64,000 bases of DNA from Candidatus Eisenbergiella merdavium. Lineage in GTDB: Bacteria > Bacillota > Clostridia > Lachnospirales > Lachnospiraceae. The position numbers and the translations under genes were made by a program. Below the pieces are notes generated by a model. The model saw only the letters and a program-made list of their open reading frames with translations. It ran no database searches and was not told the origin of the DNA. How positions within the stretch are numbered: the stretch's first letter is position 1; each line of letters opens with the position of its first letter. The DNA lies in the NCBI GenBank assembly GCA_019119595.1, contig DWWS01000066.1, positions 1-64,000 on the forward strand, in the 5' to 3' direction. Below are positions 1 to 64,000 of the stretch, piece after piece.

Positions 1-22
1 GGCGGGAAGCCTGCTTCCCGCC
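1..22. other. Perfect inverted repeat at window edge
   Basis: GGCGGGAAGC and GCTTCCCGCC form a 10-bp stem with a two-base loop. It may end a gene lying left of the window. There is no T-run on the + strand, so it is a hairpin rather than a proven terminator. Confidence 0.5.
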
Positions 23-86
23 CCCGCTCTGTACCCCTGTGCCATAAGACAGGGGAATCATACCAGAAAGAAATGGGGGAATTGCC

Positions 87-2078
87 ATGCAGTATTACGT
101 TGACGTAAACGCCTTCCGTGACGGGAACGGAAGCAAGGAAAGGCCCTTCCGGCATATCAGCGACGCGGCTCGCATCGCCGTGGCGGGAGACGAGGTGTTG
201 GTCGCTCCGGGCGTATACCGGGAATATGTGGATCCGGTTCATGCCGGAACGGAGGAAGCCAGGATCACTTACCGCAGCATGCAGCCGCTTGGAGCGGTGA
301 TCACCGGGGCGGAAGAGGTGAAGAGCTGGACGCCGTATGAAGGAAACGTATGGGTCTGCTGGATCGCAAACAGCCTCTTCGGGGATTACAACCCGTATAC
401 CACCTATGTGTACGGCGACTGGTATTTTGCCGGAAAAAGCAAGCACACCGGAGCGGTATATCTCAACGATAAGATGCTCTACGAAGCCGAAAGCCTGGAG
501 GCCTGTATCAGGGGAGAGGTCTATGAGTGCTCCTGGGAGCCGGAGGCCTCCGTTTATAAATGGTTCTCCGTACAGGACGGGGAGGAAACGGTGATCTACG
601 CCAACTTCCAGGGAAAAAATCCAAACGAGGAGAAGGTGGAGATCAACGTGCGCCGGGAATGCTTCCTGCCGTCCAAAACGGGCGTGGGTCATATCACTGT
701 CAGCGGCTTTCGTGTGGAGAAGGCGGCGACTACCTGGGCGCCGCCAGCCGCTTATCAGGACGGGATGATCGGGCCGCACTGGTCGAAGGGCTGGATCATT
801 GAGGACTGCGAGATCAGCAACAGCAAGTGCGCCGGAATCAGCCTTGGCAAATATCTGGATCCGGACAACGAGCATTATTTTACCAATAAGCACGTGAAGA
901 GTCCTACCCAGATGGAACGTGACGCGGTGTGCAGAGGGCAGTACCACGGCTGGCTGAAGGAAAAGGTGGGAAGCCACATCGTCCGCCGCTGCAACATCCA
1001 TCACTGCGAGCAGGGCGGGATCATCGGCCGGATGGGCGGCGTTTTTTCTGTCATCGAGGACAACCACATCCATCACATCAACAACATGATGGAGCTGGGC
1101 GGAGCGGAGATTGCGGGCATCAAGATGCATGCCGCCATCGATGTGATCTACCGGCGCAACTATATCCATCACTGCACCATGGGGATCTGGTGCGACTGGG
1201 AGGCCCAGGGAACCCGGATCACGCAGAATCTGTTCCATGACAACCAGCGCCCCGCGTTCGCAAAGCAGCTGAAGGGCGGAATGATGAGCCAGGATATTTT
1301 CGTGGAGGTAAGCCACGGCCCCACGCTGATCGACAACAATATCCTGCTGTCCGACGTTTCCCTCCGGATGGCGACCCAGGGCGTAGCCATGGTGCACAAC
1401 CTGATCTGTGGAGCCTTTACCTGCGTGGGCGGCGGCACCGGGCCGCGCTATACGCCCTATCATATCCCGCACCGCACGGAGGTGATGGGCTTTATGACCG
1501 TGCTCCACGGAGACGACCGCTTCTATAACAATATTTTCGTGCAGAAATGGCCGAAGGAGGCCTTCACCGTCCTGCGGGACAGCAGCGAAGGCTCCGATGA
1601 GGAGAACAGGGAGGTGGGCACCCATGTGATGGATGCCTATCCCACCTGGGAGGAATGGATCCGGCAGTTTGACATGGATACGGACACGCCTGATATGGCA
1701 AAGCTGGAGAGCGCCCATTCCGGCCCGCTTCCCGTCTGGGTAAAGGGAAACGTTTATTTCAACGGGGCAAAGGACTGTGGGAAGGAAAAGCATAACCTGG
1801 TGGACAGCGAACACGAGATAAAGGTGGACGTCCTGATGCGGGACGGAAACCCTGTCCTTTCCACCAACCTGTACGAATTCCTGGACGGTTTTGCGGTGGA
1901 TATGGTGAACAGCGGCGTGCTTGGGAAAGCCTTTGAGCCGGAGGAGAGCTTTGAAAATCCGGACGGGACGCCGATCACCTTTGACAGGGACTATTTCGGC
2001 GGTCACCGGGGCGCTGAGATCTTGCCCGGGCCCTTCGCATCAAAAGCAGAAGAAGAGCAGAAGCTCTGGCAGCCCTGA
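87..2078 (+). CDS. Right-handed parallel beta-helix repeat protein, possible glycoside hydrolase
   Basis: 663 residues. The N-terminus (YYVDVNAFRDGNGSKERPF, then a GVYREYV motif) is the usual opening of DUF1565-type parallel beta-helix proteins. The middle holds repeated short strands rich in N-x-I-x-x-C/N-x-I-H-H (for example NIHHCEQGGI and NHIHHINN), as expected for helix coils. No signal peptide is visible, so the protein is predicted to be cytoplasmic, acting on imported oligosaccharides. Large beta-helix proteins of this kind include GH141-type enzymes (fucosidase, xylanase), but I cannot assign a substrate or catalytic residues. The start is set by ATG preceded by GGGGGA. An esterase gene follows after 92 bases, which fits a small polysaccharide-breakdown unit. 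Confidence 0.8.
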   Translation: MQYYVDVNAFRDGNGSKERPFRHISDAARIAVAGDEVLVAPGVYREYVDPVHAGTEEARITYRSMQPLGAVITGAEEVKSWTPYEGNVWVCWIANSLFGDYNPYTTYVYGDWYFAGKSKHTGAVYLNDKMLYEAESLEACIRGEVYECSWEPEASVYKWFSVQDGEETVIYANFQGKNPNEEKVEINVRRECFLPSKTGVGHITVSGFRVEKAATTWAPPAAYQDGMIGPHWSKGWIIEDCEISNSKCAGISLGKYLDPDNEHYFTNKHVKSPTQMERDAVCRGQYHGWLKEKVGSHIVRRCNIHHCEQGGIIGRMGGVFSVIEDNHIHHINNMMELGGAEIAGIKMHAAIDVIYRRNYIHHCTMGIWCDWEAQGTRITQNLFHDNQRPAFAKQLKGGMMSQDIFVEVSHGPTLIDNNILLSDVSLRMATQGVAMVHNLICGAFTCVGGGTGPRYTPYHIPHRTEVMGFMTVLHGDDRFYNNIFVQKWPKEAFTVLRDSSEGSDEENREVGTHVMDAYPTWEEWIRQFDMDTDTPDMAKLESAHSGPLPVWVKGNVYFNGAKDCGKEKHNLVDSEHEIKVDVLMRDGNPVLSTNLYEFLDGFAVDMVNSGVLGKAFEPEESFENPDGTPITFDRDYFGGHRGAEILPGPFASKAEEEQKLWQP

Positions 2079-2170
2079 GAGACGGACGGGGCCGGTTTGA
2101 CAGCCGGCCCTGCTGCTGTCGGCAAAGATAAAAGCAGAGAGTTTAACATTACAGAAAGGGAGAACGCAAA

Positions 2171-2983
2171 ATGGCACTGCTTCATGTGAATTTCTTTTCA
2201 GATGTACTTAGAATGAGCGCGGAAATGGACGTCCTGCTCCCTCAGCAGACAAACGGGCAGATCGGAATGGAGGGAAGAGCCGCAGACGGAAAATATAAAA
2301 CCGTGTATCTGCTGCATGGAATGAGCGACGATCAGACGGTCTGGCAGAGAAGAACCTCCATCGAACGTTATGTCAGCTGCCTGGGGATCGCGGTTGTGAT
2401 GCCGACGACCCACCTGGGCTTTTATACGGATACCACCTATGGAATGAAATACTGGACCTTCCTTTCAAAGGAGCTGCCGAGGGTGTGCAGGGAATTTTTT
2501 CCACGCATGTCTGAAAAAAGAGAGGATACGCTGGCGGCCGGTCTTTCCATGGGCGGCTACGGCGCCTGGAAGCTGGCGCTTGGGGCAGGCGAAACCTTCG
2601 GAGCGGGGGCGTCCCTGTCCGGTGCGCTGGATATTGTTGAGGATTACAAAAGACAGACGGACCTTCCGGACGGCCGCGGAGAGCTGTTCCGTGGTATTTT
2701 CGGAAGTGAGGAAAAGCTTCGCGGAAGCGACAATGAGATCCTGACCCTGGCGGAGAAGCTTGCGGAAAATGCGAGAGGAGAGGAGCTTCCTCCCCTGTAC
2801 GCCTGGTGCGGCACGGAGGATTTTCTCTATGAGGGAAACCTCAGGGTATGGAAGCGCGTGACGGAGCTTGGCTATCAGCTGACGAGCGAGACTTCCGCCG
2901 GAGATCATCAATGGAAATACTGGGATAAAAAGATTCAGGACGTCCTTCGCTGGTGGCTGAAAACGGAGCTTGATCTGGAGTAA
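2171..2983 (+). CDS. Alpha/beta-hydrolase esterase family protein (tributyrin esterase/EstA-like)
   Basis: 270 residues of esterase-D/tributyrin-esterase type. HGMSDDQTVW near residue 50 supplies the oxyanion region. GLSMGGYGAWK is the nucleophile elbow (Ser in GLSMGG). WCGTEDFLYE near 218 fits the catalytic Asp, and AGDHQWKYW near 250 the His. No signal peptide is present, so it should be cytoplasmic. The start has a good AAAGGGAG site ten bases upstream. In related families such enzymes remove acyl groups from sugars or short esters; placement behind the beta-helix protein supports deacylation of carbohydrates, but the substrate is unknown. Confidence 0.85.
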   Translation: MALLHVNFFSDVLRMSAEMDVLLPQQTNGQIGMEGRAADGKYKTVYLLHGMSDDQTVWQRRTSIERYVSCLGIAVVMPTTHLGFYTDTTYGMKYWTFLSKELPRVCREFFPRMSEKREDTLAAGLSMGGYGAWKLALGAGETFGAGASLSGALDIVEDYKRQTDLPDGRGELFRGIFGSEEKLRGSDNEILTLAEKLAENARGEELPPLYAWCGTEDFLYEGNLRVWKRVTELGYQLTSETSAGDHQWKYWDKKIQDVLRWWLKTELDLE

Positions 2984-2990
2984 GAGCAAC

Positions 2991-3110
2991 AGGCATGAGA
3001 GTGGAAAGCGGGCATGAGAGCTGAAGCAGGAATGAAAACTGGAAGCAGGTATGAGAACGGAAAAAAGTATGGGAACGGAGAAAGGGACAGGAACGGTAGA
3101 AAGCGGATGA
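2991..3110 (+). repeat. Degenerate ~18-nt tandem repeat in spacer
   Basis: About six imperfect units follow one another, e.g. AGGCATGAGAGTGGAAAGC, GGGCATGAGAGCTGAAGC, AGGAATGAAAACTGGAAGC, AGGTATGAGAACGGAAAA. The array fills the gap between the esterase stop and the likely start of the phospholipase D-like gene and creates spurious upstream in-frame ATGs. Confidence 0.7.
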
Positions 3111-4531
3111 AAAAGCCGGCGCGGCTTCTGCTCACCGTTCTTGCGGCCGCGCTCTGCTACATCGTCGCAGGCGCTGTGCTCCCCTTTGTGCGCCAACCCG
3201 AGGTGAGCACAGAGACAAAGGAGCGGTTTGAAAAAAAGGAATTTTATGTCGAAGCTCCCGGAACGGAGCGGGCCGCCGTCCTTTCCGACAATGTGGACGC
3301 CCTTGCGGAGCGGATCCGCCTGATCTCCCGGGCCCAGGAGCGGATCATTCTTTCCACCTTTGAATTCCGGAACGATGAAAGCGGAAAGGATATCATGGCG
3401 GCGCTTCTTGCGGCCGCAGACAGAGGCGTGCAGGTCCAGATCCTGGTGGATGGGATGCCGGCCTTTAAAAATCTCCAGCTTCCGTCCGATCCATATTTTC
3501 AGGTCCTGTCCTCCCATGCAAATATCGAGCTTGCCATCTACAATCCGGTGAATCCCCTGGAGCCCTGGAAGCTGATGGGAAGGCTGCACGACAAATATCT
3601 GATCGCGGATGATACCGCCTACATCCTGGGCGGCCGCAATACATACGATTTTTTTCTGGGCGATTACGGGAATTATAAAAACTATGACTGGGATGTGCTG
3701 GTGTACAGCGAGGAGCCCGGGCAGGGAGAATCCATGAACGCTCTTCTGGATTATTTTACGCAGGTCTGGGAGCTTCCCCTGTGCCGACTGTGGAAGGACG
3801 ACCCTGCCCTTCAATCCGGAAAACGGGTGACGCAGGCGCGGGAAGCGCTGGAGGAGCGCTATCTGTCTTTGCAGGAGCGCTTTCCGGACTGGTTCGTACC
3901 CTGCGACTACATGGAAATGACGAGAGAGGTCAGCCATATCGAGCTTCTTTCCAATCCCATCCACTGCTATGCCAAGGAGCCGGTGGTATATTACGAAATG
4001 ACCGAGCTGATGAAGAGAGCAGAGGGAGAGGTTCGTTTTCATACGCCGTACATCATCTGCAACGGATGGATGCTGCAGCGCCTTGCGGAGGTCTGCGGCA
4101 GCGTGGATGATGTGATGATGATGACCAATTCAGCGGCCAATAACGGCAATCCCTTCGGAGCTATGGATTACCGGAAATACCGGAGCGAAATCCTTGAGAC
4201 TGGCGTCGGCATTCTGGAGTATGACGACGGCGTATCCTACCATGGGAAATGCTTCGTCATAGACGACCGGCTTTCCGGCATCGGCTCCTTTAACTGGGAT
4301 ATGAGAAGCGCCTATCTGGATACGGAGCTCATGCTGGTGATCGACAGCGTGCAGCTCAATGAAGACCTGCGCGCGGGAATGGCGGAATATGAAGAAAAAA
4401 CGCTGACCGTGGTGGACGAGGATACGGTGCTCGTTCCGGAAGGGATGACGGCCCAGAAAAGCGGCTTCCCTGATCGCCTTCTGAACGGAATCCTGTCTTT
4501 TTTTGCGGGATGGGCCAGATTCCTGATGTGA
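3107..4531 (+). CDS. Phospholipase D-like (cardiolipin synthase-type) membrane protein
   Basis: About 474 residues from the preferred start MKKPARLLL, which begins directly with a membrane segment (LLLTVLAAALCYIVAGAVLPF). An upstream in-frame ATG at 3014 would only add residues encoded by the degenerate repeat. Two HKD motifs are intact: LHDKYLIADD followed by GGRN, and YHGKCFVIDD followed by GSFNWD. This is the two-domain PLD layout of cardiolipin synthases and related phosphatidyltransferases. The C-terminal end is again hydrophobic (LLNGILSFFAGWARFLM). It is expected at the membrane, acting on phospholipids. Classical Cls proteins carry two N-terminal helices; this one shows one, so it may be a PLD paralogue rather than the main cardiolipin synthase. 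Confidence 0.85.
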   Translation: MKKPARLLLTVLAAALCYIVAGAVLPFVRQPEVSTETKERFEKKEFYVEAPGTERAAVLSDNVDALAERIRLISRAQERIILSTFEFRNDESGKDIMAALLAAADRGVQVQILVDGMPAFKNLQLPSDPYFQVLSSHANIELAIYNPVNPLEPWKLMGRLHDKYLIADDTAYILGGRNTYDFFLGDYGNYKNYDWDVLVYSEEPGQGESMNALLDYFTQVWELPLCRLWKDDPALQSGKRVTQAREALEERYLSLQERFPDWFVPCDYMEMTREVSHIELLSNPIHCYAKEPVVYYEMTELMKRAEGEVRFHTPYIICNGWMLQRLAEVCGSVDDVMMMTNSAANNGNPFGAMDYRKYRSEILETGVGILEYDDGVSYHGKCFVIDDRLSGIGSFNWDMRSAYLDTELMLVIDSVQLNEDLRAGMAEYEEKTLTVVDEDTVLVPEGMTAQKSGFPDRLLNGILSFFAGWARFLM

Positions 4532-4587
4532 CTTTTGGCTTGACGACAAACAGACCGCATCCCTTTCCGGGGCTGCTGTGCTTCGGC

Positions 4588-4621
4588 GCTGATTCCGGTT
4601 AGATCTTAACCCGGAATCAGC
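4588..4621. other. Hairpin over the convergent gene ends
   Basis: GCTGATTCCGG pairs with CCGGAATCAGC (11 bp), extended by TTA/TAA after one bulged C. The stop codon of the minus-strand coiled-coil gene lies in the loop. There is no T-tract on either side, so any terminator role is uncertain. Confidence 0.5.
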
Positions 4622-4935
4622 CCGTTCAGCCTCAGGACTTCCGCGATCGTATCCACGGAATCGTTCAGCCGTGCAAAACCGCGGTGCATATCCCGTTCCA
4701 GGATCTTCACCTGAAGCTGCAGGTCCTTCAGATTGCGGGAATCCCTGTCCTGCCGGGCCTTCAGGAAGCCCACGTCGCTTTCCAGCTTATCGAGCCGTTT
4801 TCCTACTGAGTCAAGTCTCTTTTCTACTGAGTCAAGTCTCTTTTCCACTGCGTCAAGCCGTTTGTCAATGGAATCAAAACGGGAATCCATTTTTTGGATG
4901 ATCAGTTCAAACATTGCCTTCGTTTCATGATCCAT
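4606..4935 (-). CDS. Heptad-repeat coiled-coil protein
   Basis: 109 residues from ATG at 4935, which has AAAGGAGAG eight bases upstream; the open frame runs further to 5094 without a better start. The middle is a near-perfect heptad array, with RLDAVEK, RLDSVEK and RLDSVGK following DSRFDSIDK, then a second coiled-coil stretch (LQLQVKILERDMHRGF) and a hydrophobic tail (VDTIAEVLRLNGLIPG). It is likely a soluble oligomeric rod. I recognise no family-specific function. The DNA under the repeat has two identical 21-base units, a substrate for slippage. Confidence 0.75.
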   Translation of the reverse strand: MDHETKAMFELIIQKMDSRFDSIDKRLDAVEKRLDSVEKRLDSVGKRLDKLESDVGFLKARQDRDSRNLKDLQLQVKILERDMHRGFARLNDSVDTIAEVLRLNGLIPG

Positions 4936-5443
4936 ATGTGTCTCTCCTTTCTGCTGCCGTCGGCAGCACAAGCCTGTCTGTGTTTTTGCCTGAAGCTGCG
5001 CCCCGGCGGGAAATGCGGGGTCTGTTCCGTTGTCAAGGTGCTGCGATGCCTGTGGCGCAGAAGACAGCCTTCGGCCGGCTGCGGATTTGAGCATTCATCT
5101 GACGATGAATTTTCATTAAGGACAAAAACAGAACACCAGGAATGCAGAAAAAAGCGGCAAAAATCATGATCTGTTTCAGAATGCTTGAAAATGTTTCAGG
5201 GAGTTTGTTCGAAAAAAACGAAAACATAAGATTGGATGCCGATGGCTCCATACAGGCCTGCGAAGTGCGGGGGCGGCTGTGCAGCCGCGTCCGAAAAGCT
5301 GATACCTGCGAGGTGACAGAAAACCGCAAGAAAAAAACAACCGCCTTTCTCTGATGGAATTACAATACCATACGGAGGAGGCGGATGCAACATAAATTTG
5401 GGACTTCGCGGCCGCTTTTTGTCCTTTGCAGGTCTGCTGATTT
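4936..5443. other. Intergenic region without a supported gene
   Basis: The short open frames here have no ribosome binding site or recognisable protein. It must hold the promoter of the minus-strand coiled-coil gene and the 3' end of the J-domain transcript, but I see no convincing -35/-10 pair or T-tailed hairpin. Confidence 0.5.
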
Positions 5444-6454
5444 TCATTTGCCAGCCTTGCGGTAGGAATCCAGCAGCCGTTCAATACGCAGGCTGAGATT
5501 TTCCGGAAGTCCGCTCCGGTTTTCCTCAGAAAAACGGAGCCAGAGCTTCAGACGCTGATAACCTGAGGCGGGGCATTTCCCGGATTCTTCTCCGGAGTCT
5601 GCTTCTATGCGGACTTGCGCACGCCTTTGCTCAAAAAGCGGTATCACGATATAATACAGCCTGTCGTCAGGAAAAGACAGATATCCGAGCTCCTTTCCGG
5701 CCCCATTCTTCAGGTAAAGCTTGTGCCGGCGCAGGGCAGCGGGATACAGGGGCTCCTGGTCCGCAAGCGGCCCGAGGCGGGGGAGGGCTGTCCGCCCATG
5801 CTGTGCGGTTTTTTCATACTCCAGCATGGCGGAAAAGCGGTATATCGTGCGTCCTGCTGAATCGGTCCGTTCCTCACGGGCGAGCTTCTTTAAGGAGGCC
5901 GCAGCGTCGATAAACTGCTGTGCCAGAAAATAGGAGAGCTCTGCCTGAACGCGTTGACGGATAAACGGGGCATTTCTGGAAAGCGATCTGTCTATCTCAT
6001 CAAGGATCAGGGCGCTGCAGCGGTAGATGCTGAGCTGAAACAGAGGGAAATCCTCCTGCAGGCTCCACAGGTATTTTCCCTTCGCGATACAGAAGGCTCC
6101 TAGAACTGTACCGTCCTGGTCCTCCGCGTTATGCAGAATTTCACGCTCCCGGTATGCATGGGGATTGACGGGCGCATCCCAGGCCGCAGGCTTTGCGGCT
6201 TTAGCATCCGACTGGAAGCCGGAGCCGTCCTGCTCTTTGCTGTAGGGATGGCTGCCTGTCCCGCGCGGGCCATGCACGGCCCTTTTTTTCAGGAGGGAAT
6301 AAGCGGCATTGAGCTTCTGCGCATCATGAACCGATTTGGCAGCTCCCGAATCCGGATGAACCGCGCATATGAGCTGGCGGTATCTTTTTTTGATATCGCT
6401 GGCTCCGGCTTCCGGTGAAAGGCCGAGAAGCTGCCAGGCTTCTTTTTCCGTCAT
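5444..6454 (-). CDS. J-domain (DnaJ N-terminal) protein
   Basis: 336 residues from ATG at 6454 (AAAGGAACAGG upstream). Residues 1-60 form a J-domain: WQLLGLSPEAGASDIKKRYRQL, then the HPD motif in VHPDSGA, then LNAAYSLLKKR. The remaining ~270 residues show no Gly/Phe region or zinc fingers, so this is not DnaJ itself but a type III J-protein with its own C-terminal domain. It should stimulate an Hsp70 ATPase through HPD and deliver a specific client. The C-terminal part is mixed alpha/beta and not recognised. The open frame reads on to 6757, but that extension overlaps the tRNA and its promoter and is rejected. Confidence 0.8.
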   Translation of the reverse strand: MTEKEAWQLLGLSPEAGASDIKKRYRQLICAVHPDSGAAKSVHDAQKLNAAYSLLKKRAVHGPRGTGSHPYSKEQDGSGFQSDAKAAKPAAWDAPVNPHAYREREILHNAEDQDGTVLGAFCIAKGKYLWSLQEDFPLFQLSIYRCSALILDEIDRSLSRNAPFIRQRVQAELSYFLAQQFIDAAASLKKLAREERTDSAGRTIYRFSAMLEYEKTAQHGRTALPRLGPLADQEPLYPAALRRHKLYLKNGAGKELGYLSFPDDRLYYIVIPLFEQRRAQVRIEADSGEESGKCPASGYQRLKLWLRFSEENRSGLPENLSLRIERLLDSYRKAGK

Positions 6455-6683
6455 GCGTTTTCCTGTTCCTTTCTGTGGTTTGGCTATGAAAGGGATCCCT
6501 TTGGCGAAGAGACCGCCGGTCAGAGAGAGCCATCGGTAAAAGCGGCCCGAAAAAAGTATACCGCGTCCTGCGGCGCAGGGCAAGCCCGGCTCTGCTCCGG
6601 TTCCGCCTGACGGAGGAGCTTTGTCGCTTTGCGCACCCTTACGCACTCGCTTTAGGGCCTTGCGGAATTTGTTAAAAAAAGTC

Positions 6684-6712
6684 TTGCAAAAACAGAAAGC
6701 AGCAATTATAAT
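6684..6712 (+). promoter_or_regulatory. tRNA-Thr promoter
   Basis: TTGCAA (6684-6689), a 17-base spacer and a perfect TATAAT (6707-6712), 18 bases before the tRNA. Confidence 0.85.
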
Positions 6713-6730
6713 ATTGATTGTTCGAGTTAT

Positions 6731-6803
6731 GCTGGAATAGCGCAGTCGGTAGCGCAACTGATTCGTAATCAGTAGGTCGAGGGTTCGAGTCCCTTTTCCA
6801 GCT
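6731..6803 (+). tRNA. tRNA-Thr (anticodon CGT)
   Basis: A complete cloverleaf of 73 bases. The acceptor stem is GCTGGAA/TTCCAGC, the D-stem GCGC/GCGC, the anticodon stem ACTGA/TCAGT with loop TTCGTAA (anticodon CGT, reading ACG), and the T-arm contains GGTTCGAGTCC. CCA is not encoded. It stands alone with its own promoter and terminator. Confidence 0.97.
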
Positions 6804-6822
6804 TAATCGTCTGGGGAAAGGG

Positions 6823-6854
6823 GCTGATTATTAGATTTAATCAGCTTCTTTTTT
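6823..6854 (+). terminator. Intrinsic terminator of tRNA-Thr
   Basis: GCTGATTA/TAATCAGC stem with a 7-base loop, then TTCTTTTTT. Confidence 0.85.
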
Positions 6855-6865
6855 ATAAAATTGTT

Positions 6866-6969
6866 GCCGCCACAGGCGGCAGGAAGAAGAAGCGGAAAAA
6901 ATCACAGATTTTTTCCTGGAAATTGAGCTGCCGCTCAATTTCACGAATCTAAATGCCGCCACAGGCGGC
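6866..6969 (+). promoter_or_regulatory. Leader of four consecutive perfect hairpins
   Basis: Four perfect inverted repeats fill the gap ahead of the aminotransferase: GCCGCC-ACA-GGCGGC (6866-6880), GGAAAAAATC-ACA-GATTTTTTCC (6894-6916), GAAATTGAGC-TGCC-GCTCAATTTC (6919-6942), and GCCGCC-ACA-GGCGGC again (6955-6969). The first and last are direct repeats extending into AGGAA. The last is 16 bases before the start codon, next to the ribosome binding site. It does not match a riboswitch consensus I know. Confidence 0.75.
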
Positions 6970-6985
6970 AGGAAAAGAGGAAGAA

Positions 6986-8272
6986 ATGAAGGCGTACAAA
7001 GACAGGAGCAGAGAAGAACTGGAGGCCATTAAGGCAGAGCTGGAGGCGGAGTATCAGAAATTTCAGGGAATGGGCCTGAAGCTGGATATGTCCAGAGGAA
7101 AGCCGTCTGCGGAGCAGCTTGATATTTCCATGGGAATGATGGACGTGCTGAACAGCTCTTCCGATCTGAAATGCAGGGAAGGGATCGACTGCAGAAACTA
7201 TGGTGTGATCGACGGGATTCAGGAGGCCAAGGAGCTTCTGGCTGATCTGATCGAGGTGCCTGCCGACAAGATCATCATTTACGGCAATTCCAGTCTGAAT
7301 GTGATGTATGATACGGTGGCGCGTTCCATGACTCACGGGGTCTGCGGCAGTACCCCCTGGTGCAGGCTGCCTGTTGTGAAATTCCTCTGTCCGGTGCCCG
7401 GCTATGACAGGCATTTTGCGATCACGGAGTATTTTGGGATCGAGATGATAAACGTTCCGATGACGCCGGAAGGACCTGACATGGATATGGTGGAGAAGCT
7501 GGTGAGCGAGGACGCGGCGATCAAGGGCATCTGGTGCGTTCCCAAATATTCCAATCCTCAGGGAATCACCTATTCCGACGAGACGGTGCGCAGGTTTGCG
7601 AGACTGAAGCCTGCCGCTGAGGATTTTCGTATTTACTGGGACAATGCGTACAACGTGCATCATTTGTATGATGACGATCAGGATACCATCCTGGAGATCC
7701 TGCATGAATGTGAGGCGGCGGGAAATCCTGATCTGGTTTACAAATTCAGCTCCACGTCGAAGATCAGCTTCCCTGGCTCCGGCGTTGCGGCGATTTCCGC
7801 TTCCTATAATAATCTGAAGGATATCAAAAAACAGATGTCCATTCAGACGATCGGTCATGATAAGCTCAATCAGCTCCGTCATGTGAGATTTTTCAAAAAT
7901 CTGGACGGAATTCAGGAGCATATGAAAAAACATGCCGCCATTATGCGTCCCAAGTTTGAAGCAGTGGTGGAAATTCTGGAGAAGGAGCTTGGCGGGCTGG
8001 AGATCGGCTCCTGGCTGAAGCCCAGGGGAGGCTACTTCATTTCCTTTGAGGCTATGGACGGCTGTGCAAAGAGGATCGTTTCTCTGGCAAAGGAGGCCGG
8101 CGTGGTGATGACCGGCGCCGGGGCAACCTATCCTTATGGAAAGGATCCCCACGACAGCAATATCCGTATCGCGCCTTCCTTCCCTCCGCTGGAGGAGCTG
8201 GTGCAGGCGACGGAGCTGTTCGTCCTGTGCGTGAAGCTCGCCAGCGCGGAAAAGCTTCTGGAAACGATGTAA
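6986..8272 (+). CDS. Pyridoxal-phosphate aminotransferase, class I/II fold (aspartate aminotransferase subgroup Ic type)
   Basis: 428 residues from MKAYKDRSREEL, preceded by AGAGGAAGAA; the in-frame ATG at 6953 lies inside the leader hairpin and is rejected. LDMSRGKPSAEQLD near the N-terminus, PKYSNPQGITYSD, YWDNAYNVHHLYDD (PLP-contacting Asp/Tyr) and SSTSKISFPGSGVAA (Schiff-base lysine) are hallmarks of the Asp_aminotransf family (PF12897), formerly confused with MocR-type proteins. Expected reaction: transfer of the amino group from aspartate or a related amino acid to 2-oxoglutarate in the cytoplasm. Substrate range cannot be read from sequence. The hairpin leader upstream suggests post-transcriptional control. 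Confidence 0.88.
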   Translation: MKAYKDRSREELEAIKAELEAEYQKFQGMGLKLDMSRGKPSAEQLDISMGMMDVLNSSSDLKCREGIDCRNYGVIDGIQEAKELLADLIEVPADKIIIYGNSSLNVMYDTVARSMTHGVCGSTPWCRLPVVKFLCPVPGYDRHFAITEYFGIEMINVPMTPEGPDMDMVEKLVSEDAAIKGIWCVPKYSNPQGITYSDETVRRFARLKPAAEDFRIYWDNAYNVHHLYDDDQDTILEILHECEAAGNPDLVYKFSSTSKISFPGSGVAAISASYNNLKDIKKQMSIQTIGHDKLNQLRHVRFFKNLDGIQEHMKKHAAIMRPKFEAVVEILEKELGGLEIGSWLKPRGGYFISFEAMDGCAKRIVSLAKEAGVVMTGAGATYPYGKDPHDSNIRIAPSFPPLEELVQATELFVLCVKLASAEKLLETM

Positions 8273-8314
8273 AGCAGGGGGCATAGCGCAGCGAAGAAAA
8301 ACGCAGCATAAAAA

Positions 8315-8355
8315 GGCCGCTGTCCATGTGAAAAGCACGGACGGCGGCTTCCTTT
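8315..8355 (+). terminator. Probable terminator after the aminotransferase
   Basis: GGCCGCTGTCC...GTG pairs with CAC GGACGGCGGC around an AAAAG loop, with one bulge and G-T pairs, followed by TTCCTTT. Confidence 0.6.
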
Positions 8356-8449
8356 GCGGATATGGAAAAAGCGATTCCCGGGTATGCGGGGCCGCGGCCC
8401 TGAAGGCGTGCGGCGCAGGAAAGGCCGGGATGAGAAAGGGGAGATCGGA

Positions 8450-9235
8450 TTGGAGAGCAGAGAAACGATACGGCTTCTGCAGAGCAGAAAATCCATGCGT
8501 GTTTTTGAGAACAGGGCGGTGCCGGAGACGGTGAAGCAGGAAATCCTTTCCGCTTCGGTCCGCGCGGCGAGCGCGGGGAACATGGCGCTTTATACGATCA
8601 TCGATGTGACGGATGAGGAGCTGAAAAGGAAGCTTTCCGTCACCTGTGATGATCAGCCCTTTATCGCAAAGGCGCCGCTCGTTCTCATTTACTGCGCGGA
8701 CTACAGAAGATGGTACAGGACGTTTGAAGAAGTGGTTGACGAGGTGCGTCATCCCTCCTGGGGCGATTTCATGCTCGCCGCTACGGACGCGGTCATCGCC
8801 GCACAGACCGCAGCGACCGCGGCGGACGCTCTTGGGCTTGGAACCTGTTATATCGGGGATATTCTGGAACGCTACGAGGAGCACAGGCGGCTTCTTTCCC
8901 TGCCCGATTATGTGGCGCCTGTGGCTATGCTGGTGGGAGGCTATCCCACAAAGCAGCAGATAGAGCGGGAACAGACGCCCCGTTTCTGCGTTGAGGATCT
9001 TGTGCATGAAAACGGCTACGATCTGGAGAAATCCGACCGTATGCCCGATATGCTGCGGGAGAGAGACGGGTGGGCGGAAAATTACGAACAGCATGTGCGC
9101 GCCTTCTGCGAGCGAAAATACAACAGTGCGTTCAGTGTTGAGATGTCCAGATCGGTGAAGGCCATGCTGGATGCCTGGATAAACGGGGAAACGGCAGAAA
9201 AAGCCTCCGGGGAAAAAGAGGGAAGCGGCAAATGA
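8450..9235 (+). CDS. Nitroreductase family protein
   Basis: 261 residues from TTG at 8450, which follows AAAGGGGAG by eight bases; earlier in-frame codons lie in the terminator region. ETIRLLQSRKSMRVFENRAVP opens the fold with the FMN-phosphate-binding R-S-x-R pattern. AASAGNMALYTIIDVTD and GDFMLAATDAVIAAQTAATAADALGLGTCYIGD are the conserved core of PF00881 flavin reductases. It is likely a cytoplasmic FMN- and NAD(P)H-dependent reductase. The stop overlaps the start of the next exporter gene by four bases, so the two are translationally coupled. The physiological substrate is unknown. Confidence 0.85.
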   Translation: MESRETIRLLQSRKSMRVFENRAVPETVKQEILSASVRAASAGNMALYTIIDVTDEELKRKLSVTCDDQPFIAKAPLVLIYCADYRRWYRTFEEVVDEVRHPSWGDFMLAATDAVIAAQTAATAADALGLGTCYIGDILERYEEHRRLLSLPDYVAPVAMLVGGYPTKQQIEREQTPRFCVEDLVHENGYDLEKSDRMPDMLRERDGWAENYEQHVRAFCERKYNSAFSVEMSRSVKAMLDAWINGETAEKASGEKEGSGK

Positions 9236-10086
9236 ACGGGCTTGGGAACGGGCTGCGAGAAGTGGAGCGGGAGACGCAGAGGAACGGACAAAGTGAAACG
9301 CATGGGGAAGCGCAGGAGAGAAGGCTTGTGCTGGACTGTGCCATGCAGGCGGGGAGTATTCTTTTAAAAAACGGAGCGGAGATTTTCCGGGTGGAGGAGA
9401 CGGTCGCAAGGATGTGCAGCCACTACGGGGTGGAATCGGAAAAGGCCTTCGTGCTCAGCAACGGTATATTTCTGACAGCCGGGAACGGAAATGAGCCCTT
9501 TTACGCCAAGGTGCAGCATATCCCTGTCAGCGGCGCAAGGCTGGACCGGGTAGCGGCGGTCAATCAGCTTTCCAGGGAAATTGAGGAGGGGCGTTATACG
9601 CCGCAGGAGGTAAAGGAACGGCTTGATACGATCGAACGGATGCCGGAAAAGCCTGCCGCGGTCAAGCTCCTTGCGTCGGGGGTGGGAAGCGGCTGTTTCT
9701 GCTGTATGTTCGGAGGCGGTCCCCTGGACTGTCTAGGAGCCTTTTTAACAGGGCTGATCCTGTACGCCTACGTGCTGAAGCTGTTTGCGCCGCACCTGTC
9801 GAAGATCATCGGTAATATCGGCGGAGGAGCGCTTGTTACCGTTCTGTGCATGCTTCTGTGCCGGATCGGACTGGGAGAAAGCATGAACTGCATGATCATC
9901 GGCTCCATCATGCCTCTGGTTCCCGGAATCGCCTTTACCAACGGTGTGCGCGACATTGCAGACGGGGATTATATCGCAGGCTCGGTTCGGCTGCTGGACG
10001 CCATTCTTGTATTCGTATGCATCGCCGCGGGCGTGGGGCTTGTGATCACCACCTATCATGGACTGACGGGAGGAAGACTGCTATGA
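9232..10086 (+). CDS. ThrE/YjjP-type threonine/serine exporter subunit (cytoplasmic plus membrane part)
   Basis: 284 residues starting in the ATGA overlap with the nitroreductase. The core begins at LDCAMQAGSILLKNGAEIFRVEETVARM, the start of the ThrE N-terminal family (PF06738), followed by about five membrane segments with GGGALVTVLCMLLC and SIMPLVPGIAFTNGVRDI. The first ~25 residues (NGLGNGLREVERETQRNGQ) are low-complexity and encoded by repeat-like DNA. In many bacteria ThrE is one protein; here, as in E. coli YjjP/YjjB, it is split with the next gene. Predicted membrane exporter of small amino acids or dicarboxylates. Confidence 0.85.
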   Translation: MNGLGNGLREVERETQRNGQSETHGEAQERRLVLDCAMQAGSILLKNGAEIFRVEETVARMCSHYGVESEKAFVLSNGIFLTAGNGNEPFYAKVQHIPVSGARLDRVAAVNQLSREIEEGRYTPQEVKERLDTIERMPEKPAAVKLLASGVGSGCFCCMFGGGPLDCLGAFLTGLILYAYVLKLFAPHLSKIIGNIGGGALVTVLCMLLCRIGLGESMNCMIIGSIMPLVPGIAFTNGVRDIADGDYIAGSVRLLDAILVFVCIAAGVGLVITTYHGLTGGRLL

Positions 10087-10544
10087 TTTCCGGACTGCTG
10101 CTACCGATCCTGGTTTCCACTGCGGCCGCCGCTGCAGGCACTGTGGCGTTCGCCCTGCTGTTCGGTGTCCCGGGCCGCTTCTTTCCCTACTGCGGCTTCA
10201 TCGGCGGGGCGGGCTGGTTCCTTTACAGCCTGCTGGAGGGCAGGCTGTCCGCGGCGGCCGCGACCTTTTTTGCGGCCGTGCTGGTGATGCTCCTTTCCCG
10301 CTTCTTTGCGGTACGCGAAAAATGCCCGGTCACGGTCTTTCTGATTTCAGGGATCATTCCCCTGGTACCGGGAGCGGGCATCTACTGGGCCGCCTACTAC
10401 ATGGTGACGGACCAGCTTGCCGAAGCGGCGGATGCGGGCTTTGCCGCCGTGAAGGCGGTCGCCGCGATCGTGCTCGGCATCGTATGCATTTTTGAACTGC
10501 CGCAGGGACTGTTTGCCATCGGCAGAGGAAAAAAGAAAAAGTAG
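10083..10544 (+). CDS. ThrE/YjjB-type exporter subunit (small membrane half)
   Basis: 153 residues beginning in another four-base ATGA overlap, so it is coupled to the larger half. Four hydrophobic segments and the motif SGIIPLVPGAGIYWAAYYM identify the ThrE_2 family (PF12821). Both halves carry the same I-x-PLVPG motif, as expected for the two repeats of a full transporter. It probably acts only as a complex with the preceding protein. The short basic tail (RGKKKK) follows the positive-inside rule. Confidence 0.85.
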   Translation: MISGLLLPILVSTAAAAAGTVAFALLFGVPGRFFPYCGFIGGAGWFLYSLLEGRLSAAAATFFAAVLVMLLSRFFAVREKCPVTVFLISGIIPLVPGAGIYWAAYYMVTDQLAEAADAGFAAVKAVAAIVLGIVCIFELPQGLFAIGRGKKKK

Positions 10545-10550
10545 GCGGCT

Positions 10551-10612
10551 TTTACAGATCAGGCTGAACCGTCACAGATCAGTCCGAGCCCTTCAGAAAT
10601 CAGCCGGGACCT
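10551..10612 (+). repeat. Degenerate 20-nt tandem repeat in spacer
   Basis: Three units: TTTACAGATCAGGCTGAACC, GTCACAGATCAGTCCGAGCC, CTTCAGAAATCAGCCGGGAC, then a partial CTTCAGCTGA. It lies between convergent genes. Confidence 0.65.
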
Positions 10613-10628
10613 TCAGCTGAATAAATAT

Positions 10629-11423
10629 TCAGATCTGGGATTCCCGCTCTGAATATTCGGAGCGCAGCTTTTTGTTCCTTTTATTCGTCCGGATGAGGTT
10701 GGAAAATTTGTTGTAGAACCAGAAGGAATAAACGAGAACGGTGCTGATCTTTCCCATTTTTTCCTTCGCGGTGCGGTGGTAGAGCGTACCGCCGCAGCCG
10801 ATCACCTCTCCGGCGCGGATGCAGTTGATGAGATCCGTTTCCGTCTCCACCGTATCCGGGACCTCCGTATAGGCAAGCCCCACGCAGTCCGTCTTGTGGG
10901 AATCGCTGCCTCCCACGCCCGGTTTGTGATATTTGGCAGCAAGCCTGCAGGCGGTTTCGTTCGATTCCTCAGCCTCGCAGGCGTTGAAGATCTCGACAAA
11001 ATCAAACTGCTCCACGATCTTGGGATCCCTCCGGTAAGCGCGCGTGTTGCGGAAGCTCATGTATTTTTCCCCGCAGGGATGGGCGGGACCCAGAACGCCG
11101 CCGTAGGAATGGACGATGGAGATCAGGATGTTGAGCGGCAGTCCGCGCAGCTCCAGGATGCGCAGCTTGATGGTTTCCGGGACGATGACCAGGATATGGC
11201 CGCCGCCGCTGGTGTCGTATTCGATGCCCTTGAACACCTTGAAATCCGTATATTTTTTATCCTTCAGATGCTTTTTCCAATAACGGTAGCCATTGTAGGT
11301 GTCATGATCCGTGATGACCATTCCGCCGAAGCCCTTTTCCTGCAGCAGTCTGATATATTCCTCCACAGGCACTCTGCTGTCTATGGAGCCCTCCTTTACA
11401 TGGCAGTGCATGTCGATTTTCAT
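10629..11423 (-). CDS. PHP-domain metal-dependent phosphoesterase
   Basis: 264 residues from MKIDMHCHVKEGS; AGGAGG lies ten bases upstream, whereas the ATG at 11432 is too close to it. DMHCH, VITDHDTYNG, PAHPCGEK and GSDSHKTDCVG are the four PHP metal-binding motifs. PHP proteins of this size hydrolyse phosphoesters, including nucleoside or oligonucleotide phosphates and histidinol phosphate. The C-terminus (AKEKMGKISTVLVYSFWFYNKF) is unusual, hydrophobic then basic. Histidinol phosphatase cannot be excluded, but no his genes are nearby. Confidence 0.82.
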   Translation of the reverse strand: MKIDMHCHVKEGSIDSRVPVEEYIRLLQEKGFGGMVITDHDTYNGYRYWKKHLKDKKYTDFKVFKGIEYDTSGGGHILVIVPETIKLRILELRGLPLNILISIVHSYGGVLGPAHPCGEKYMSFRNTRAYRRDPKIVEQFDFVEIFNACEAEESNETACRLAAKYHKPGVGGSDSHKTDCVGLAYTEVPDTVETETDLINCIRAGEVIGCGGTLYHRTAKEKMGKISTVLVYSFWFYNKFSNLIRTNKRNKKLRSEYSERESQI

Positions 11424-11651
11424 ATCGCGCATACCTCCTGATCGTTTGTCCTTATTGTAGCCTTTTTTGTCAAATTTGAAAAGGGGGAATTAAATGGATG
11501 AAAAAAAAGATCATGATCTGCCGCATTCCATGAAGATATTTTTATTAGGTCATTTCCTTTTGGGAATGTTAATGATAGAATAGATAAGGCTGAAGTGCCC
11601 TCGCAGAAAGAATAACCGGAGCGCTAAAGCGCTTCGGAATGGAGGAAAAAT
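11424..11651. promoter_or_regulatory. Divergent intergenic region with a short hairpin before a ribosome binding site
   Basis: AGCGC-TAAA-GCGCT (11620-11633) is followed by TCGGAATGGAGG and the start of the MraY-like gene. This is one of several copies of a hairpin-plus-CGGNATGGAGG element in the window. No clear -35/-10 pair was identified. Confidence 0.55.
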
Positions 11652-12623
11652 ATGATCTACTATATCACCGGGGAAGCCGGCAGCAGAACTGTAGCGTTTA
11701 TCGGAATCTTACTGGCGTTTGCCGCCACCTGCCTGACCATGTATAAGGGAATGGATTTTCTCCCGAAGGACCATGGAAGGGATTTTGCTGTGGATGGGAA
11801 GAAATCGGCGGGAAAGCCGAGAGGAGCGGGCTTCCTTTTTGTCCTTGTATTCATCGCTGCGGCGCTTTTGTTTGCAAGGCCGGGCCGGGAAACGGTCATT
11901 TATCTGATCCTTGTGGGAGCCGCCATGCTGACGGGCTTTCTGGACGACTGCGCGAAGACCCCGTGGGGAGAATATAAAAAAGGAATCCTGGATCTTCTGA
12001 TCGCCGTGATGACGGCGGTGACCTTCCTGAATTTCAATTCCAGCGAGGTTACCTTCCTTCTGACAGGAAAAACGATGACGCTGCATCCCGTTCTTTTCGG
12101 TGTGCTCGCGGTGATCCTTGTATGGGTATCCATCAATGTGACCAACTGCTCCGACGGCGTGGACGGGCTTTCCGGAACGCTTACGATCATCACGCTGATG
12201 ACGGTTTTTCTGGTGGACACGCTTTCGGCAGGAGGACAGGCGGACGGATTTCCCTATCTGATCCTGCTGTTCTGCGTCTGTATTCTCGGATATCTGTGGT
12301 ATAACGCCACCCCAAGCCGCCTTATGATGGGGGATGCCGGCTCCCGGGCCATGGGCCTGTTCATCAGCATCGCCGTTCTGAAAACGGGAAGCCCCTTCCT
12401 TTATATTCCGGTGGCGCTGGTTCTGATCCTGGACGGCGGGCTTGGACTGGTTAAGGTATCTTTGCTCCGCTTCCTGAAGATCCGGATCCTGACGAAGGTG
12501 CGCACGCCTCTGCACGACCAGGCGAGGAAGGTATGGGAATGGTCCAACACACAGACCGTTTTCCGCTTCGCCATCATCCAGATCATGCTCTGCGCAGCGG
12601 TAATTTATATTGCAATGCCGTGA
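11652..12623 (+). CDS. mraY: MraY-like phospho-N-acetylmuramoyl-pentapeptide transferase
   Basis: 323 residues, about ten membrane helices. GFLDDCAKTPWGEYKKG holds the Asp pair of the active site, NVTNCSDGVDGLSG the third conserved region, and NATPSRLMMGDAGSRAMG the metal-binding MGDxGS motif. The enzyme family transfers a phospho-sugar from UDP-MurNAc-pentapeptide to undecaprenyl phosphate at the inner face of the membrane. The usual PLHHHFE motif is replaced by PLHDQARK, followed by the expected W-x-x-x-Q-x-V-F-R-F. It is also outside a dcw cluster. It may therefore be the lone MraY of the genome or a paralogue using another UDP-sugar. Confidence 0.78.
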   Translation: MIYYITGEAGSRTVAFIGILLAFAATCLTMYKGMDFLPKDHGRDFAVDGKKSAGKPRGAGFLFVLVFIAAALLFARPGRETVIYLILVGAAMLTGFLDDCAKTPWGEYKKGILDLLIAVMTAVTFLNFNSSEVTFLLTGKTMTLHPVLFGVLAVILVWVSINVTNCSDGVDGLSGTLTIITLMTVFLVDTLSAGGQADGFPYLILLFCVCILGYLWYNATPSRLMMGDAGSRAMGLFISIAVLKTGSPFLYIPVALVLILDGGLGLVKVSLLRFLKIRILTKVRTPLHDQARKVWEWSNTQTVFRFAIIQIMLCAAVIYIAMP

Positions 12624-12639
12624 GGCGGCGTGTTATAAT
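12610..12639 (+). promoter_or_regulatory. Promoter of the lgt operon
   Basis: TTGCAA (12610-12615), 18-base spacer, and an extended -10 TGTTATAAT (12631-12639), overlapping the end of the MraY-like gene. A CCGCC-TGC-GGCGG hairpin (12655-12667) follows just before the ribosome binding site. Confidence 0.75.
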
Positions 12640-12685
12640 GACCAGAACATTAAGCCGCCTGCGGCGGTGAAGTCAGGAGAAATAT

Positions 12686-13519
12686 ATGAAAAATGAACTG
12701 CTTACCATAGGCCCGTTCACCATCCATGGCTACGGGCTGATGATCGGAATCGGCGTGATCGCCGCTTATATGACCGCTGAATACCGGGCCAGGAAGCTGA
12801 AGCTGGATGCGGAACAGATTTTTTCTCTGGTGATCTGGTGTCTGATCTTTGGAGGGCTTGGCTCCAAGCTTCTGTTTAGCCTGACCGTCCTGGACAGGAT
12901 CCTGGCGGATCCTTCCTATCTGCTGCGTTCTTTCGCGAACGGCTGGGTGGTGTACGGCGGATTGATCGGCGGCGTGCTGGGAGGCTTTCTGTTCTGCCGG
13001 TATAAAAAGATCAATTTTCTTTCCTATTTTGATCTCGCCCTTCCCTCGGTGGCGCTGGCCCAGGGCTTCGGGCGCATCGGCTGCTTCCTTGCCGGCTGCT
13101 GCTACGGACGGCCCACAGACAGCCCCATCGGGATCACCTTCACCAGCTCGGCCTACGCCCCGAACGGCATTTCCCTGATCCCGACCCAGTTGATCTCAAG
13201 CGGACTGGATTTCCTTCATTTCTTTGTGCTGCTCTGCATCGCCAGGCACAAGAAGGCGGAAGGACAGGTGGGCGGCTTTTATCTGATCTTTTACAGCATC
13301 GGAAGGTTTATTCTGGAATACTTCCGCGGCGATATGGAGCGCGGGAGCGTGGGAGAGCTGTCAACCTCTCAGTTTATCGCGATCTTCACCCTGCTTGCGG
13401 GAATTGTTATCGTTGTCGGCTCTCAGATCATGGCGTCCCGAAACGTGCGCGCTTTTCTGGTCGGCCCCAATGGAACGGCCCTTGTCCCGGAAGAAAATAA
13501 GGAGGAGGAAGCTCTATGA
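12686..13519 (+). CDS. lgt: Prolipoprotein diacylglyceryl transferase
   Basis: 277 residues with seven predicted membrane segments. The Lgt pattern is clear: GPFTIHGYGLMIGIG at the N-terminus, FANGWVVYGGLIGGVLGGF, the signature GRIGCFLAGCCYGRPTD, and YSIGRFILEYFRGD near the end. Lgt moves diacylglycerol from phosphatidylglycerol to the lipobox cysteine of prolipoproteins, the first step in lipoprotein maturation; the sortase-fold lipoprotein in this window would be a client. The start follows TCAGGAGAAATAT. The gene overlaps the next by four bases. Confidence 0.95.
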   Translation: MKNELLTIGPFTIHGYGLMIGIGVIAAYMTAEYRARKLKLDAEQIFSLVIWCLIFGGLGSKLLFSLTVLDRILADPSYLLRSFANGWVVYGGLIGGVLGGFLFCRYKKINFLSYFDLALPSVALAQGFGRIGCFLAGCCYGRPTDSPIGITFTSSAYAPNGISLIPTQLISSGLDFLHFFVLLCIARHKKAEGQVGGFYLIFYSIGRFILEYFRGDMERGSVGELSTSQFIAIFTLLAGIVIVVGSQIMASRNVRAFLVGPNGTALVPEENKEEEAL

Positions 13520-14526
13520 AAACAGCGGCGGCGGATATGCACTGCGATACGATTTCCGCTCTGTTTCAGATGCGGAGCCGGGAAGGTGCTCCAGCGAACG
13601 GCGGCCTTTTAAAAAACGGGCTTCATATCGATCTGGAAAAAATGGAGAAGGGCGGCTGCTTCCTTCAGAATTTTGCTCTGTTCGTTGCGTTGTCCGAGCA
13701 CAGCGATCCGCTTCAGGCCTGCATTGCCCTGGCGGATCTGTATTATGAGGAATTGGAAAAAAACAGCGGACGCATCCGGCCTGTATACTGCTATGAGGAT
13801 ATCGTAAGAAACCGCAGGGAGGGAAAGCTTTCCGCATTGCTGACGGTGGAGGAGGGCGCGGTCTGCAAGGGCCGTCTGGATCATCTCAGGCTCCTGTACC
13901 GCCTGGGCGTCCGGATGCTGACGCTTACCTGGAATTTTCCCAATGAGCTTGGCTGGCCTAATGTGAGAATGCCGGAAAAGGATTCCGGAGCCGCTCCGGA
14001 TTTTTCCACGCCCGACAGGGAGCACGGCCTGACGGAAACGGGCTTTGCGTTCCTCGCGGAGATGGAACGGCTTGGCATGATCGTGGACGTTTCCCACCTT
14101 TCCGATGCAGGCTTTTGGGATGTGGTCCGCGCGGCAAAGAAGCCCTTCGTGGCAAGCCATTCCAACGCCAGGGCCGTATGCGCCCATGTGCGGAATCTGG
14201 ACGATGATATGATAAGAGCTCTGGCCGAAAAGGGCGGCGTCACCGGCCTGAATTTCTGCCCTTCCTTTTTAAAAAAGGAAGAGGGAGGCGGCGTGAGCCT
14301 TGACGACATTGCGGCTCATGCCAGACATATCGTGAATGTGGGCGGCGAGGGCTGCCTGGGGCTTGGAAGCGATTTCGACGGGATCCCGACAAATGAAGCG
14401 ATACCGGACGCTTCCTGCCTGCCGCTTCTTGCGGACGCTCTGGAAAAAGCGGGTTTTTCCCAGCGTCAGATCGACGGGATATTCTGTGAAAATGTGCTGC
14501 GTGTATACCGCGAGGTTCTGAAATAA
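13516..14526 (+). CDS. Membrane-dipeptidase family peptidase (M19)
   Basis: 336 residues. Zinc ligands of renal-dipeptidase-type enzymes are visible: DMHCDT (HxD) near residue 7, TVEEGA (bridging Glu), VSHLSD and ASHSNAR (His pair), and GLGSDFDG near the C-terminus. No signal peptide, so it acts in the cytoplasm on dipeptides, probably including D-amino-acid-containing ones from wall turnover. Start in an ATGA overlap with lgt after AAGGAGGAAG, hence co-translated. Confidence 0.92.
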   Translation: MKTAAADMHCDTISALFQMRSREGAPANGGLLKNGLHIDLEKMEKGGCFLQNFALFVALSEHSDPLQACIALADLYYEELEKNSGRIRPVYCYEDIVRNRREGKLSALLTVEEGAVCKGRLDHLRLLYRLGVRMLTLTWNFPNELGWPNVRMPEKDSGAAPDFSTPDREHGLTETGFAFLAEMERLGMIVDVSHLSDAGFWDVVRAAKKPFVASHSNARAVCAHVRNLDDDMIRALAEKGGVTGLNFCPSFLKKEEGGGVSLDDIAAHARHIVNVGGEGCLGLGSDFDGIPTNEAIPDASCLPLLADALEKAGFSQRQIDGIFCENVLRVYREVLK

Positions 14527-14595
14527 CCGATTTTATTTTGAAGGAGACGCGTTTTCTGCGCCTGATGGGTGGAGATAGGAAGATCAGGAGGACAG

Positions 14596-15705
14596 ATGGA
14601 GAAAGAAAGAAAAAACGGATCATCCGGTCGTAGAAGAAAAGGAAAAAGGAACAAAACTCCTTCCTATTATTACAGACGTGCGCTCCGTGTGCTGAAAAAA
14701 CGGAAGAGGACAGTGCTTGCCGCCGGGATATGCGCGCTTGCCGCCTGCTGTATGATACTGGTAATCTGGGCGCTGGTGCAGGCGCTTTCCGGAAAAGGCG
14801 CTGAAGCGGAAATGGAAGCTGTGGAGAACGTGGCAGGGGAGCCCATTGATGTTATGGAACCGCTTTTGGAAAACGCTTATCCGGAGGTGAACGATCTGAT
14901 CAACAGATATTTTGCCGCGCTGCAGGAGGGAGACGAAGAAACGCTTACAGCCCTGCGCGACAATACCGGAACTGCGGAGCTTCTTCGGATGCAGGAGAAC
15001 AGCTCGCATATTGAGGCATATACAGATATTTCCTGTTATACCAAGTCCGGGCTTGAAGCGGATTCCTATGTGGTGTTTGCCTGTTATGAGCTGAAATTTC
15101 AGGGAATCGACACGATGCTTCCCGGCATTGCTCCGCTCTATGTGTGCAGGAATGAACAGGGAGACTATTATCTGCATGATCTGACGCAGGATGAAGCGGC
15201 CTCCTCCTATGCAAACGAGGTGGCGGCCCAGGAGGATGTGGCGGCGCTGTATGCCCGGGTAAACGAGACATATGCCGCCCGGCTTGCAGAGGATGAAACG
15301 CTCGCCGCTTACATGGAAAGTTACCAGAACGATATGATGGTTGCGGTGGGAGAGGCTTTGGAGGAGCAGACAGCCGAGGCGGAAAACACGCAGGAAGCGG
15401 AGGGGAACGGCGATTCCGGTGAGGCTTCCGGAGAAAGCGAAGCTTCTTCCGGCGGACAGAGTACCTCTGCGCCGCAGGGCGGGACGTCCGGTTCCGGCAG
15501 CTCTTCCTCATCCGTTCCGGACAGCGGGGAATTCACCGTAAGCGAAACGGTGAATATCCGCAAAGGGGTCAGCGAAACCTCCGAAAAGATCGCGGTATGC
15601 TATCCCGGAGAAACCCTTGAAATTCTCATGAAGCAGGCGGACGGCTGGACCAGAGTTCGTTATCAGGGACAGACCGGGTATGTGAGATCCGATGTTTTGA
15701 AATGA
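14596..15705 (+). CDS. Membrane-anchored protein with C-terminal SH3 domain
   Basis: 369 residues from MEKERKNGSSG (CAGGAGG upstream); an in-frame GTG at 14569 has no site. A basic N-terminus is followed by one membrane helix (AAGICALAACCMILVIWALVQAL), an alpha-helical extracellular region (~70-250), a Glu/Gly/Ser-rich linker of about 50 residues, and a bacterial SH3 domain (SETVNIRKGVSETSEKIAVCYPGETLEIL...GYVRSDVLK). SH3b domains bind peptidoglycan peptides, so the protein probably bridges membrane and wall. The middle domain is not recognised. Confidence 0.8.
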   Translation: MEKERKNGSSGRRRKGKRNKTPSYYYRRALRVLKKRKRTVLAAGICALAACCMILVIWALVQALSGKGAEAEMEAVENVAGEPIDVMEPLLENAYPEVNDLINRYFAALQEGDEETLTALRDNTGTAELLRMQENSSHIEAYTDISCYTKSGLEADSYVVFACYELKFQGIDTMLPGIAPLYVCRNEQGDYYLHDLTQDEAASSYANEVAAQEDVAALYARVNETYAARLAEDETLAAYMESYQNDMMVAVGEALEEQTAEAENTQEAEGNGDSGEASGESEASSGGQSTSAPQGGTSGSGSSSSSVPDSGEFTVSETVNIRKGVSETSEKIAVCYPGETLEILMKQADGWTRVRYQGQTGYVRSDVLK

Positions 15706-15738
15706 TTAATAATATTAATAATAAGGAAACAGACGCAG

Positions 15739-15780
15739 AGAAACGGCTGGCGCGCTTATGACGGTGTGCCAGCCGTTTCT
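15739..15780. terminator. Strong hairpin, probable bidirectional terminator
   Basis: AGAAACGGCTGGC and GCCAGCCGTTTCT pair perfectly (13 bp, 16-base loop) between the SH3 gene and the convergent regulator gene. Confidence 0.7.
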
Positions 15781-15842
15781 ATATGTGCCTGTATGTATAT
15801 TCCACAGGATCAAAGCCTGTTCCGCGCTGCTTATGAGACAGG

Positions 15843-16181
15843 TCAGCAGGTTTTATCCGGAGGGCAGGTTCTCAGAAAACGCAGATAATCAATGTAATGT
15901 TTCAGCTGCTGCATTTCTTCTTCAGAAAAATCCTGGATCTTCAACGTATCGTAACGCGTTTCCTCTTCCGCGGTCGTCTGCCGTGCAAGAAGCTCAAGCT
16001 GATCCGTCGTGATGCCGAGTGCCTCGCAGATCGCACAGACGGAGCTGTAGCTGGATTTTTCCACTCCCCTTTCAAAAATGGATTTCAGGGTTGTATACGG
16101 AATTCCGGTGAGTCTTGCAATGTCCGCGGTACAGAGATTCTTCTGAAGCATCAGTTTTTTTAATACTTCATTTCTTTTCAT
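15843..16181 (-). CDS. XRE-family (Cro/C1-type) transcriptional regulator
   Basis: 112 residues. Residues 5-65 form a Cro/C1 helix-turn-helix: MLQKNLCTADIARLTGIPYTTLKSIFERG...YSSVCAICEALGITTDQL. The C-terminal 45 residues are acidic then helical (FSEEEMQQLKHYIDYLRFL), probably for dimerisation. It reads away from the polysaccharide operon, and both promoters in the shared spacer contain an AAGTACG motif across the -35 region, so it is probably a repressor of itself and of the operon. Confidence 0.85.
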   Translation of the reverse strand: MKRNEVLKKLMLQKNLCTADIARLTGIPYTTLKSIFERGVEKSSYSSVCAICEALGITTDQLELLARQTTAEEETRYDTLKIQDFSEEEMQQLKHYIDYLRFLRTCPPDKTC

Positions 16182-16206
16182 TTTGTAAAAATCTCCTGTT
16201 CTTAAA

Positions 16207-16235
16207 AATATATCCTATTTTTGCGTACTTGTAAA
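16207..16235 (-). promoter_or_regulatory. Promoter of the XRE regulator with candidate operator
   Basis: Read on the minus strand: TTTACA (-35, 16230-16235), a 17-base spacer, TATATT (-10, 16207-16212). AAGTACG begins within the -35 box. Confidence 0.75.
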
Positions 16236-16300
16236 TGTTATTTCCTGGCAATCTTGGCAATAATAATCGCTGATGGAAAAAATACGCCGCGCAGAAGGGA

Positions 16301-16329
16301 TTGACAAGTACGATAAAATGCAATATTAT
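16301..16329 (+). promoter_or_regulatory. Promoter of the polysaccharide operon with candidate operator
   Basis: TTGACA (16301-16306), a 17-base spacer, TATTAT (16324-16329). AAGTACGAT (16306-16314) overlaps the -35, and the inverted copy ATCGTACTT lies at 16400-16408. The leader can also pair TACGATG (16340-16346) with CATCGTA (16399-16405) around a CCGCA/TGCGG hairpin (16383-16398). Confidence 0.78.
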
Positions 16330-16431
16330 ACTGGATAGTTACGATGTATCGCAATTAGCGAAACATGAAATAACCAAATTATCCGCACTGGTCTGCGGCA
16401 TCGTACTTTGAGTTATAAATACGAGGTCAAA

Positions 16432-16656
16432 ATGGTTAATATTGATTGCAGTAACTTGATCTGCGAAATGAAGAAGAAGGGAATTACCTGTCATGATCTT
16501 GCATTTCTGTTGGGTGAAGAAAATGAGGCAATCGTATCCAGGCTGCAGGGAACGTCAGAATGGATTTACGAAGAAGTGATTACCATCAGAGATACGCTGT
16601 TTCCCGAATATGAACTGGGCTATCTTTTTAAAGAAAAAAAGAGACAGGATGCGTGA
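16432..16656 (+). CDS. Small HTH-like protein at the head of the polysaccharide operon
   Basis: 74 residues from ATG at 16432 (GAGGTCAAA upstream); a TTG at 16408 is an alternative. The sequence NLICEMKKKGITCHDLAFLLGEENEAIVSRLQG resembles the first helices of a Cro-type fold (helix, turn, recognition helix), with a short C-terminal tail. It could be a co-regulator or antirepressor of the divergent XRE protein. Its stop overlaps the GTG start of the first glycosyltransferase, so the two are coupled. Confidence 0.6.
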   Translation: MVNIDCSNLICEMKKKGITCHDLAFLLGEENEAIVSRLQGTSEWIYEEVITIRDTLFPEYELGYLFKEKKRQDA

Positions 16657-17891
16657 ATACAAAAATGAAAAAAGCGTTGATAATCACCACGATCAGTGGT
16701 TTTGTGCCGCAGTTTGAAATGAATAACGTCTCTCTCCTGCAGGAAATGGGATACGAGGTGCATTATGCATCCAATTTTAACCGGCCCGTATATGATTTTG
16801 ACAAAGAATTATTTCAGCAATGGGGCATCATTACCCACCCGCTGTTCATCGAGAAATCCCCTGTACATGTTATAAAAAACTGCAGAGCACTCCGGCAGCT
16901 GAAAAATCTGCTTGAAAAGGAGCGGTTCGATCTGGTCCACTGCCACAATCCCATGGGCGGTGTGCTCGGGAGGCTGGCCGGAAGCCTGTTTTCCCCCGAG
17001 AGTGTGATCCTGTATACAGCGCATGGCTTTCATTTTTATAAAAAAGCCCCCTGGAGAAACTGGCTTCTGTTCTACCCGGCAGAGCGGGCGCTGGCCCGGC
17101 TGACGGACATCCTGATCACCATCAACGAAGAAGACTATGAAAGAGCCTGCCGTTTCCGGCTGAGAAACAAAGCTGCTGCCAAGGGGAGCGTATGGAAGAT
17201 CCCCGGCGTCGGTCTGGATGTAAGCCGTTTTCAGCCGGCGGAAGGGATACGGCAGGAACGCAAACGGGAGCTTGGATTTCCGTCGGACTGCTTCCTTTTG
17301 TTATCGGTGGGCGAGCTGAACCGGAACAAGAATCACCGGGCCGTTATCCGGGCTCTTTCCCGGATGGAGCAGCGGGATGTCTGCTATGGGATCTGTGGGA
17401 GAGGAAACAGAAAGAAGGCGCTGGAGACGCTGATCGCCAAAGAAGGACTCCAGGACAGGGTGAAGCTTTTGGGATATCGGAAGGATATCGAACGGGTACT
17501 CCCGGCGGCGGACTGCTTCCTGTTCCCGTCCAGAAGAGAAGGCTTTGGCATGGCAGCCGTAGAGGCGATGGCGGCAGGGCTTGCGCTCATCACCTCAGAC
17601 TGTCGCGGGACCAGGGAATATATGAAGGACGGCGTAACAGGCATTGTCTGTCGGAAAAACCGTCCGGAAAGCTATGCGGAAGCGGTTCAGAGGCTGCGGG
17701 GCGCGCCTGAGAAACGACGGGAAATGGGCTGCGCCAGCCGGGAAAGGGCGCTTCTGTTCAGCAGGACGGCCACAGAAAGCGTCATGAGGCGGGTCTATGA
17801 AGCGGCTTCCCGGCAGTGTGAACGGGTGAGGAAGCGGGAAACGGCGCCCATACATAGAGAGCCGGACACAGCCAAAAAAGCAAAGGCATAA
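16653..17891 (+). CDS. Family 4 (GT-B fold) glycosyltransferase
   Basis: 412 residues from the overlapping GTG, or 408 from ATG at 16665. ALIITTISGFVPQFEMNNVSLLQEMGYEVHYASNF is the GT4 N-domain; FDLVHCHNPMGGVLGRLAG and TAHGFHFYKKAPWRNW follow. In the C-domain, LLSVGELNRNKNHRAVIRAL and the E-x7-E motif (SRREGFGMAAVEAMAAGLALI) are the nucleotide-sugar site. It resembles EpsD- and CapM-like enzymes that add sugars to a lipid-linked acceptor at the inner membrane face. Donor and acceptor cannot be told. Confidence 0.88.
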   Translation: MNTKMKKALIITTISGFVPQFEMNNVSLLQEMGYEVHYASNFNRPVYDFDKELFQQWGIITHPLFIEKSPVHVIKNCRALRQLKNLLEKERFDLVHCHNPMGGVLGRLAGSLFSPESVILYTAHGFHFYKKAPWRNWLLFYPAERALARLTDILITINEEDYERACRFRLRNKAAAKGSVWKIPGVGLDVSRFQPAEGIRQERKRELGFPSDCFLLLSVGELNRNKNHRAVIRALSRMEQRDVCYGICGRGNRKKALETLIAKEGLQDRVKLLGYRKDIERVLPAADCFLFPSRREGFGMAAVEAMAAGLALITSDCRGTREYMKDGVTGIVCRKNRPESYAEAVQRLRGAPEKRREMGCASRERALLFSRTATESVMRRVYEAASRQCERVRKRETAPIHREPDTAKKAKA

Positions 17892-17920
17892 ATACGGGGG
17901 ATTCTGACGGAAAGCGCTGC

Positions 17921-17953
17921 TTTGTAAATACAAAAACGTGTACGGCATGGAGG
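17921..17953 (+). promoter_or_regulatory. Hairpin plus CGGCATGGAGG element
   Basis: TTTGTA-AA-TACAAA (17921-17934) precedes CGGCATGGAGG, which serves as ribosome binding site for the GT2 gene at 17960. Confidence 0.5.
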
Positions 17954-17959
17954 GATATC

Positions 17960-18865
17960 ATGTCAAACATACTGGTTACCGTGGTGATGGGCGTGTACAA
18001 CCAGCACAACAAAGAACAGCTGGAGGAGGCGGTCCGTTCCATTCTCGCGCAGACGATGAAGAGCTGGGAGCTGATCATCTGCGACGACGGCTCGGATTCG
18101 GAGGCGGCCCGGAACCTGAGAGATTATGAAAACAGGGATCCGCGCATCCGTGTGATCCGCCATTCCCAAAACAGGGGCCTTGCGGCCACGCTGAACACCT
18201 GCATCGCACAGGCAAGGGGGAAATATATCGCCCGCATGGACGCGGACGACATTTCCAGGCCCCAGCGGCTGGAACAGCAGTACCGGTTTCTGGAAACCCA
18301 TATCCAGTACGCCTTTGTAGGCTGCAACGCGGACCTGATTGACAAGGACGGCGTTTGGGGGATGCGCAGGATGCCGGAAAAGCCGGAAAGAAAGGACTTC
18401 CTTCCCTATTCTCCCTTCATCCACCCTTCCGTCATGGTGCGCAGGGAGGTGTATCTCATGAGCGGCGGCTATTATGTCTCAAGGGAGACCTGGAGGTGCG
18501 AGGATTATGAGCTGTTCATGCGCCTGTACGCGGAAGGGTATCAGGGCTACAACATGCAGGAACGGCTGTTCTGCTACCGGGAGGACAAGGCCAGCTATGA
18601 GCGCAGGAGATTCCGTTACCGCCTGGATGAGGCCCGTATCCGCCGCCGGAATTTTAAGAATCTCGGCATGGCCGGGCCGGTGGCCTGGTTCTATATTATC
18701 CGTCCCGTGGCCGCGGGGCTGCTCCCGATTTCGGTTTTGATGTACATAAAACAACGGCAGGTGAAGAAAGAGGTTGCTTCTGTTGAATCCTTCCATACGA
18801 CAAAACAAACTGAATCATTACCGCAGGCTGCTGAAACGGACGCCAGGGCTGCTGGAGGTCTCTGA
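17960..18865 (+). CDS. Family 2 (GT-A fold) glycosyltransferase
   Basis: 301 residues. VTVVMGVYNQHNKEQLEEAVRSILAQTMKSWELIICDDGSDSEAARNL is the nucleotide-binding half of a GT2 fold, ARMDADDISRPQRLEQQ carries the DxD metal site, and WRCEDYELFMRLYAEGY the ED catalytic region. The end (MAGPVAWFYIIRPVAAGLLPISVLMYI) is hydrophobic and may sit in or on the membrane. It overlaps the following gene by about 80 bases in another frame, showing tight operon packing. Confidence 0.88.
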   Translation: MSNILVTVVMGVYNQHNKEQLEEAVRSILAQTMKSWELIICDDGSDSEAARNLRDYENRDPRIRVIRHSQNRGLAATLNTCIAQARGKYIARMDADDISRPQRLEQQYRFLETHIQYAFVGCNADLIDKDGVWGMRRMPEKPERKDFLPYSPFIHPSVMVRREVYLMSGGYYVSRETWRCEDYELFMRLYAEGYQGYNMQERLFCYREDKASYERRRFRYRLDEARIRRRNFKNLGMAGPVAWFYIIRPVAAGLLPISVLMYIKQRQVKKEVASVESFHTTKQTESLPQAAETDARAAGGL

Positions 18866-20270
18866 GAGAGCCTATGAAAGGGCGCTTTCGGAAGAGGCTT
18901 CCGGTGTGACACAGGCACAGATCTGCGCCAGCATGTTCGTGCTGGGCCCGGTTCTCTTTGCCTTCGTCTCCTGGGTGCTGAAGCAGGCGCGGGAGGCGGG
19001 AAAGCGCAGGCTGTATTTCCTCTCGCGGGATGGCTGGCTGATGTACCTGATGGCGAGACAGCTATGCAGGACGCAGGCCGGTCTCCCGGAGGCCGGTTCC
19101 CGGGAGGCTGGTTCCCCGAAGGATGATTCTCCGGAGGGTGGCCCGGCGGAGTCCCCACCCCTGGAATGCCGGTATCTGTACGCCTCCCGTTACGCATGGA
19201 GGATACCGGAGCAGCATCTGATCGGAAAGCGGAGCCTGGAGCGGATCTGCCGGGGCGGTATGCATGTGACCTTTGCCGACATGATGAAAAGAGCCGGGCT
19301 GACCGGGGAGGAGGCGGAGCGGATCGCCGCTTTTGCGTGCCCCGGGCAGCGGACGGACGAGGTCCTTTCCTGGAGCGGGATCCAGCGCCTGAAGGGTCCC
19401 CTTTTCGGGTGCAGGGAGTTCTGGGAGCTTGCAGACGAACGCTCCCGCAGCCGCTATGGAGACACCTTGGGCTACCTTTCCCAGGAGGGACTGTTGGATG
19501 ACATCCCCTACGCGCTGGTGGACAGCGGCTGGATCGGCACCATGCAGGAAAGTCTTTCCCACCTTCTTGAAAGCGCCGGATACAGCCGGAGAGTGGAGGG
19601 CTATTACTTCGGCCTGTACAGCCTGCCGCAGACGGTGGAAGCAGGGGCGTTCCACAGCTGGTACTTTGAACCCGGCTCAGGGACAGGCCGCAAGGCGCAT
19701 TTTTCCAACTGCCTGTTTGAATGCATCTTCACGGCCCCCCATGGGATGACGATGGGCTATGAGCGGGCGGAGGGCAGGTGGGAGCCTGTGCTTGCCGGGA
19801 TGCATCCGGAAAACGAAGCGTGGGTGGAACGGCAGATGCGCCTGTTTGAGCTCTATGCCCAGGCCCTTTCGGAAAGCCTTTCAAAGGGGCGCGCCGGAAG
19901 CCTGGAGGAGGAAGCGGCCGCCCTGCGGGTCCGGGGGCTTCTGGGAAGCCTGATGTCCGCCCCGTCCCCGGAGGAAGGGGAGTGCTTTGGAAGCGTTTCT
20001 TTTTCCGATGACGTGACGGAGGAACGGATGCGACCGCTGGCGGCGCGCCTGACACAGCGGCAGCTTCTGGGACATCATCCTCTTCCCCGCCTTTATCTGA
20101 CGCTGCTTCCCGGGAAATGGAAGCTTCAGGACAGCGGCTGGATCGAAGGGAGCATCCGTCTGTACGGCGGATGCCTGTATGGCTGGCACAGGGCGGGAGC
20201 TCTTCTCTATAAATATGCCCTGTATGCGAGGATGCGGTATGGTTTCAGGAAAGGACGGAAGGCAGCTTAG
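18783..20270 (+). CDS. Polysaccharide-locus protein with COG5610-type C-terminal domain (no HAD domain)
   Basis: About 495 residues. No ATG is suitably placed; TTG at 18783 has AAGAGG nine bases upstream and overlaps the end of the GT2 gene. KRRLYFLSRDGWLMYLMARQL near residue 75 and YALVDSGWIGTMQESLSHLL near 245 match the same two motifs in the 697-residue protein encoded at 23138 (RILFLARDGDIL, VVDIGWAGSGAMALDV). In that protein the domain follows a HAD hydrolase domain; here the HAD part is missing. An insertion of five pentapeptide repeats (residues ~99-123) separates the two halves. Probably a cytoplasmic glycan-synthesis factor; function unknown. Confidence 0.72.
   Translation: MNPSIRQNKLNHYRRLLKRTPGLLEVSERAYERALSEEASGVTQAQICASMFVLGPVLFAFVSWVLKQAREAGKRRLYFLSRDGWLMYLMARQLCRTQAGLPEAGSREAGSPKDDSPEGGPAESPPLECRYLYASRYAWRIPEQHLIGKRSLERICRGGMHVTFADMMKRAGLTGEEAERIAAFACPGQRTDEVLSWSGIQRLKGPLFGCREFWELADERSRSRYGDTLGYLSQEGLLDDIPYALVDSGWIGTMQESLSHLLESAGYSRRVEGYYFGLYSLPQTVEAGAFHSWYFEPGSGTGRKAHFSNCLFECIFTAPHGMTMGYERAEGRWEPVLAGMHPENEAWVERQMRLFELYAQALSESLSKGRAGSLEEEAAALRVRGLLGSLMSAPSPEEGECFGSVSFSDDVTEERMRPLAARLTQRQLLGHHPLPRLYLTLLPGKWKLQDSGWIEGSIRLYGGCLYGWHRAGALLYKYALYARMRYGFRKGRKAA
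19077..19151 (+). repeat. Five 15-nt tandem units inside a coding region
   Basis: Units GCCGGTCTCCCGGAG, GCCGGTTCCCGGGAG, GCTGGTTCCCCGAAG, GATGATTCTCCGGAG, GGTGGCCCGGCGGAG encode AGLPE-AGSRE-AGSPK-DDSPE-GGPAE. Length changes would stay in frame. Confidence 0.85.
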
Positions 20271-20273
20271 GGA

Positions 20274-21047
20274 ATGAAGAGATATGAAGAACTGAAACAG
20301 TACGTCTTTGTGGTAAGACAGCTTGTGGCACGGGAGATAAAGAGGAAGTATTCCAGATCCTACCTTGGGATCCTATGGAGCGTGCTGAACCCGCTTTTGA
20401 ACATGGTGGTGCTCTCTTTTATCTTTACGAAGATGTTTTCCAGGAGCATTGAGAACTACCCCCTGTACCTGCTGACCGGACAGACCATCTGGCAGCTCTT
20501 TACCGGGGCGACCAACGCGGCCATGACAGTCATGGTGGATAACCGGGTGATGCTCACCAGGGTCAAGTTCCCCATGAGGATCTTCCCCATAGCGCGGGTA
20601 TACAGCGCGCTGGTCAATTACCTGTACACCTTCGTGGCCTACCTCGTGATGCTGCTGGTGTTCCGGATCCGTCCGGACATTACCATGCTGGCCGCGCCGG
20701 TCATCATCCTGTGCCTGACCCTGTTCTCCCTGGGGCTTGGATACCTGTTGGCCGTGGCCTATGTGTTCTTTGCGGATATCAAATATCTGTATTCCGTACT
20801 GCTGAGCCTGTGGATGTACTGCTCCGCCATTTTCTATCCGGTGGAACAGCTCCCGGAGGTCATCGGGAGGATCATCGAGGCCAATCCGGTATACAACTAC
20901 ATCGCCTGCATGAGGGAGACCATGCTGTACGCCTCCTGGCCCGCGCCGTCCCAGTGGCTGAGGATGTTCCTCTGGGCTGCCGTGATGTATGCGGCGGGAA
21001 GCCTGGCATTTTCCCGGAGCCAGAACCGGATCATGCAGACCGTATAA
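20274..21047 (+). CDS. ABC-2 type polysaccharide export permease
   Basis: 257 residues, six predicted membrane helices. VVRQLVAREIKRKYSRSYLGILWSVLNPLLNMVVLSFIF is the amphipathic entry helix and first TM of TagG/Wzm-type permeases (PF01061). YSALVNYLYTFVAYLVMLLVF and FYPVEQLPEVIGRIIEANPVYNYIACMRE complete the fold. It should form a homodimeric channel that moves a lipid-linked glycan across the membrane, powered by the ATPase encoded next. The start lies four bases after the preceding stop. Confidence 0.92.
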   Translation: MKRYEELKQYVFVVRQLVAREIKRKYSRSYLGILWSVLNPLLNMVVLSFIFTKMFSRSIENYPLYLLTGQTIWQLFTGATNAAMTVMVDNRVMLTRVKFPMRIFPIARVYSALVNYLYTFVAYLVMLLVFRIRPDITMLAAPVIILCLTLFSLGLGYLLAVAYVFFADIKYLYSVLLSLWMYCSAIFYPVEQLPEVIGRIIEANPVYNYIACMRETMLYASWPAPSQWLRMFLWAAVMYAAGSLAFSRSQNRIMQTV

Positions 21048-21072
21048 CGTTTCTGATATTTTTATGTGCTTC

Positions 21073-21098
21073 AGCGTAAAACGCTTCGGCATGGAGGT
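21073..21098 (+). promoter_or_regulatory. Hairpin plus CGGCATGGAGG element
   Basis: AGCGT-AAA-ACGCT (21073-21085), then TCGGCATGGAGGTAACT and the ATG of the ABC ATPase fusion gene. Confidence 0.55.
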
Positions 21099-21102
21099 AA
21101 CT

Positions 21103-23112
21103 ATGAAAACAGGCAGTAGGAGAATCCAAAACTGCACATCGTTCCTGGCTTTTTTACTGGCGCTTTCCGGTCTGGCGGCCGGATGGTTCACGGTCGGGCT
21201 CAGCGTCCGTGCGGAGGATGCGTCCGTGGTTTACGGTTCGGAGGAATATACCCCGCAGGCGGAAGAGGAATTCAACATCGGCCTGTATATCCGCTGCGAC
21301 GCTCCGGATTTCGTCTATACTGTGGCAATGAGCTATGATCCTGCTCGAATGGAATACCTGGGCGGGGCGGACAGCGCGGAGAACGGCATGCTTCGGTTCG
21401 CGGGGGAGGCTTCCGGAGGGGAGCGCAGGTACATGCTCACCTTCCGGGCGCTGACGGAAGGGGCATGCGCCGTCAGCGTGACGGAGGCCGCGGTGATCAC
21501 CGACCCTTCGGCCGGAATTGTCGCGGAGGAAGGGGAGATGGGAGCCGGGATGGCGGAGGATCTGGCCGCGCAGACGGCACCGCCGTCCGTTGCCAGCATC
21601 ACGGCGCTGGGAACGGCGGCGGTTCGGATCAGTCCTCCCGTAGACTGCAGCCTTTCCGCCCTTTCCATTGAAGAGCTTCCCGATTTTGCCCTGGAGCCGG
21701 ATGTGTATGAATACGACCTTACCGTTTCACCGAATACACAAGAGCTTGGGCTGAGCGCTTCTGTCTCGGACGAAAGGGCCGCTGTGAGCATTTCGGACAC
21801 AGATCTGGAAACGGGGGAAAATACCATTACGGTTACGGTGAGAGGGGGAAAGGAATCCAGAGAGTACCTGCTGCATGTGACAAGACCGGAGGCGGAGAGA
21901 CAGGAAGAAGGGGTGGAAACGGGAGAGACGGTTGGAACGGAACCGGGAATTCTGCTTCCGGCGGAAGATACCCTGGATGCAGAGGGCGGTATGGAACAGA
22001 ATGCTTCCCTGCCGACGAATGAGGAAGCCCCGGATGCTGTGGCCGTCATGGCACAGCCCGCAGAGGAAAACGGCGGGAGCGGGCTGTTTTCCCTGCTGCA
22101 TTTCCGGTATCTGCTCCTGGGCGGGGGCATCCTCCTGCTGGCAGCGGCCGGAGGGCTGGCCTTCCTTCTATGGAAGCGGAAACAAAGAGACAGATACTTT
22201 GACGACGAAGACGATGAAATGGAGTGGTTGAATCTGAACGAGGATGAAGCATGGATACAGTGGCTTTCCGAGGTGGAGGAAGCGGAAGAAGAAATGACAG
22301 AAATTGAGACCAGGCAGCCAATACAGAAGGCTGCACAGAAACCCGCAGCCGCGGCACCCGAAGCCGGAGCACAGCAGCCTCCCGTCATCCGTATCGAGGA
22401 CGTGAGCATGCGCTTTAAGATCAGCGAGGTCAACGCAGGGAGTCTGAAGGAATACCTGCTCGTCACCCTGAAGCGGCAGAACAGATATCATGAGCTGGAA
22501 GCGCTCCGGCACATCACCTTTGACATCCATAAAGGGGAGGTGATCGGCATCATCGGCACCAACGGCTCCGGAAAAAGCACCCTTTTAAAGTTGATCGCCG
22601 GCGTGCTGAAGCCCTCCGAAGGAAACATCGAGGTAGATCGGAAAAAGGTTCAGCTCCTCACCCTGGGAACGGGCTTTGATGCGGAGCTGACAGCACGGGA
22701 AAATGTCTATCTGAACGGGGCCATCATCGGCTACAGCAGGGAATTTATCGATGAGAACTTTGACAGAATCGTAAAATTCGCCGAGCTGGACGGCTTCATG
22801 GATGAAAAGATCAAGAACTTTTCATCCGGTATGATGTCCCGCCTGGGCTTTGCCATCGCTACCGTGGGCGAAACGGCGGAGATCCTGATCCTGGACGAGG
22901 TGTTGAGCGTGGGAGACATGTTCTTCCGCAAAAAGAGCGAGCAGAGGATCAAGGAGATGATCCACAGCGGCTCCACGGTGCTGATCGTATCCCATTCCAC
23001 GGATACCATCATCAAAAACTGCACCAAAGCGGTCTGGATCGAAAAAGGGGTCCTGAAGGAGATCGGCGAGCCGAAAAAGGTCTGCGCGGCCTATCGGAAG
23101 CTTGCCGGGTAG
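21103..23112 (+). CDS. ABC transporter ATPase fused to an extracellular cohesin-like/cadherin-like module
   Basis: 669 residues in one uninterrupted frame, start set by GGAGGTAACT. Residues 1-37 are a signal sequence (FLAFLLALSGLAAGWFTVGLSVRA). Residues ~45-150 resemble a cohesin fold (FNIGLYIRCDAPDFVYTVAM, SYDPARMEYLGG). Residues ~183-258 match a cadherin-like beta-sandwich (PF12733: LEPDVYEYDLTVSPNTQEL). An acidic linker leads to a membrane helix at 336-357 (YLLLGGGILLLAAAGGLAFLLW), a very acidic cytoplasmic linker, and from ~427 a TagH/Wzt-type ATPase with Walker A GTNGSGKST (~485-493), signature FSSGM (~573) and Walker B EILILDEV (~593-600). B. subtilis TagH has the reverse order (ATPase first). 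It should energise the permease upstream. Confidence 0.9.
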   Translation: MKTGSRRIQNCTSFLAFLLALSGLAAGWFTVGLSVRAEDASVVYGSEEYTPQAEEEFNIGLYIRCDAPDFVYTVAMSYDPARMEYLGGADSAENGMLRFAGEASGGERRYMLTFRALTEGACAVSVTEAAVITDPSAGIVAEEGEMGAGMAEDLAAQTAPPSVASITALGTAAVRISPPVDCSLSALSIEELPDFALEPDVYEYDLTVSPNTQELGLSASVSDERAAVSISDTDLETGENTITVTVRGGKESREYLLHVTRPEAERQEEGVETGETVGTEPGILLPAEDTLDAEGGMEQNASLPTNEEAPDAVAVMAQPAEENGGSGLFSLLHFRYLLLGGGILLLAAAGGLAFLLWKRKQRDRYFDDEDDEMEWLNLNEDEAWIQWLSEVEEAEEEMTEIETRQPIQKAAQKPAAAAPEAGAQQPPVIRIEDVSMRFKISEVNAGSLKEYLLVTLKRQNRYHELEALRHITFDIHKGEVIGIIGTNGSGKSTLLKLIAGVLKPSEGNIEVDRKKVQLLTLGTGFDAELTARENVYLNGAIIGYSREFIDENFDRIVKFAELDGFMDEKIKNFSSGMMSRLGFAIATVGETAEILILDEVLSVGDMFFRKKSEQRIKEMIHSGSTVLIVSHSTDTIIKNCTKAVWIEKGVLKEIGEPKKVCAAYRKLAG

Positions 23113-23137
23113 GCCTGTGGCAGAAAGGGAATCCAAC

Positions 23138-25231
23138 ATGGGGCTGACGACGCTCAGAATGAACGCATACGGCACGCTGGTCAACCGGGTGCCGGAGATC
23201 AGAGAAAAATATCATAAGATGCGCGACGATCAGACCTCCTCCTGGCAGCGTCCGCTGGCCTGGTTCTATCTGGGGGTGCTGAACCTGGGATGGCTCCTGG
23301 GGTGGCGGCCGGAAGGGGCGGCCGCCGGAAGGGGCATGGGACGGGATACGCGGACAGCCAAACGGCTTTCTGCCAAAGGCGGCGTTTATGGCGGCGGCCC
23401 TGCGGAATCCGTCGGGAGCGTAAGAGAGACGCCGGAGCGTCTGGCGCAGAGGCTTTCCGCCTATGACGTGATTTCCTTCGACGTTTTTGATACACTGCTG
23501 TTTCGTCCTTTTGCCAGCCCGGAGGATCTGTTCTACATCGTGGGGCAGAAGCTGGATTATCTGGATTTCAGACGCATCCGCATGGAGGCGGAGCGCTGCG
23601 CCAGACAGGAGTGCCTGGAGAAAAAAGGACACCGGGAAGCGTCCCTTTCGGATATCTACGACTGGCTGGAACGGGAGGCGGGCATCCCGAAGGAGGAGGG
23701 CATGCGCGTCGAGCAGGAGACAGAGCTTGAGCTGTGCTTTGCAAACCCGTACATGCTTCAGGTCTGTGACCGCATGAAACAGAGCGGAAAACGGATCATC
23801 GCCCTGTCGGACATGTACCTGCCTTCAGAGTCTATCCGGCGCATGCTGGAAAAATGCGGCTTCGGGCAGATCCGGGACTGTCATGTTTCCTGCGAATACG
23901 GCTGCTCCAAAAGCGACGGCAGCCTGTATGGGAAGCTTATGCAGAAGCTTGGGACGGGACGGTACGTCCATGTGGGAGACAACCGGATATCCGACGGGGA
24001 GAACGCGCGGAAGGCGGGATGGGACAGCATTTCCTGTACCAACGTCAACGCGGCGGGAAAGCCCTTCCGTGCCATGGAGATGTCCCGGATCACGGGCAGC
24101 GTTTACCGGGGGCTGGTGAACGCCCGCCTGCATAACGGCCTGCAGAGCTATGACCGGGACTATGAATGCGGGTTTGTTTACGGCGGCATCTTCGCCCTGG
24201 GCTACTGCCAGTTCATCCACGATTATGCGCAGGGGCACGGGATCGAAAGGATCCTGTTTCTGGCAAGGGACGGGGATATCCTCAGTCAGGTCTACCGCCT
24301 GCTCTATCCAAAGGAAGAGGAAGCGGGCAGGATCCGCTACGTCCTCTGGTCCAGGCTTGCGGCGGTAAAGCTTGCGGCCCCCTACTATAAATACGACTAT
24401 TTCAGGAGATTCCTGTTCCATAAGGTGAACCAGGGCTTCACCCTGGAGCAGATCTTTGCGGCCATGGAGCTTAACGACCTGCTGGACGGGCTGACCGGGG
24501 CTGCAGGGCCGGGAGGAAGCACAGGAGAGAGGCTGATGCATGCCGGGCTTTCTCTGAAAAAGGAAGATACCCTGACAGACAGGAACGTGCATACGGTGAA
24601 GGATTATCTGAACGGACGCTGGGAACAGGTGCTCGCCCATTATGAGGATCAGCTGGAGGAAGGCAGACGCTATTATGAAAAGGCGCTGGACGGCGCTTCC
24701 AGGGCCGCCGTTGTGGACATCGGCTGGGCCGGGAGCGGCGCGATGGCCCTGGATGTGCTGGTCAACCGGGTCTGGGGCCTGGACTGTGAGATCATTGGCC
24801 TCCTGGCCGGGACCAACACCAGGCACAACGCCGAGCCGGACATGAGCGAGGCCCAGCTTGCCGGCGGAAAGCTGATCAGCTACCTGTTCTCCCAGTCCCA
24901 TAACCGGGATCTGTGGGAACAGCACGACCCGGCAAAGGGAGACAACGTGGCGATGGAAAGACTGCTGTCCTCCCCGCTGCCCGGATTCCGGGGCTTCTTT
25001 GGCCCGGACTGGGAGGCGCGGGCCCTGACTCCCCGAACCGACAGGGAAGGCAAACAGGCGGAACGGATCCAGCAGGGGATCCTGGATTTTGTCCGGCTGT
25101 ACCAGGAAAGCGGCATGAGCCGGTATGTCCCTTCCATCAGCGGCCGGGATGCCGCAGCGCCCGCTTATCTGTGGATGGAAGCGCGGCGCGGGCAGACGGC
25201 GGGGGAGGATATCCAGTGCGTGCTGGCCTGA
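23138..25231 (+). CDS. HAD-superfamily hydrolase with COG5610-type glycan-locus domain
   Basis: 697 residues from ATG at 23138 (AAAGGGA upstream). HAD motifs are intact: FDVFDTLLFR (Asp at ~115 and ~118), ALSDMYLPSE (~222-231), a conserved KSDGSLYGKL lysine region, and VGDNRISDGENARKAG (~282). From ~345 a second domain begins (YGGIFALGYCQFIHDYAQ, RILFLARDGDIL) and ends with VVDIGWAGSGAMALDV. Proteins of this layout occur in capsule loci, sometimes joined to glycosyltransferases; the HAD half probably acts on a phosphorylated sugar or nucleotide sugar. It shares the second domain with the protein at 18783, and the two flank the ABC transporter genes. Confidence 0.82.
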   Translation: MGLTTLRMNAYGTLVNRVPEIREKYHKMRDDQTSSWQRPLAWFYLGVLNLGWLLGWRPEGAAAGRGMGRDTRTAKRLSAKGGVYGGGPAESVGSVRETPERLAQRLSAYDVISFDVFDTLLFRPFASPEDLFYIVGQKLDYLDFRRIRMEAERCARQECLEKKGHREASLSDIYDWLEREAGIPKEEGMRVEQETELELCFANPYMLQVCDRMKQSGKRIIALSDMYLPSESIRRMLEKCGFGQIRDCHVSCEYGCSKSDGSLYGKLMQKLGTGRYVHVGDNRISDGENARKAGWDSISCTNVNAAGKPFRAMEMSRITGSVYRGLVNARLHNGLQSYDRDYECGFVYGGIFALGYCQFIHDYAQGHGIERILFLARDGDILSQVYRLLYPKEEEAGRIRYVLWSRLAAVKLAAPYYKYDYFRRFLFHKVNQGFTLEQIFAAMELNDLLDGLTGAAGPGGSTGERLMHAGLSLKKEDTLTDRNVHTVKDYLNGRWEQVLAHYEDQLEEGRRYYEKALDGASRAAVVDIGWAGSGAMALDVLVNRVWGLDCEIIGLLAGTNTRHNAEPDMSEAQLAGGKLISYLFSQSHNRDLWEQHDPAKGDNVAMERLLSSPLPGFRGFFGPDWEARALTPRTDREGKQAERIQQGILDFVRLYQESGMSRYVPSISGRDAAAPAYLWMEARRGQTAGEDIQCVLA

Positions 25232-25309
25232 AGCAGGCCGAAATTGGTCCGAGTGAAAACGATCATAACAGAAACAATGCTGATAGAAACAAAGAGGTGC
25301 TTTGAACCA

Positions 25310-26227
25310 ATGATTAAGAACAGAAACCGATCCACCCATGGAAAAAGGTATGGCCTTATGACCGCCGCTGCGCTCCTTGCCCTCCTGCTTACGGCCTGCG
25401 GGAACGCAAAAGGAGCTCCGGCCCAGACCGGACAGGAAACCTCTTCAACCGCGGAAGGCCAGGTCCAGACAGCGAAAGATGAGGCAGCGGATGCTACGCA
25501 GGAGTCCGCCTCCCTTTCGGCATCCGCTCCGGAAGCAGGGGCACGGGAGACGGAAGGAACGCTCCTAACGGATGAAACAATTGCAGAAGAAGCCGGGGAG
25601 GAAGGGACAGAGACAACAGGGAAAATGGAAAACAGCCTGGAGGCCTGGCTGGATGAGGACGGAACCCTGAACCTTGTCGGATTACAGGAGATCAACGAGG
25701 ATATCTACGCCTGGCTTGATATCCCGGGGACCCGGATCAGCTTTCCCCTCCTGCAGTCTCTGGAGGATGAATATTTTTACCTGAGCCATAATGAATCAAA
25801 GGAGGCCGACGACGGCGGCTGCATTTATACGGAATACTTCAACCGCAGGGATTTTTCCGATCCCAATACGGTGATCTACGGAAGAAATGCGGACGGCAGG
25901 TTCGCCCTGCTCCATCAGTACCAGGACAGGGACTTTTTCGACGCCAACCGCACCGTAAATATCTATCTTGAGGATCGTACGCTGCGTTATGAGATCTTCG
26001 CCGCCTACAATTACGACGACAGGCATCTGATCAAGATATACGATTTCTGGGATAAGGACATTTTTTCCTCCTATCTGGAGACGGTCTTTTCCCAGAGGGC
26101 CATGGACGCCTATGTGGACGATTCCGTTCAGGTAACGGCGGACGACAGGATCATCACCCTCTCCACCGGAGTGACCGGGCAGGACGACAGACGCTATCTG
26201 GTGCAGGCCGTCCAGGTCTCCGGCTGA
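25310..26227 (+). CDS. Sortase-B-fold lipoprotein lacking catalytic His and Cys (pseudo-sortase)
   Basis: 305 residues from MIKNRNRSTHG (GAGGTG upstream). The signal sequence ends in LTAC, a lipobox with Cys30. A Ser/Thr/Glu-rich linker (~31-115) leads to a class B sortase domain: NEDIYAWLDIPGTRISFPLLQ, GGCIYTEYFNRRDFSDPNTVIYG, then NIYLEDRTLRYEIFAAY. In active SrtB the motif is YGHN and the nucleophile lies in LSTC. Here these read YGRN (Arg192) and LSTG (Gly287), while the Arg of the DRRYLVQA strand is kept. So both essential residues are gone and transpeptidation is not expected. It may bind substrate or act as a scaffold for the glycan machinery. Confidence 0.85.
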   Translation: MIKNRNRSTHGKRYGLMTAAALLALLLTACGNAKGAPAQTGQETSSTAEGQVQTAKDEAADATQESASLSASAPEAGARETEGTLLTDETIAEEAGEEGTETTGKMENSLEAWLDEDGTLNLVGLQEINEDIYAWLDIPGTRISFPLLQSLEDEYFYLSHNESKEADDGGCIYTEYFNRRDFSDPNTVIYGRNADGRFALLHQYQDRDFFDANRTVNIYLEDRTLRYEIFAAYNYDDRHLIKIYDFWDKDIFSSYLETVFSQRAMDAYVDDSVQVTADDRIITLSTGVTGQDDRRYLVQAVQVSG

Positions 26228-26297
26228 GAAGCAGGAAGCGTGAAACGCACAGTGTAAGCAGGGTGTGGGATAAGAGGACAGAGCAGAAAAGAACAGA

Positions 26298-27404
26298 ATG
26301 GAAGCAAAACGAAAACGAAGAAAAAAGAGAATGAGAAAAAGGCTCCTGATCGGCCTTGGCGTCTTCATCAGCGTATTGTTTGCGGCGGGGCTTTCCCTTA
26401 TCGCCGCCTGGCTGGTCCTGGACTATCAGGGCAGACAGCAGCTTGCCGCCAGACAGGACGCAGTCCCGGAGGGGATGCGCCAGGCCTTCGCCATGGACGC
26501 GGGCGGGGAAGAGCCCCTTCAGCCAGGGGAGCTCCGATATCAGGGAAAGACCTATACCTATAAAAACGACGTCCTGACCTTCCTGTTCATGGGAATCGAC
26601 AAGACAGGAGAAACGGAGGCCTCTAAGGACCTCTACGCGGGTGGACAGGCCGACGCTCTGTTCCTCGCGGCCCTGGACCCCGGGGAGAAAAGGATCAGCC
26701 TGATCGGTATCAACCGGGACACCATGACGGAGATCTCCGTCTATGACAGGAACGGCCTGTACGCCGGGACGCAGACCGCGCAGATCGCCCTGGCCCACGC
26801 CTACGGGGACGGCCTGGAGAAAAGCTGTGAGGATACCGTGGAGGCGGTCAGCCAGCTTTTTTACGGCCTTCCCATCCACGGCTACTGCGCCCTGAACATG
26901 GAGGCGGTGGCCATCCTGAACGACGCGGTGGGCGGCGTGGACGTCACCATCCCCGAATCCGCCGCCGGAGCGGACATGGCGATCGACGGGGCGCGCTACA
27001 GGACCGGATGGGAAACCGGACAGCAGGTCCGCCTGATGGGAAACGACGCTTATACCTTTATCCGATACAGAGATACCACAGTGGCCCAGAGCGCTGAGGC
27101 CAGACTGGAAAGACAAAAGACCTACCTGCAGGCCTTCGCGGGACAGGCGGTGGACGCCGTGAAGGGCGACCTGACCCTTCCGCTCACCCTCTATACGGCC
27201 ATATCTCCGTACATGGTGACGGACATCACCGCCCGGGAGGCGGTGCATATCGCCTCAGAGGCGGTCTCCTACCGCTTCAGCGCGGAGAGCCTGTATTCCA
27301 TGACGGGAGAGGTACGGATGGGAGAGGTGTTCGAGGAATTTTATCCGGACGAAACCGCCCTCTATGAGCTCATCCTGCAGGTATTTTATGAGGAAGCGCC
27401 CTGA
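26298..27404 (+). CDS. LytR-CpsA-Psr (LCP) family glycopolymer ligase
   Basis: 368 residues. A basic N-terminus and one membrane helix (LLIGLGVFISVLFAAGLSLIAAWLVL) place the rest outside. The LCP domain follows: FLFMGIDKTGE, ADALFLAALDPGEKRISLIGINRDTMTEI (catalytic Arg region), YCALNMEAVAILNDAVGGVDVTIPE and YTFIRYRDTTVAQSAEARLERQKTYLQAF. LCP enzymes transfer lipid-linked glycopolymers to MurNAc of peptidoglycan, so this is the likely enzyme that anchors the glycan made here. It lies 70 bases after the pseudo-sortase gene. Confidence 0.9.
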   Translation: MEAKRKRRKKRMRKRLLIGLGVFISVLFAAGLSLIAAWLVLDYQGRQQLAARQDAVPEGMRQAFAMDAGGEEPLQPGELRYQGKTYTYKNDVLTFLFMGIDKTGETEASKDLYAGGQADALFLAALDPGEKRISLIGINRDTMTEISVYDRNGLYAGTQTAQIALAHAYGDGLEKSCEDTVEAVSQLFYGLPIHGYCALNMEAVAILNDAVGGVDVTIPESAAGADMAIDGARYRTGWETGQQVRLMGNDAYTFIRYRDTTVAQSAEARLERQKTYLQAFAGQAVDAVKGDLTLPLTLYTAISPYMVTDITAREAVHIASEAVSYRFSAESLYSMTGEVRMGEVFEEFYPDETALYELILQVFYEEAP

Positions 27405-27546
27405 GGCGCGGGCTGACGGCCAAAGAAGGGCCGGAGAGCACAAAGGATTTCCAAATGAGGTATTAACAGAGCGGGAAACCGCCTGTTGATATAAAGAAGC
27501 CACACACATACCACTCAAAATTTTTTAGAAAGGGGAAACGATTGAC

Positions 27547-28239
27547 ATGAAAAAGAAAATGGCAATCATTCTTTCCGCAGTTATGACCCTGGCTATGGGC
27601 ACAACTGCAATGGCGGCGCCCAGTCCGTCCATTACAACTGAAACCGTACAGCAGGTGGTGGTAAGCCCCTCCATCGGAGGAAGCGAGACTGCAGTGAGCC
27701 TTGCCGGCCAGCAGACCGCTGCCCTGCCCGGAACCACCTTTGTGACCGCGAGCGGCCAGACCGTTGATGCGGCTGCGGTGGCGCTGGTGACCACTCCCTC
27801 CACCGCTGAGCAGGCGCAGGCTGCTGCCGCTTCCCTGGTCGCCGCAATGGCATCAAACAGCGTGCAGATCGTAAACTTCACGGGCCAGAACGGCCTGTCC
27901 CTGACGGACGCCAGCGGAAACCTGAACATCGTAAACAACATGACGATCGGCCTGATGACCGCTGCCGGTGAGGCGGTCGCGCAGAACGGATCCATCTCCG
28001 CGGCATTCTCCTTAAGCGACATCTTGGGAGGCGGCGTGCTGAACGTAGGCGAGACCATCCAGGCCCTGTACCAGAGAGCGGACGGAACCTGGGTAGCAGT
28101 ACCCGTTGTCATCATTGACGGAACGGTAGCGATCGCCCTTCCTGCCTTCGGCGGAGCCGTGAACGTTACCTTCATCGTGGCAAAGGGAACCCCTTCCACG
28201 ACCGTTTCCGCCGCGGCGGCGACCTCTCCCAGAACCTGA
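27547..28239 (+). CDS. Secreted charge-poor Ala/Val/Ser/Thr-rich protein
   Basis: 230 residues with a classical signal peptide (MKKKMAIILSAVMTLAMGTTAMAA). The mature ~206 residues hold only five Asp, five Glu, one Lys and two Arg, no Cys, and many Ala/Val/Thr/Ser. Beta-prone stretches (VQIVNFTGQNGLSL, ALYQRADGTWVAVPVVIIDGTVAIAL) suggest an all-beta domain behind a low-complexity region (residues ~25-100). There is no LPXTG, lipobox or second membrane helix, so it should be released or bound non-covalently. AGAAAGGGGAAACG gives the start. It lies after the LCP gene and may be a surface component linked to the glycan. Not recognised. Confidence 0.75.
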   Translation: MKKKMAIILSAVMTLAMGTTAMAAPSPSITTETVQQVVVSPSIGGSETAVSLAGQQTAALPGTTFVTASGQTVDAAAVALVTTPSTAEQAQAAAASLVAAMASNSVQIVNFTGQNGLSLTDASGNLNIVNNMTIGLMTAAGEAVAQNGSISAAFSLSDILGGGVLNVGETIQALYQRADGTWVAVPVVIIDGTVAIALPAFGGAVNVTFIVAKGTPSTTVSAAAATSPRT

Positions 28240-28346
28240 TCACTCCTGGGGCGCCTGATCCGTTCTTAATGGGCGGATACAGGAAAACTTGATATGAGCA
28301 ACAGCACGATATCAGTTACGTAACTCATTTGTGTGGTTTCACGGAA

Positions 28347-28378
28347 CCCCTGACTCCCGGCCTGACCGGGAGCCGGGG
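28347..28378 (+). terminator. GC-rich hairpin after the secreted-protein gene
   Basis: CTCCCGG-CCTGA-CCGGGAG with outer CCCC/GGGG. There is no T-run, so termination would be partial; it may help set high expression of the gene before it. Confidence 0.45.
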
Positions 28379-28384
28379 CGTTCT

Positions 28385-28418
28385 GAAAAAAAGAGAGCTG
28401 CGAAAAAAGAGAGCTGCG
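28385..28418 (+). repeat. Two tandem copies of a 16-17-nt unit
   Basis: AAAAAAGAGAGCTGCG occurs twice in a row, just before the next ribosome binding site. Confidence 0.75.
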
Positions 28419-28440
28419 AAACGAGTACGGGGGAGAAGCG

Positions 28441-29919
28441 TTGATACTACAGAATTGTGCCGCGCCGGATGAGGTGTGCGGCAGCCAGGAGATCTACTAC
28501 AGGAGCCCGTCCGGAATCCGGACAGACCGGGAGGGCGTCATACTGGAAGCGGGACAGGAGCTTGCTTCCGATACCTATATGAACACGCTGGACCTGGGAG
28601 CGTGGAAGAAATATACGACGGTTGATAAAATTTATTTCCTCTGCGAGTTGGAAGGAAGAGGGGTTATTACCCTGATCCACCAGGAGGGAAACGAAAAAAA
28701 GAGAATAAAAGAGGTCAGCTACGGGAGGGATCCCGAAAGTGAGGCCATTCAGATAGAGTTGCCGGAAGGACTGGGCGGCAGGATTTATTTTGAGCTGAAA
28801 GCGGAGACCAGGACCGTGCTGAAGCGGGCCGGGTATGTTTCCGACAGTCAGCCCGACAACAGGATCAGCCTTTCCCTTGTGATCTGTACCTACAGACGAA
28901 GGGAACATGTGGAAAAAAATCTGGAAAAGCTCCGGAGGAGCTCTTTTTTCCAAACCATGACGCAGAAGAACAGCTTTGTGGTGCGGGTCGTTGACAATGC
29001 AAAGGAGCTTTCCGGCATATACGGAGAGCATGTCAAAATATACGCGAATGAAAACACGGGCGGTTCCGGCGGCTTTTCCAGAGGGATGGAAGAGTCGGTA
29101 AAGGAAAAAGACCAGTATCAGACCACACACGTGATCCTGATGGATGACGATGTGGAGCTTCAGACAGAAAGCCTGAGCCGTCTGTATGCGCTGCTGTCCT
29201 ATATGAAGCCGGAATACCGGACGGAACCGGTGGCGGGACGGATGTTCCGCCTTGACAGGCGGGAGGTCCAGTATACGGCGGCTGAGGTCTGGAACGGCGG
29301 GGAGATCCGCCATATCGGTTTCAATCTGGATATGACGCAGCCGGAGAACCTGGTCTCCATGAACGACAACGGCGGAGCGGAATACGGGGGCTGGTGGTTT
29401 GCCTGCTATCCCATGGGATTTGTGGAAAGGAACAGGCCGCTCCCGTTTTTCCTGCACTGCGACGATGTGGAATACGGGCTGCGGCATGGCGGTACGCCGA
29501 TCGTGCTGAACGGGATCCAGGTGTGGCATGAGACCTATGAATACAGGCAGTCGCCGGTGATCGCTTATTATGATACCAGGAATGCCTTGATTGTGAATGC
29601 GCTATATTGCGATGATTGGGAAAAAAGCAGGGTTCTTAAATTTTGGAAGGATGAATTAGATAAATCACATGACTGTGAGACTATGGAATTTATCTGTGCA
29701 CGGCTCCTGGGGATTCTTCATTATTGTTCAAATGCAAAAAACTTTATGGAGAAAAGTCCTATGAACATGAAGCTTCGCGTGAAAAGGATAAAAAAATGTA
29801 ATAACGCCAAAATCATAATTGTTGCGGGAAAAATTATATTTAAAATTTGGGATAAGAAGTTTTACGGTATTGTTCGTCAATATAGGAGATCGTATAAAAA
29901 ATTTTTATACTCGAAATAA
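28441..29919 (+). CDS. GlfT2-like galactofuranosyltransferase (GT2)
   Basis: 492 residues from TTG at 28441 (GGGGGAG upstream). Residues ~1-140 form a beta-rich N-terminal domain as in GlfT2. The GT-A domain starts at SLSLVICTYRRREHVEKNLEKL; ILMDDDVELQTESLSRLYALL holds the DDD metal site, and FFLHCDDVEYGLR the catalytic Asp-Asp. GlfT2-type enzymes polymerise galactofuranose from UDP-Galf, and the mutase gene at 37064 would supply it. From about position 29580 the DNA becomes clearly AT-richer within the reading frame, so the C-terminal ~110 codons look as if they came from a different source. Confidence 0.82.
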   Translation: MILQNCAAPDEVCGSQEIYYRSPSGIRTDREGVILEAGQELASDTYMNTLDLGAWKKYTTVDKIYFLCELEGRGVITLIHQEGNEKKRIKEVSYGRDPESEAIQIELPEGLGGRIYFELKAETRTVLKRAGYVSDSQPDNRISLSLVICTYRRREHVEKNLEKLRRSSFFQTMTQKNSFVVRVVDNAKELSGIYGEHVKIYANENTGGSGGFSRGMEESVKEKDQYQTTHVILMDDDVELQTESLSRLYALLSYMKPEYRTEPVAGRMFRLDRREVQYTAAEVWNGGEIRHIGFNLDMTQPENLVSMNDNGGAEYGGWWFACYPMGFVERNRPLPFFLHCDDVEYGLRHGGTPIVLNGIQVWHETYEYRQSPVIAYYDTRNALIVNALYCDDWEKSRVLKFWKDELDKSHDCETMEFICARLLGILHYCSNAKNFMEKSPMNMKLRVKRIKKCNNAKIIIVAGKIIFKIWDKKFYGIVRQYRRSYKKFLYSK

Positions 29920-29956
29920 AAAAGAAATACTTTATACGAAACAAATGGAGGTAAAT

Positions 29957-31042
29957 ATGGAGAGGCCATTGGTATCGATTGTTATTCCGGTATATAATGT
30001 AGAGCCTTTTTTAAGAGAATGTCTAGACAGTGTGATAAATCAGACGATCAGGAATATAGAAATCATATGTGTGGATGATGGTTCTACTGATAATTCGCTT
30101 AATATTTTGAAAGAGTTTCAAGGAAATGATGCACGAATTAAAGTGATATCCAAGCCCAATTCGGGATATGGGAATACGATGAATGTCGGTACGGATGCCG
30201 CTACAGGAGAATATGTGGGTATCGTAGAGTCTGATGACTATGTAAAGCGTGAGATGTTTGAGACTCTTTATAAAGCTACCCAAAAATATAAAGCAGATAT
30301 TGTTAAATCAGATCATTATACTTTCTCAACCCAAAATGGGAAACAGCAAAGCGAGCTGCATTATACATGCAGTAAGCAGGAATACTATAATCGTGTTCTG
30401 AATGCAAGTAACTGTGAAGATATTTATGATTTCGTAATGATGAATTGGACTGGAATTTATAAAACAGAATTTCTGCGTAAAAACCAGATCAGATATAATG
30501 AAACACCAGGCGCTTCTTTCCAAGATAACGGATTCTGGTTTCAGACCATAACAATGGCTGAAAGAATTGTATTTATCAGAGACGCTTTTTATTTTTATAG
30601 ACAGGATAATCCCAATTCTTCCATAAATAGTAAGAAGAAAATATTTTGTATCTGTGATGAATTCGAATATATAAAGGAATTTTTAAAAAAGCATCCGGAC
30701 GCATATGAAAAACATCTTTTAACATATGTAAAAAAGAAGTTTTTTAATTATCGTCACTCGTATGGCAGAATAGCAGAGGAATACAAAATGGAATTCCTTT
30801 TGAGGGAGAAAAAAGAATATTTTGAGGACTTAAAAGAGCTTGGAGATAAGAAAACGAAACTGGATCCATGGGTATTGGGAGAAATGAATCGTATTATTGA
30901 TTCTCCGGAGCTATTTTATTATGAACAAAATTTGTATGATGCGAAAGAAGAAGCTGAGAAAATACATGAAGCATGGGAGCTCCTGATAAATTCCAAAGAA
31001 TTTCAAAATGGACTTGCTTGGAAAAAGCGGTTGCATATGTAA
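29957..31042 (+). CDS. Family 2 glycosyltransferase
   Basis: 361 residues from MERPLVSIVIPVYNVE (GGAGG upstream); an earlier ATG in frame lies inside the preceding gene. The GT-A pattern is clear: SVINQTIRNIEIICVDDGSTDNS, KPNSGYGNTMNVGTDAATGEYVGIVESDDYV (ESDD in place of the usual DSDD), then a region rich in Lys/Asp/Tyr. The C-terminal ~120 residues are helical. The gene is AT-rich. Sugar donor unknown. Confidence 0.88.
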   Translation: MERPLVSIVIPVYNVEPFLRECLDSVINQTIRNIEIICVDDGSTDNSLNILKEFQGNDARIKVISKPNSGYGNTMNVGTDAATGEYVGIVESDDYVKREMFETLYKATQKYKADIVKSDHYTFSTQNGKQQSELHYTCSKQEYYNRVLNASNCEDIYDFVMMNWTGIYKTEFLRKNQIRYNETPGASFQDNGFWFQTITMAERIVFIRDAFYFYRQDNPNSSINSKKKIFCICDEFEYIKEFLKKHPDAYEKHLLTYVKKKFFNYRHSYGRIAEEYKMEFLLREKKEYFEDLKELGDKKTKLDPWVLGEMNRIIDSPELFYYEQNLYDAKEEAEKIHEAWELLINSKEFQNGLAWKKRLHM

Positions 31043-31064
31043 AACGGAGGTATGGAAGATAGCT

Positions 31065-33251
31065 ATGGACAAGGATACTTTGAATGTGAATGATCGGAGG
31101 ATTGGCATAAAAAATATGGCAAAAAATGGTTTAGATGCTAAGGCAGATATGCCTTTAGTATCTATTATAATACCTGCCTATAACGCAGAGGATCATATTA
31201 AACATTGTGTAGATAGTGTACTTGAACAGTCTTATGAAAACATTGAAGTTATCTGTATAGACGACGGTTCTATAGATAAAACTCCTGAAATTCTTCAGTT
31301 CCTTACCCAAAAAGACAATAGAGTTTTATTTTTAGAGCAAGAGCATCTGGGGGCTTCTGCTGCAAGAAATAAAGGTCTTGCAAATGCAAAAGGAAAATAT
31401 ATATGTTTTGTGGAAGCGGACGATTATGTAGAAGAAGAGAGCTATGAAATTTTGGTAAGAAATGCGGAAAGAGAGAACGTTGATATGATCGTTTACGGTT
31501 CAGCAACAGAAGGAGAAGTCCCGGATTGGTTTACTTCTCAATCCCCCTTAAAAGGTGGCTGCTATAAAAATAGAAAAACAATTAATGCGTTATTTGAAAA
31601 ACGCGAAGCGCGCTCTCTGTGGACCTGCTTTTTTAAAAAGGAACTATTGGATAAGAACGGCACTAAATTTAACGAAAATGTGTCTTTGGGAGAAGATACT
31701 TTGTTTTTATTTGAATTGGTTCCAGGGACAGAAACTATACTGGCTATCAAAGACGTTATATATCATCACCGATTTGGCAGAGAGGGCTCCTTAACGTATT
31801 TTTATACAAAGGATATCAAAAGTTACTATCTGGCCTGGTTATCCCTGGTAGAACAACTCGCAAAAAAATGGAAGGATAAGGGAATCCTTGAAAAAGCAGA
31901 GGATAAATTTATCACTTGGCTGGTGAGCGAGGGATATCGTTTTATAAAGAACTTTCCTTTAGAAAAACAGAGAGAGGCCGCAAGACTGACGGTAAATATC
32001 ATCAAGAATAATCATTTGAAATACTATTGCGTGGACTGGTATGAAAAGGAACATTTGACGGAAATTTTCGCACTGGCTGAAATGGGGCAGGATAAAAAAA
32101 AGATAGTTGATCACTATTCTACAAAAAACGTGGACATAAATAATAAGGAACCTCTCGTTTCAGTCATTGTTCCAACATACAATGTCGAAGAATATATCAA
32201 GCAATGCATAGATAGTCTGTTGGATCAGACTTATAAGAATATCGAAGTTATATGCATTGATGACGGATCCACAGATAATACAGTGCCTATTCTTAAATTT
32301 ATGCAGGAAAAAGATAAAAGACTGATTTTGATACAGCAGGAACATTCTGGTGTATCCGCCGCAAGGAATAAAGGTCTGGAAAATGCAAGAGGAAAATATA
32401 TCAGTTTTGTCGATTCTGATGATTTCATGCAATGGAACAGTTATGAGATTCTGGTAAGCGTAGCGGAAAACAATCAGCTTGACTTGATTATATTTGGCGG
32501 AAATGCAGTTGGTGATGCCCCTGAATGGATACAGAAGAAACTAAACACGAGATATAAATATTATACTAAAGGTACTGCGGACAAAGTAATATTTGAAGAA
32601 GAAAGTGCCCGTCCTTTTCTGTGGTTACATTTTATAAAGCGGGAAATCATCGAGAAGGGTGAAAAGCTGCGCTTTAATGAGGCTATGGAAATGGGAGAGG
32701 ATCAGCTTTTTCAGTTTGAGTATGTACCGAGAGCCGAATCAGTAATGGTTTTGGAAGATAAGCTGTATAATTATAGAATTGCCAGAAACTGTTCTTTAAT
32801 GCAGCTGTATGAAAAACAGAAAATGAAAAAATTTGATAGCCATATTCTGTTAATATCCAGTGTTATTGAATCGTGGAAGAAAAGCGGGCTATTCCAGAAA
32901 AATGAAGATAAGCTCATTACATGGATTGTAAATTTAACTTATTGGGCTCTTATTTTCTTCCCAAAAGCATTTCAGCCGGAATTAGCAAAAAAAGTAATTA
33001 ATCTGGTAAACAAATATGACATCAAAGATTATTTTATTGCCTGGTATGAAAAGGATCACTGGCTATACATGAAGGACATCGCGGAAAAGAACTTTGACAA
33101 GGAAGAAGAACTGCGGGAAATCAGAGAGAAAGCAGACCAAGAAAAATTTCAGATACAGGAAATTTTAAAATCCCGAGCTTTTAAGTTGGGGAGATTCACT
33201 ACACCACAAAAAGAAAGAATAAATTTATCTAAATTCACAGAATATATATGA
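31065..33251 (+). CDS. Tandem two-domain GT2 glycosyltransferase
   Basis: 728 residues from ATG at 31065. Two full GT2 units follow one another: the first from residue ~30 (PLVSIIIPAYNAEDHIKHCVDSVLEQSYENIEVICIDDGS written in two parts, FVEADDY), the second from ~363 (PLVSVIVPTYNVEEYIKQCIDS, FVDSDDF). Each ends in the same helical segment (YYCVDWYEKEHLTEI and DYFIAWYEKDHWLYM), so the whole unit was duplicated, not only the catalytic domain. The second keeps a canonical DSDD, the first has EADD. Such twin enzymes often add two sugars in turn. A short coiled coil closes the protein. Confidence 0.85.
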   Translation: MDKDTLNVNDRRIGIKNMAKNGLDAKADMPLVSIIIPAYNAEDHIKHCVDSVLEQSYENIEVICIDDGSIDKTPEILQFLTQKDNRVLFLEQEHLGASAARNKGLANAKGKYICFVEADDYVEEESYEILVRNAERENVDMIVYGSATEGEVPDWFTSQSPLKGGCYKNRKTINALFEKREARSLWTCFFKKELLDKNGTKFNENVSLGEDTLFLFELVPGTETILAIKDVIYHHRFGREGSLTYFYTKDIKSYYLAWLSLVEQLAKKWKDKGILEKAEDKFITWLVSEGYRFIKNFPLEKQREAARLTVNIIKNNHLKYYCVDWYEKEHLTEIFALAEMGQDKKKIVDHYSTKNVDINNKEPLVSVIVPTYNVEEYIKQCIDSLLDQTYKNIEVICIDDGSTDNTVPILKFMQEKDKRLILIQQEHSGVSAARNKGLENARGKYISFVDSDDFMQWNSYEILVSVAENNQLDLIIFGGNAVGDAPEWIQKKLNTRYKYYTKGTADKVIFEEESARPFLWLHFIKREIIEKGEKLRFNEAMEMGEDQLFQFEYVPRAESVMVLEDKLYNYRIARNCSLMQLYEKQKMKKFDSHILLISSVIESWKKSGLFQKNEDKLITWIVNLTYWALIFFPKAFQPELAKKVINLVNKYDIKDYFIAWYEKDHWLYMKDIAEKNFDKEEELREIREKADQEKFQIQEILKSRAFKLGRFTTPQKERINLSKFTEYI

Positions 33252-33303
33252 TCATGTATGACAGATATCAAAATCAGTTTATATATGAAATAATAAAAAG
33301 TCG

Positions 33304-33332
33304 TTAAGGTATCTAATGTTTGGATACCTTAA
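33304..33332 (+). other. Perfect 10-bp hairpin between operon genes
   Basis: TTAAGGTATC and GATACCTTAA with a 9-base loop, in the 175-base gap before the pyruvyltransferase fusion. No T-run follows, so an attenuator or processing role is as likely as termination. Confidence 0.5.
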
Positions 33333-33426
33333 TGATGTGTTTGTGATAACCTGAAAATTTGAAAGCTCTAAACACTTTCATTATGATTTATGTTACCTGC
33401 TGATAGGTACAGAATGGACGATAAAG

Positions 33427-36225
33427 ATGATTTATAGAAAAATATCAGATATAAAATCTCATTATGATGTGGGAATATATGGTTGGTGGTGCCATGAAAA
33501 TTTTGGAGGATGTTTAACCTATTTTGCCTTGGAAAAAGCGTTAAAAAAAAGGGGCTATTCTGTTCTGATGATTCAGGAGGCCAAAGGGCTTCCTGGTAGA
33601 TATATAATTCCTGAAACATGTATTTCTATGAGCTTTGCCAGGGAAAATTATGATTGTTCTCCACAGGTAGATGTAAAGGATTTGGATAAATTTAATGATA
33701 TTTGCGATTCCTTTATAATAGGAGGTGATCAAGTATGGAATAATTATATTCAATTTGTAAAAGAGGATTGCTTCCTTAACTTTGTTGATGAAAATAAAAC
33801 AAAATTATCTTATTCTTCATCATTTGGAACTGCGAAACACAATCCGCCTAAAGCTTTTATTGATATAGCTAAGCCTTTATTGAAAAGATTTGATCATATC
33901 TTTGTTCGTGAAGATTACGCTGTAGGATTAGCAAAAAAAATTTATGATGTTGATGCAACTCAAGTAATAGATGCCGTCTTCTTGTTAGACAAAAAAGATT
34001 ATATTGAAGTTGCTCAAGATATTGACTTTATTTTCCCTACAAAATTTCTTTTTGCATTTATTCTTAATCCTACAGTAGAAAAAAGACGTCAAATTGAAGC
34101 TATTGCTGAAAAGTTAAAGCTGGAAGTGATTTGCTGCCCTGATGCCGCGTCTGCTTTCCATAAGGATTTCGAAGCAATATTTTCTGGAATGAAAATCCTT
34201 AAACCATTAAGTGTAAGTAATTTTATTCAGGCATATAACAATGCCCATTATATTGTAACAGACTCATTTCATGGAATGTGCATGAGTTTTATTTTTAGAA
34301 AAAGCTTTAATGTATATTACAATGAGCAACGTGGAGCAGATAGATTTATATCATTAATGAAAACACTCGGATTACAAACAAGAAGAATACTTGAAAATGA
34401 TTCAGTTGATTCAATAAAGCATAAAGATAACATCGGTTTTAATATTGACTGGAATATTGCAGAAGCTAATATTGAAAAAATAAAAAGAGAATCGTTATTG
34501 TTGCTAGACAATGCTTTATTAAAACGTCGTAAGGAAGATATACGTTTTCCCAGTATGTACAATACATTCACTGATCTTATAAGCATAGAAAAACTACACA
34601 ACAATCGCGATTTTAAAAATATAAGAATACTGGCAACGTTACTTCGGGATTATGGAATAAAGCATGTCGTATTATCTCCGGGAGGAAGGGACGTGCCGCT
34701 CATACGTATGTTTGAAAATAATGCGGATCAGTTTATTCTGCATCGCGTTACGGACGAGAGAAGCGCGGCTTATTATGCTATGGGAATTGCAACCCAATTA
34801 AGGCAGCCTGTTGTATGCGTTTGTACAAGCGGAACTGCCGCAAGCAACTTCCTTCCCGCAGTAACCGAAGCTTACTATACCGGAATTCCGCTTATTTTAG
34901 TTACGGCAGACAGGTATGCTGTCTATTTAAACCATGGAGAGGATCAAACGATACCGCAGAAGCATATCTATTCAGATGTGGTTAAAATGGAAGTGTCACT
35001 CCCGGAATCGGATGGATGGAGAAGTGATTATCAGGCAAGAAGGGATGTGGCTTCCTGTATCCTGGAATCAACGCACAATGGATTTGGACCAGTGCATATA
35101 AATGTTCCTGTTGATAACATTTCCATAGGTGCCGATATCCCAAGAAATTATTGGAGCCTTTTGCCGTATATTTATCCTCACATTCTCAGAGCGAGCTTTA
35201 ATAATGGCCAGACTGACATGAAAAGATGGGTGGATTCACTTCGTAAATCAAATAAAATCCTGATTGTATATGGCCAAAATGTTATGCCTGATGAGAGGCA
35301 AAAAAATAATATACAAAAATTTGCTTCAAAGTATAATTGTGTGATCGTGACTGACCCGATTTCGAATCTTCATGGAAAATATACTTTAATGCCGCACAAT
35401 ATGCTTCAGTCGATTTCTCAGGATACGTTTAACAATGAACTGTCTCCTGATATATTAATTACAGTGGGCGGAAAACGTCTGATGAACGATCCACTCACAT
35501 TTAAAGTGCGCAGCGGTCCCGGCAATATCAGACATTGGCAGGTAACGCCGGACGGAAAGATAAAAGACTTTTATTTCCGATTAACTTCCGTTATCGAATC
35601 TACAGAGGATTACTTCTTCGAATGGTTTGCTGATAATGCGGGTGATATAGTGAACAATGGAGTTTTCTATGAAAAGTGGAGAGCTTTGAATGAAAAATAT
35701 TCTTCTCCGGAAATAACAAGATTCAATTCTCTCTATATACAAAGTAAATTTCTTCCGGCAATTCCCGGGGGCTCAATTCTGCATCTGGGCGTAGGACAGT
35801 CATTTATCGAATGTCGCAGATTTAAAATAGATGACTCTGTCGAAGTTTACTGTAACATGGGGACAAACGGTATTGATGGTTGTACGTCAACTTTTATGGG
35901 ACAATGCGCCGTTGTTGATAACAAGTTATGTTTTCTTCTTGTAGGAGATTTATCTTTCTTTTACGATATGAACAGTATTTGGAATAAACCTCTTAAGAAA
36001 AATATGAGAATACTGCTTGTAAATAATAATGGAACAGGACTTTTAAGAGGACACAATCTCAGCGCGGTATCTTCTGTACACAATACTTCTGCTGAAGGCT
36101 GGGTAAGATCAACGGGCTTTGATTATATATCGGCTCATACAAAAGAGGAATATGAACAGAAACTAAAGTATTTTTTAAGTAATGAACCGGAAAAGGCATT
36201 GTTTTTTGAAGTATTCTGTGAGTAA
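33427..36225 (+). CDS. Fusion of polysaccharide pyruvyltransferase and MenD-like ThDP-dependent enzyme
   Basis: 932 residues in one frame. Residues 1 to ~385 are a polysaccharide pyruvyltransferase (PF04230): GIYGWWCHENFGGCLTYFAL, SFIIGGDQVWNNYIQ, and VTDSFHGMCMSFIFRKSF. From ~395 a MenD-type protein begins: LLRDYGIKHVVLSPGGRDVPL, HRVTDERSAAYYAMGIA (Glu444 as the ThDP-activating acid), VCTSGTAASNFLPAVTEAYY, and the C-terminal cofactor motif GDLSFFYDMN...VNNN (~840-868). MenD itself makes menaquinone, but no other men gene is near. Pyruvyltransferase plus a ThDP enzyme plus the SDR downstream suggests making or attaching an unusual acyl or keto branch on a glycan; that is inference. The first part is more AT-rich than the second. 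Confidence 0.82.
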   Translation: MIYRKISDIKSHYDVGIYGWWCHENFGGCLTYFALEKALKKRGYSVLMIQEAKGLPGRYIIPETCISMSFARENYDCSPQVDVKDLDKFNDICDSFIIGGDQVWNNYIQFVKEDCFLNFVDENKTKLSYSSSFGTAKHNPPKAFIDIAKPLLKRFDHIFVREDYAVGLAKKIYDVDATQVIDAVFLLDKKDYIEVAQDIDFIFPTKFLFAFILNPTVEKRRQIEAIAEKLKLEVICCPDAASAFHKDFEAIFSGMKILKPLSVSNFIQAYNNAHYIVTDSFHGMCMSFIFRKSFNVYYNEQRGADRFISLMKTLGLQTRRILENDSVDSIKHKDNIGFNIDWNIAEANIEKIKRESLLLLDNALLKRRKEDIRFPSMYNTFTDLISIEKLHNNRDFKNIRILATLLRDYGIKHVVLSPGGRDVPLIRMFENNADQFILHRVTDERSAAYYAMGIATQLRQPVVCVCTSGTAASNFLPAVTEAYYTGIPLILVTADRYAVYLNHGEDQTIPQKHIYSDVVKMEVSLPESDGWRSDYQARRDVASCILESTHNGFGPVHINVPVDNISIGADIPRNYWSLLPYIYPHILRASFNNGQTDMKRWVDSLRKSNKILIVYGQNVMPDERQKNNIQKFASKYNCVIVTDPISNLHGKYTLMPHNMLQSISQDTFNNELSPDILITVGGKRLMNDPLTFKVRSGPGNIRHWQVTPDGKIKDFYFRLTSVIESTEDYFFEWFADNAGDIVNNGVFYEKWRALNEKYSSPEITRFNSLYIQSKFLPAIPGGSILHLGVGQSFIECRRFKIDDSVEVYCNMGTNGIDGCTSTFMGQCAVVDNKLCFLLVGDLSFFYDMNSIWNKPLKKNMRILLVNNNGTGLLRGHNLSAVSSVHNTSAEGWVRSTGFDYISAHTKEEYEQKLKYFLSNEPEKALFFEVFCE

Positions 36226-36231
36226 TATGAT

Positions 36232-37026
36232 ATGAATGTATATTTAAAACCTAAAAATATAGTGATAATTGGCGGCGCAAGCGGCATCGGTTTTGCAGCC
36301 GCCGATAGATTGCTTGAAGCAGGCGCTTCGAATATAATTCTTGCATCCAGAAATCCGCAAAAACTGAAAGAAGCACAATCCTCCCTTAAAATGAAAGCTG
36401 GAAAAGGGCAGGGAATCAGTACCTATATATTTGATATTCAAAATGTATAGAGTCACAATTCCATGATTGATGACGTACAAAAGCTGATAGGGGCGGATCA
36501 TCCTCTGGATGGCCTTGTAATTTCAAGCGGTATCAATTTTGACGGCTCCAACTGGAAGGGCTTCAATATTTCTGAAACAGACTGGGACAATGTGATGAAC
36601 GTAAATCTCAAAGGGGCATTTTTCCTTATTCGTAATTTTGCAAACTATCTTCATGCCAATAACAGAAAAGGGAATATATGCGTCGTGTCGTCTATCAGTG
36701 CACACAGAGATTTATTGTCGGTATATCAGGTTACAAAAAATGCTTTATCCAGGATCGTACACACATATGGAAAATATTTGTGTGAAAGAGGAGTCGTATT
36801 GAATTGTGTGGAGCCAGGAGTTGTCAACACTGATATGATGCCTTTTCTGAAGGATTATACAGATGGTATACGTCCTGGAAAGCCCTGGAACGATTCATCC
36901 ATAAAAAGAATCATTCGCCCGGAGGAGATAGCAGAAATTATATATCTGTTGATGTCAAATTTAGGAGAAGTTCTGTCGGGAAGCTGTATTTTGTGCGGTG
37001 GAGGAACAAAAGCTCTTTTCCCATAA
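36232..37026 (+). pseudogene. Short-chain dehydrogenase/reductase interrupted by an in-frame TAG
   Basis: Codons 1-72 encode the Rossmann start (VIIGGASGIGFAAADRLLEAG). A TAG at 36448-36450 stops the frame. The same frame continues (SHNSMIDDVQKL) to 37026 with GLVISSGINFDG, NVNLKGAFFLI, the catalytic Ser in VVSSISAH, YQVTK, and a classical end (VLSGSCILCGGG). Without the stop it would be a normal SDR of ~264 residues, so a single nonsense change (for example from CAG) or a sequencing error is likely. ATG at 36463 could start a fragment, but it would lack the NAD(P) motif. It follows the MenD-like gene by six bases, suggesting joint function. Confidence 0.85.
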
Positions 37027-37063
37027 AATACAAGAATTGCATACATTTTGTAAAGGAGAAGAC

Positions 37064-38179
37064 ATGAAATACGATTACCTCATCATCGGAGCCGGCCTTT
37101 TTGGTTCGGTCTTCGCCCGCGAGGCGCACCAGCGCGGCAAGTCGGTCCTCGTCATAGACCGCCGTCCCCATATCGCCGGGAACATTTATACAGAAAATGT
37201 AGAAGGCATCCAGGTGCACCGCTACGGAGCCCATATTTTCCATACCAGCAATAAAAATGTCTGGGACTATGTCCAGCAATTTGCCGAGTTCAACCGCTAC
37301 ACCAACGCGCCCGTCGCCCGTTACCGGGACGAGCTGTACAACATGCCCTTCAACATGAATACCTTTCACCAGATGTGGGGCGTCGTTACGCCACAGGAGG
37401 CGAAGGCAAAGATCGAGGAGCAGATCCGGGAGGCCGGGATCAAAGAACCGCAGAATCTGGAGGAGCAGGCCCTCAGCCTGGTGGGCCGCGATATCTATGA
37501 AAAGCTGGTAAAGGGCTACACGGAGAAACAATGGGGAAGGCGTGCGACGCAGCTGCCCGCCTTCATCATCCGCAGGCTTCCCGTCCGCCTGACCTACGAC
37601 AACAATTATTTCAATGACAAATATCAGGGAATCCCCGTGGGCGGCTACACCAAAATGGTGGAGGCCATGCTGGAGGGCGTAGAGGTACGCCTGAATACGG
37701 ACTTTTTTGACGACCGGAAGAGCTTTGAGCAGATGGCGGAAAAAATTGTTTTCACCGGAAACATAGACCGGTACTTTAATTTCTGCGAAGGGGCCTTGGA
37801 ATATCGCAGTCTTCGTTTTGAGACGGAAACGCTGGGTATGGAAAATTATCAGGGAAACGCGGTGGTGAATTATACGGAATATGAAATTCCTTATACCCGG
37901 ATCATCGAGCACAAGCATTTTGAATTTGGCTGCCAGGGCGGCCCGGCGTCTGCCAAAACGGTCATCACCAGAGAATATCCGGCCGGATGGAAAATGGGAG
38001 ACGAACCCTATTATCCGATCAACGATGAGAAAAACAACGAGCTGTACGCCAGATACGCCCATCTGGCGGAGGGCTGCCCGAACGTGATCTTTGGAGGCCG
38101 GCTGGGGAAATACCGCTACTATGACATGCATCAGGTCATTGAAGAAGCGCTTGCCTGTGTCAGAGCCGAACTGGGGTAA
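37064..38179 (+). CDS. glf: UDP-galactopyranose mutase
   Basis: 371 residues from MKYDYLIIGAGLFGSVFAREA (AAGGAGAAGAC upstream), an FAD-binding GxGxxG start. RRPHIAGNIYTENVEGIQVHRYGAHIFHTSNKNVWDYV (in parts), YTEKQWGRRATQLP, IPVGGYTKMVEAML, and FGGRLGKYRYYDMHQVI are diagnostic. It interconverts UDP-Galp and UDP-Galf, supplying the donor for the GlfT2-like enzyme in the same locus. Base composition returns to GC-rich exactly here, so the gene belongs to the backbone while its neighbours upstream are imported. A terminator follows at 38288. Confidence 0.95.
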   Translation: MKYDYLIIGAGLFGSVFAREAHQRGKSVLVIDRRPHIAGNIYTENVEGIQVHRYGAHIFHTSNKNVWDYVQQFAEFNRYTNAPVARYRDELYNMPFNMNTFHQMWGVVTPQEAKAKIEEQIREAGIKEPQNLEEQALSLVGRDIYEKLVKGYTEKQWGRRATQLPAFIIRRLPVRLTYDNNYFNDKYQGIPVGGYTKMVEAMLEGVEVRLNTDFFDDRKSFEQMAEKIVFTGNIDRYFNFCEGALEYRSLRFETETLGMENYQGNAVVNYTEYEIPYTRIIEHKHFEFGCQGGPASAKTVITREYPAGWKMGDEPYYPINDEKNNELYARYAHLAEGCPNVIFGGRLGKYRYYDMHQVIEEALACVRAELG

Positions 38180-38287
38180 CGAAGAAAAAGAACGGATGAA
38201 AACAGCAGCGAGTACCAAAAGAAAAAAAGCAATCCTTCCCGGCCTGTTCCGTCTCCTGTTCCTTCTTGCATATTTTCACCTCTTTTT

Positions 38288-38324
38288 GACCGAACGATCT
38301 TACACAGCCGTCCGGTCTTTTTTT
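38288..38324 (+). terminator. Terminator of the polysaccharide locus
   Basis: GACCG-A-ACG pairs with CGT-C-CGGTC (8 bp with one mismatch) and is followed by seven T. Confidence 0.75.
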
Positions 38325-38326
38325 AA

Positions 38327-38355
38327 TGGGCAAAAAGCCATTTCTGTGTTATACT
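38327..38355 (+). promoter_or_regulatory. Promoter of the cytidylate-kinase-like operon
   Basis: TGGGCA (-35, weak), 17-base spacer, TATACT (-10, 38350-38355), directly after the terminator. Confidence 0.55.
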
Positions 38356-38388
38356 ACCGTCATGGGAACAGATAGGAGGGATGTACAT

Positions 38389-38874
38389 ATGAAACTGGTA
38401 ATCACCATGAGCCGGAAATATGGGACGGGAGCGAGCATCATTGCGAAGGAGCTTTCCGAAAGGCTGAATATTCCCGTTTATGACAAGGCTTATATTGAGG
38501 AGCAGCTCAGTGGCCGCAGGTATGAAAACGAGGCGGAGGCGATCAGAAAGCTTTCCTCGCAGCCCTGCATCATCCTCGGGCGCTGCGCATCTGACATTCT
38601 GAAGGGGAGGCCGGATGTTTTCAATATCTTCATCCGGGCAGACAAGGAGGACAGGATCCGGCGGATCATGAGCAGGGACGGCCTGAACTATGAGCAGGCC
38701 AGGGAAAAGGTGGAGCGTACGGACGAAAGGCGCGCGTCCTATTATTATGATCATACGGGAAAGACCTGGGGAGATGTGAACGACTATCATATGATCCTGG
38801 ACACTTCTGAGCTTGGCGTGGAAAACTGCGCGGATATCCTGATGCGATATTTTAAGAAGCTTGAATATATTTAA
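38389..38874 (+). CDS. Cytidylate kinase-like family protein
   Basis: 161 residues from MKLVITMSRKYGTGASIIAKELSERL (AGGAGGGATG upstream). The P-loop-like start SRKYGTGASII, CIILGRCASDIL and IFIRADKEDRIRRIMSRDGLNYEQAREKVERTDERRASYYY fit PF13189 proteins, related to cytidylate kinase but usually without proven CMP activity. It is shorter than Cmk (~220) and lacks the CMP-binding insert. Cytoplasmic. Its real substrate is unknown; it is first in an operon with the aldo/keto reductase and fkp. Confidence 0.8.
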   Translation: MKLVITMSRKYGTGASIIAKELSERLNIPVYDKAYIEEQLSGRRYENEAEAIRKLSSQPCIILGRCASDILKGRPDVFNIFIRADKEDRIRRIMSRDGLNYEQAREKVERTDERRASYYYDHTGKTWGDVNDYHMILDTSELGVENCADILMRYFKKLEYI

Positions 38875-38879
38875 TTAGC

Positions 38880-38906
38880 GCCGTCTGAGACGGCAGAACA
38901 GGAGGA
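38880..38906 (+). promoter_or_regulatory. Short hairpin directly before a ribosome binding site
   Basis: GCCGTC-TGA-GACGGC (38880-38894) followed by AGAACAGGAGGA; same arrangement as 6955 and 52174. Confidence 0.55.
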
Positions 38907-38914
38907 GACTGAAA

Positions 38915-39910
38915 ATGAACTACACAGCAGATGCAAAGAGATATGAGACCATGGCCTATCATCGGTGCGGAAACAGCGGCCTGAAGCTTCCGGAGCTTTC
39001 GCTGGGACTCTGGCACAATTTTGGAGATACCTCGGTTTATGAAAATATGAAGCAGCTCATCTTCACAGCGTTTGACAACGGGATCACCCATTTTGATCTG
39101 GCGAACAACTACGGACCTGCTTACGGAAGCGCGGAGCGCAATTTCGGAAAGATCCTGAAGGAGGAGCTTGGGCGCTACCGGGACGAGCTTCTGATCAGCA
39201 CGAAGGCGGGTTATGATATGTGGGAGGGCCCTTACGGGAACTGGGGGAGCAGAAAATATCTGCTTGCCAGCCTGGATCAGAGCTTAAAGCGCATGGGGCT
39301 TGAATATGTGGATATTTACTATCATCACAGAATGGATCCGGAGACTCCCCTGGAGGAAACCATGGGCGCGCTGGATCAGGCGGTAAAGAGCGGCAAGGCG
39401 CTGTATGCGGGCCTTTCCAATTATGACGGGCCTACCATGGAAAGGGCGTGTCATATCCTGGATGAACTGAAATGCCCCTTCGTCATCAATCAGAATTCCT
39501 ACAACATCTTTAACCGGACCATTGAGAATAACGGCCTGAAGGACGCGGCGGAAAGAGAGAGGAAAGGCATCATTTCCTTCAGCCCTCTGGCGCAGGGAAT
39601 GCTGACAGACCGCTATCTGAACGGTATTCCGCAGGACAGCCGTGTTCGGACGGACGGCCGTTTCCTGAAGGAGGGAAATCTGACGGAGGACAGGCTGAAC
39701 CAGATCCGTGCTCTGAATGAGATTGCTTCGGCGCGCGGGGAAAAGCTGTCTCAGATGGCTCTGAAATGGATCCTGCGCGACGGCGTGGTGACCAGCGTGC
39801 TGATCGGAGCGTCGAAGCCGCAGCAGATCCTGGATAACCTGAAGGTATTAGAGAGCGCGCCGTTTACGGATGAGGAGCTGAAGCGGATCGACGAGATTTC
39901 CCTGGACTAA
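38915..39910 (+). CDS. Aldo/keto reductase (L-glyceraldehyde 3-phosphate reductase type)
   Basis: 331 residues. The aldo/keto reductase barrel is clear: MAYHRCGNSGLKLPELSLGLWHNFG, FDLANNYGPAYGSAE (Asp/Tyr of the catalytic tetrad), LLISTKAGYDMW (Lys), YVDIYYHHRMD (His), and SVLIGASKPQQILDNL near the NADPH site. The WEGPYGNWGSRKYL stretch is typical of YghZ/GprA enzymes, which reduce L-glyceraldehyde 3-phosphate and methylglyoxal with NADPH. Next to fkp, reduction of lactaldehyde from fucose breakdown is another possibility. Cytoplasmic. Confidence 0.88.
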   Translation: MNYTADAKRYETMAYHRCGNSGLKLPELSLGLWHNFGDTSVYENMKQLIFTAFDNGITHFDLANNYGPAYGSAERNFGKILKEELGRYRDELLISTKAGYDMWEGPYGNWGSRKYLLASLDQSLKRMGLEYVDIYYHHRMDPETPLEETMGALDQAVKSGKALYAGLSNYDGPTMERACHILDELKCPFVINQNSYNIFNRTIENNGLKDAAERERKGIISFSPLAQGMLTDRYLNGIPQDSRVRTDGRFLKEGNLTEDRLNQIRALNEIASARGEKLSQMALKWILRDGVVTSVLIGASKPQQILDNLKVLESAPFTDEELKRIDEISLD

Positions 39911-39939
39911 AATAAAAATTCCTTATATCAAAAAAAACG

Positions 39940-42900
39940 ATGATGGGGGACGGATCGTTGAATTTTAAGAAAATGAAAAATCTTTTTCTCAGGCAGTCCT
40001 ATCTGGATTCCTGGACGGATTATGAGAGCAGCCTGAATAAACCCAGCTTTATCAAATGGGACTATCTGGTGCTGACCGCCTCCAACGAGGAGCAGGCGCG
40101 CACCTACAGAGAGCAGATTGATTACCGGCTGAAGCAGGGGCGGCTTCCGGCGGATACCCATTATGCGGTGCTGCCGGATCCGGACGGAAAGAGGGTAGGC
40201 TCCGGCGGGGCCACTCTGCATGTGCTTCAGTATATTGCCGGCCAGGAGCGGGAGAAGGGAAATGGCGGAGCAGCTTCGGAGGTTCTTCGGGAAAACGCCG
40301 GAACGAATCCCTTCCAGGGACTTCGCATCCTTGTCATCCATTCCGGCGGTGACAGCAAACGGGTCCCGCAATATTCCGCCTGCGGAAAGCTGTTTTCTCC
40401 GGTCCCCAGAGAGCTTCCAAACGGGTTTGGCTCCACGCTTTTTGATGAATTTATCATCGGTATGTCCGGCGTTCCCTCCCGTATTCCTGAAGGGATGCTG
40501 GTGCTTTCCGGGGATGTGCTGCTTTTGTTCAATCCGCTTCAGATTGATTTCAACACGAGGGGAGCGGCTGCCATTTCCATGAAGGAAAATGTGCAGACCG
40601 GCAAGGAGCACGGCGTATTCCTTAACGACGGCCATGACTACGTGGGCCAGTTTCTGCATAAGCAGAGCGAGGAGCGGCTCCGTTCCCTGGGCGCGGTAAA
40701 CGCGCACGGAAATGTGGATCTGGACACCGGAGCGGTGGTTCTTGGCACGGCTCTGCTTGAGGCGCTTTACGGACTGATCAGTACGGACGGTATGCCGGAT
40801 GCGGCCAAATTTCAGGAATTTGTCAACGAAAAGGCCCGCATCAGCTTTTACGGAGATTTTCTCTATCCTCTTGCCGGACAGTCCACGCTGGAGCAATATT
40901 ACAAAGAGGCTGCGGAGGGAGAGCTCAATGAAGAGCTGCTTAGCTGCCGCAGAAAGATCTGGGACGCGCTTCATGGCTTTTCCATGAAGCTGATCTGCCT
41001 GTCCCCGGCGGAGTTCATCCACTTTGGGACCACAGCGGAGCTGATGCGGCTGGTGACTCATGATGTGGACGATTATGAATTCCTAGACTGGAAAAAGCAG
41101 GTGGTTACCACGGCTCCGGCGGGAGCGGACTATGCCGCCCATAACAGCTACGTGGGAAAGCGGGCGCGCATTGGAAGCGGCGCTTATCTGGAAAACAGCT
41201 TTATTCTCGATGAATCCTGTGTGGGAGGCGGCAGCGTTGTTTCCGGCATCAAACTGAAAAACGCCGCTGTGCCGGAGAATGTGGTGCTTCATGGACTGAG
41301 GCTGCTGGACGGAAGATATGTAGCGCGCATTTACGGGGTGGAGGATAATCCAAAGGGGACGCTGGAGTCTCCTGAGGGAGCGGGCTTTCTTGGAAGCTCG
41401 CTGCAGGCATTTCTTTCTGAAAACGGCCTGAAAAAAGAAGATTTGTGGAATGAGAAACGGAGGGATGGGACAGAGCGGACACAGGAACATTCCCTCTGGA
41501 CCGCATGCCTGTATCCGGCCGCTTCTGATATGGAGGAGGCGGTGTGCTTCGCCCTTTTGACCGCAAAAATGGCGCACGGGGAGGCCTCTGAACAGGAGAT
41601 CAGATTATGGAGACAGGCCGAAAGGCTGAGCCTGCAGTCCAGCTTCAACCGGGCGGATGTCCTGGCGGCGGGAGTCTGGGAGAGAGAGCTGGAAAACAGG
41701 ATCCTGGCGAGCCGCTTTCTGTGGGAGCTTGAGGCCGGCGCGTACTACAGGGACGCGCTGAAGGCCTTCGGGACCCATGGCATCGACGGGGAAATTTTTT
41801 CTCTGCTGATGGAGGATGCGCAAAGCTCCGGTTTTTCCCTGAAGATTCGTATTTACTATGCCGTGGCTCAGTACATGAAAGAAAAGCGTTTATGCTTTGG
41901 AGAGACGGGTTACGACCGTGTGGAAGCGCTTTGTTTTGACACCATTCAGAAAACGATCTTTGATGATGCGGCGGCGCATCTTCCTGCGGCGGGAGGTTAT
42001 CGGATCACAAGAGAGTCTGTGGACGTTCAGCTTCCTGTGCGGGTGAACTGGGGCGGCGGCTGGACGGACACTCCGCCTCACTGCAACGAGCGGGGCGGCA
42101 CGGTGCTGAACGCCGCATGTAAGCTGAACGGCATTTTCCCCATCCAGATCCGGGTGGAAAAGCTCAGCGAGCCTCATGTGGAATTCGCAAGCACCGATAT
42201 CGGCGCCTCCGGACGGGCGGACAATGTGGAAGAGATTCAGGACTGCCATAACCCTTACGATCCTTTCGCCCTGCATAAGGCCGCCCTGATCGCCTGCGGA
42301 ATCATTCCTCTGAACAGCGGAGGGAATGGCGCAGAGAGCCTGCAGGAGATCTGTACCCGCCTTGGCGGCGGCATCCGGCTTTCCACCAGGGTGGTCGGAA
42401 TCCCGCAGGGCTCCGGCCTTGGCACCAGCAGCATCCTTTCCGGTGCCTGCGTGAAGGGACTGTTCCGTTTTCTGGGCAGAGAAGCTTCGGACGATGAGAT
42501 CTATGCCATTGTGCTCGCCATGGAGCAGATCATGAGCACGGGCGGCGGCTGGCAGGATCAGGTGGGCGGGCTCACGCCGGGGATCAAATTTATTACCACA
42601 AGGCCCGGCGTCCATCAGCAGATCCATGTGGAGCAGGTTCCCATTTCGGATGAGACGGCAAAGGAGCTGCAGGAGCGTTTTGCGCTGATCTATACCGGCC
42701 AGAGACGGCTTGCCAGAAATCTGCTTCGCGATGTGGTGGGCGGCTATCTGGGCGGAAGGCCACAGTCCATTGACGCGCTGGAAAAGATGCAGCAGGTGGC
42801 CGTGTTGATGCGCTTTGAGCTGGAGCGGGGGAATCTGGATGCCTTCGCTGAGCTTCTGAACCGCCACTGGGAGCTTTCCAGACAGCTGGATTCCGGTTCC

Positions 42901-43095
42901 ACCAACACCTGCATCGAGCAGATATTCCTGTCCTGCGAGGATCTGATCGACGGAAGATTCATCGCCGGCGCGGGAGGAGGCGGCTTCCTTCAGGTGCTCC
43001 TGAAACGGGGCTGTACGAAGGAAATGCTGCGCGAACGCCTGCATGAGATCTTCCAGGAAAGCGGCGTGGACGTGTGGGATACGGAGTTTGTGTGA
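39940..43095 (+). CDS. fkp: Bifunctional fucokinase / GDP-fucose pyrophosphorylase
   Basis: Up to 1051 residues. The nucleotidyltransferase half (~65-470) has LPDPDGKRVGSGGATLHVL, VIHSGGDSKRVPQYSACGKLF and a left-handed helix (KRARIGSGAYLENSFILDESCVGGGSV). The GHMP kinase half (~690-1051) has LPVRVNWGGGWTDTPPHCNE, IPQGSGLGTSSILSGACV (ATP loop, ~820) and FIAGAGGGGFLQVLL. It converts L-fucose to fucose-1-phosphate and then GDP-fucose, the salvage route known from Bacteroides Fkp. The start is uncertain: ATG 39940 has no site; TTG 39958 follows GGGGGACGG and may be used. Only 29 bases separate it from the reductase gene. Confidence 0.92.
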   Translation: MMGDGSLNFKKMKNLFLRQSYLDSWTDYESSLNKPSFIKWDYLVLTASNEEQARTYREQIDYRLKQGRLPADTHYAVLPDPDGKRVGSGGATLHVLQYIAGQEREKGNGGAASEVLRENAGTNPFQGLRILVIHSGGDSKRVPQYSACGKLFSPVPRELPNGFGSTLFDEFIIGMSGVPSRIPEGMLVLSGDVLLLFNPLQIDFNTRGAAAISMKENVQTGKEHGVFLNDGHDYVGQFLHKQSEERLRSLGAVNAHGNVDLDTGAVVLGTALLEALYGLISTDGMPDAAKFQEFVNEKARISFYGDFLYPLAGQSTLEQYYKEAAEGELNEELLSCRRKIWDALHGFSMKLICLSPAEFIHFGTTAELMRLVTHDVDDYEFLDWKKQVVTTAPAGADYAAHNSYVGKRARIGSGAYLENSFILDESCVGGGSVVSGIKLKNAAVPENVVLHGLRLLDGRYVARIYGVEDNPKGTLESPEGAGFLGSSLQAFLSENGLKKEDLWNEKRRDGTERTQEHSLWTACLYPAASDMEEAVCFALLTAKMAHGEASEQEIRLWRQAERLSLQSSFNRADVLAAGVWERELENRILASRFLWELEAGAYYRDALKAFGTHGIDGEIFSLLMEDAQSSGFSLKIRIYYAVAQYMKEKRLCFGETGYDRVEALCFDTIQKTIFDDAAAHLPAAGGYRITRESVDVQLPVRVNWGGGWTDTPPHCNERGGTVLNAACKLNGIFPIQIRVEKLSEPHVEFASTDIGASGRADNVEEIQDCHNPYDPFALHKAALIACGIIPLNSGGNGAESLQEICTRLGGGIRLSTRVVGIPQGSGLGTSSILSGACVKGLFRFLGREASDDEIYAIVLAMEQIMSTGGGWQDQVGGLTPGIKFITTRPGVHQQIHVEQVPISDETAKELQERFALIYTGQRRLARNLLRDVVGGYLGGRPQSIDALEKMQQVAVLMRFELERGNLDAFAELLNRHWELSRQLDSGSTNTCIEQIFLSCEDLIDGRFIAGAGGGGFLQVLLKRGCTKEMLRERLHEIFQESGVDVWDTEFV

Positions 43096-43190
43096 TGCCG
43101 GAACACAAACGATAATTCGTTTGACGACGGAATATAGACAGCAGCAGAATGAGGTAATAGAGCGGAGTCTCAAAAAAGGGAAGGTGGAAA

Positions 43191-44051
43191 ATGCGTTCGG
43201 AAACAGAGATGCTGGAACTGATCAAAAGCACAGCCCTTACAGATGATAGGATACGCGCTGCCTGGCTGGAGGGCTCCCGGGCTAATCCAAATGTGCCCGG
43301 GGATATTTTTCAGGATTATGACGTCGTTTACATCGTAAAAGAAACGGAGTCCTTTCGGGAGGACAGAAGCTGGATCGACCGTTTTGGAGAGCGGCTTTAT
43401 ATGCAGTATCCGGAGGATAATGTGTTTTACCCCTCTCAGCCGGATCGTTGTTATGGATGGCTGATACAATTTTCGGATGGGAACCGCCTGGACCTGCATG
43501 TCTGTACCTGGGAATATGCCAGTAAAGAGATGGAACTGTATATCGCGCTGGTGGATAAAGACGGAATTCTCCCCGCCGGGGAAAACCGTTCGGATGAGAT
43601 TTATTGGATCAGACGTCCAACACAGGAAGAGTTTTCCTGTACCTGTAACGATTTCTGGTGGGGGCTGAACAGCGTTGCGAAGGGCCTTTGGAGAAAAGAG
43701 CTGCCTTATGTGATGGACAGATTGGATTTTCATATGCGCCCGCTGCTTCGGAGACTTCTGGAATGGAAGATCGGAATGGAACAGAATTTTTCAGTAAGCG
43801 CAGGAAAATCCGGGAAATATATGAGCCGTTTTCTTGACCCACAGGTTTACAACAGTTATCTGTGTACCTGGTCTCCGGCACGGCTGCCGGAGCTCTGGTC
43901 GGCTGTATGGGAAATGTGCCATTTGTTTGAAACGACTGCACAGGACGTGGGCGGCCGGATGGGCTTCACATACAACAGTGAAGAAGCGGAATGCAGCCGC
44001 AGTTACCTTGCAAGGGTGCAGAATCTGCCGGAGGATGCGGCTGAATTTTAG
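43191..44051 (+). CDS. Aminoglycoside 6-adenylyltransferase family (ANT(6)/AadE-like)
   Basis: 286 residues from MRSETEMLELIKSTA (GGGAAGGTGG upstream). AAWLEGSRANPNVPGDIFQDYDVVYIV holds the GSR and DYD metal-binding motifs of the nucleotidyltransferase, GNRLDLHVCTWEYA the third Asp; FWWGLNSVAKGLWRKELPYVMD and the C-terminal helical domain match ANT(6). The family adenylylates streptomycin, but chromosomal copies in commensals are diverse and resistance cannot be inferred. Catalytic residues look intact. Confidence 0.85.
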   Translation: MRSETEMLELIKSTALTDDRIRAAWLEGSRANPNVPGDIFQDYDVVYIVKETESFREDRSWIDRFGERLYMQYPEDNVFYPSQPDRCYGWLIQFSDGNRLDLHVCTWEYASKEMELYIALVDKDGILPAGENRSDEIYWIRRPTQEEFSCTCNDFWWGLNSVAKGLWRKELPYVMDRLDFHMRPLLRRLLEWKIGMEQNFSVSAGKSGKYMSRFLDPQVYNSYLCTWSPARLPELWSAVWEMCHLFETTAQDVGGRMGFTYNSEEAECSRSYLARVQNLPEDAAEF

Positions 44052-44067
44052 GTTTTAAGTTTAAAAC
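44052..44067. other. Hairpin between convergent genes
   Basis: GTTTTAA-GT-TTAAAAC, with a T-rich tail (TTTATAATTTCATTTT) on the + strand. Weak terminator candidate. Confidence 0.4.
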
Positions 44068-44100
44068 AGCTTTATAATTTCATTTTGTCTTTCGTCCCCC

Positions 44101-45228
44101 TTATCCCCTCACCGCTCTCGCCATCTCCTCAAGCCTTGGATAGGCATACGCAAAGAAATCCCTGTAAGCGCTGCAGTAGGCGTTCAGCCCCGGCGTCTGT
44201 CCATCAGGAAGAAGCGCCCGGTCCCTGCGGCAGCCGTTGCGGCAGAGCGGGTACCAGCGGCAGGAGCGGCATTCCTGCGGGACATGGCGGGAGAGCTCCA
44301 CAAACTGAAGCTCCTTTCGCTTCTCATTCATTTCTTCAAAGGAATTCTCCCGGATGTTTCCAAGCTTCCATTCGTCCAGCACATAGAAATCACAGGGATA
44401 TACGGTTCCGTCCGCCTCAACGACCCACTGCTGGGAGCAGATGCCGTTCATGCTGCAGGCCTCCGGCGGCTGGCCAACCAGGATGCCGACCCAGTTTTCA
44501 AAGGTACGGTTATAGACCGGGCGTCCCGCCTTCCAGTCCGAATACCAGTCGTCGAACAGATCCTTCAGAAACTTCCCGTAGCGGTCCGGGGTGAGAGAGT
44601 AGGAGAGGCTCCCCTTATTCTCCGCAAAGGGATCGATGCAGGGGATATACTGCTGCCAGACGAAGCCCTGCTCCTGGAAAAAGCGGTAGATGCGCCGGAT
44701 CCGGCGGGCGGATTTCGCCGTGACAACGGTCAGGATGTTGAAGTCCACCTGATACCGCTCCAACAGCTTCGCCGTATCCAGCACGCGGGAGAAGCTGCCG
44801 CTTCCGTCCGGGAATTTCCGGTTTTCATCGTGGATTTCCTCATAGCCGTCCAGAGACAGGCCCACCAGAAAATGATTGTCGTGCAGAAACTGCGCCCATT
44901 CCTCGTTCAGTACGATGCCGTTGGTCTGCAGGCTGTTGTGAACCGTAAGCCCTTCCGTATTGTATTTTTTCTCCAGTTCGATCAGACGCCGGTAGAAATC
45001 CAGGCCGGAAAGCGTGGGCTCTCCTCCCTGAAAAGCGAAGGTGGCCGTATGGGAAACCTGCTGTAGGGTCTTTTTTACGAGGATCTCAAGAGTTTCTTCG
45101 CTCATAAAGCCCCGTGTAGGTTCATTCCGAAGCTTCATTTCATCCGCGTAGAAGCAGTAGCGGCAGCGCAGGTTGCAGCTCCCGGAGGCGGGCTTGATGA
45201 GAAGGGTGATGGCGGGCTGTCTGGACAT
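44101..45228 (-). CDS. Anaerobic sulfatase-maturating enzyme (radical SAM, SPASM)
   Basis: 375 residues. KPASGSCNLRCRYCFYADE gives the CxxxCxxC cluster of radical SAM enzymes; FAFQGGEPTLSGLDFYRRL, NSLQTNGIVLNEEWAQFL and VGLSLDGYEEIHD are conserved core motifs. The C-terminal half has the auxiliary-cluster cysteines (CSMNGICSQQW, YPCDFYVL, CRSCRWYPLCRNGCRRD, CSAY). anSME oxidises a Cys or Ser of sulfatases to formylglycine in the cytoplasm. No sulfatase is encoded in this window, so its client is elsewhere. Likely co-transcribed with the TauE/SafE exporter just upstream. Confidence 0.93.
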   Translation of the reverse strand: MSRQPAITLLIKPASGSCNLRCRYCFYADEMKLRNEPTRGFMSEETLEILVKKTLQQVSHTATFAFQGGEPTLSGLDFYRRLIELEKKYNTEGLTVHNSLQTNGIVLNEEWAQFLHDNHFLVGLSLDGYEEIHDENRKFPDGSGSFSRVLDTAKLLERYQVDFNILTVVTAKSARRIRRIYRFFQEQGFVWQQYIPCIDPFAENKGSLSYSLTPDRYGKFLKDLFDDWYSDWKAGRPVYNRTFENWVGILVGQPPEACSMNGICSQQWVVEADGTVYPCDFYVLDEWKLGNIRENSFEEMNEKRKELQFVELSRHVPQECRSCRWYPLCRNGCRRDRALLPDGQTPGLNAYCSAYRDFFAYAYPRLEEMARAVRG

Positions 45229-45264
45229 GGCAAGGGTCCCTTTCTTTTGATTTTTAACAAGCGT

Positions 45265-46053
45265 TTATAAAATGGTGTACTTGCAGATGTTGTAGATATT
45301 GATAAGGATGATGACGGCCATGATTCCGATGAAGAGCTTCTGCACCGTTTTTTCACCGATTTTGGAATTGATCTTTCGTCCCACGATACCGCCAAGAATG
45401 CCGCAGATCACCATTCCGATGAAAAGCGGAAGCTGGAAAGCAGGAACCTTCCCCTGCAGGATTGTTTTCAACGTGCTCGCCGCCTGGGAAAACAGAATGA
45501 TATACAGAGAATTTTCCGCGGCCGTCTTCGTATCCATGGAAAAAAAGATGAACAGTACCACCAGGTTGATGGGGCCGCCCCCGATGCCGAGAAACGAGGA
45601 AAAGATGCCGAGCACGGAGCCGATCAGAAAAATGGGAACCGGATGCTTTACCACACAGGTATGGAGCCTGTCCTTGCGGACGGTGCAAACGAGCGTCCAG
45701 ACGGTGATCAGCATCAGGCAGGCGGCCTGAACCGCGCCGACCATGTTCTGATTGGCGAAAACGGAGCTGATCCGGTCAAAAAGCTCCTTTCCCACAAGAC
45801 CGCCAACCGCGGCACCGACGGCGAGGATGGAGCCGGAGCGCATTTCAATCAGGGAATTGCCGCTCAGCCGGGACTTGATCACCGAATAGCACGTCATGGA
45901 AAGCACCGTGCATCCGGACAAAAAGCTGATGGCGGAAACGCTCAGCAGCCCAAAGGAATCCAGAACCGGTTTGATGATGACGCCGCCTCCGATCCCGCAG
46001 ATAGCGCCGACGATGCAGGCGCCGAAGCTGACAAGTAAAAAAATCGCATACAT
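45265..46053 (-). CDS. TauE/SafE-family sulfite/anion exporter
   Basis: 262 residues with about eight membrane helices in two related halves: GACIVGAICGIGGGVIIKPVLD in the first and SVLGIFSSFLGIGGGPINLVVL in the second, both carrying the GxGGG motif of the family. Members move sulfite, sulfoacetate or related anions. Placement 36 bases upstream of the sulfatase maturase suggests it disposes of sulfate or sulfite freed from sulfated glycans; that is inference. GAGGAG precedes the start. Confidence 0.88.
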   Translation of the reverse strand: MYAIFLLVSFGACIVGAICGIGGGVIIKPVLDSFGLLSVSAISFLSGCTVLSMTCYSVIKSRLSGNSLIEMRSGSILAVGAAVGGLVGKELFDRISSVFANQNMVGAVQAACLMLITVWTLVCTVRKDRLHTCVVKHPVPIFLIGSVLGIFSSFLGIGGGPINLVVLFIFFSMDTKTAAENSLYIILFSQAASTLKTILQGKVPAFQLPLFIGMVICGILGGIVGRKINSKIGEKTVQKLFIGIMAVIILINIYNICKYTIL

Positions 46054-46173
46054 ACAAAAATCTCCTCTTATCCCTTATCCTGATTGTATCAGCTTACTTA
46101 TCTTATCACATCTGAGGGAGAGCGACAAGCATCCGGCGGGAATGAATTCAATGATGCTTTTTGAGCACTGATA

Positions 46174-46182
46174 TGATATACT
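46174..46182 (+). promoter_or_regulatory. Extended -10 promoter of xpt
   Basis: TGATATACT: TG one base before TATACT. The -35 region is weak. The ~110-base leader contains GCCCGGA/TCCGGGC and ends in CGAAG-AGG-CTTCG (46266-46278) followed by ACATGGAGG. No purine riboswitch core could be recognised. Confidence 0.55.
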
Positions 46183-46292
46183 ACTCTGCGTAGCAAAATG
46201 ACAAAAGAAAAAGCGCGGACGCGCAGCCCGGAAACCACAAGCTGAGTATCCGGGCGCGGCCGGAGCGAAGAGGCTTCGACATGGAGGAAAAG

Positions 46293-46868
46293 ATGGAACT
46301 GCTGAAGGAAAGGATCCGCAGGGACGGCAGAGTGAGGGCGGGCGGCGTGCTGAAGGTGGACGGATTTCTGAACCACCAGATGGATGTTGAACTGTTTGCC
46401 GAGATCGGGAAGGAATTCAGACGCCGTTTTGCGGAGGATGAGGTTACAAAGATTCTGACCATAGAAGCGTCAGGGATCGGCATTGCCTGTCTGACGGCGA
46501 TGGCCTTCCATGTGCCTGCGGTATTTGCAAAGAAGACGCAGACAAAAAATATCGACGCGCAGGTATACAGCACTCAGGTGGAATCCTTCACCCATGGAAA
46601 GACCTATGACATCATCGTATCCAGGGAATATCTGCAGCCATCGGACCGGGTGCTGCTGATCGATGATTTCCTTGCAAACGGGAAAGCGCTGGAGGGGCTT
46701 GCGCGCCTGGTAAAGGATGCGGGCGCAGCTCTGGTGGGAGCGGGGATCGTGATCGAGAAGGGGTTTCAGCCCGGCGGAGACCGGCTGCGTGAAGATGGGA
46801 TCCATCTGGAATCGCTGGCCATCATTGATTCCATGGATGAGAAAACGGGCGAGATCCGGTTCCGCTGA
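46293..46868 (+). CDS. xpt: Xanthine phosphoribosyltransferase
   Basis: 191 residues from MELLKERIRRDG; the ATG at 46281 is part of the ribosome binding site CATGGAGG. VLKVDGFLNHQMDVELFAEIGKEF and TIEASGIGIACLTAMAFHVPAVFAKK are typical of bacterial Xpt; VLLIDDFLANGKALEGLARLV is the PRPP-binding loop. It makes XMP from xanthine and PRPP in purine salvage. Length equals the family norm. The leader is long enough for regulation but not of a type I recognise. Confidence 0.93.
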   Translation: MELLKERIRRDGRVRAGGVLKVDGFLNHQMDVELFAEIGKEFRRRFAEDEVTKILTIEASGIGIACLTAMAFHVPAVFAKKTQTKNIDAQVYSTQVESFTHGKTYDIIVSREYLQPSDRVLLIDDFLANGKALEGLARLVKDAGAALVGAGIVIEKGFQPGGDRLREDGIHLESLAIIDSMDEKTGEIRFR

Positions 46869-46901
46869 CTGGACGAAACCGGAAATGCCCGTTAAATTGG
46901 A

Positions 46902-48221
46902 TTACTTCAAAAACAGCTCGATGACCGGAACCAGGGTATGGGGCTTGACCGGAGGAAGATAGAGGATGAGATCGTCGGCCGCGCCTTTTTCCGCTTTGGC
47001 CGAGAAATGGTCGATCTGTCCTTCCGTGAAAAGCACCTCGCTGGCGTCATGCAGAAACTGCGCGTATTCCACCTTCCCGCCCAGTCCGGGGAGCCGCAGA
47101 TGAGCGAACGGGTAAGCGAACAGGTGCAGGTACAGGCGGCTTCCGTCCGTGCTTTGGGTATAACGGCAGTCGGCGGGAGCGGTAAACTCCGGCTCGGCCA
47201 TGGTACAGCCGTATATGGAACGGCCGTTGTACTTCATCCAGCCCGCGTAGACCTGAAGCGCCTCTTCCGCCCGGTAATCCAGATAGCCTCTACCGGTGGG
47301 CCCCACGTTCATCAGCAGGTTGCCGCCAAGGGAAACCGTGTTGACCAGCATGCGGATGAGCATTTCCGGGGATTTCCAGGTCTGCTCGTCCCGGTAATAG
47401 CCCCAGGAGCCGGAGAAGGTCTGGCAGGCCTCCCAGGTGACAAGCTCTCCGGTTTCCGGATGGGTCATCCACTGAGTGGGCTGGTACTGCTCGGGCGTCC
47501 ACAGATCCTGATCGATTTCCGTCCGGTTGTCGATGAGGATGCCGGGCTGCAGGGAACGGGCCAGCTCGATGAGCTTTTCCGCCTCCCAGTCGTCCTTGCC
47601 TTTTCCCTTCATCCAGGCCCTGTCGCCGCTTCCGTTGTAGTCGCTGTAGGAAAAATCAAACCAGAGGATATCGATCTTTCCGTAGTTGGTCAGAAGCTCG
47701 GTGACCTGATCGCGCATATATTGCGCATACTTTTTCATATCGCGGCCCTGGCTCTGCTCGAAGGCGTCCGGATCGTCCCTGCGGGGATGATGCAGATCGA
47801 TGGGAAATTCGGGATGATGCCAGTCGATCAGGGAATAGTAGAAGCCGACGCGCAGCCCCTCGGCCCGGAAGGCGTCCACATATTCGCGCACCAGATCCCT
47901 GCCGCAGGGGGTGTTGGTGGATTTGTAATCCGTAAATTTGCTGTCAAACAGGCAGAAGCCCTCGTGATGCTTGGTGGTCAGAACCGCATATTTCATTCCG
48001 GCGGCCTTCGCCTGCCTCGCCCAGTCCTTAGGATCACAGAGATCCGGATCAAAATGCTTAAAATACAGCTCGTATTTATCCTCCGGGATCATTTCCCTGG
48101 TTTTGATCCATTCGTGGCGCGCGGGCAGGGCGTAAAGGCCGAAATGGATGAACATGCCGAAGCGGTCATGGGTAAACCATGCGGTATCGCCCGGCGTTTT
48201 TCGGGTAACGTAGCTTGTCAT
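46902..48221 (-). CDS. GH29 alpha-L-fucosidase
   Basis: 439 residues. WFTHDRFGMFIHFGLYALPARHEWIK is the GH29 barrel start; AKAAGMKYAVLTTKHHEGFCLFDSKFTDY, VGFYYSLIDWHHPEF and KIDILWFDFSYSD (nucleophile Asp in WFD) follow; GGNLLMNVGPTGRGYL closes the barrel. No signal peptide, so it trims imported fucosylated oligosaccharides inside the cell. It is shorter than enzymes with a C-terminal beta-sandwich, having only a small one. The divergent AraC-type gene probably controls it, and released fucose could enter the fkp route 4 kb away. Confidence 0.93.
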   Translation of the reverse strand: MTSYVTRKTPGDTAWFTHDRFGMFIHFGLYALPARHEWIKTREMIPEDKYELYFKHFDPDLCDPKDWARQAKAAGMKYAVLTTKHHEGFCLFDSKFTDYKSTNTPCGRDLVREYVDAFRAEGLRVGFYYSLIDWHHPEFPIDLHHPRRDDPDAFEQSQGRDMKKYAQYMRDQVTELLTNYGKIDILWFDFSYSDYNGSGDRAWMKGKGKDDWEAEKLIELARSLQPGILIDNRTEIDQDLWTPEQYQPTQWMTHPETGELVTWEACQTFSGSWGYYRDEQTWKSPEMLIRMLVNTVSLGGNLLMNVGPTGRGYLDYRAEEALQVYAGWMKYNGRSIYGCTMAEPEFTAPADCRYTQSTDGSRLYLHLFAYPFAHLRLPGLGGKVEYAQFLHDASEVLFTEGQIDHFSAKAEKGAADDLILYLPPVKPHTLVPVIELFLK

Positions 48222-48325
48222 TTATTTTGCCTCTCTTTCTGCCGTCCGGCTTCGTTTTTATCATTGTAAAAAACGAAGGGGAAAAGCGGAATGGAAAAAA
48301 ACGGACAAAATATGGAGTTTTCAGT

Positions 48326-49135
48326 ATGGAGCTTTCAGAGAACAGAAAAATGCTTCAGGCATGGAAAAGCTTTGAATTGAATGTGGTCTATGCCGGCTTT
48401 GCCAGGACGGGGCCGGAGTGGCGGGCGGAGCATGTGTGCTCGCCGTTTTCCAGGCTGTATTTTATCCTGAAGGGAGAGGGGCTGGCGCACTGTGCGGGAA
48501 AGACTGTCCGACTGCGGGAGGGATGCGTCTACCTGATCCCCGCGGGCCTGAATTTCGGCTATTCCTGTGAGGCGTTCATGGAGCAGCTTTTCTTCCATGT
48601 CAATGTGAACGGACAAAACGGCATGGACTTTTTCCGGGACTGCGGCAGGATACTGGAAAAGAAAAAGGAGGACGGACAGGGCGAGAAGGCGCTTGAGCTG
48701 TATCGGTCGGAGCGGGCGGCGGATGCCTTTCGGCTGAAGGGCCTTTTGTGGGAGGAGCTCGCGGGCTTTGCGGAAGCGGCGGGGCTTCAGGAAACGGCTC
48801 TGCAGAGCTGCTCCGGACTGATCAACCGCTTCTTTTTTCTGGCGCAGAACCCGGTCAGCGCCTCCAGTCATATCAGGGAGCTGGCCGGACAGCTTCATGT
48901 ATCGGAAAGCACGCTTTCCAAGCGGTTTCGGGCGGAAACGGGCATGACGCCCGGCGCTTATCTGAACCGGCTTGTGCTGGACAAAGCCTGCCAGCTGCTC
49001 CTTTCTGAGGAGGAAAGCATCGCGGCGGTGGCGGAAAGGCTGGGATTTTCCGATCAGTTTTATTTTACCAAATATTTCAGACGGCAGATGAACATGACTC
49101 CGAGCGCATACAGGAAGCTGATGCGCAGGGGCTGA
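48326..49135 (+). CDS. AraC-family transcriptional regulator
   Basis: 269 residues from MELSENRKM (GGAG upstream). The N-terminal ~110 residues form a cupin sensor (FSRLYFILKGEGLAHCAGKTVRLREGCVYLIPAG). The C-terminal 100 hold two HTH motifs: IRELAGQLHVSESTLSKRFRAETGMTPGAYL and IAAVAERLGFSDQFYFTKYFRRQMNMTPSAY. Divergent from the GH29 gene with a 104-base shared promoter region, it is likely an activator of fucosidase expression in response to a sugar. No operator was identified. Confidence 0.9.
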   Translation: MELSENRKMLQAWKSFELNVVYAGFARTGPEWRAEHVCSPFSRLYFILKGEGLAHCAGKTVRLREGCVYLIPAGLNFGYSCEAFMEQLFFHVNVNGQNGMDFFRDCGRILEKKKEDGQGEKALELYRSERAADAFRLKGLLWEELAGFAEAAGLQETALQSCSGLINRFFFLAQNPVSASSHIRELAGQLHVSESTLSKRFRAETGMTPGAYLNRLVLDKACQLLLSEEESIAAVAERLGFSDQFYFTKYFRRQMNMTPSAYRKLMRRG

Positions 49136-49155
49136 GGACGACATAAGGAGAACGC

Positions 49156-50511
49156 ATGAGGTACGGCATTTACGAATTGATCCTTTATTTTTTTCTGTAT
49201 TCCTTTCTGGGCTGGTGCGCCGAGATCGCCTATGCGGCGGTGCGGCATAAGAAGCTGATGAACCGGGGGTTCCTGAACGGCCCCCTTTGTCCGGTTTATG
49301 GTTTTGGTATGGTGCTGGTTCTGATCTTTTTCGGCTCGGAGCTGGATTCCTTCGTCTTTCTCGCCATCGGCTGCGGCGCGGTGGCCGTGGTGCTGGAGTT
49401 CTTCACCGGGGCCCTGATGGAGAAGGTGTTCCACTGCAAATGGTGGGATTATTCCGAATATAAGAGCAATCTGGGCGGCTATGTCTGCCTTCCCTTTTCC
49501 TGCCTGTGGGGTGTGGGGGCGGCGGCCTGCGTTACCTTCCTTCAGCCCTGGCTGCGCTGGATCTTCGACTTCCTTCCTCTCTGGGCGGAGCGGACGGCGG
49601 CGATCGTATTGGGCCTTCTGTGCCTGTTTGATTTCCTGACCGTAGCCGGAACGATCCTGAAGGTACAGAAGGACAGCCGGATGGAGGAATTTGCTGCGGG
49701 CATGCAGAAGGTTTCCAATAAAGTGGGAGGCGCGATCTCCCGCAGCATCATACGGCGTATGACCAGAGCCTTTCCGAACCTGACGGAGGAAGGGGAAAAC
49801 AGCCCGTTTACCGCTCATGCGAAAAAAACAAAAAGTGCGGTGTTCGCCGAAGGGTGCGGCTTTTATAAGCTGTTCTGGCTGTTTTTCATCGGCTCCATGC
49901 TTGGAGATCTTGTGGAAACCCTTTTCTGCCGGGCCACCATGGGCACCTGGATGAGCCGGAGCAGCCTGGTGTACGGACATTTCAGCGTGGTCTGGGGCAT
50001 GGGGATCGTTCTTCTTACCATGATGCTTCACCGCTACAGGGATAAAAGCGATCGCTATATTTTCGTGTTCGGAACGGTGGTCGGCGGCGCCTATGAGTAC
50101 ATCTGCAGCGTGCTTTCGGAGATCGTGTTCGGGACCGTGTTCTGGGATTACAGCAAGCTTCCCTTCAACCTGGGCGGGCGCATCAACCTGCTTTACTGCT
50201 TTTTCTGGGGCCTGGCCGCCGTGATCTGGATCCGCAACGTCTATCCCTTCCTGTCCCGGCTCATTGAGAAGCTTCCCAAAAAGACGGGCATCTGGCTGAC
50301 CTGGATGCTGGTCGTGTTCATGGTCTTTGACATGCTGATCTCCGCCCTTGCCCTGATGCGCTACAGCTCCAGATACATAGGCGAAGAGCCGCTGACGGCG
50401 GTGGGAGAACTGCTGGACGAGCATTTCCCCGACGAGCGGATGGAGAAGGTTTATCCCAAGGCGATCGTGCGTGCGGTGAGCGAAAATACGGCGCCTTCCG
50501 GGGCCGAGTGA
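49156..50511 (+). CDS. Putative ABC transporter permease, CmpB-type (PF06541), duplicated
   Basis: 451 residues, about ten membrane helices in two homologous halves. First: FFLYSFLGWCAEIAYAAVRHKKLMNRGFLNGPLCPVYGFG (in parts) and WWDYSEYKSNLGGYVCLPFSCLWG. Second: FFIGSMLGDLVETLFCRATMGTWMSRSSLVYGHFSVVWG and FWDYSKLPFNLGGRINLLYCFFWG. Paired W-D-Y-S and N-L-G-G motifs show internal duplication. The family name is historical; its function is not established. A soluble linker (~175-225) separates the halves. Starts 21 bases after the AraC stop. Confidence 0.82.
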   Translation: MRYGIYELILYFFLYSFLGWCAEIAYAAVRHKKLMNRGFLNGPLCPVYGFGMVLVLIFFGSELDSFVFLAIGCGAVAVVLEFFTGALMEKVFHCKWWDYSEYKSNLGGYVCLPFSCLWGVGAAACVTFLQPWLRWIFDFLPLWAERTAAIVLGLLCLFDFLTVAGTILKVQKDSRMEEFAAGMQKVSNKVGGAISRSIIRRMTRAFPNLTEEGENSPFTAHAKKTKSAVFAEGCGFYKLFWLFFIGSMLGDLVETLFCRATMGTWMSRSSLVYGHFSVVWGMGIVLLTMMLHRYRDKSDRYIFVFGTVVGGAYEYICSVLSEIVFGTVFWDYSKLPFNLGGRINLLYCFFWGLAAVIWIRNVYPFLSRLIEKLPKKTGIWLTWMLVVFMVFDMLISALALMRYSSRYIGEEPLTAVGELLDEHFPDERMEKVYPKAIVRAVSENTAPSGAE

Positions 50512-50526
50512 CAGGAGGGGTCAATT

Positions 50527-50859
50527 ATGGTACCTGTTTTAGCGAGAATGGCGGTGATCATCAAGGCGGACCATGATACGAATGTGATCACAGGCAATTA
50601 TGAAATGGCATATATCTGCGGCCTTTTAAGAAAACTTTCCGGCACGTTGCCGCAGGACGGGACAGCGGAGGCTTACGAAACGCCGGAGGCGATGCAGGAG
50701 GAAGCCCTGCGCGCGCTTGACGGCTACCGGGCGCAGGATGCGAGAGAGGAGAATCTGCTTCGCATGCTGCGTGCCTACAAGCCGGAGAGCATCTACGACG
50801 ATCAGGTGCGAGAGCTTTACCGGATGGGACTGGAGGAAAGCAGGCCCTGGCAGAAATAA
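50527..50859 (+). CDS. Hypothetical small protein
   Basis: 110 residues, start after GGAGGGGTCAATT. No signal peptide or membrane segment. MAVIIKADHDTNVITGNYEMAYICGLLRKL suggests a short beta strand then a helix; the rest is Glu-rich helix ending in YDDQVRELYRMGLEESRPWQK. It is probably translated with the membrane protein gene 15 bases before it. Not recognised. Confidence 0.6.
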   Translation: MVPVLARMAVIIKADHDTNVITGNYEMAYICGLLRKLSGTLPQDGTAEAYETPEAMQEEALRALDGYRAQDAREENLLRMLRAYKPESIYDDQVRELYRMGLEESRPWQK

Positions 50860-50861
50860 AA

Positions 50862-50935
50862 TCTTCGGCAGAAGCAGACCCTTCAGGGAAAACAGACCCT
50901 ACAGCGGAAACAGACCCCTCAGCAGAAAGGAACGA
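50862..50935 (+). repeat. Degenerate 18-nt tandem repeat in spacer
   Basis: Units CTTCGGCAGAAGCAGACC, CTTCAGGGAAAACAGACC, CTACAGCGGAAACAGACC and CCTCAGCAGAAAGGAACG fill almost the whole gap before the asparaginase gene; the last unit supplies AGAAAGGA. Confidence 0.75.
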
Positions 50936-50943
50936 CAGGAAAA

Positions 50944-51945
50944 ATGGCAGGAAAACGGATTTTGCTATTGACAACGGGAGGCACCATCGCCTCCCGGATG
51001 ACGGATCACGGGCTGGTGCCCGCGCTTACGGCGGAGGATATCATGCAGGTGCTCCCTGATATGGAACGGCTGTGTACCCTGGAGGCCAGAAATCTCTTCC
51101 GTATCGACAGTACCAACATGACCTGTGACCATTGGAAGCGGATCGCGCGAGAGATCGAGACGCATTACTGGGAATACGACGGCTTCATCGTATGCCACGG
51201 GACGGATACCATGGCATACACGGCGGCGGCTCTGTCCTATATGATCCAGAATTCGCCCAAGCCCATCGTGCTCACCGGCTCCCAGCGCCCTTTGGAAATG
51301 GAAATATCCGACGCCCGCATGAACCTGCGCGACAGCATCCTCTATGTGCTGGATGATGCCTCCTGCGGGGTCAGCCTGGTGTTCGGCGGAAAGATCATCG
51401 CCGGGACACGGGCCAAAAAGACCAAGAGCATGAGCTATAACGCCTTTTCCAGCATCAATTATCCGGAGCTTGCCGTGATGCGGGACGAACATCTGGTGCG
51501 TTATATCGAGCCGAGAAGGATGGACGGCGGCCCGGTTTTTTACACAGAGCTGGATCCCAAGGTGTTTTTGTTAAAGCTCACGCCGGGAATCTCCCCGCTG
51601 ATCCTCAAGGAAATTTTTGCCCGCTACAACGGCATCATCGTGGAAAGCTTCGGTGTGGGCGGCATACCCGACAGCATCCTTCAGGAGTTTGAAACGATGA
51701 TGAAGGAATACGGAGCCGGAAAGATCGTGGTGATGACCACCCAGGTCACCTATGAGGGAAGCAATATCGGCGTCTATCAGGTGGGAAAGCGGGTGCAGGA
51801 GCAGTTCCGCCTTCTTGAGGCTTATGACATGAATCTGGAAGCGGTGTTCACGAAGCTGATGTGGATCCTGGGCTGCCGTCCGGAAAGCTATGAGCAGGTA
51901 CGCCAGATGTTCTACCGGACGATCAACTATGACGTTTTCTGCTGA
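50944..51945 (+). CDS. ansA: Type I L-asparaginase
   Basis: 333 residues. ILLLTTGGTIASRM has the first catalytic Thr, FIVCHGTDTMAYTAAAL the second (HGTDT), and VLTGSQRPLEMEISDARMNL the Lys/Asp support region. No signal peptide, so this is the cytoplasmic type I enzyme, which hydrolyses asparagine to aspartate and ammonia. Length is normal. The ribosome binding site comes from the tail of the tandem repeat (AGAAAGGAACGACAGGAAAA). Confidence 0.93.
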   Translation: MAGKRILLLTTGGTIASRMTDHGLVPALTAEDIMQVLPDMERLCTLEARNLFRIDSTNMTCDHWKRIAREIETHYWEYDGFIVCHGTDTMAYTAAALSYMIQNSPKPIVLTGSQRPLEMEISDARMNLRDSILYVLDDASCGVSLVFGGKIIAGTRAKKTKSMSYNAFSSINYPELAVMRDEHLVRYIEPRRMDGGPVFYTELDPKVFLLKLTPGISPLILKEIFARYNGIIVESFGVGGIPDSILQEFETMMKEYGAGKIVVMTTQVTYEGSNIGVYQVGKRVQEQFRLLEAYDMNLEAVFTKLMWILGCRPESYEQVRQMFYRTINYDVFC

Positions 51946-52139
51946 TCCCTTTTTCGTTTCCGCCCTTCCCGCTCTCTGTTCCGGAAAAATTTCTGTCAAA
52001 GAAAGCTTATGTGAATATTTTCCAGCCTGTTCTCATATACTTTTATACAGGAACAGGGACGGAGGACGGCATCAATGTGCCCTCATGTCCCAAAAAAAGG
52101 AAGAACAGGAGGCCGGTACGGCCTTCAGGCCCGTACCAC

Positions 52140-52162
52140 AGAACGGCTGTCGCCGTTCTTTC
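52140..52162 (+). terminator. Short hairpin after asparaginase gene
   Basis: AGAACGGC-TGTC-GCCGTTCT followed by TTTCG. The 51946-52139 stretch before it contains no supported gene. Confidence 0.6.
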
Positions 52163-52173
52163 GAGACTTGAAT

Positions 52174-52199
52174 GCCGCCGCAGGCGGCGGAACAGGAGG
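52174..52199 (+). promoter_or_regulatory. Hairpin directly before a ribosome binding site
   Basis: GCCGCC-GCA-GGCGGC (52174-52188), then GGAACAGGAGGA; third clear member of the GCCGCC family. Confidence 0.6.
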
Positions 52200-52206
52200 A
52201 CATGTT

Positions 52207-52452
52207 ATGCCAAGAGGCCGGAAAAAGCTGACGCTGGACGAGAAGATCCGTGAAACCCAGCAGTCCATCTATAACCTGGAAAACAGGACCCAGGAGCTGT
52301 ATGAGGAGCTGGAGGGGCTTTTGGAACAGAAAAAGCTGCAGGAGCTGGAAAAGCTTTCCGATGCGCTGAATGAAGCCGGCGTTTCCGTGGAGGAGGTGCT
52401 GGAGCACATCAGGACGCAGGAGACGGGAGCGGAAGCGGCGAATATCGCGTAG
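52207..52452 (+). CDS. Small coiled-coil protein
   Basis: 81 residues from MPRGRKKLTLDEKI (CAGGAGGACATGTT upstream). After a basic start, residues 10-50 are a continuous helix with heptad spacing (IRETQQSIYNLENRTQELYEELEGLLEQKKLQELEKL), then a short helical domain (LNEAGVSVEEVLEHIRTQ) like the tail of small nucleoid-type or FliJ-like proteins. The basic head plus coiled coil would suit DNA or RNA binding, but no family is recognised. Confidence 0.7.
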   Translation: MPRGRKKLTLDEKIRETQQSIYNLENRTQELYEELEGLLEQKKLQELEKLSDALNEAGVSVEEVLEHIRTQETGAEAANIA

Positions 52453-52540
52453 CTCAGGTTTTTACAGTACGGCTCCGCCTTTTTTCGGGTAAACTGAAAC
52501 TTTTACGAAATTACGATAAAAGAACGAAAAAGAAAAGGAA

Positions 52541-52569
52541 TTGCGTCTTATCCTAAAACCCTCTATAAT
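52541..52569 (+). promoter_or_regulatory. Promoter of the MATE transporter gene
   Basis: TTGCGT (52541-52546), 17-base spacer, TATAAT (52564-52569). Confidence 0.8.
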
Positions 52570-52647
52570 TAATTTAATATGGCTGCAAAAGCCGCCGGAG
52601 CCAGACAATAAAACGGGCGGCAGTAACAGGACAGGAGAGGGTTATAT

Positions 52648-54048
52648 ATGGAGGGACAAAAGAAAAAATTCCGTTTATCGGCGCTTTTTGCGCCCATCGA
52701 CATGACGGAGGGAAGACCGGGAAAAACCATAGTGACGTTTGCCATTCCCATGCTGATCGGCAACATCGCCCAGCAGCTTTATAATACGGTGGACAGCATC
52801 GTGGTGGGCAGATACGTGGGAGACAACGCCCTTGCGGCGGTTGGAAGCGCAGGGCCGATCCTGAACCTGCTCCTTGTGCTCTTCGTTGGCATTTCTGTGG
52901 GGGCGGGCATCATGGTTTCCCAGTATTTTGGTGCGAAGGAAAAGGAAGCCCTGGCCGGAGCCGTGGGCTGCAGCATCACGCTTACCGCTGTTGCATCCGT
53001 GCTCATTATGATCGTGGGGCCGTTTCTGGTCCGGCCTCTGCTCCGGCTTCTGAATACGCCGGACAGCATCATTGACTGGTGCGCTTCCTACCTGATCATT
53101 CTGTTTGTGGGAATCGCCGGAATGGCCTATTACAACATTCTGAGCGGTATCCTGAGAGGGCTGGGAGATTCTTTTTCCGCGCTTCTTTATCTGCTGGTAG
53201 CGACGGTACTGAACATTTTTCTGGATCTGCTTTTTGTTACCGCCTTTGACATGGGAGTGGCGGGTGTGTCCCTTGCGACCGCCATCGCGCAGGCGGTATC
53301 CGCCGTTCTATGCCTGATCAGACTGACGAGGATGAAGGATATTTTTGAGCTGAAGCTTTCTTCCCTCAAGCCGGAAAGGAAGCATGCATCGGATATCATC
53401 CGGCTTGGCCTTCCCTCCGGACTGACCCAGGCCATCTTTTCCATGGCCATGATCGTAGTGCAGTCGCTGACCAACAGCTTCGGAGAGATGCTGATCGCCG
53501 CGAATGTGATCATCATGCGAGTGGACGGCTTTGCAATGATGCCGAATTTCTCCTTTGGGACGGCGATGACCACCTATGCGGGCCAGAATGTGGGCGCGAA
53601 AAAATATGACCGCGTAAAAAGCGGAGCGAAGGAGGGCACGCTGATCGCCGTCGGCGTGTCTGCGCTGATCACCTGCGGGATCCTGCTGTTCGGCAGATAC
53701 CTGATGGAAATTTTTACGCAGACGGCGGAGCTGGTTTCCTTAAGCGTATACATGATGCGCATTCTCGCCGTCGGCTATATCGCCATGGCTGTGACCCAGA
53801 GCCTTTCCGGCGTCATGCGCGGGGCGGGAGATACCATGACGCCCATGTGGATCTCTCTGATCACGACCGTGGTTATCCGCGTTCCGCTCGCATATGGGAT
53901 CGCCTGGTTCACGAGAAGCGACCAGCTCCCCAACGGAAGGAGCGAATGCATTTTCATTTCCCTGCTTACCTCCTGGGTGCTTGGCGCGGTGATCACGTTC
54001 TTTGCTTACAGAAAGGGAACCTGGAAAAAGAAGGCCCTTGAAAACTGA
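52648..54048 (+). CDS. MATE-family multidrug/organic cation efflux transporter
   Basis: 466 residues, 12 predicted helices in two MatE halves. PGKTIVTFAIPMLIGNIAQQLYNTVDSIVVGRYVGDNALAAVG is the standard opening; the second half begins at DIIRLGLPSGLTQAIFSMAMIVVQSLTNSFG and contains FSFGTAMTTYAGQNVGAKKYDR. Such proteins export drugs or metabolites using a Na+ or H+ gradient. It has its own promoter and a strong terminator, so it is a single-gene unit. GGAGAGGG lies upstream of the start. Confidence 0.92.
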   Translation: MEGQKKKFRLSALFAPIDMTEGRPGKTIVTFAIPMLIGNIAQQLYNTVDSIVVGRYVGDNALAAVGSAGPILNLLLVLFVGISVGAGIMVSQYFGAKEKEALAGAVGCSITLTAVASVLIMIVGPFLVRPLLRLLNTPDSIIDWCASYLIILFVGIAGMAYYNILSGILRGLGDSFSALLYLLVATVLNIFLDLLFVTAFDMGVAGVSLATAIAQAVSAVLCLIRLTRMKDIFELKLSSLKPERKHASDIIRLGLPSGLTQAIFSMAMIVVQSLTNSFGEMLIAANVIIMRVDGFAMMPNFSFGTAMTTYAGQNVGAKKYDRVKSGAKEGTLIAVGVSALITCGILLFGRYLMEIFTQTAELVSLSVYMMRILAVGYIAMAVTQSLSGVMRGAGDTMTPMWISLITTVVIRVPLAYGIAWFTRSDQLPNGRSECIFISLLTSWVLGAVITFFAYRKGTWKKKALEN

Positions 54049-54070
54049 GGCGGTTTATCTGAAACGGCCG

Positions 54071-54110
54071 GAATAAAAAAAGAGACGCGCATGCGTCTCT
54101 TTTTTTATTC
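54071..54110. terminator. Bidirectional terminator
   Basis: GAATAAAAAAAGAGACGC and its exact complement flank a GCAT loop (18-bp arms), giving A-tract/T-tract symmetry that serves both convergent genes. Confidence 0.95.
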
Positions 54111-54111
54111 C

Positions 54112-55269
54112 CTATTCATCCTCTGCGTCGGAATCCGCAGGCTTCGGCGCCATGTAGTGGGAAGCGCCAACATACTCTGTTCCCACCTCCGCGCCGTCCT
54201 GGTAAGTGGTGAAATAGGTTTTGGCGGAAAGGCTTCCCGTTACCCTGGACCAGAGCTTAAAGCTGCGCCCATTCAGATCATGGTTCCAGACCAGGCAGTT
54301 CACGATCAGATTTTTCCCTTCCGTATAGGCCTGAAGAATGACGGGGGCGGAATAGTCGTTCCGGAAACGAAGGTCCTTTGTCCCCGCAGAGATGGCCGCA
54401 TCCAGTCCCAGAGGGAGATAATGGACGGGCATACTGTGGGGATGGCGCTCCAGAACCGTAAGCCCGGCATTCTTCACCGCATTGTAAACCGTTGAGGATA
54501 CCTGGCAGATGCCTCCGCCGATGGCTGGTACGGTCCTTCCGTTCAGATAGGCCCCGGCGGATTTATAGCCGTTTGCCGTGGTGCGCGGCTTTATGACCGT
54601 GCTGACGGAAACCTCCTGCCCGGGCATGATGAGTAAATTGTTCAGATGGCCGGATGCAACCTCAATGTTGTTGATCCGGTTAGAGGAGCTGGTGGAAAAG
54701 CTGGTGGTGCAGCTGCCCGCCAGAACGAAGTCCGGGCTGTAGGTCAGCGTTCCTTCCGTCACCACCGGGGTGAGATAGCCGTCCGTCAGCTCCAGCGTGA
54801 GCGTCTGCGGCTCTCCGGCGGCAAACTGCTGCTGGAGCGTCGTCAGGATCCACAGCTTTACGTTATCGTTCAGCTGATAATAGGTCTGACCGGAATTGTA
54901 GATATAGCTCCCCGTTCCGGTGTCAAATACAGGCGTGTCGCTGTTGAAAACCTGTCCCTTCAGCTGTTCGTTGATGGCGGAGAGAAACACGTCGATCACG
55001 GCGCTGTCGCCGATGATGCACTGCCTTTGGCCTCCGTCGTCGGAAAGAAAGACCGGATATCCGCCGAGAAGATTTAATCCCATTGCCCAGATCTGTCCCT
55101 GAAAGCTCAAGATGAGAGCCTGGTTCATCCATCCGGAGTCAATGTATCTGCCGTCGGAAACGGTAGTGGTGATCCCGCCGGCAGGCAGCGCCTGGGCGGC
55201 TGTCAGCGGCAGAGAGGAATGCAGCAAAAGGCATGCTGCAAGCACTGCCGAAGCAATCTTTATTTTCAT
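54112..55269 (-). CDS. VanW-family secreted protein
   Basis: 385 residues from MKIKIASAVLAACLLLHSSLPLTAAQA (GGAGGTAAAG upstream), a clear signal peptide. Residues ~30-160 form an N-terminal domain of the putative peptidoglycan-binding type; the VanW domain (~200-345) has NINNIEVASGHLNN-like, PGQEVSVSTVIKP, GAYLNGRTVPAIGGGICQVSSTVYNAVKNAGLTVLERHPHS (in parts) and RFRNDYSAPVILQAY. VanW occurs beside glycopeptide-resistance genes but its role is unknown; no van cluster is here. Likely located at the wall. Confidence 0.88.
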   Translation of the reverse strand: MKIKIASAVLAACLLLHSSLPLTAAQALPAGGITTTVSDGRYIDSGWMNQALILSFQGQIWAMGLNLLGGYPVFLSDDGGQRQCIIGDSAVIDVFLSAINEQLKGQVFNSDTPVFDTGTGSYIYNSGQTYYQLNDNVKLWILTTLQQQFAAGEPQTLTLELTDGYLTPVVTEGTLTYSPDFVLAGSCTTSFSTSSSNRINNIEVASGHLNNLLIMPGQEVSVSTVIKPRTTANGYKSAGAYLNGRTVPAIGGGICQVSSTVYNAVKNAGLTVLERHPHSMPVHYLPLGLDAAISAGTKDLRFRNDYSAPVILQAYTEGKNLIVNCLVWNHDLNGRSFKLWSRVTGSLSAKTYFTTYQDGAEVGTEYVGASHYMAPKPADSDAEDE

Positions 55270-55322
55270 CTTTACCTCCATTTCAAAGCATTTTATGTTG
55301 CTCCACCCCAGAATAACACAAA

Positions 55323-55374
55323 CCGCCGGTATTTCCAACCCCTATCGCAGACAGAGAAAAGGAAATACCGGCGG
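55323..55374. other. Perfect 14-bp inverted repeat between two minus-strand genes
   Basis: CCGCCGGTATTTCC and GGAAATACCGGCGG with a 24-base loop. It lies after the giant activase gene and before VanW on the minus strand, so it is a likely terminator or readthrough control, though the T-run is weak. Confidence 0.6.
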
Positions 55375-55428
55375 GAAAACGGATGCATATCAGGCAAAAG
55401 CGCCAGGGGAGCCTGCTTTTCGGAAGGA

Positions 55429-58400
55429 TCAGGCGGAGGTCAGCTCCTCCTTTGTCCCTTCGTTCCTCGCCGCCTCATCAAGCTCCTTTTTCAGATTCTT
55501 CTGCGCGGTGGAAAGCATCAGCTTGATGCGGTTCAGCTGGTTTACCTCGCTGGCGCCGGGATCGTAGTCGATGGCCACCACGTTGGATTTCGGATAGCGC
55601 CTGCGCAGCTCCTTGATCACGCCCTTGCCTACCACATGGTTCGGCAGGCAGCCGAAGGGCTGGGTGCAGACGATGTTGTTGGTTCCGCTCTTGATCAGCT
55701 CCACCATCTCTCCGGTGAGGAACCACCCTTCGCCGGTCTGATTTCCGATGGAAACGATGGGCTCTGCGTAACCAGCGATGGTCTCGATCCTTGTGGGCGC
55801 ATGGAAGTGCCTGGATTTCTCAAAGGCTTTGGTGGCCGCGGAACGCATCCATTCCATGGCGCGGATGCCCGCCTTGGCGACGAAGGCTGTTTTTTTGCTG
55901 GTTCCGAAGTGCTCCGACTTATAAAGCTGGTTGTAGAAGCAGTAGAACATGAAATCCAGAAGATCCGGAACCACTGCCTCCGCGCCCTCCGCTTCCAGAA
56001 GCTCCACCAGATGGTTGTTGGCTGCGGGAGCGAATTTCACCAGAATCTCGCCCACGATGCCTACACGGGGCTTGGGCGTGTCGGAGATCGGGATGCTGTC
56101 AAAGTCCTCTATGATCTGCCGGCACATCCGGAAGAAAGCGGGAATTCCGGGCCGTCTGGAAACCAGAAAAGCCCTGCATTTTTCAACCCATTTCCGGTGG
56201 CAGGCGTTGACGCTTCCAGGTGTCAGCTCGTAGGGCCGCATCCGGTAAACGCAGCGCATGAAGATATCGCCGAACACCGCGCCGTATACCGCGCGCATCA
56301 GGATGTTCGCATCCAGCTTGAAGCCGGGATTGCTTTCGATGCCCGCCATGTTGATGGAGATGACGGGAACCTGCTCCATACCGGCCTTTTCCAGGGCGCG
56401 GCGGATGAAGCCCACATAGTTGGTGGCGCGGCAGCCGCCTCCGGTCTGCGTCATGACCACGGCGACCTTGTTCAGATCATATTTCCCGGAATGAAGGGCG
56501 TCCATGATCTGCCCCACCACGATCAGAGAGGGGTAGCAGGCGTCGTTGTTCACGTATTTTAAGCCCATGTCCACCGCACGGCGGTTGTCGTTGCCCATGA
56601 CCTCCACGCGGTAGCCGCAGGCGTTGAAGGCGGCCTCAAGCAGCTCAAAATGAATGGGAGACATCTGCGGGCAGAGGATGGTATATTCCTTCCGCATCTC
56701 CTCCGTGAAGATCACCCGGTTCATTTTGGTGGAACGGATCTTACGCTTTTCCTGCTTCTTTTCCTTTTCCCGGATGGCGGCGAGCAGGGAGCGGATCCGG
56801 ATCCTGGCCGCCCCGAGGTTGTTTACCTCGTCGATCTTCAGGCAGGTATAGATCTTATCCGAGCCGGAGAGGATATCGTTCACCTGATCCGTGGTCACGG
56901 CGTCCAGGCCGCAGCCGAAAGAATTGAGCTGGATCAGGTTCAGATCCTCTCTGGTACGCACGAAGGCCGCCGCCGCATAAAGCCTGGAATGGTACATCCA
57001 CTGGTCGGATACGATGAGCGGACGATCCACGATTCCCAGATGGGATACGGAGTCCTCGGTGAGCACGGCGAGGCCGTAGGAGGTGATCAGCTCGGGGATA
57101 CCGTGGTTGATCTCCGGGTCAAGATGATAGGGGCGGCCTGCGAGCACGATGCCCTGCTTATGGTTTTCCTCCAGCCATTTCAGGACCTCCTCGCCCCTGC
57201 GCCTCGTATCCTCGCGGGCGGCCTCCATTTCCTTCCATCCCTCCGCGGCAGCCCTGCGGACCTCCTCCGCCGGAAGCTCCTTAAATTCTCTGATCAGAGC
57301 GTCCGTGGCGATCTCCAGGCTGGTGAAGGCCATGAAGGGGTTGCGCAGCACCGCTTCGCCGCGGCCGATCTCCTCCACGTTGTTCTTGATGTTTTCCGAA
57401 TAGGAGGTGACGATGGGGCAGTTGTAGTGATTGTTCGCGCCCTCCGTCTCATTCCTCTCGTAGAACAGAGCGGGGTAAAAAATGAAATCCACCCCCTGTT
57501 TGATGAGCCAGGCCACATGTCCGTGGGCCAGCTTGGCGGGATAGCATTCCGATTCGCTGGGAATGGATTCGATGCCAAGCTCGTAGATGGCATGGGTGGA
57601 GCTGGGAGAGAGCACCACCTGATAGCCAAGCCGGGTGAAAAACGTATACCAGAACGGATAATTCTCATACATGTTCAGCACCCTGGGGATGCCCACCCGG
57701 CCCCGGTACGCCTTATCCGCGGAAAGCGGCTCATAGGAGAACAGCCGTTTCAGCTTATATTCAAACAGGTTCGGCACCTGGCTGGGATTCTTCGGCTTTC
57801 CAAGGCCTCTCTCACAGCGGTTTCCGGAGATGTACTGACGGCCGCCGGAAAAGCGGTTGATGGTCAGACGGCAGTTGTTGGTGCAGCCCTTGCACTTCGC
57901 CATGCTGGTTTCAAATTCCAGAGCGTTGATCTGGTCGATGGTCAGCATGGTGGTCTGATAGCCGGTGGTATAGTTGTCCCGCGCGATCAGCGCCGCACCG
58001 AAGGCCCCCATGATGCCCGCGATATCCGGACGAATTGCCTCGCAGCCCGCGATCTTTTCAAAGCTTCTGAGCACCGCGTCGTTGTAGAAGGTTCCGCCCT
58101 GCACCACGATCTGATTGCCAAGCTCGGAGGCGTCGGAAACCTTGATTACCTTAAAGAGCGCGTTTTTGATGACGGAGTAGGCAAGGCCCGCGGAGATGTC
58201 GGAAACCTCCGCCCCCTCCTTCTGCGCCTGCTTTACCTTGGAATTCATGAAAACGGTGCAGCGGGTTCCCAGATCGATGGGATGCTTTGCAAAAAGGGCG
58301 GCCTGTGCGAAATCCTGCACGCTGTAATTCAGGGATTTGGCAAAGGTTTCAATGAAGGAGCCGCAGCCGGAGGAGCAGGCCTCGTTCAGCTGCACGCTGT

Positions 58401-59736
58401 CCACGGTGCCGTTCTTGATCTTGATGCACTTCATGTCCTGTCCGCCGATGTCCAGGATGCAGTCCACCTTCGGATCGAAAAAGGCGGCGGCATGATAGTG
58501 GGCCACCGTTTCCACCTCGCCGTCGTCAAGCAGGAAGGCCGCCTTCATCAGCGCCTCGCCGTAGCCGGTGGAGCAGGAGCGCACGATCCGCACGCCTCTG
58601 GGAAGCTGGGCATAAATGTCCTGGATCGCACCGATGGCGGTCTTTAAGGGGCTTCCGTTATTATTGCTGTAAAAAGAGTACAGAAGGGAGCCGTCCTCGC
58701 CTACCAGGGCCACCTTGGTGGTGGTGCTTCCCGCGTCGATTCCAAGGAAGCAGTTCCCCGCATAATCCTCCAGGGAGGCGGTCTTCACACAGTGGCTGTC
58801 ATGCCGGCTTCTGAATTCCTCATAGTCCTCTTCCGAAGCGAACAGAGGCTCCATCCGCTCCACCTCAAACTCCATTTTGATGCCGCCGGAGAGCTTTTCG
58901 GTCATGTCCTTCATGGAAATGGCCACGTTCTCCTTCGCGTTCATGGCGGAGCCGATGGCAGCGAACAGATGGGAATTAGCCAGCTCGATGGTATGCTCCT
59001 CATCCAGCTTCAGCGTGCGGATGAACGCTTTTTTCAGCTCGGAGAGGAAATGGAGCGGGCCTCCCAGAAAAGCCACATGGCCGCGGATCGGTTTTCCGCA
59101 GGCAAGGCCGCTGATGGTTTGATTGACCACCGCCTGGAAAATGGAGGCTGCCAGATCCTCCTTGGTCGCCCCGTCGTTGATCAGGGGCTGGATATCCGAT
59201 TTGGCGAACACACCGCAGCGGGCGGCGATGGTATAGAGCGACCGGTAATCCTTCGCGTATTCGTTCAGCCCGGCAGCGTCGGTCTGAAGCAGGGAGGCCA
59301 TCTGGTCGATGAAGGAGCCGGTTCCTCCGGCGCAGATGCCGTTCATGCGCTGCTCCACGTTTCCGTTTTCAAAATAAATGATCTTCGCGTCCTCGCCGCC
59401 AAGCTCGATAGCCACGTCCGTTTTGGGCGCAAGCTCCTGCAGGGCGGTGGAAACGGAAATCACCTCCTGCACGAAGGGAACTCCCAGGTGATTGGCCAGA
59501 GTCAGGCCGCCGGAGCCGGTGATCATGGGATGCAGGATCAGGTCGCCGAGCTGCTTCCGGCTTTCTTGAAGAAGCTCTGTCAGGGTTTCCTGTATATTTG
59601 CAAAATGCCTTTTATAATCGGAAAAAAGGATTCGATGCGATTCATCCAGGATGGCGACCTTTACCGTGGTGGAGCCGATGTCGATCCCAAGACTGTAAAA
59701 CGTTCCGCCTTCAAGGGAAGAATTTGTATTGCCCAT
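55429..59736 (-). CDS. Giant 2-hydroxyacyl-CoA dehydratase activase-like protein
   Basis: 1435 residues from [11 protein letters not shown] (AAAGGAAAT upstream). Two BadF/BcrA-type ATPase domains: one from ~12 ([32 protein letters not shown]), one from ~327 ([39 protein letters not shown]). Each has a Cys-rich cluster loop ([25 protein letters not shown]). A cysteine motif [10 protein letters not shown] follows near 612, then a DUF2229-type domain ([17 protein letters not shown]) and a C-terminal domain like the HgdB/C dehydratase subunits ([23 protein letters not shown]). Fused forms are common in Clostridia; ATP-driven electron transfer to an Fe-S protein is the general role. Substrate unknown. 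Confidence 0.9.
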
Positions 59737-59790
59737 ATTTCCTTTATCTTCCTTTCTTCTTAATAAAATGTGTTTTCGACTAACTGTTAC

Positions 59791-59819
59791 ATTATACGAC
59801 ACAGTTTTCGGAAAAGCAA
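59791..59819 (-). promoter_or_regulatory. Promoter of the activase gene
   Basis: On the minus strand: TTGCTT (59814-59819), 17-base spacer, TATAAT (59791-59796). Confidence 0.8.
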
Positions 59820-60064
59820 CCAAGGAACCGCTAAAATTCCTTCCCTCCTTTGTGAGAAGGGTTGTGCAAAAAATGCGTAAAGCATGAAAAAAGCCGCCCG
59901 GGAAGCAGAATCCTGAGCCTCTGTACGCCGCATTTTTGCTTTCTAAAGGAAAAAATATTAAGTTTTTATAACTTTTCTTAAATCAGTAAAGCGTCCGTTT
60001 ACTTTTGGGCGCCATGATGATAGAATGTCTAATGAATAACGCGCAGGACAAAGGAGTTAGTACA
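59820..60064. promoter_or_regulatory. Divergent intergenic region with + strand promoter
   Basis: TTTACT (59998-60003), 17-base spacer, TAGAAT (60021-60026), for the rhomboid-like gene. The rest of the region is AT-rich without a supported gene. Confidence 0.65.
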
Positions 60065-60973
60065 ATGGCAGGAAACGGTTTTTCCAATAAATTTGAAAGG
60101 AAGTTCGGCAGATACGCGATTCCGAATCTTTCCCTTTACCTGGTGATCTGCTATGCGGTAGGATACCTGATCTATATCATCAATCCGTCGTTTTTAGGCT
60201 ATCTTACCCTGGATCCCTTTGAAATCTTTACCCACGGACAGATCTGGCGGCTCGTCACCTGGGTCATCATTCCGCCGGATACCTCCAATATTTTTTTCGT
60301 TCTGATCACGCTGGTGTTTTATTATTCCATCGGGACGCAGCTGGAACGGGTCTGGGGAACCTACCGATATAATGTGTATCTGTTTTCCGGCATGCTGTTC
60401 ACCATTCTTGGCAGCATCATTCTGTTTCTGTACTGCCTGATCTCAGGAGCGGCGGCGATTCCGATCGGAACGGAATCGGTCTACGTGCTGAGCAGCGGTA
60501 CGGCGGTGTATTTCGGCGCCTTTTCCACTTACTACATCAATATGTCGATCTTTCTCGCATATGCGGCGACTTTCCCGGATATGCAGGTTCTCCTTATGTT
60601 CGTCATCCCGATCAAGGTTAAGTGGCTGGGGATCATCTACGCGGCGCTTCTTGTTTTCTCCGCCTTTTCCGGCGGGGTTGTGACCTGGGTGGTGATCGGT
60701 TCCTCCCTGCTGAATTTTGTGGTTTTCTTCCTCACGAGCAGGAACCGCATCCACATGTCGCCCCAGCAGATGAGGAGACGGCATGAATTCAAGCGTCAGA
60801 CGCGCGCCTCGAACCGGGTTACCAAGCATAAATGCGCAATCTGCGGCCGCACGGAGGAGGACGATCCCACGCTGGAATTCCGTTTTTGCTCCAAGTGCTA
60901 CGGAAACTATGAATACTGTCAGCATCATTTGTATACCCATGTGCACATCAAACCGCCGCATGAGGTGAAATGA
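60065..60973 (+). CDS. Rhomboid-like membrane protein with C-terminal zinc ribbon, probably proteolytically inactive
   Basis: 302 residues from MAGNGFSNKF (AAGGAGTTAGTACA upstream). Six or so hydrophobic segments; FTHGQIWRLVTWVIIPP, GTQLERVWGTYRYNVYLFSG and AYAATFPDMQVLLMFVIPIKVKWLGIIYAAL follow the rhomboid/derlin pattern. The GxSG serine motif is not found at the expected place before the FPD segment (tyrosines occupy it), so cleavage is unlikely. The tail carries CAICGR, FCSKCYG and CQHH, a zinc-binding ribbon facing the cytoplasm. It may be a membrane chaperone or adaptor. Confidence 0.78.
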   Translation: MAGNGFSNKFERKFGRYAIPNLSLYLVICYAVGYLIYIINPSFLGYLTLDPFEIFTHGQIWRLVTWVIIPPDTSNIFFVLITLVFYYSIGTQLERVWGTYRYNVYLFSGMLFTILGSIILFLYCLISGAAAIPIGTESVYVLSSGTAVYFGAFSTYYINMSIFLAYAATFPDMQVLLMFVIPIKVKWLGIIYAALLVFSAFSGGVVTWVVIGSSLLNFVVFFLTSRNRIHMSPQQMRRRHEFKRQTRASNRVTKHKCAICGRTEEDDPTLEFRFCSKCYGNYEYCQHHLYTHVHIKPPHEVK

Positions 60974-61064
60974 GATGCGAGAAAGGGCCGGTCGGAAAGG
61001 GGGAACGATATCGCTTCCCCTTTCCGGGGCACATACGCGCCAGGATGCGCAGAAATGAGGAAAC

Positions 61065-61817
61065 ATGAATCAGGAAATGGAATTTGCCGCCCGGCTTGAG
61101 AGTCTGAAAAGGCTTGCGAAGGAGCAGGGCGGTCTGATACAGGAGAAGCAGGTGCGGGATGCATTTGCGGATATGCATTTTGACGAAGGACAGCTGAAGC
61201 TGGTCTTCGATTATCTTGCCGGACAGAAGATCGGAATCGGAGAGCCGTTAAGTCCGGAGGAATATCTGAGCCGTGAGGAGATCGATTATCTGGATGCCTG
61301 GTTGGAAAGCCTGAAGAGGCTGGACAGCCTCACCGACGGAGAGAAGGAGGCGGTTACCCTGTCTGCCATAGCGGGAGACAGCGATGCCAAAAGGCGGCTT
61401 ACAGAAATATATCTGCCCCGGGTGGTGGATATCGCAAAGCTGTATGCCGGACAGGGCGCGCTTCTGGAGGATCTGATCGGAGAGGGCAATGTGGCTCTCG
61501 CCATGGCGATGGAGCTCCTTGCAGGCGAGCAGAATGCTTCCGCGGCGGAGGGACTGATCGGAAGCATGATCATGGAAGCGATGGAAAACCATATCGCGGA
61601 AAATGTCCAGGAAAAGGAAACCGGAGAAAAGATCGCGGATAAGGTCAACCGGGTGGCCGATCAGGCCAGAGAGCTGGCCGAAAGCTTCGGACGGAAGGTG
61701 ACACTTGCAGAGCTTGCGGATGAAACCGGAATGAGCCTTTTCGAGCTGAAGGAGGCGGTGGATCTTTCAGGGGACGCCATCGAGGACATTGACAGCAGGG
61801 CGGAGGAGCAGGCGTGA
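61065..61817 (+). CDS. Sigma-70-like protein lacking region 4
   Basis: 250 residues. Residues ~8-52 resemble sigma region 1.1 (LKRLAKEQGGLIQEKQVRDAF...LVFDYLAGQKIGI). RRLTEIYLPRVVDIAKLYAGQGALLEDLIGEGNVALAMAMEL matches region 2.1-2.2, the core RNA polymerase contact. The aromatic -10 recognition helix is not present. VNRVADQARELAESFGRKVTLAELADETGMSLFELKEAVDLSG matches region 3. The chain ends there, with no region 4. It could bind core polymerase without recognising a full promoter, acting as an anti- or modulating factor, or be a decayed sigma factor. AATGAGGAAAC gives the start. Confidence 0.72.
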   Translation: MNQEMEFAARLESLKRLAKEQGGLIQEKQVRDAFADMHFDEGQLKLVFDYLAGQKIGIGEPLSPEEYLSREEIDYLDAWLESLKRLDSLTDGEKEAVTLSAIAGDSDAKRRLTEIYLPRVVDIAKLYAGQGALLEDLIGEGNVALAMAMELLAGEQNASAAEGLIGSMIMEAMENHIAENVQEKETGEKIADKVNRVADQARELAESFGRKVTLAELADETGMSLFELKEAVDLSGDAIEDIDSRAEEQA

Positions 61818-61833
61818 CGCCGGCGCGTGCCTC

Positions 61834-61857
61834 AGCATAGAATGCTTCGGCATGGAG
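61834..61857 (+). promoter_or_regulatory. Hairpin plus CGGCATGGAGG element
   Basis: AGCAT-AGA-ATGCT (61834-61846), then TCGGCATGGAGGAAAAA and the next ATG. Confidence 0.55.
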
Positions 61858-61863
61858 GAAAAA

Positions 61864-62277
61864 ATGGCAGACAACGATTTTAAATATATCATTCAGGATA
61901 TTTCCAACATCTATATCGGCGCCCGCTCCACCTACGGAGAGCTTGCGGAAAACGAGGATCTCGCCCACAAGCTGAGGGAGGTGATCGTCCGTATTTTCCT
62001 GAAGGAGGTGGCGGAGGATACCACGCCGGAAAACCATCTGTTTTACCTGAAGAAGGACAGCGCATCCTACCGCGTCATGAAGAAGATGAGAGTTCGTTTT
62101 CGCATGAGCGTCTGGGAGGAAGCGGACGGAAAGAAAAGAAAAAAGTCCGGTTATGTGAACCGGGATTATACGCTGGATGAGGTTCTGGACAGCGAGGAGC
62201 TGCAGCAAAAAAAGGATACCATCGTGGTGGAGGAAATGCGCGTCAGCAAGCTCGGGCTTGCGTCGGTCGTGGTCTGA
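61864..62277 (+). CDS. Hypothetical protein
   Basis: 137 residues from MADNDFKYIIQDISNIY; GGAGG lies seven bases upstream, ruling out the longer frame. No signal or membrane segment. A helical N-half (STYGELAENEDLAHKLREVIVRIFLKEVAED) is followed by a basic stretch (KKMRVRFRMSVWEEADGKKRKKSGYVNRDYTLDEVL) and an acidic C-terminus. Operon position after the sigma-like gene, 46 bases apart, suggests shared use. Not recognised. Confidence 0.65.
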   Translation: MADNDFKYIIQDISNIYIGARSTYGELAENEDLAHKLREVIVRIFLKEVAEDTTPENHLFYLKKDSASYRVMKKMRVRFRMSVWEEADGKKRKKSGYVNRDYTLDEVLDSEELQQKKDTIVVEEMRVSKLGLASVVV

Positions 62278-62288
62278 GACCTCCTGAA

Positions 62289-62320
62289 AGAGATCGTCAG
62301 GGAAAAACGGTCTCTTTTTT
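62289..62320 (+). terminator. Intrinsic terminator
   Basis: AGAGATCGT pairs with ACGGTCTCT (one mismatch), loop CAGGGAAAA, then six T. Confidence 0.85.
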
Positions 62321-62389
62321 CTGATTCATACTTGAAAAACACCACAGAAAATGTTTTGCGTCGGGGTGCTGCTCCGAAAAGGAGGACAA

Positions 62390-63187
62390 ATGACGGACTA
62401 TATCGCACAAAACAAGGCGGCCTGGGAATATAATGCATATGAATTTTGGCTCAAAGAGGCGGGAACGCCCCAGGAACGGGCAGCAGAAATCCTTCGGAAT
62501 CCCATCGGAGCGCTCAAGCGTTATGCCGCGTATTTTGATTCCTATGAGGGAACCCGAGTCGCGAACATCTGCGGCTCCTGCGGGAAAAAGGCGGTTCCTC
62601 TGGCAGTGCTTGGCGCGGATGTGACGGTTTTCGATATTTCTGAAGAAAACCGGAGATATGCCTTAGAGCTTGCTCTTGCCGCCGGCGTGCGAATCGATTA
62701 TGAGGTTGGAAACGTGCTGGAAATCGACAGGGGGCGGTTTGCAGGTATCTTTGACGTGGTTTTTATGGAAGGAGGAGTCCTTCACTATTTTCACGATATA
62801 GATGCTTTCATGCGTTTGATGCACGTTCTCCTGAGGCCGGGAGGAACCATGATCTGCAGCGATTTTCACCCGTTCACCAAGATCGCTGATCTGTTGGAAA
62901 CCGGAATGCCTGTGACAGGTTATTTCTCCACGGATGTTTTTGAGGGAGAGATGGCGCATGCCCGTTTCTTTGAAAAGGATATTCGGGAAAAAATGCCGAA
63001 ATGCAGTTATCGGAAATATACGCTGAGCGAAATCGTCAACAGCGTGATCCGAAATGGATTTACTTTGAAAAGGTTCGACGAGTACCCTTCCTGGGCCAAT
63101 GGCAAGGTTCCCGGTGAATTTACGGTCGTGGCGTTGGCGGACGGTATTTCATTCCCGCAGGCGGATATTTCCGCGCATCAGGATTGA
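62390..63187 (+). CDS. Class I SAM-dependent methyltransferase
   Basis: 265 residues from MTDYIAQNKAAWEYNAYEFW (AAAAGGAGGACAA upstream). The Rossmann-type fold shows VANICGSCGKKAVPLAVLGADVTVFDISEENRRYALELA (motif I and the acidic ribose contact), VGNVLEIDRGRFAGIFDVVFMEGGVLHYFHDIDAFMRLMHVLLRPGG (in parts; motifs II-III). The C-terminal half (residues ~160-250) would form the substrate cap. Substrate unknown; the open frame from 62351 lies partly before the ribosome binding site and is rejected. Confidence 0.85.
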   Translation: MTDYIAQNKAAWEYNAYEFWLKEAGTPQERAAEILRNPIGALKRYAAYFDSYEGTRVANICGSCGKKAVPLAVLGADVTVFDISEENRRYALELALAAGVRIDYEVGNVLEIDRGRFAGIFDVVFMEGGVLHYFHDIDAFMRLMHVLLRPGGTMICSDFHPFTKIADLLETGMPVTGYFSTDVFEGEMAHARFFEKDIREKMPKCSYRKYTLSEIVNSVIRNGFTLKRFDEYPSWANGKVPGEFTVVALADGISFPQADISAHQD

Positions 63188-63213
63188 CAATAAATTTGTC
63201 TGCGTGCTATCTT
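63184..63213 (+). promoter_or_regulatory. Possible promoter of bioY
   Basis: TTGACA (63184-63189), 17-18-base spacer, TATCTT. It overlaps the methyltransferase stop. I could not recognise a BirA operator. Confidence 0.5.
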
Positions 63214-63298
63214 TTATTTTAAAAGAGACCTGCCAGGTTTACGATTCATTTCAAACGGCTTTTTCAGCCAACAGCTTAACAACAAGGGGAATCAAACA

Positions 63299-63982
63299 GT
63301 GAAATCTACAAAAACAATGATCATAATTGCCATGTTTGCGGCGGTGATCGCCGTTCTGGCACAGATTGCGATTCCGCTTCCATCCGGGGTTCCGGTTACA
63401 CTGCAGACCTTTGCGGTGGCGCTTACCGCTGTGGTGCTCGGCGCGAGGCTTGGCAGCCTGTCCACCCTGATCTACATTCTGCTTGGGGCGGCGGGAGCTC
63501 CGGTATTTACCGGCTTTAACGGAGGCCTCGGCGCGATCGTCGGAAAAACGGGCGGCTTTATCTGGGGCTTCCTGTTTCTTGCCTTTTTCACAGGAGCGGG
63601 AGCCGCTGTGATGACGAAGACTGGGGAGGAAGAAAAAAACCGGAAAAGGCATGGAGGTTCGTCAGGGGAAGGCGCCGGTTCAAAATCAAATGACGGCTTC
63701 AGGGAAAAGCGCAGGTCCTTTCTTCCTAAAATCACAGGATTTCTTTTGGGGTTGACCGGCCTTCTGATCTGCCATGTGTTTGGAACAATACAGTACGCTC
63801 TGCTTGGAAATATGGGTTTCCGGCAGGCTGCGTTACTGGTTTCCGTTCCCTTTTTGATAAAGGATATCTGCTCGCTTGCTCTTGCCTTTCTTTTGGGGAT
63901 TCAGGTACGCAGACAGCTTTATCGCGCTTCCTTTTTGCAAAAACCGGCGCGGGGAAGGAATGTGCGGCAAATCTGGAGATAG
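63299..63982 (+). CDS. bioY: Biotin transporter BioY (S component of an ECF transporter)
   Basis: 227 residues from GTG at 63299 (AAGGGGA upstream). IAQIAIPLPSGVPVTLQTFAVALTAVVLGARLG and GAAGAPVFTGFNGGLGAIVGKTGGFIWGF are BioY signatures lining the biotin site; HVFGTIQYALLGNMGF and VPFLIKDICSLALAF complete six helices. BioY is usually ~190 residues; here a charged insert of about 35 residues (EEEKNRKRHGGSSGEGAGSK region, ~104-140) lies between helices. It imports biotin, alone or with the ECF energy module. Confidence 0.9.
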   Translation: MKSTKTMIIIAMFAAVIAVLAQIAIPLPSGVPVTLQTFAVALTAVVLGARLGSLSTLIYILLGAAGAPVFTGFNGGLGAIVGKTGGFIWGFLFLAFFTGAGAAVMTKTGEEEKNRKRHGGSSGEGAGSKSNDGFREKRRSFLPKITGFLLGLTGLLICHVFGTIQYALLGNMGFRQAALLVSVPFLIKDICSLALAFLLGIQVRRQLYRASFLQKPARGRNVRQIWR

Positions 63983-64000
63983 AAAGAAAGCTTCGGGAAG

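Follow-up and report, generated by a model that had tools for sequence, protein, structure and literature searches.

In the type V transporter TagGH of Bacillus subtilis, the ATPase subunit carries a C-terminal SH3b-like domain outside the cell according to PMC11466899, where this subunit is called TagG; it is named TagH here. An extracellular part on an exporter ATPase is thus not without precedent, and TagGH resembles the system described below in having an ATPase with a helix and an outside domain, a partner permease and a role in wall-polymer export, but its outside domain is C-terminal and SH3b-like, whereas the one reported here is N-terminal, led by a signal peptide and cohesin/cadherin-like. 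An extra non-cytoplasmic part also goes with a glycan exporter in the capsule system KpsMT-KpsE, as described in PMC11041684. The Wzm-Wzt O-antigen exporters offer the nearest solved ATPase folds (7k2t, 8dne, 6m96) and belong to the same permease class as the present system, but the C-terminal cytosolic carbohydrate-binding domain of Wzt is absent here, where hardly any residues follow the ATPase. We take KpsE, for its part, to be a separate protein with a fold different from that of the cohesin arm. The galactan exporter Wzm/Wzt is the third-best NCBIfam model for the ATPase (NF050108) and the best for the permease (NF050109), and genes for a mutase and a galactofuranosyltransferase-like enzyme likewise lie within the window; however, both scores fall below the cut-offs (154.6 against 400 and 67.7 against 380, respectively), and the 244-position ATPase model leaves no room for an ectodomain. 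The non-cellulosomal cohesin of Archaeoglobus fulgidus (2xdh, rank 16 in Foldseek) has the same fold as the arm, and we know of no transporter fusion for it.

The window is the whole stretch of DNA that was analysed, 64,000 nucleotides of Candidatus Eisenbergiella merdavium (contig DWWS01000066.1), and its relevant features are collected in Table 1. A single open frame at 21103-23112 on the forward strand, with ATG at 21103, stop codon at 23110-23112 and the sequence GGAGGT four bases 5' of the ATG, encodes a protein of 669 amino acids. The earlier note had described one 669-codon frame with a signal sequence, a membrane helix and a complete ABC ATPase, which is borne out by the translation, Pfam, hydropathy and the structural model. 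A signal peptide followed by a single helix leaves the N-terminal part outside and the ATPase inside, and the WKRKQRDR stretch right after the helix fits the positive-inside rule; by these established topology rules, the cohesin and cadherin-like part is placed outside the cell and the ATPase inside.

Table 1. Features of the exporter protein and of its neighbourhood in the window.
Feature	Position	Strand	Basis
MraY/WecA-like lipid-sugar transferase	11652-12623		PF00953
GT4-type glycosyltransferase	16653-17891	+	Pfam; homologue in 65/80 loci
GT2-type glycosyltransferase	17960-18865	+	Pfam; homologue in 69/80 loci
Conserved function-unassigned protein upstream of permease, start uncertain	18774..20270	+	Homologue in 71/80 loci
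ABC-2 permease, Wzm/TagG type, partner subunit	20274..21047	+	PF01061 E 1.9e-18
Signal peptide, residues 1-37, end VRA	21103..21213	+	Translation, model helix 8-30, cleavage site by eye
Cohesin-fold domain (predicted), residues 38-178, flexible insert ~133-162	21214..21636	+	AlphaFold, Foldseek, Pfam Cohesin in relatives
Cadherin-like beta-sandwich PF12733, residues 184-262	21652..21888	+	Pfam, AlphaFold
Predicted-disordered outside stretch, residues 263-329	21889..22089	+	pLDDT <50 at 267-285 and 287-329
Transmembrane helix, residues ~337-358, then WKRKQRDR	22111..22176	+	Hydropathy, model helix 330-366
Charged cytoplasmic linker, residues 359-425	22177..22377	+	AlphaFold, linker survey
Wzt/TagH-type ABC ATPase, residues 426-669, and stop	22378..23112	+	Pfam, NCBIfam, structural relatives
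HAD-like protein	23102..25231	+	TIGR01549 E 2.4e-7
Sortase-like protein without expected catalytic His, Cys	25244..26227	+	Pfam score below gathering cut-off
LytR-CpsA-Psr (LCP) family protein	26298..27404	+	PF03816 E 4.1e-19; homologue in 31/80 loci
Galactofuranosyltransferase-like enzyme, GlfT2 N-terminal domain	28441..29919	+	PF17994 E 4.3e-9
UDP-galactopyranose mutase	36998..38179	+	PF03275 E 1e-84

The AlphaFold model of the whole chain was built from a 49-sequence alignment comprising the query, the 47 loci with the fusion and L047, which is cut at its 5' end. Its ten-residue pLDDT means are 91-97 at residues 41-130 and 161-260 and 46-72 between residues 130 and 161, with values below 50 at 267-285, 287-329, 364-378 and 405-422; it contains a helix at 330-366 and a C-terminal ABC fold, and a pTM of no more than 0.41 for the full chain is what domains hanging on loose linkers would give. 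Modelled alone with 52 sequences, the ectodomain reaches a mean pLDDT of 93 and a pTM of 0.79. Structure prediction of this part, named beforehand as the test of the proposal that residues 38-330 form two beta-sandwich domains, returned such domains rather than none; both are predicted confidently, but the proposed span is slightly too long, as the fold ends near residue 262.

A Foldseek search with the ectodomain places cohesins or scaffoldins (4fl4, 4dh2, 6kgf) in its top six rows, at E 5e-6 to 1.2e-5. These alignments cover only part of the structures (TM-score by target no higher than 0.64 among the cohesin matches listed, rmsd 12-14 Å for the 4fl4 rows), and numerous other beta-sandwich proteins come next with comparable E values. 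A PDB sequence search with the ectodomain gave nothing credible (best E 0.12), and Pfam Cohesin (PF00963) has no match in the 669-residue protein at E 0.1 and none anywhere in its own genome, although it matches 8 of the 49 aligned proteins at E 0.01. The PF12733 match (residues 184-261, E 4.4e-6), at 27.5 bits, clears the cut-off of 24.2; this domain is matched in 19 of the 49 proteins and is missing from some relatives, such as L027, L031 and L037 in the alignment. The ectodomain is thus predicted to have a cohesin fold with a sequence remote from Pfam Cohesin, and the domain types named at the outset, cohesin-like and cadherin-like, agree with the Foldseek ranking and the PF12733 score. Since cohesins head the Foldseek list, several of them in complex with dockerins, the arm might dock wall enzymes through cohesin-dockerin pairing as in a cellulosome. 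Such docking is very improbable here, since a search of the 97.75% complete source genome with Dockerin_1 (PF00404, the sole dockerin model used) found nothing at E 0.001, and the domain lies far from Pfam Cohesin in sequence.

The C-terminal part contains ABC_tran at residues 468-600 (E 3.7e-23), and its NCBIfam match spans residues 429-666 of 669. The positions that we take to be the Walker A, signature, Walker B and H-loop motifs are invariant or nearly so in the 49 aligned sequences. Its nearest solved relatives are the Wzt, TagH and TarH ATPases. With a complete domain and an adjacent ABC-2 permease, it is an ATPase subunit of a Wzt/TagH-type (type V) ABC exporter, scoring below the curated cut-offs of the TagH equivalog models (PRK13545, 185.4 against 538; PRK13546, 168.7 against 320). 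The exporter context assumed in the earlier note is supported by the adjacent PF01061 permease and the glycan locus, and so is the reversed order relative to TagH, as the exposed module is N-terminal and the ATPase match stops three residues before the chain end. Of the other ABC matches in the same genome, the four closest (L002-L005) are 37-43% identical and were used as outgroup.

The surrounding genes are those of a glycan locus, where PF00953 is presumably of MraY/WecA type, the LCP protein is in our assumption the probable glycan-to-wall ligase, and further glycosyltransferases are matched downstream by Pfam. The exported glycan may contain galactofuranose, as the mutase and GlfT2-like genes suggest. 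A homologue of the permease lies in the fetched DNA of 75 of the 80 loci analysed. The protein encoded just upstream of it has no Pfam or NCBIfam match at E 0.1; its FLSRDG motif resembles FLARDG of the downstream HAD-like protein (E 0.021 over 44 residues), and in L074 its homologue shares one frame with the permease. Homologues of the sortase-like protein were found in 26 of the 80 loci. At the presumed positions of the catalytic His and Cys, the query, L045, L046, L048, L049 and L050 have Arg and Gly; these five loci are the members of the query's clade that have the gene, and the other 21 of the 26 keep His and Cys; the gene at 25244-26227 encodes a conserved pseudo-sortase. A 932-residue frame at 33427-36225 on the forward strand joins a polysaccharide pyruvyl transferase domain and the N-terminal domain of a thiamine-pyrophosphate enzyme, and homologues of at least part of it occur in 12 of the 80 loci.

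For the distribution of the fusion, the best 80 of 542 confirmed loci from a contig scan were analysed, a set that therefore leans towards query-like relatives, and the ectodomain was detected with profiles built from seven homologues. Within these best 80, the ectodomain lies in frame on the ATPase in 47 loci, of which 46 have it there alone and one has it on both subunits; three loci carry it solely on the permease, and 30, five of them cut or split, carry it on neither subunit. In L066 and L089, a cohesin frame directly precedes the ATPase frame with a frame change or stop between, scored as separate pieces, while the ATPase frames of L047, L087 and L093 are truncated by the contig end and were scored among the 30. 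The suspicion that the fusion is a frameshift or missed stop joining two genes was rejected, because the same in-frame fusion recurs in 47 of 80 loci, of which nine come from records with a strain in the title (L071, L072, L073, L077, L084, L085, L088, L102 and L120). Going by their record titles, 65 of all 80 loci belong to Lachnospiraceae, as do 42 of the 47 with the fusion, and the remaining fused loci are L069 (Eubacteriaceae) and L101 (Muribaculaceae), both metagenome-assembled, and three without a family; the closest matches to the query locus among the best 80 of 542 are assemblies of Eisenbergiella, which is itself a Lachnospiraceae genus. A less biased sample of 299 genomes spread evenly over the family contains 18 genomes with this ATPase subfamily, as delimited by a score above 400 bits (our own cut, below which there is a gap down to 358), and six of them, including the source genome, have the ectodomain on the ATPase and one (G054) on the permease. 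Some of the 80 loci are assemblies also met in the genome search (e.g. L010, L045), and G054 and L057 may be one assembly, as their ATPases are identical. In a phylum sample of 398 genomes searched at E 1e-105, the 14 genomes that match besides the source genome do so over the ATPase part only, in open frames of 244-292 residues.

A tree of 114 ATPase rows was computed by a quick method with SH-aLRT support only, and it has several long branches and an unsure root. In it, 98 of the 114 rows form one clade (support 100, stem 0.96) that holds all 53 fused rows. The best tree requires 25 changes of the fused state, no fewer than 11 of which well-supported branches make unavoidable; the number falls to 21 if the two split loci are scored as fused and the cut loci dropped. 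We read the tree as an early gain followed by many losses, while repeated gains may be an alternative history compatible with it.

The arm is also found on the other subunit. In L057, L065 and L104, a cohesin domain stands at the N-terminus of the ABC-2 permease, in the order cohesin, second outside domain, helix and permease, and the ATPase lacks it; in L056, both ATPase and permease carry the cohesin ectodomain, and in L096 the second outside domain stands alone on the permease. The record titles label all five as metagenome assemblies. By the topology rules, both kinds of fusion place the arm outside, ahead of a helix and a subunit starting in the cytosol. The presence of the arm on the permease in four loci (L056, L057, L065 and L104) implies that it belongs to the exporter as a whole, and the strongest clue to its role, as judged from sequence, is that it could apparently do its job from either subunit. 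The second outside domain of the five permeases has a conserved WDYK-like stretch and precedes the helix; a similar stretch was seen by eye at the N-terminus of the L087 ATPase.

These arrangements bear on the suggestion in the earlier note that the outer module passes a signal to the ATPase. Outside domain and ATPase do share one chain in 47 of 80 loci, as suits a sensor in which outside binding alters ATPase activity, but the domain is permease-borne in four loci, many relatives have the ATPase without an ectodomain, and a single helix makes a poor mechanical route when the linker behind it varies from 24 to 201 residues (median 63 in 47 proteins) and is modelled as partly disordered. A sensor pushing on the ATPase would be expected to have a fixed, ordered connection, and none is seen; signalling of this kind is therefore not favoured, and we regard it as quite unlikely. 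An outside tether is preferred to a sensor for the same reasons, namely a domain found on either subunit and variable, partly disordered linkers. The many relatives without an ectodomain further indicate that the arm is unnecessary for export as such.

The arm might alternatively be a dispensable passenger, kept mainly as a membrane anchor of the ATPase, and a helix in front without a cohesin domain is indeed found in the ATPases of L049, L067, L091, L095, L096, L098 and L117. However, 47 of 80 loci retain the ectodomain on the ATPase and some others have it on the permease, and comparison of the query with L045, L046 and L048 puts dN/dS at 0.10-0.25 in the folded ectodomain and at 0.04-0.08 in the ATPase, with synonymous change near saturation in the outside part against L046 (dS 2.5). 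By these estimates, the folded ectodomain is under purifying selection in all three pairs computed, and the passenger explanation is decidedly unlikely. Median identity across loci is 33% for the cohesin region, 68% for the ATPase, 52% for the permease, 35% for the protein upstream of the permease and 36% for the sortase-like protein. Fast divergence of the ectodomain was considered as a sign of substrate contact and dropped, because the upstream and sortase-like proteins change about as fast.

Stand-alone proteins of the same cohesin family (L170-L176) were also encountered, with a cohesin frame in seven of the eight regions inspected; ClpC-like and RadA-like frames lie near all seven and a GntR-like frame in five (names by eye). 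As their gene context is a different one, the module is not specific to export. In six of the seven regions, the cohesin protein adjoins a large secreted-looking frame, four of which start SH3-like by eye, and the outside domain of the B. subtilis TagGH ATPase has some SH3b homology, SH3b being described as wall-polymer-binding in PMC11466899. Both observations would suit an arm that anchors the exporter to the wall or envelope, binding peptidoglycan or a surface protein and positioning the exporter while leaving the exported chain untouched. We consider such an anchor unlikely, as Pfam finds no wall-binding family in the ectodomain and PF12733 is found in only 19 of the 49 aligned proteins.

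The association of the arm with wall-attachment genes was assessed at two levels. Over all 80 loci, LCP homologues accompany 23 of 47 ATPase-fused loci against 8 of 33 others (p 0.036) and sortase-like homologues 20 of 47 against 6 of 33 (p 0.029), where the 33 others include three permease-only, two split and three cut loci. When only the 48 loci flanked by 6 kb or more on each side are taken, and split and permease loci are scored as having the ectodomain, the values are 17 of 29 with ectodomain against 4 of 19 without for LCP (p 0.017) and 16 of 29 against 3 of 19 for the sortase-like protein (p 0.008). Seven independent pairs on the tree mostly show no difference and give no support for an association with either gene, so that these figures carry little weight once shared ancestry is removed.

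Taken together, the 669-residue protein is best explained as the ATPase subunit of an exporter of the Wzm/Wzt or TagGH kind that carries a lipid-linked cell-wall glycan, equipped with an extra N-terminal arm. The exporter class, its substrate class and a stoichiometry of 2+2 follow established knowledge of such transporters, and two ATPases per exporter would bring two arms near the channel exit. There the arm may serve as a flexible outside tether holding the emerging polymer or a ligation partner near the exit, the leading candidate for the receiver or partner being the LCP protein of the same locus, to which the chain would be handed for attachment to the wall. Binding of the glycan or a wall component, or tethering, as the earlier note had envisaged, remains a plausible proposal; that the arm acts outside specifically as a tether or hand-over arm is held tentatively, at slightly less than an even chance. 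More doubtful is the extension that a lineage of gut Lachnospiraceae evolved exporters with two to four such arms per complex, borne by the ATPase, the permease or both, which grip the chain as it emerges and pass it to the ligase; export and attachment would then be physically coupled in a single machine.

In the literature searched, which lay mostly outside subscription papers and included PMC11466899, PMC7078476 and PMC11971408, this architecture was not found, and the N-terminal position of the outside domain, its cohesin fold and its occurrence on ATPase or permease are apparently new, being not described there. The system seems to amount to a natural domain swap, with the same module on the ATPase, the permease, both or neither. 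To our knowledge, the passage of a polymer from its ABC exporter to the wall ligase is poorly understood, and these natural variants could test the coupling of export and attachment in common, little-studied gut bacteria. The layout is common to dozens of such related bacteria, a few of which have the arm on the channel protein of the exporter rather than on the ATPase, and this suggests that the arm acts on the exported chain or on its attachment to the wall.
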